Shown here: positions 1 through 14,706 of the stretch, one piece after another
Layout: each line of letters opens with the position of its first letter
Position numbering within the stretch: the stretch's first letter is position 1
DNA from: Natrialbaceae archaeon Tc-Br11_E2g1
GTDB lineage: Archaea > Halobacteriota > Halobacteria > Halobacteriales > Natrialbaceae
Assembly: GCA_001564255.1 (NCBI GenBank)
Contig: LKNC01000037.1
Coordinates: forward strand, 1-14,706
Direction of reading: 5' to 3'
Length of the DNA stretch: 14,706 bases
Translations under genes and position numbers: made by a program
The notes under the pieces: model-generated
Told to the model about the DNA's origin: nothing
Databases searched by the model: none
Seen by the model: only the letters and a program-made list of their open reading frames with translations

Positions 1-921
1 CGCCCGGAGTCGCTCGATTCGCCGGTCGGTCGGCGGGTGGGTCCCGAGGACCCACGCAGCGAGGTCGTACCAGGCCGGATCGAACCGCTCGAGGCGGTCG
101 CGTGCCGGCGGCGGGAGGATCGAGAACGCCGCGAGGACGGGGTTCGTCCGGAGGGTCCCGGCCGGCGTCCGCTCTAACTCCGCCCGGAGCGTCTCCAGGG
201 CGTTCGCGAGTGCCGCCGGATCGTCGGTGACTGAGACGGCGTGGTCGTCGGCGGCGTACTCGCGACTGCGCGCGAGGACGGACGAACAGAGCCGACCCAC
301 AGCCCCCGGGATACTCGTGAGCAACGAGAGCGCGGACTCGCGTTCGTGGTGGACCCGCGCGTTCGCCCACGTGGCCGTCAGGGCGGTCATCACCGCCCCG
401 TCGCGGTAGCGAAGGTGGGCGAGCTCGTGGGCGAGGACGGCCTCGAGTTCCCGGTCGTCTAAGCTCCCGGTGACGCCGTCCGAGACGAACAGGACGGAAC
501 TGGACGGGCGGTAACCGACGGTCGCCGTGATCGGCGTCCCCGTCTCGAGGACGACCAGCCGCGGCGTCGGAACGCCGCTTCTGTCCGCGAGGCGGTCGAC
601 CCGATCGTGGAGGGCCGTACCGGGCCGTCGACTGACCCCGGCGAGAGTCCTCTGGAAGGCACGGACGATCGCGGGTTCGCCGGAGACCTCGGAGCCGAGA
701 AGCCGGTAGACGTGATAACAGACGGGGAAGACGGCGAGGACGGCGCTCGTGAGAAGCAGGCTCCCCCACTCGAGGAAATACGAGAGCACCACCGAGAGGA
801 CAGCGAGGATGAGGCCAACGAACAGCACGTACTCGGCGAGGAGCAACGCGGCCGTGACGATCGCGAACGTGAGCGTCGCGATCACCGTTCCCGTCCGGAG
901 GCCGAGTCGACTGAGCCCCAT
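1..921 (-). CDS. M48 family (HtpX-like) membrane zinc metalloprotease, 3' end outside window
   Basis: Reading back from ATG at 921 the frame stays open for 307 codons to base 1, so the C-terminus is missing. Residues about 12-68 are hydrophobic and give two or three membrane helices. The zinc site is HELAH at residues 165-169, within LEAVLAHELAHLR. The third ligand is Glu221 in SREYAADDHA, the usual M48 arrangement. Family knowledge: HtpX-type M48 enzymes are membrane-bound endopeptidases with a cytoplasmic active site, often used in membrane-protein quality control. The TAG stop of the upstream amidohydrolase gene (923-925) is one base from this ATG (TAGGATG), so the two genes are very probably co-transcribed and translationally coupled. 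That spacing also decides the start. The substrate is unknown. Subfamily assignment (HtpX versus another M48B/M48C group) is uncertain. Confidence 0.93.
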   Translation of the reverse strand, partial: MGLSRLGLRTGTVIATLTFAIVTAALLLAEYVLFVGLILAVLSVVLSYFLEWGSLLLTSAVLAVFPVCYHVYRLLGSEVSGEPAIVRAFQRTLAGVSRRPGTALHDRVDRLADRSGVPTPRLVVLETGTPITATVGYRPSSSVLFVSDGVTGSLDDRELEAVLAHELAHLRYRDGAVMTALTATWANARVHHERESALSLLTSIPGAVGRLCSSVLARSREYAADDHAVSVTDDPAALANALETLRAELERTPAGTLRTNPVLAAFSILPPPARDRLERFDPAWYDLAAWVLGTHPPTDRRIERLRA

Positions 922-922
922 C

Positions 923-2194
923 CTAAACCGGTCGGTCGGCGAGCCGTTCGATCGTTCCGGCGAGGACCGCGACCCCGTGGGCGAGCGTCGCCTCGTCGAC
1001 GTCGAACGTCGGAGTGTGGTGGCCGCCGGGGTGGTCGGTACCGACGCCGACGTAACAGGCCAGTCCGCCGTTTTTCTGGACCTCCCGCATGAGGAAGGTC
1101 GCGTCCTCGCTCCCGCCGAGGTCGTCCCTCTCGAGGACCCCCTCGACGCCGTCGACGCCTCTCGCCACGCCCCCGACGATCGAGGCGAGTTCGGGGTCGC
1201 TCTCCGCACTCGGTGCCTGCGCGCCGACCTCGACGGTCAACTCACAGTCGTGTATCCCCGCGGCGGACTCGAGGACTGTCTCCGCCCGCCCGCGCATGTA
1301 CTCCATGAGCTCCGTGGTTTCGCCCCGAACCTCGGCCACCAGGCGGGCCTGCTCGGCGACGATGTTTGCTGCGGTGCCCCCCTCGATCACGCCCACGTTG
1401 ACCCGGGTCGCCCCATCGGAGTGGCGGGCGATGCCATAGAGGTTGTCGACGGCCGTCGAGAGCGCCTGGATCGCGTTTCGTCCCTCCTCCGGACTGGCAC
1501 CCGCGTGGGCGGACTCGCCGGTGAACGTCGCCTCGAGGTGGCTCACCGCCAGGAAGCCGTCGATGCCGGCGACGATCTCGCCGGTGGGGTGATCGAGACC
1601 GACGTGGACCGCGAGGAGGTACTCGACGTCCTCGAGGTGGCCGCGTTCGGCCATCGCCTTCCCGCCGCCGATGACCTCCTCGGCGGGCTGGAAGAAGAGC
1701 TTGAGTGTCCCCGAGAAGTCGCTTTCGGCGATCGCCTCGAGGACGCCGATTCCGACCGTCGCGTGGGCGTCGTGGCCACAGGCGTGCATCGCACCCTCGT
1801 GTTCGGAGCGAAACCCTTCCGCGGCCGGGACGTGCGCTTTCCCCTCCGACTCTTCGATCGGGAGGCCGTCGATGTCGACACGGAGGCCGACGGTCGGCCC
1901 CTCGCCACACTCGAGGACGGCGACCGCGCCCGTGTACCCACCCTCGAGGGCCTCGAGGATTTCGGGGTCGGCTCCCGACTCCGTCGCCTGGTCGTACCAC
2001 TCGGCCAGTTCCGCCCCGTCGGGGACTCCCATGCGGTGCTCGCCAGCGAGCGCCTCGGGGCCGACGTGGAGGGCCTCGAGGTCGAAGCGCTCGAGTTCCT
2101 CGACGATCCGCGCGGTGGTATAAAACTCCCGCCAGGCGGGTTCGGGTTTGCGATGGAGCTCCCGGCGCAGGGAGACGAGGGCGTCTTCGTCCAT
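923..2194 (-). CDS. AbgA-like M20 family amidohydrolase (p-aminobenzoyl-glutamate hydrolase type)
   Basis: A 423-residue M20 metallo-amidohydrolase, full length for the family. Metal ligands are visible: Cys139 and His141 in MHACGHDAH, the Glu pair at 172-173 in QPAEE, His197 in AVHVG, and the C-terminal HH at 392-393. The central part (about 215-330) corresponds to the lid/dimerisation domain. The segments RMGVPDGAELAEWYDQA, EALEGGYTGAVA, HAGASPEEGRNA and DGATRVNVGV closely resemble, from memory, the AbgA subunit of E. coli p-aminobenzoyl-glutamate hydrolase rather than generic IAA-amino-acid hydrolases. AbgA works there with AbgB; no abgB is present here. The likely reaction is hydrolysis of an N-acyl or aminobenzoyl amide of an amino acid; the substrate is inferred. 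Start at 2194: a weak box (CCTTTTGT, 2218-2225 read on minus) lies about 27 nt upstream, suggesting a leaderless message. First gene of a pair with the M48 protease. Confidence 0.9.
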   Translation of the reverse strand: MDEDALVSLRRELHRKPEPAWREFYTTARIVEELERFDLEALHVGPEALAGEHRMGVPDGAELAEWYDQATESGADPEILEALEGGYTGAVAVLECGEGPTVGLRVDIDGLPIEESEGKAHVPAAEGFRSEHEGAMHACGHDAHATVGIGVLEAIAESDFSGTLKLFFQPAEEVIGGGKAMAERGHLEDVEYLLAVHVGLDHPTGEIVAGIDGFLAVSHLEATFTGESAHAGASPEEGRNAIQALSTAVDNLYGIARHSDGATRVNVGVIEGGTAANIVAEQARLVAEVRGETTELMEYMRGRAETVLESAAGIHDCELTVEVGAQAPSAESDPELASIVGGVARGVDGVEGVLERDDLGGSEDATFLMREVQKNGGLACYVGVGTDHPGGHHTPTFDVDEATLAHGVAVLAGTIERLADRPV

Positions 2195-2217
2195 AGTGGC
2201 GAATCGTTCGAAGCCGA

Positions 2218-2225
2218 CAAAAGGA
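2218..2225 (-). promoter_or_regulatory. weak TATA-like box of the amidohydrolase/M48 pair
   Basis: CCTTTTGT on the minus strand, centred about 27 nt upstream of the ATG at 2194. The spacing fits a leaderless haloarchaeal promoter, but the sequence is a poor TATA match. Confidence 0.35.
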
Positions 2226-2329
2226 TTGTCGCCGGCCGCGGGCGGGCGACGTGGCGCTGGTCGAGGTCGTCGTTAGAAAGGTACGTCAACTAGACGCTGC
2301 CAGCTAACGTGACCGGAGGGCCGCGAGGA

Positions 2330-2346
2330 ACCGGACACTGTCCGGT
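2330..2346. promoter_or_regulatory. perfect 17-bp palindrome, possible operator
   Basis: ACCGGACA-C-TGTCCGGT: two perfect 8-base arms around one central base. It lies in the 211-base gap between the alcohol dehydrogenase stop and the amidohydrolase start, about 140 bases upstream of the latter. It may bind a dimeric regulator or fold as part of a termination region; nothing in the sequence decides between these. Confidence 0.4.
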
Positions 2347-2381
2347 GAGAGCGGCCCGAACACGGCCCACCCTATCGACAA

Positions 2382-2406
2382 ATACTGGCAGCTTGCCTGC
2401 CAGTAT
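2382..2406 (-). terminator. stem-loop at the stop codon of the brockii-type alcohol dehydrogenase
   Basis: Perfect inverted repeat, 10-base arms (ATACTGGCAG / CTGCCAGTAT) with a 5-base loop. It begins at the last base of the dehydrogenase TGA stop and is followed on the minus strand by TTTG. Position and shape suggest a transcript-end or mRNA-stabilising hairpin; the T-tract is too short for a confident intrinsic terminator. Confidence 0.5.
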
Positions 2407-3464
2407 CAGTCGAACCGGATCAGCGGCTTGATGATCCCGTCGTCTTTCTCGTGCATCATCTCGAAGGCCTCCTCGATCTCCGCGAAGTCGAACTCGTGGG
2501 TCGTCATCTTCGTCGGGTCGACCCGGCCGTTCTCCAGAAGTCTCAGAAGTCGCTCGATGCGCAGGCGGCCGCCCGGACAGAGGTCGGTGATGATGTCGAT
2601 CTCGGCCATGCCGACGCCCCACTCCTCGCGGGGGATCCGGCGGAACTCGCCGTCGCCGTGGTAGCCGACGTTCGAGACGATGCCGCCGGGTTTGGTGACT
2701 TTGATACAGTCCTGGAGAGTCCCGTCGGCCCCGAGCGCCTCGATGGCGGCGTCGACGCCTTCACCGTCAGTCAGGTCCATAATCCCCTCGACCGGATCTC
2801 CCTCCGAGAAGTCGACGACGTGGTCCGCCCCGTACTCACGGGCGAGTTCCTGTCGGGCCTCGACGGCCTCGACGGCGATGATCTCGCCGGCCCCCTGGAG
2901 GGCCGCGCCTTTGGTCGCCATCAGCCCGACGGGCCCCTGGGCGAAGACGGCGACCGTCCCCCCCATCGGGATCTCGGCGTTTTCGGCCGCCGCAAAGCCC
3001 GTACTCAGCATGTCCGCGGTGTAGGCCGCCTCGTGGTCGCTCACGCCGTCGGGGATGTGTGCGAGGTTGCCGTCGGCGTCGTTGACGTGGGCGTACTCGG
3101 CGAACACGCCGTCTTTGACGTTGGCGAACTTCCACCCACCTAACGCGCCGCCGGACTGTGAGGGATGGCCGTCCTGGGCGGCCGCGGAGTTCCAGTCTGG
3201 CGTGATTGCACCGACGGCGACCCGGTCACCGGGCTCGAAATCCTCCACCGCCTCGCCGACCTCCTCGACGACCCCGACGGCCTCGTGGCCGAGCGTGAGG
3301 TTGTCCCGCTCGCCGATCGCCCCGTGGACCGTGTGACAGTCGGAGGTACAGATCAGCCCCACTGTGGGCTCGATGACCGCGTCCATCGGACCCGGCTGTG
3401 GCCGCTCTTTCTCTACGATTCCCGTCTCGCCGATCTCCTCCATGACGAACGCTTTCATACTCAT
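2406..3464 (-). CDS. zinc-dependent alcohol dehydrogenase, Thermoanaerobacter brockii secondary-ADH type
   Basis: A 352-residue medium-chain dehydrogenase that follows the brockii/beijerinckii secondary-alcohol dehydrogenase pattern along its length: GAIGERDNLTLGHEAVG, AITPDWNSAA, GWKFANVKDGVFAEY and LCPGGRLRIERL. Catalytic zinc ligands are Cys39, His60 and Asp151. The Cys-rich structural-zinc lobe of classical ADHs is absent, as in that subfamily. The Rossmann loop reads FAQGPVGL at 174-181. At the end of beta-2 the NADPH-binding Gly-Ser-Arg of the brockii enzyme is replaced by Glu199-Ala-Val and the later Tyr by Phe219, so NAD+ rather than NADP+ is predicted. Expected reaction: reversible oxidation of a secondary alcohol to a ketone in the cytoplasm. 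Start at 3464, 30 nt from a strong TTATAAG box; Met3 (3458) is the alternative. Divergent from the methyltransferase. Confidence 0.92.
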   Translation of the reverse strand: MSMKAFVMEEIGETGIVEKERPQPGPMDAVIEPTVGLICTSDCHTVHGAIGERDNLTLGHEAVGVVEEVGEAVEDFEPGDRVAVGAITPDWNSAAAQDGHPSQSGGALGGWKFANVKDGVFAEYAHVNDADGNLAHIPDGVSDHEAAYTADMLSTGFAAAENAEIPMGGTVAVFAQGPVGLMATKGAALQGAGEIIAVEAVEARQELAREYGADHVVDFSEGDPVEGIMDLTDGEGVDAAIEALGADGTLQDCIKVTKPGGIVSNVGYHGDGEFRRIPREEWGVGMAEIDIITDLCPGGRLRIERLLRLLENGRVDPTKMTTHEFDFAEIEEAFEMMHEKDDGIIKPLIRFD

Positions 3465-3490
3465 CGTCTTACCTAACCGTTACCATATGT

Positions 3491-3497
3491 CTTATAA
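3491..3497 (-). promoter_or_regulatory. TATA box, possibly shared by divergent dehydrogenase and methyltransferase genes
   Basis: TTATAAG on the minus strand, centred 30 nt from the dehydrogenase ATG at 3464, giving a leaderless or near-leaderless transcript. Its TTATAA core is self-complementary and is also the best box for the plus-strand methyltransferase (GTG at 3548), which would then have a leader of about 27 nt. Confidence 0.65.
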
Positions 3498-3547
3498 CCC
3501 CACCCCGGTCCCGAAGGCCAAAGACGCCGCAACCCGTCATCCCGACC

Positions 3548-4171
3548 GTGACCGACGACCGCGACCGCTGGAACGAGAAGTACAGCTCCGACGAGGAGTT
3601 CGAACTCCCCGAAGAGCCGATCCCCGAACTCGAGGCCTACGTCGACCACTGCCCGGACGGTCGGGCGTTAGACGTCGCCACCGGAACCGGCCGGAACGCC
3701 CTCTTTCTCGCCGAACGCGGCTACGACGTCGATGCCGTCGACGTCTCCGATCGTGCCCTCGAGATCGCCCGCTCCCGAGCCGACGAACGCGACCTCGGGG
3801 GGGCAGTCGAGTGGGTCCGCGCCGACCTCGCCGAGGCCGATCTCGAGGCCGAGGCCTACGACGTGATCACGGTGAGTTTCTTCGCCGCACTCGAGGTCCT
3901 CCCCGACCTCAAGGAGGCGCTCGCACCCGGCGGCGTGCTCGTCTACGAACACCACCTCCGTGCGGACGGGGGCGTCGAGATCGGCCCCTCGAGCGACCGC
4001 TACCGCTACCGGTCGAACGACCTCCTGCGGGCGTGTCTGGACCTGACGGTCCTTCACTACGAGGAGAAAGTGCGGACGGTCAACGACGGGACCGCGGCGG
4101 TGGCGACGCTCGTCGCACGGAACTCGAGTGGGGGTGCCCAATCGTACCCACGACTGTCCGACGACCGGTGA
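3548..4171 (+). CDS. class I SAM-dependent methyltransferase, TehB-like
   Basis: 207 residues starting at GTG. The N-terminal RDRWNEKY followed by a proline/glutamate-rich stretch is typical of small TehB/tellurite-resistance-like methyltransferases. SAM motif I is LDVATGTGRNALFLAERG at 41-58, the acidic ribose-binding residue is Asp65 in VDAVDVSD, and motif II follows at Asp93 (RADLAEADLEAEAYDVI). A post-core segment LAPGGVLVYEHH is also present. Expected role: methyl transfer from SAM to an unidentified small molecule in the cytoplasm. The acceptor cannot be inferred, and tellurite is only a family label. No Shine-Dalgarno is visible. If the divergent TTATAA at 3492-3497 is its promoter, the leader is about 27 nt. 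The crotonase gene follows 60 bases downstream on the same strand but has its own box. Confidence 0.88.
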   Translation: MTDDRDRWNEKYSSDEEFELPEEPIPELEAYVDHCPDGRALDVATGTGRNALFLAERGYDVDAVDVSDRALEIARSRADERDLGGAVEWVRADLAEADLEAEAYDVITVSFFAALEVLPDLKEALAPGGVLVYEHHLRADGGVEIGPSSDRYRYRSNDLLRACLDLTVLHYEEKVRTVNDGTAAVATLVARNSSGGAQSYPRLSDDR

Positions 4172-4202
4172 CTCCCGACGGGCCGGACCGATTGCCGAAG
4201 CG

Positions 4203-4207
4203 TTAAG
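4203..4207 (+). promoter_or_regulatory. TATA-like box of the enoyl-CoA hydratase gene
   Basis: TTAAG centred 27 nt before the ATG at 4232, the spacing for a leaderless archaeal transcript. The motif is short. Confidence 0.4.
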
Positions 4208-4231
4208 CCATCGGTCGCCATTGGTGGCCGT

Positions 4232-5005
4232 ATGTCATGGGACACAGTCGCCCTCGAGTGGACCGACGACGTCGCAACCGTCACCGTCGACCGCCCCGAC
4301 AGTCTGAACGCGTTGAACCGTGAGACGCTGTTGGCCCTCGAGGAGGCGGTTGCACGGACCCGGGACGACGAGGCGCGGGCGGTGGTTCTCACGGGTGCCG
4401 GTGAGGACGCCTTCGTCGCGGGTGCGGACATCGCCGCGATGCAGGAAATGGACACCGACGAGGCCCAGGAGTACACCGTGATCGGCCACCGGGTGTTCGA
4501 CGCCATCCAGAACCACGAGGCCCCGGTCATCGCGGCGGTAAACGGCTACGCGTTCGGTGGCGGCTGTGAACTCGCCCTCGCGTCCGACCTCCGGGTTGCA
4601 AGCGAGAACGCCGTCTTCGGCCAGACCGAGATCGATCTCGGGATCATCCCCGGCTGGGGTGGCACCCAGCGTCTGCCCCGGATCGTCGGCGACGCGACCG
4701 CACGCAGAATGATCTTCCTCGGCGAGCGTCTCGGCGCCGACGAGGCCGCCGAGGTCGGACTCGTCGAGGAGGTCGTTCCCGGGGACGACCTCGAGGACAC
4801 CGTCGCCGGGATCGCCGAGGAGATCTCCGCCAAGCCGCGTTTCGCGATGAGTGCCGCCAAGGAGGCGCTCAACCAGGCCCACGAGAGTCCGGAATCGGCC
4901 GGGCTGGCGTTCGAACGCCGCCTGTGGAGTGGCCTTTTCGGCACTCACGACCAGCGTGAAGGGATGGAAGCGTTCCTCGAGAAACGCGATCCCGACTTCG
5001 AGTAA
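4232..5005 (+). CDS. enoyl-CoA hydratase/isomerase (crotonase family)
   Basis: 257 residues, the normal size of a single-domain crotonase. The first oxyanion-hole segment is AFVAGADIAAM (60-70). The second is YAFGGGCELALASD (106-119). Both acid/base glutamates of true hydratases are present: Glu113 in GGGCEL and Glu133 in FGQTEIDLGIIPGWGGTQRL. Expected reaction: syn-hydration of 2-enoyl-CoA to 3-hydroxyacyl-CoA, as in beta-oxidation or crotonyl-CoA metabolism. No beta-oxidation partner (acyl-CoA or 3-hydroxyacyl-CoA dehydrogenase, thiolase) is in the window. Alcohol dehydrogenase genes on both sides make a catabolic role plausible but unproven. The start follows the TTAAG box 27 nt upstream. 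The gene converges with the next dehydrogenase, with 60 bases between the two stop codons and no obvious terminator. Confidence 0.92.
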   Translation: MSWDTVALEWTDDVATVTVDRPDSLNALNRETLLALEEAVARTRDDEARAVVLTGAGEDAFVAGADIAAMQEMDTDEAQEYTVIGHRVFDAIQNHEAPVIAAVNGYAFGGGCELALASDLRVASENAVFGQTEIDLGIIPGWGGTQRLPRIVGDATARRMIFLGERLGADEAAEVGLVEEVVPGDDLEDTVAGIAEEISAKPRFAMSAAKEALNQAHESPESAGLAFERRLWSGLFGTHDQREGMEAFLEKRDPDFE

Positions 5006-5065
5006 CGCGGCGGCCATCAGTACGGGACCGTTCCGTGTCCCCGGCCGTCGGCGTGTGTTCGCCGT

Positions 5066-6139
5066 TTACCCGCTGAAGTCGTTACAGACGGGGATCCCCA
5101 CGGTATTGTAGTCGGTCATCGCGTCGAGTTCTTCGGGGACCTGGTGAATGTCGACCGTCTTTTCGACCAGCGCGGTCGGATCGAGCTTTCCGGATTCGAT
5201 CATGCTGAGCATCTCGGAGTACCGGGAGGGCTGCAAGCCGAGTGAGCCGTAGAACTCGATCTCCTTGGCGACCATATCGTCGGTCGGAAGCGAGATCTGT
5301 CCCTCCTCTTCGGACGTCGTGAGTCCCATCTGGACGTGGCGACCCCCCTTCCTCAGGGAGTTGACGGCGTTTTTGCAGGTGGTCGCGATACCCAGCGCGT
5401 CGGCGGACACGTCAGCGCCGCCGTTCGTGATGTCGCGGACTTCCTTTGCGGGGTCGTCGACGTCTCTCGCGTTGACCGTCGCGACGGCACCGAGTTCCTC
5501 CGCACGCTCGAGTTTTTCGTCCATCAGGTCGACCCCGATGACGTTCGCTCCGAGCGCGTTGGCGATGTGAACCGCCGAGAGTCCGATCCCGCCACAGCCG
5601 TGGATGACGACGTATTCACCGTTGCCGACGTCTCCCCGGTGGGCCATACCGTGATATGACGTCATGAACCGACAGCCACAGCCGGCGGCGGTCTCGGCGT
5701 CGATACTCTCCGGAAGCGGGACGGCGTTGACGTCGGCGTTGGGGATGTGGACCTCCTCGGCGAACGCACCCGGCGCTTCGTTCATGAAGCCGAGACCGAC
5801 GTGGTTCTCACAGATGTTCTCCCGGCCGTTCCGACAGAGGTCGCACTTCCCACAGGCGAAGTTAAACGGGATGGCGATCTCCTGACCTTCCTCGACGGTT
5901 TCGACCTCGTCGCCGACGTCGACGATGGTCCCCGTCGGTTCGTGACCGAGAACGTGGGGCGGATCGGGCCGGTAGCCAAACCAGTCCCAGTCCCCCTGCC
6001 AGCAGTGCCAGTCACTCCGACAGACACCACAGCCTTCGACCTTCGCGACGACACCGTGTGGCTCGGGATCCGGGCGTTCGACCTCCTGTACAGTGAGCGG
6101 TTCCTGGAATTCCTCGAGGACGACTGCGTGCATCGACAT
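5066..6139 (-). CDS. zinc-dependent alcohol dehydrogenase, classical two-zinc MDR type
   Basis: 357 residues from ATG at 6139 (MSMHAVVLEEF). Catalytic zinc site: Cys40 in GCGVCRSDWH, His66-Glu67 in VLGHEP, and a Cys of GCGCRF (154/156). Structural zinc lobe: Cys96, Cys99, Cys102 and Cys110 in CGKCDLCRNGRENIC. The nucleotide loop is GCGGIG at 181-186, with Asp204 at the end of beta-2 (VIGVD), which predicts NAD+. Expected reaction: NAD-dependent oxidation of an alcohol or reduction of an aldehyde; substrate unknown. The frame extends to another ATG at 6169, but that codon lies inside the likely TATA box (CTTATG, 6167-6172), so 6139 is preferred; 6133 is also possible. Only distantly similar to the dehydrogenase at 2406-3464, which lacks the structural zinc lobe, so not a recent duplicate. 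Confidence 0.92.
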   Translation of the reverse strand: MSMHAVVLEEFQEPLTVQEVERPDPEPHGVVAKVEGCGVCRSDWHCWQGDWDWFGYRPDPPHVLGHEPTGTIVDVGDEVETVEEGQEIAIPFNFACGKCDLCRNGRENICENHVGLGFMNEAPGAFAEEVHIPNADVNAVPLPESIDAETAAGCGCRFMTSYHGMAHRGDVGNGEYVVIHGCGGIGLSAVHIANALGANVIGVDLMDEKLERAEELGAVATVNARDVDDPAKEVRDITNGGADVSADALGIATTCKNAVNSLRKGGRHVQMGLTTSEEEGQISLPTDDMVAKEIEFYGSLGLQPSRYSEMLSMIESGKLDPTALVEKTVDIHQVPEELDAMTDYNTVGIPVCNDFSG

Positions 6140-6166
6140 TGCAGTCCCGACTTTGCTGAATAACCA

Positions 6167-6195
6167 CATAAGTGTATCCTAGGGTGAATTATATC
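6167..6195 (-). promoter_or_regulatory. promoter region of the two-zinc alcohol dehydrogenase
   Basis: Two minus-strand boxes are possible: CTTATG (6167-6172), 30 nt from the ATG at 6139, and GATATAATTC (6186-6195), which would give a leader of about 25 nt. Both lie in an unusually A/T-rich island (about 6151-6236) for this GC-rich DNA. Confidence 0.5.
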
Positions 6196-6241
6196 TACAC
6201 AAATACGATGTTAAATAGTGTTTTATTCTTAGCAACACGTG

Positions 6242-6271
6242 GGGGAGCCCGGCGTAACCGGCGCGTTCCCC
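6242..6271 (-). terminator. possible termination hairpin downstream of the desuccinylase-family gene
   Basis: On the minus strand, GGGGA pairs with TCCCC and an inner CCGG-CCGG stem closes a 5-base loop. A T/A-rich tract with AATAAAAC and TATTT follows. It begins 35 bases after the stop at 6306. The stem is imperfect. Confidence 0.35.
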
Positions 6272-6305
6272 GCCGACCGGAACGGACTCGCGTGGCTGTC
6301 GTCGA

Positions 6306-7286
6306 TCAGGAATCCCCGTGGCTTTCGAGGACGGCCACGCTCGCGAGCTTGTCGCCCGCGACCACCGTCGCCTCCCGGGTGAGGGTATAGAGGAGTCCCT
6401 CGTGGTCGGTCGTCGCCGTCTGGAGGGGTTCGTAGGTCGCCGGGTGATAGAGCGTGCCCAGATCCGTCCCCTCGGGGACGTACTGACCGAGTTCGAGTGT
6501 GGGGTTCGTCCGGAACAGCCCCGACTCCCGGGCTTTCACCCCTCCGAGGTGGTTGTGGGCGACGGTGCCGTCCCACTTCTCGAATGTCCCCTCGAGCATT
6601 CCGAGGTGTGTACAGACCGCGAGGAGGCCCTCGACGCTCTCGTCGACGACGCCCTCGAGGATCCGTTTGTTGTGAGCGAGTTCCGGCGTGATCGCGGGGA
6701 TCCCCTCCCTGACCGCGGCGACGCGGAGTTTGCCGTCGAAGTTCCGGCGGTGCCACTCCGTGGAGGCGTCGTCGTCGCTCGCTTCGGCGAGTAAGAGATC
6801 GGTCCCGAACGCTTCGGCGAGTGCCCGTGACTCCTCGTCGCCGCGGGGGTAGACCACGTGTGGGTACATCTCCGGGCTGCCCGTGTGGAGGTCGACGACG
6901 GCGTCGACCCCCTCGACGTGCTCCCAAAGGGTCGCGGCCATCCGCTGGTGGAGACCCCCCGAGGCGTCGCCGGGCCAGACCCGGTTCATGTTCGGGTCGA
7001 CCCCGTCGAGTTCCTCGGGGGTCGTGTAGGAGACGCGATCGAACGTGAGTGGGTTCGCGACGGGGACGGCGACGACGGTACCGGAGAGGGCCTCGAGGTC
7101 GAGGCGTTCGTGAAACCGCCGAAGGGCTTCGGTGCCGTTTACCTCCCGGCCGTGCTGGGCGGCCCCGACGTACAGCGTCGGCCCCTCCGTCGGCCCTTCG
7201 TAGGTGTGGACCGTCGTCGACACCTCGAGGCCGGAGGGCAAGGTGGCGAGTGTTACGTCCTCCCTGCGGTAGGTCCCGGGGTTCAT
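6306..7286 (-). CDS. succinylglutamate desuccinylase/aspartoacylase (AstE/AspA) family zinc hydrolase
   Basis: 326 residues from ATG at 7286. Zinc ligands fit His45 and Glu48 ([11 protein letters not shown]) and His134 (VVDLHTG). [11 protein letters not shown] (97-107) carries the Asn-Arg pair that binds the substrate carboxylate. Glu202 in [12 protein letters not shown] matches the catalytic base position. A C-terminal beta domain begins near the repeated [20 protein letters not shown] segment. Family knowledge: these M14-fold enzymes remove an acyl group from N-acyl amino acids or related amides. Substrate is unknown; many archaeal members are not true AstE, and no arginine-succinyltransferase genes are nearby. 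The open frame continues upstream to 7760 but is antisense to the cyclophilin there. An ACATATTC box 25-26 nt upstream supports 7286. Divergent from the cyclophilin gene. Confidence 0.88.
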
Positions 7287-7307
7287 ACGGGTGGCTTCCA
7301 CAGCGGG

Positions 7308-7315
7308 GAATATGT
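7308..7315 (-). promoter_or_regulatory. TATA box of the desuccinylase-family gene
   Basis: ACATATTC on the minus strand, centred 25-26 nt from the ATG at 7286. It supports the shorter start and a leaderless message. Confidence 0.55.
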
Positions 7316-7351
7316 ACGTGAGGGAAGGCCCCCGTCGCCAGCGTCCGCCAG

Positions 7352-7359
7352 TGTTTTCA
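7352..7359 (+). promoter_or_regulatory. TATA box of the cyclophilin gene
   Basis: TGTTTTCA centred 27-28 nt before the ATG at 7383. The same octamer precedes the MutS-like gene at 13384-13391 with nearly the same spacing. Confidence 0.55.
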
Positions 7360-7382
7360 CCCGGCCCGTCCACCCTCGAGGT

Positions 7383-7901
7383 ATGGGAAACCCAACTGCA
7401 ACCGTACACACGAGCGAGGGTGACATCGAGGTCGAACTCTTCGAGGAACGCGCACCGCGGACGGTCGGGAACTTCATCGGCCTGGCGACGGGCGACCGCG
7501 AGTGGACCGACCCGGAGACGGGCGACCGCGTCACCGACCAGCCGCTTTACGACGACGTGCTCTTTCACCGGATCATCGACGGCTTCATGATCCAGACCGG
7601 CGACCCGACCGGAACCGGACGGGGCGGCCCCGGCTACCAGTTCGACGACGAGTTCCACGACGACCTGACCCACGACGGCCCGGGCGTGTTGAGCATGGCG
7701 AACTCCGGGCCGAACACCAACGGCTCGCAGTTTTTCATCACACTCGACGCCCAGCCACACCTAGACGGCCGCCACGCCGTTTTCGGTGAAGTGGTAGACG
7801 GCATGGACGTCGTCGAGAGGATCGCCTCGGTCGACACCGACGCCAACGACAAACCCAAATCGGACGTCGTCCTCGAGTCGGTCACCGTCGACCGGGACTG
7901 A
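7383..7901 (+). CDS. cyclophilin-type peptidyl-prolyl cis-trans isomerase
   Basis: 172 residues, a single cyclophilin domain without signal peptide, so cytoplasmic. Compared with human cyclophilin A, the catalytic arginine is Arg63 and hydrophobic pocket residues are Phe68 and Gln71 ([14 protein letters not shown]). [16 protein letters not shown] (106-121) supplies Gln116 and Phe118. His126 in [11 protein letters not shown] replaces the drug-contacting tryptophan, as in many prokaryotic members. It catalyses proline isomerisation during protein folding. The insertion [18 protein letters not shown] (37-54) lengthens the loop before LYDDVLFHR. The open frame extends upstream to 6858, but that part is antisense to the neighbour. 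The TGTTTTCA box and the start of similarity at [13 protein letters not shown] fix the start at 7383. Confidence 0.95.
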
Positions 7902-7910
7902 CACCGAACG

Positions 7911-7930
7911 GACCTGTCGCCGAGGTCTTT
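7911..7930 (+). terminator. probable terminator after the cyclophilin gene
   Basis: GACCT and AGGTC form a 5-base stem with a 7-base loop, followed directly by TTT, starting 9 bases after the stop. A wider 8-base inverted repeat (CCGAACGG 7904-7911, CCGTTCGG 7936-7943) encloses it. Confidence 0.45.
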
Positions 7931-7965
7931 CGACCCCGTTCGGCCGATGCCCCCATCGACGGGTT

Positions 7966-7977
7966 CAAGTCAACTTG
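7966..7977. promoter_or_regulatory. palindrome at the core-promoter position of cbiA
   Basis: CAAGT-CA-ACTTG: 5-base arms with a 2-base centre, about 25 nt upstream of the cbiA ATG, where a TATA box would be expected but no good one is seen. It could be an operator overlapping a degenerate promoter. Inferred from position only. Confidence 0.35.
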
Positions 7978-7996
7978 CACGAGAACAAATACAGTG

Positions 7997-9298
7997 ATGA
8001 ACGGGTTCGTCCTCGGCGGCGTCAGTTCGGGCGTCGGCAAGACAGTCGGCACGCTCGCGATCATACAGGCACTCGAGGACGCGGGTTACTCCGTCCAGCC
8101 CGCGAAAGCCGGCCCGGACTTCATCGATCCGAGCCACCACGAGGCGATCGCCGGCCGCCCATCTAGAACCCTCGATCTGTGGCTCTGTGGAGAGGAGGGG
8201 GTCCGACGCAACTACGCCCGTGGCGAGGGCGACGTGTGCGTCGTCGAGGGCGTGATGGGCTTGTACGACGGCGACGGCTCGAGTACGGCGATGGTCGCCG
8301 AGGCCCTCGATCTGCCGGCCGTCCTCGTCGTCGACGCGAACGCCGGCATGGAGAGTGTGGCGGCGACCGCGCTCGGGTTCAAAGCCTACGCCGAGGAGAT
8401 CGGCCGCGAGATCGAGGTCGCCGGCATCGTCGCCCAGCGCGCCCACGGCGGTCGCCACGAACAGGGGATTCGCGACGCCCTCCCCGACGACCTCGAGTAC
8501 TTCGGCCGGATCCCGCCGAAGTCGGACCTCGAGATCCCCGACCGCCATCTCGGACTCCACATGGGCGGAGAGGCCACACTTCCCGAGGAGGCGCTGGCGA
8601 ACGCGGCCGAAACCCTCGAGGCCGACCGGCTGGCCGCCGTCGCGAGCGAGCCGACCCCGCCGGGCTCCACACTCGAGACGGGAGCCGAGACGGGGACTCG
8701 AGTCGCGGTCGCCGACGACGCCGCCTTCTGTTTTCGGTATCCTGCCACCCTCGAGCGCGTTCGCGAACGGGCGGAGCCGGTCACCTTCTCGCCGCTCGCG
8801 GGCGACCCCGTCCCCGACTGTGACGGCGTCTACCTGCCGGGTGGGTACCCGGAACTCCACGCCGGCGAACTCGAGGCCGCGGGCACGCTTTCCGAACTCG
8901 GCCGACTCGCGAGCGAGGGTCTGCCGGTTCTCGGGGAGTGTGGCGGGCTGATGGCGATGTCCCGGACGCTCACGACTGCGGAGGGTGACACCCACGGGAT
9001 GGCGTCGATTTTGCCCGCGGACGTGCGGATGCACGACCGTTACCAGGCGCTCGATCACGTCGAACTCGAGGCCGTCGACGGCACCCTGACCGCCGCCGCC
9101 GGCGACCGGGTTCGGGGCCACGAGTTCCACTACTCGACGGCCGACGTCGACGGTGACGCCCGGTTTGCCTTCGAGACCGTCCGCGGTGACGGCATCGACG
9201 GCGACCACGACGGGCTAACCGAGTACGACTCGCTTGGCACCTACGTCCACGTCCACGCCGAGAGCGGGGCGTTCGATCGGTTCCTCGAGGGCCTGTGA
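7997..9298 (+). CDS. cbiA: cobyrinic acid a,c-diamide synthase
   Basis: 433 residues from ATG at 7997; an in-frame GTG lies directly before it at 7994. It amidates the a and c side chains of cobyrinic acid using glutamine and ATP in cobalamin synthesis. The N-terminal half is the P-loop synthetase: GGVSSGVGKT (7-16), AGPDFIDPSHH (38-48), EGVMGLYDG (84-92) and VVDANAGMES. The C-terminal half is a class I glutamine amidotransferase with PGGYPELHAGELE (281-293), nucleophile Cys315 in VLGECGGLM, and the His of TYVHVH (415-420). All motifs are intact and length is normal. The archaeal setting favours the CbiA (early-cobalt) name over aerobic CobB. cobA follows 49 bases downstream without a visible promoter, so the two are probably one transcript. 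The gene ends in three in-frame TGA codons. Confidence 0.95.
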   Translation: MNGFVLGGVSSGVGKTVGTLAIIQALEDAGYSVQPAKAGPDFIDPSHHEAIAGRPSRTLDLWLCGEEGVRRNYARGEGDVCVVEGVMGLYDGDGSSTAMVAEALDLPAVLVVDANAGMESVAATALGFKAYAEEIGREIEVAGIVAQRAHGGRHEQGIRDALPDDLEYFGRIPPKSDLEIPDRHLGLHMGGEATLPEEALANAAETLEADRLAAVASEPTPPGSTLETGAETGTRVAVADDAAFCFRYPATLERVRERAEPVTFSPLAGDPVPDCDGVYLPGGYPELHAGELEAAGTLSELGRLASEGLPVLGECGGLMAMSRTLTTAEGDTHGMASILPADVRMHDRYQALDHVELEAVDGTLTAAAGDRVRGHEFHYSTADVDGDARFAFETVRGDGIDGDHDGLTEYDSLGTYVHVHAESGAFDRFLEGL

Positions 9299-9311
9299 CT
9301 GTGACTGTGAC
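9294..9311 (+). repeat. three tandem TGTGAC hexamers at the cbiA stop
   Basis: Three perfect 6-base copies. In the cbiA frame they read CTG TGA three times, giving stop codons at 9296, 9302 and 9308. Confidence 0.85.
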
Positions 9312-9347
9312 CGCCGAGACGAAGACGACCACTCCCGACTACCGACT

Positions 9348-10037
9348 ATGACAGACGACACCGACCCAACCGATCCGATCGAACGAACTCCCGGCAGGGG
9401 GCGGACCCCAGACGCCAGGGAGATCGAACCACGAGCCCCCGAGGAGTTCGGCCTCACACAGGTCTGGTGGGGCGACGGCAAGGGGAAAACGACCGCCGCA
9501 CTCGGAATGGCCGTCCGGGCGGCCGGCCACGGCTACCGCGTCCACCTGCTCCAGTTCATGAAAGGCGGGGCCTCGAGCGTCGAGGACGTCCGCGGGGAGT
9601 ACAACGCCATCGCGACGATCCCCGGAATCAGCTACGAGAACACCGGTAACTACGGCTGGCACGGCTTTCTCGACGGCTCCGACGACGACGAACACGAGGC
9701 GAAAGCGAAAGGCGGCCTCGAGCGCGCCCGGGAGGTCGTCGACGCCGCCGGCGAGGCCGACCTGACGGGGCCACTCGACCTCGAGGGCGACCCCGAGGAG
9801 GGCGTCCACATGCTGATCTTAGACGAGATCCTCTACGCGGCAAACCGCGAGCTGATCGACCCCGAGGACGTCCTCGACCTTCTCGAGCGAAAACCCGACG
9901 ACCTCGAACTCGTGCTCACGGGTGGCCACGAACGCCCCGAGTACGTCCTCGAGGCGGCGGCTCTCGTGACGAACGTCCGCAAAGAGAAACACCCGATCGA
10001 CGCGGGCCAGCGGGCGCGAAAGGGGACGGAGTACTGA
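9348..10037 (+). CDS. cobA: corrinoid adenosyltransferase, CobA/CobO/BtuR type
   Basis: 229 residues from ATG at 9348. It transfers the 5'-deoxyadenosyl group of ATP to the cobalt of a reduced corrinoid, giving the coenzyme form; in bacteria it accepts cobinamide and cobalamin precursors. The unusual CobA P-loop is WWGDGKGKTTAALG (40-53), followed by LLQFMKGG (67-74), LILDEI (156-161) and LTGGHERPEYVLEAA (190-204). The first 35 residues are a polar, acidic-arginine-rich extension that looks disordered. An acidic insertion, TGPLDLEGDPEEGVHM (140-155), precedes the LDE motif. The frame is open back to 9234 inside cbiA, but similarity starts only after 9348. No TATA box fits this start, supporting co-transcription with cbiA. 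PduO and EutT types are unrelated folds and are excluded by the P-loop. Confidence 0.93.
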   Translation: MTDDTDPTDPIERTPGRGRTPDAREIEPRAPEEFGLTQVWWGDGKGKTTAALGMAVRAAGHGYRVHLLQFMKGGASSVEDVRGEYNAIATIPGISYENTGNYGWHGFLDGSDDDEHEAKAKGGLERAREVVDAAGEADLTGPLDLEGDPEEGVHMLILDEILYAANRELIDPEDVLDLLERKPDDLELVLTGGHERPEYVLEAAALVTNVRKEKHPIDAGQRARKGTEY

Positions 10038-10055
10038 TCGCGAACCGTCGATGGG

Positions 10056-10061
10056 CTTTTA
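10056..10061 (+). promoter_or_regulatory. TATA box of the FKBP gene
   Basis: CTTTTA centred 27-28 nt before the ATG at 10086. It argues against the GTG at 10071 as start and for a separate transcript from cobA. Confidence 0.55.
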
Positions 10062-10085
10062 CCCGATAGCGTGGCAGGTACACAC

Positions 10086-10619
10086 ATGGTCGAAGACGGA
10101 CGGGTCGCCGTGATCCACTACACTGCCAGACTGGTAGACGGACCTGACGCCGGCGAGGTCGTCGACACGACGGACGTCGACGTCGCCCGACGGGAAGGGA
10201 TCTATCACGACCACCGGGACTACATGCCCCTCGAGTTCCGGGTCGGCGAGGGGGGCGTCGCGCCCGTCCTCGACGAACTCGTCGAAGACCTCGAGGTCGG
10301 CGAGACGCGAACCGAGGTCGCCGAGCCCGACCGGGCTTTCGGCGAGTACACCGAGGAGGACGTCCACGAGGTCGCCCTCGAGGCGATCGAGGAGGTCACG
10401 GGCGAGGTACCCGAGGAAGGGGATTTCGTGACGACGGCCGACAAACGGTCCGGCTGGGTGACGGCCGTCGAGGACGATCACGTCGTCCTCGATTTCAACC
10501 ACGAACTCGCGGGCGAGCGCCTCGAGGTGGCGGTCCGGTTGCTCGCCGTTCACGGCGAACCGGGCGAGGGGAGCGCGAAGACCTGGGAGAAAAAGTACGG
10601 GAAACGTCGGTCGGAGTGA
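10086..10619 (+). CDS. FKBP-type peptidyl-prolyl isomerase with SlyD-like IF domain
   Basis: 177 residues. The FKBP core runs over about 1-105: VAVIHYTARLVDG (7-19), VVDTTD (25-30), YMPLEFRVGEGGV (46-58) and AFGEY (84-88). An insert-in-flap chaperone domain at about 106-145 ends in the hallmark LDFNHELAGERL (135-146), where SlyD has DxNHPLAG. The C-terminal tail KTWEKKYGKRR is basic, unusual in this acidic proteome. There is no signal peptide. Role: proline isomerisation and holding chaperone for folding proteins. The Pro-Gly that usually follows the flap (VIPGLE) is Pro-Val here (VAPVLDEL, 58-65), which may lower isomerase activity. No His-rich metal tail of bacterial SlyD is present. The start at 10086 is chosen over GTG 10071 because of the CTTTTA box. 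A TnpB relic abuts its stop codon on the other strand. Confidence 0.9.
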   Translation: MVEDGRVAVIHYTARLVDGPDAGEVVDTTDVDVARREGIYHDHRDYMPLEFRVGEGGVAPVLDELVEDLEVGETRTEVAEPDRAFGEYTEEDVHEVALEAIEEVTGEVPEEGDFVTTADKRSGWVTAVEDDHVVLDFNHELAGERLEVAVRLLAVHGEPGEGSAKTWEKKYGKRRSE

Positions 10620-10737
10620 TTCTCGCACCCACAGTTCAGGCACTCGGAGTCCTCGTCGTCGCGGTTGTCGGGCTGGTGAACCCGCAGTGTGAGCAACGCC
10701 GACTCGTGTTCTCGGGGTCGACAGCAGTCGTGTCAAC
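10620..10737 (-). pseudogene. relic of a TnpB zinc ribbon (IS200/IS605, IS1341-type), frameshifted
   Basis: Minus-strand translation from about 10722 gives VDPENTSRRCSHCGFTSP, then the match jumps one frame and continues from 10669 as DNRDDEDSECLNCGCENH. Together these form the C-terminal four-cysteine zinc ribbon of TnpB, with CxxC twice and the typical NTS-RRCS lead-in. One base is missing from the proline codon at the join (10670-10672 area). No RuvC-like part is seen upstream, where the reading runs into the promoter of the 58-residue gene. The Asn-Ala-Ala tail normal after NHAD is lost at the FKBP stop. It is therefore a short dead fragment, about 40 codons. In haloarchaea the 3' part of IS1341-type tnpB also gives rise to sense-overlapping RNAs; whether this relic still does cannot be judged. 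Confidence 0.82.
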
Positions 10738-10750
10738 GGAATCTGGGTGA

Positions 10751-10758
10751 GATATATG
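10751..10758 (+). promoter_or_regulatory. TATA box of the 58-residue protein gene
   Basis: GATATATG centred 28-29 nt before the ATG at 10783. It makes the upstream in-frame ATG at 10756 (inside the box) an unlikely start. Confidence 0.6.
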
Positions 10759-10782
10759 CACACAGGTCGCATACAGTACCGT

Positions 10783-10959
10783 ATGTTCCGTGCGATCTTA
10801 CCCGAGGGGCAGATCGTCTGTGAGCGCTACGAACACGGCGAGAAGGGACTCAAACTCTACAATGAGGCTGACGACCTCATCGCGTTCGTCCCGTACACGA
10901 ACTTACACGCATTGCTCAACGAGGACGTCTACGCCGAGGACGAACGATCGATCATGTAA
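10783..10959 (+). CDS. small conserved-looking haloarchaeal protein, 58 residues, function unknown
   Basis: Begins MFRAILPEGQIVCERYEH and ends EDVYAEDERSIM. It has GC-rich third codon positions, an acidic composition and a strong TATA box at leaderless distance, so it is very likely a real gene despite its size. No cysteine pairs or membrane segment are present; a single Cys sits at residue 13. Alternating hydrophobic stretches (AILPEGQIV, LKLYNEADDLIAFVPY) suggest a small beta-rich fold, with a helix in TNLHALLNEDVY. I recognise no domain. Its last 8 bases overlap the end of the convergent TFB gene. The coding strand upstream carries the antisense TnpB relic. Confidence 0.75.
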   Translation: MFRAILPEGQIVCERYEHGEKGLKLYNEADDLIAFVPYTNLHALLNEDVYAEDERSIM

Positions 10960-11911
10960 CCGGTTCCTCGAGGTCGTGGTCGATCGCCCCGAGTTGTTCC
11001 CGGTACCGGTTCCGGACGGTGACGACGGTCGTCTGGGCGGTCTCGGCGACGGCCCGCTGTGGGACGGTCTCCTCACAGAGCAAGCCGGCGGCGTAGATGG
11101 CCGCTGCGGCGTAACCCGTGGGGGATTTGCCCGAGTGCAGTCCCTGGCCGGTCGTCTCCTCGATGATCTCCATGGCCGTGGTCTCGACGTCCTTGCTGAC
11201 CTCGAGTTCCGAGCAAAACCGTGGGACGAACTGGCGTGGATCGGTGGGCTCGAGATTGATGTCGAGTTCGTCGGCGATGTAGCGGTAGGTGCGGCCGATC
11301 TCGCGTTGTTCGACGCGGGCGACGGCGGTCACTTCCTCTAAGCTTCGGGGGATGTCCTCCTGGCGGCAGGCGGTGTACAGTGCCGAGGTGGCGACGCCCT
11401 CGATGGAGCGACCACGGATGAGATCGCGCTCGAGTGCTTGGCGGTAGATGACGCTCGCGGTTTCCTTTACCGGACGGGGAACGCCCAAGGCGCTGACCAT
11501 CCGATCGATCTCGCTGAGGGCGTACTTGAGGTTCCGTTCGCCGGCGTTTTTGGTCCGGATGCGTTCCTGCCAGACCCGCAGACGGTGGAGCTTGCCGTGT
11601 TTGTCGGCGGACATCGAGTGGCCCTTGGCGTCCCGGTTTCGCCAGTCGATCGTCGTCGTCAGCCCGCGGTCGTGCATCGACTGGGTGAGGGGAGCCCCCA
11701 CCCGGGAGAGGGTCTCGTGTTCTTGGGAGTTAAACGCCCGCCACTCCGGACCGTAATCGATCGGGTCCTCGCTCAAGACGAGCCCACACTCCCGACAGAC
11801 CCGCTCGCCTCGGTCCGGATCGTGGACGATCGTGTCGGCGTCACAGTCGGGGCACAGTTCGGTCTCCTCCCGTGATTCGTGCCTGACGCGGTTCGTTATC
11901 GACTGTGTCAT
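10952..11911 (-). CDS. tfb: transcription initiation factor IIB (TFB)
   Basis: 319 residues from ATG at 11911. It bridges TBP-bound promoter DNA and RNA polymerase. The N-terminal zinc ribbon has Cys20, Cys23, Cys39 and Cys42 (ELCPDCDADT...VCRECG). The B-reader/linker region contains YGPEWRAF (53-60), VGAPLTQSMHDRGL and RLRVWQERIR. Two cyclin repeats follow, about 122-210 (ERNLKYALSEIDRM, GRSIEGVATSALYTACR) and about 225-310 (GKSPTGYAAAAIYAAGLL). The BRE-reading helix-turn-helix is VPQRAVAETAQTTVVTVR (283-300). All core parts are intact. Haloarchaea carry several TFB paralogues with different promoter sets; which one this is cannot be told here. The frame extends nine codons further to ATG 11938, but that lies in the CTTACAGT box, so 11911 is preferred. 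Confidence 0.95.
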   Translation of the reverse strand: MTQSITNRVRHESREETELCPDCDADTIVHDPDRGERVCRECGLVLSEDPIDYGPEWRAFNSQEHETLSRVGAPLTQSMHDRGLTTTIDWRNRDAKGHSMSADKHGKLHRLRVWQERIRTKNAGERNLKYALSEIDRMVSALGVPRPVKETASVIYRQALERDLIRGRSIEGVATSALYTACRQEDIPRSLEEVTAVARVEQREIGRTYRYIADELDINLEPTDPRQFVPRFCSELEVSKDVETTAMEIIEETTGQGLHSGKSPTGYAAAAIYAAGLLCEETVPQRAVAETAQTTVVTVRNRYREQLGAIDHDLEEPVT

Positions 11912-11936
11912 CGGTGGTTGGCATGCCCCGGCGTGC

Positions 11937-11944
11937 ACTGTAAG
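11937..11944 (-). promoter_or_regulatory. TATA-like box of the tfb gene
   Basis: CTTACAGT on the minus strand, centred 29-30 nt from the ATG at 11911. It fits a leaderless tfb transcript and argues against the longer start. Confidence 0.45.
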
Positions 11945-11993
11945 GGGGTCACATGGTTTCGGGAGAAAGGGGAACTTACCACGGAAACCCCGG

Positions 11994-12026
11994 ACTCGAG
12001 AGGGGGAGAAACCGGACCTCTCGAGT
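11994..12026. repeat. 10-bp perfect stem-loop in the tfb-upstream region
   Basis: Arms ACTCGAGAGG and CCTCTCGAGT with a 13-base loop (GGGAGAAACCGGA). It is the strongest of the four inverted repeats here and lies 83-115 bases upstream of the tfb start. Confidence 0.6.
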
Positions 12027-12621
12027 GTTGTCCCTGCTGGACGCTGGCCTGCCGGCTCGGTGACCGTCGACGCGCGACCGGGGGGTCCGGCCGTTCCGGT
12101 CGGGGAAACGACGTGGTGGCGACCCGGTAAACCGGCGGGACGGTCAGGGCTCTCTGACCGCGGTAAATCACTCGCTGACGTCGTAACGGGCTATTGGGCC
12201 GGCGAACCGTCACCCGATTTTATTGCGATCTCTCGAATCGACGGGAGTGGGGTCGCCGCTGTGGTACCCGAGGGTGCTCCGATGGGAACGTTCACCTGTA
12301 CGTCACCGATACGGCCACGAAAGTCATCGATACTCGCCGCCGGCGAGTCGACCGGAAGCGACGGCACACGAGCGGGAAGCGAACGCACTCGTGAACGCGA
12401 ACGGCCGGGAGGAACCCACTGCGTACGACCGTTGCAGACCCTGCGAAACGTGACCGTGTTTAATAGTTCCTACGTTGCCCTTCGAATTGGTGTGTCAATC
12501 GTGACTGCGACCGACCCCTCGCGGGTACATCGACTACTGGCGTTACCGTTATGTGGGAGGGCGTCAGAACGTATTGGTAGAGGAACAATTTCTGTGCACG
12601 TCTTACGCAGGACAGCCACGG

Positions 12622-12629
12622 GGATAATA
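12622..12629 (+). promoter_or_regulatory. TATA box of the HTH/membrane protein gene
   Basis: GGATAATA centred about 30 nt before the ATG at 12656, giving a leaderless or nearly leaderless transcript. Confidence 0.5.
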
Positions 12630-12655
12630 GCTGTTTACGACGAGGTTCGCCAGTA

Positions 12656-13249
12656 ATGTCGTCGATAGATACGTCCTTCCCCGAAGAGATCACGTCCGTT
12701 ACCGAAGAGGACAGAGAGAGCCTCTCGAAGGACGTCATTTTCGAGCTCCTGAAAAACCGGAGGCGGCGGGAGGTCCTCCAGTACTTACTCGAGTCCGAGG
12801 AGACGGTAACCCTCGGTGAACTCGCCGAACAGATCGCCGCCTGGGAGAACGACATCGACGTGGCCGCGCTCAGTTCCGACCAGCGAAAGCGCGTCTACGT
12901 CGCCCTCTACCAGACCCATCTCCCGAAGATGGACGACGCCGGCATCATCGAGTACGATCAGGACCGGGGACTGATCGACCTCTCCGACAACGCCGACCTG
13001 CTGGTGATGTACCTCGACACGGACGCCCACCGGACCGACCGCTGGGACCGGTGGTATGCCCTCGTTAGCGTCGTGGGCGTGGTGGCCGTCACCGGTGCCT
13101 ACTTCAGCGTTCCACCGGTCTCGCTCGTCCCGACGGTCACGGTCGCCGTCGCCGTCGTCGTCGCCTTTCTCGCTCTCTCCGTTACCCACGCCGTCGTGAA
13201 CCGTCGCCTCGAGCGAAACGTCGACGGCAAACTCTCCCGGATCGAGTAG
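12656..13249 (+). CDS. haloarchaeal HTH-domain protein with two C-terminal membrane helices (DUF7344-like)
   Basis: 197 residues. The first part (about 24-120) looks like a winged helix: SKDVIFELLKNRRRREVLQY, LESEETVTLGELAEQIA, QRKRVYVALYQTHLPKMDDA and GIIEYDQDRGLIDLS. This matches the domain common in haloarchaea and labelled DUF7344. Two hydrophobic helices follow at about 133-151 and 156-178, with a short proline turn (SVPPVS) between and a basic end (NRRLERNVDGK). A cytoplasmic DNA-binding head tethered to the membrane is the likely layout, suggesting membrane-linked regulation; targets are unknown. Haloarchaeal genomes typically carry many paralogues. A GGATAATA box supports the ATG at 12656. 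No operon partner is seen, and an oligo-T run follows the stop. Confidence 0.85.
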   Translation: MSSIDTSFPEEITSVTEEDRESLSKDVIFELLKNRRRREVLQYLLESEETVTLGELAEQIAAWENDIDVAALSSDQRKRVYVALYQTHLPKMDDAGIIEYDQDRGLIDLSDNADLLVMYLDTDAHRTDRWDRWYALVSVVGVVAVTGAYFSVPPVSLVPTVTVAVAVVVAFLALSVTHAVVNRRLERNVDGKLSRIE

Positions 13250-13260
13250 CGCCGAAAGGG

Positions 13261-13286
13261 TTTTTGGGGGCGGGGACCACTCCCCG
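13261..13286 (+). terminator. oligo-T tract and hairpin after the HTH/membrane protein gene
   Basis: TTTTT at 13261-13265, 11 bases after the stop, fits archaeal U-tract termination. A 6-base stem (CGGGGA 13271-13276, TCCCCG 13281-13286) with loop CCAC follows it. Confidence 0.45.
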
Positions 13287-13383
13287 ATGGCTCCTGTGTC
13301 GTCCAGTACCGGAGCGGTTCGCGTGCCAGCAACTCGTTCCCGACGCGGGGGCCGTTTTTCCAAGCCGGTCGGCCTGGTCGCGG

Positions 13384-13391
13384 TGTTTTCA
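13384..13391 (+). promoter_or_regulatory. TATA box of the MutS-like gene
   Basis: TGTTTTCA centred 29-30 nt before the ATG at 13417. It is identical to the box of the cyclophilin gene. Confidence 0.55.
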
Positions 13392-13416
13392 AGTCAGTCG
13401 CCCCGAATTTCGGAGT

Positions 13417-14599
13417 ATGCGACTCGAGGAGTACTGGGGAGTCGGGCCGAAGACCCGCGACTTACTCGAAGACGAACTCGGGACCGAACGGGCGATCAAG
13501 GCGATCGAGAGCGGCGACGTCGGGGCGCTCTCGAGGGCGGGGCTCCCGCGGGGGCGAGCCACCCGTATCCTGCGACGGGCCACCGGCGGTGAGGGAATGG
13601 CCACGCTCGCGACCCGCGACGCCCGCGAGGCCTACAAGGAGGTTCTCGGGGTCGTCGCCTCCCACGCAGTCACGGAACGGGCCGGGGAGCGGATCCGCGT
13701 GCTCACACCGCTTTCGAGCCGCGAGGAGATGGAGTCCCGCCTCGAGGCCGTCCTCGCCGCCCGCGAGGCCTGGGGTAGCCTCGAGGACCGAACGCGCGAG
13801 GCGATCCTCGATGCCTACGACCGCTACGACGACCGCGACGGGGACGAACTCGCGAGCGTCGAGACCGCCGTTGCAGTCCTCGAGACGGGGGTCGACGCCG
13901 GCCCCTTCGCGCCGATCGGCGACCTCGACCGTGAGCGCCTGGAGAAAGCGGCGACGGCGCTTTCGGGACTCGAGGACGGGCGGGTGCGTGACGGCGTCGA
14001 CGAGGACCTCGATCGGCTCCGGGAGACCGCCGGGACCGTCGAGGATCTCACCGCGAACGCCCACGCGGTCGTCGAGGAGCTCCGTGAGGCGGGAGTCGGG
14101 GACGCAGACCGGTTCCGGGCGGCGTTCGAAGATCGGCTCCTCGCGGAGACCGACGTCACGGTCGGCAGGGTGCGGGAGGCGATGGCGACCGACGCCGCCG
14201 ACGCGACCGACTTCGTCGCCACGACGGTGCGGAGACTCCGATCTACCCTCCGGGAGGCGGTCGACGACCGCGAAGAGATCGTCCGGGCCGACCTCGAGGA
14301 CACCCTCGCGGCGACCGAGGACGTCGTCGAGGCGGCGGTTTCGGCCGTCGAGGAACTCGCACTCTCGCTGTCGCTCGCCCGGTTCGCCCTCGCCTACGAC
14401 TGTACGCGCCCGACCGTCCTCGAGGGCGAGGGCGCTCTCTCGGTGGTCGGGGCACGCAACCTCGAGCTCGCCGACCGCGAGGAGGTGGTCCAGCCCGTGA
14501 CCTACGCGCTCGGGGAGCATACGCTCGCGGAGACGGACCTCGAGGATCTGCCGGGTGAAGAACGCGTCGCGGTGTTGACCGGGGCGAACAGCGGCGGGA
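13417..14599 (+). CDS. MutS5/MutS2-like ATPase with N-terminal helix-hairpin-helix, broken at Walker A
   Basis: 394 native residues are visible. Residues 1-55 form helix-hairpin-helix-like DNA-binding motifs (WGVGPKTRDLLEDE, RAGLPRGRATRILRRA). A long acidic, helical core/clamp region follows, about 65-350, with runs of EELREA and ADLEDTLAATEDVVEAA. The ATPase begins with VLEGEGALSVVGARN and VAVLTGANSGG (384-394), the start of a MutS-type Walker A whose next residues should be KTTLL. Instead the codon is ACG and the frame continues as nonsense (TIERRVDSRTPALK) to the window edge, because the DNA beyond is the reverse complement of a later part of the gene. Family knowledge: MutS5/MutS2-type proteins are DNA-binding ATPases linked to recombination or branched DNA rather than classical mismatch repair. 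The start is set by the TGTTTTCA box. Confidence 0.85.
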
Positions 14600-14705
14600 C
14601 GATCGAACGCAGGGTCGACTCGAGGACGCCGGCGTTGAAACTGGCGTGGCGTCGATGGAAGACCAGCGCGTCGACGGGGGTGACTTCCGCCCGTTCGGCG
14701 GGGAC
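14589..14705 (-). pseudogene. inverted internal segment of the same MutS-like ATPase gene
   Basis: Read on the minus strand from 14705, the sequence encodes VPAERAEVTPVDALVFHR, then RHASFNAGVLESTLRSIVPP, then Leu at 14591-14589. This is the stretch that follows Walker A in haloarchaeal MutS-like ATPases (compare GLPVPAE, then VFHRRHASFNAG, before the Walker B DEFE). It has good codon usage and no stops. It therefore belongs to the gene on the plus strand but is flipped. About 20 residues (roughly 60 bases) between GGKTT and VPAER are not in the window. CAGCGGCGGG (14589-14598) is compatible with both sides: NSGG on plus, and VPPL on minus. Confidence 0.85.
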
Positions 14706-14706
14706 G

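Follow-up and report, generated by a model that had tools for sequence, protein, structure and literature searches.

An inverted tail at a contig end in the Walker A motif of a haloarchaeal MutS-like ATPase gene, very probably a chimeric artefact

The locus at the end of the contig

The stretch of DNA analysed here (the window, 14,706 bases) is the whole of contig C26, positions 1-14706, from the fragmented genome assembly of Natrialbaceae archaeon Tc-Br11_E2g1, which comprises 2,155,803 bases in 210 contigs and is 67.7% complete. Position 14706 is thus the end of a contig, as an earlier note on this DNA had suspected. The contig has a GC content of 66.7% and encodes TFIIB; at positions 7994-10034 it carries a gene for a CobB/CobQ-like amidotransferase followed by a gene for a CobA/CobO-type corrinoid adenosyltransferase, both of the cobalamin pathway according to Pfam.

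At the right end of the window, the plus strand carries the 5' part of a gene for a MutS-like P-loop ATPase (13417..14598), which starts at 13417 (MRLEEYWGVGPKTRDLLEDELG) and reads through 394 codons to ...VLTGANSGG, ending at the GG of the Walker A motif at 14598. This part is an open frame that is colinear with three relatives up to that point, where the Walker A lysine is lost, in agreement with the reading in the earlier note. The remaining bases, 14599..14706, form an inverted tail of minus-strand sense: BLASTN and a search of the organism's own genome identified them as the reverse complement of positions 61-168 of a separate contig, C123, with 107/108 bases identical and one mismatch. 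In a BLASTN alignment of 14585-14706, 119/122 positions matched, with one gap (E 1e-55); an inverted copy this long and this nearly exact far exceeds what chance would produce. The source of the tail lies 60 to 167 bases further along the same gene; C123 continues this gene and encodes VFHRRHASFNAGVLESTLRSIVPPL in its own frame, which confirms the proposal that the minus strand of the tail represents a later region of the same protein.

Judged by its sequence, the gene can safely be called a MutS-like P-loop ATPase gene. A full-length relative from the same genus (584 aa) passes the Pfam MutS_V model with 32.1 bits against a cut-off (gathering score) of 30.2, the C123 part alone reaches 17.9 bits against the same cut-off, and the matches of this relative to the NCBIfam models KamC, MutS2, and MutS are well below their cut-offs. 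The intact relative therefore resembles the MutS-like and KamC-like P-loop ATPases in passing MutS_V and in matching KamC, MutS2, and MutS below cut-off, but it differs from them in passing none of the NCBIfam cut-offs, and a role in mismatch repair is putative. Accordingly, the MutS-like assignment of the earlier note holds through the same-genus relative, whereas its more specific label of a DNA-repair ATPase is not reached by the NCBIfam scores.

The exact join and the shared bases

About 10 bases at 14589-14598 had been described as serving both orientations. The sequence CAGCGGCGGG is present there, but the run shared with C123 is only 8 bases long, namely AGCGGCGG at 14590..14597 on the plus strand, which covers codons for Ser-Gly-Gly and has its other arm at C123:170-177. 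With C123 as the sequenced partner strand, bases 14589 and 14598 fit the forward side only, and a 10-base run would be possible only with a partner strand of different sequence from C123. Base 14599 (A) is compatible with both sides, and thus the join is located at 14598|14599 or one base later, 108 bases from the end of C26; the forward-sense sequence across 14598/14599 is GGGAAGACG. The mismatches at 14598 and 14613 correspond to third codon positions of C123 (GTT/GTC for Val and ACA/ACC for Thr) and leave the residues unchanged; they fit a strain variant without proving one, and a sister strain may be the source of the tail.

Continuation of the forward gene on a second contig

Contig C123 opens with GAAGACGACGCTGCTCGAG, that is, with the last G of GGG and then KTTLLETLCQVV; its base 1 is window base 14598, and from there the gene reads on as GG|KTTLLETL... 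as far as the stop codon. In 3/3 aligned relatives (G001, which is of the same genus, as well as G016 and G011), window base 14598 and C123 base 1 map to a single position of one gene. Joined by script, the two contigs give an open frame of 585 aa with a single terminal stop. The ATPase gene on C123 is followed on its 3' side by a DUF6735 gene (about 951-1437), and the gene order is the same in all three aligned relatives. The start of C123 coincides exactly with the join base and is devoid of the 127-base overlap found at six other pairs of contig ends. This start may mean that the assembler met a branch at the join, which either a real or an artefactual second path would produce.

The earlier note had also considered an on/off switch of the ATPase by a real intragenic inversion. 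In such a case, a segment of ~168 bp flanked by short inverted repeats, one at Walker A and one at SIVPPL, would be flipped in a minority of cells, which would break Walker A and reversibly disable the MutS-like ATPase, and the assembler would have kept one junction. The position of the join on an inverted repeat (8 bp when compared with C123) speaks for such an event, as do the orientation and position of the tail, which fit a flip with a second junction ~60 bases past the contig end. However, C123 runs without interruption across the would-be second junction (about C123:168-177) as far as the stop codon, which counts against a common inversion, since that should have broken C123. Searches of the genome with this region likewise reported no second junction, and they yielded no other near-identical copy among the candidates scored (the best 40 of 336 and the best 40 of 227 first-look candidates). 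C136 and C46 gave weaker matches, over short stretches with 79-86% identity, and the paralogue on C136 shows 42% protein identity. Instead of both orientations with both junctions, the assembly contains one inverted junction only, at a contig end. Furthermore, among the ORFs selected for a Pfam scan, 12 in the window and 4 on C123, none showed a site-specific recombinase domain.

Relatives, inverted repeats, and genome-wide patterns

The C123 part of the gene was matched in 60/60 relatives searched, closely in 47 of them (E 2.6e-86 or better) and more weakly in the other 13, and each of the 47 close copies lies in an open frame of 569 aa or more that is free of internal stops. The join site, which was read in the best 29 of the 47 close-copy loci, is uninverted in every one of these 29, where GANSGGKTT is followed in the same frame, 58 residues on, by the motif [RKQ]x[IV]VPPL. 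In these relatives, exact inverted matches between the two sites reach a maximum length of 4 to 12 bases (under 8 bases in nine, 8 in six, 10 in 11, and 12 in three). Arms of at least 8 bp, present in 20/29 relatives (10 or 12 bp in 14/29), mean that the site could in principle recombine, which is in favour of the inversion; on the other hand, the arms fall below 8 bp in 9/29 relatives, and their length follows the codon choice for SGG and PPL.

Short inverted pairs are also frequent in the gene itself. We counted 43 exact inverted pairs of at least 8 bases within 400 bases of the joined gene, as compared with 37.8 +/- 6.6 in synonymous shuffles (n = 200); the respective values are 18 vs. 13.5 +/- 3.7 for pairs of at least 9 bases and 7 vs. 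5.1 +/- 2.3 for pairs of at least 10 bases. Since the number of pairs is within the shuffle range, the 8-bp pair at the join is unremarkable, and neither the shuffles nor the 29 relatives revealed inverted repeats that are longer or more conserved than chance at this site.

A degenerate pattern for the inverted join, which fixes some codons and misses other codons or crossover points, occurs in 1/392 genomes of the order, this one being the window itself; its occurrence in 0/391 other genomes also argues against a real inversion. The corresponding pattern for the forward join, which likewise fixes some codons, overlooks alternative codon choices, and is not specific to this gene, occurs in 181/392 genomes; the window's own genome is outside this count, as its copy of the gene is divided between two contigs exactly at the join. 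In the wider contig database genome_contigs, from which the window's own records were possibly omitted, the inverted pattern had eight matches, none of them haloarchaeal by title. By their titles these belong to Streptomyces (two), a Streptomycetaceae MAG, Planctomycetota, Sphingomonas, Bacteroidales, Muribaculaceae, and Cupriavidus, and they were taken as chance matches.

Intragenic, phase-variable inversions (invertons) have reportedly been described. The window resembles such invertons in having an inverted segment inside a coding sequence between inverted repeats; in contrast to them, its second junction was not found, the repeat length is not conserved, the scanned ORFs encode no recombinase, and no inverted relative was seen. 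Thus, the proposed on/off switch of a DNA-repair ATPase has no support beyond the join itself, and we consider a real inversion very unlikely.

A second inverted tail in the same assembly

We examined 142/420 contig ends of the assembly (both ends of 43 contigs and the left end only of 56, with C140 and C148 completed after matching) and identified a second inverted tail. Positions 1-122 of contig C140 are the exact reverse complement of C39:12778-12899 and are joined via TCGAGGTCCGTT, a 12-bp inverted repeat that also occurs at C39:12999, to a body matching C39. The C140 body is 91% identical to C39 from 12999 on (12999-13185, 170/187 bases), so that, with an identical tail and a body of 91% identity, two strains seem to have been joined here. 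The gene affected encodes a flavin amine oxidoreductase (Pfam PF01593, 62.5 bits on C39 and 35.6 bits on C140, with a cut-off of 19.8), and this amine-oxidase-family gene is unrelated to the MutS-like gene of the window. The assembly therefore contains at least one inverted tail beyond the window, a lower bound, since partners were sought within 24% of the genome. A mixture of strains is also evident at the ends of C99 and C30, which overlap by 373 bases at 97.3% identity.

Several other pairs of ends were rejected. The right end of C78, which matches C148:44-186 (97.9%), was tried as a third chimeric tail, but the stretch is a dispersed repeat with eight matches in the genome including the C148 copy. 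The C12/C158 and C188/C200 pairs (127 bases each) and the C136/C164 pair (54 bases) are ordinary end overlaps that look inverted since both partners are left ends, while the C12/C6 pair (36 bases, 88.9%) and a 38-base direct repeat within C108 were set aside. The dispersed repeat is ~170 bases long (C148 20-200) and has seven more matches with 88-99% identity, on C158, C49, C80, C172, C46, C78, and C184; several of its copies are at contig ends, and it looks like the end of a mobile element and is likely to have caused contig breaks.

Origin of the inverted tail

An overlap of exactly 127 bases is seen at six pairs of contig ends and points to a de Bruijn assembler run with k = 127. The tails of C26 and C140 are both shorter than 127 bases, and every 127-mer in them includes the join; tails of this length would fit a few chimeric reads rather than a well-covered alternative path. 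The same figures can be read in favour of a mis-join made by the assembler or a gap filler alone, without any chimeric molecule, because the site is a contig end and the tail, at 108 bases (117 when counted from where the shared arm begins), falls short of the probable k of 127. However, as all 127-mers of the tail contain the join, some read probably carried it, and a homology of 8 to 12 bp is shorter than the k-mers in usual use for assembly. A software-only mis-join is therefore extremely improbable. Because of this short homology, we infer that the chimera arose during library preparation, by mis-annealing of strands in end repair or by amplification, and not in software.

Thus, we conclude that the terminal 108 bases of C26 are almost certainly an artefact, a chimeric library molecule that was built into a dead-end contig tail. 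The earlier note had favoured a chimeric molecule or an assembly error at a contig end, and this reading is supported by the contig end, the continuation on C123, the forward-only relatives, and the second tail on C140. The tail is the reverse complement of nearby sequence at a short inverted homology, and a similar tail exists in an unrelated gene. In the proposed sequence of events, a strand ending in ...AGCGGCGGG would have annealed to the complementary CCGCCGCT, which lies about 170 bases downstream in a second copy of the gene, and would then have been extended in reverse, giving the inverted tail.

Library artefacts that join both strands of reads at inverted repeats are described in a published study (PMC10908179), where they are filtered for repeats of at least 8 bp and modelled as a pairing of strands with subsequent exonuclease trimming and fill-in; another study (PMC8674242) contains a similar statement on microhomology and end repair. 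The anatomy of the C26 tail is what this strand-pairing model would yield. The artefacts explained there by the PDSM model share with the C26 tail a strand followed by its own reverse complement, near-perfect inverted repeats, and stray mismatches; they differ in that they occur in soft-clipped human capture reads, whereas the tail reported here lies within a contig end of a draft genome (PMC10908179).

Implications

With the tail attributed to a chimeric library molecule, the chromosome would carry one ordinary, uninterrupted forward gene, with C26 running into C123; the apparent feature is most likely not real and the intact gene ordinary. The case illustrates that a chimeric contig end in a conserved motif can mimic a phase-variable switch. 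In scans of fragmented assemblies for intragenic inversions, candidates lying closer to a contig end than one k-mer length should be dropped and the second junction required.
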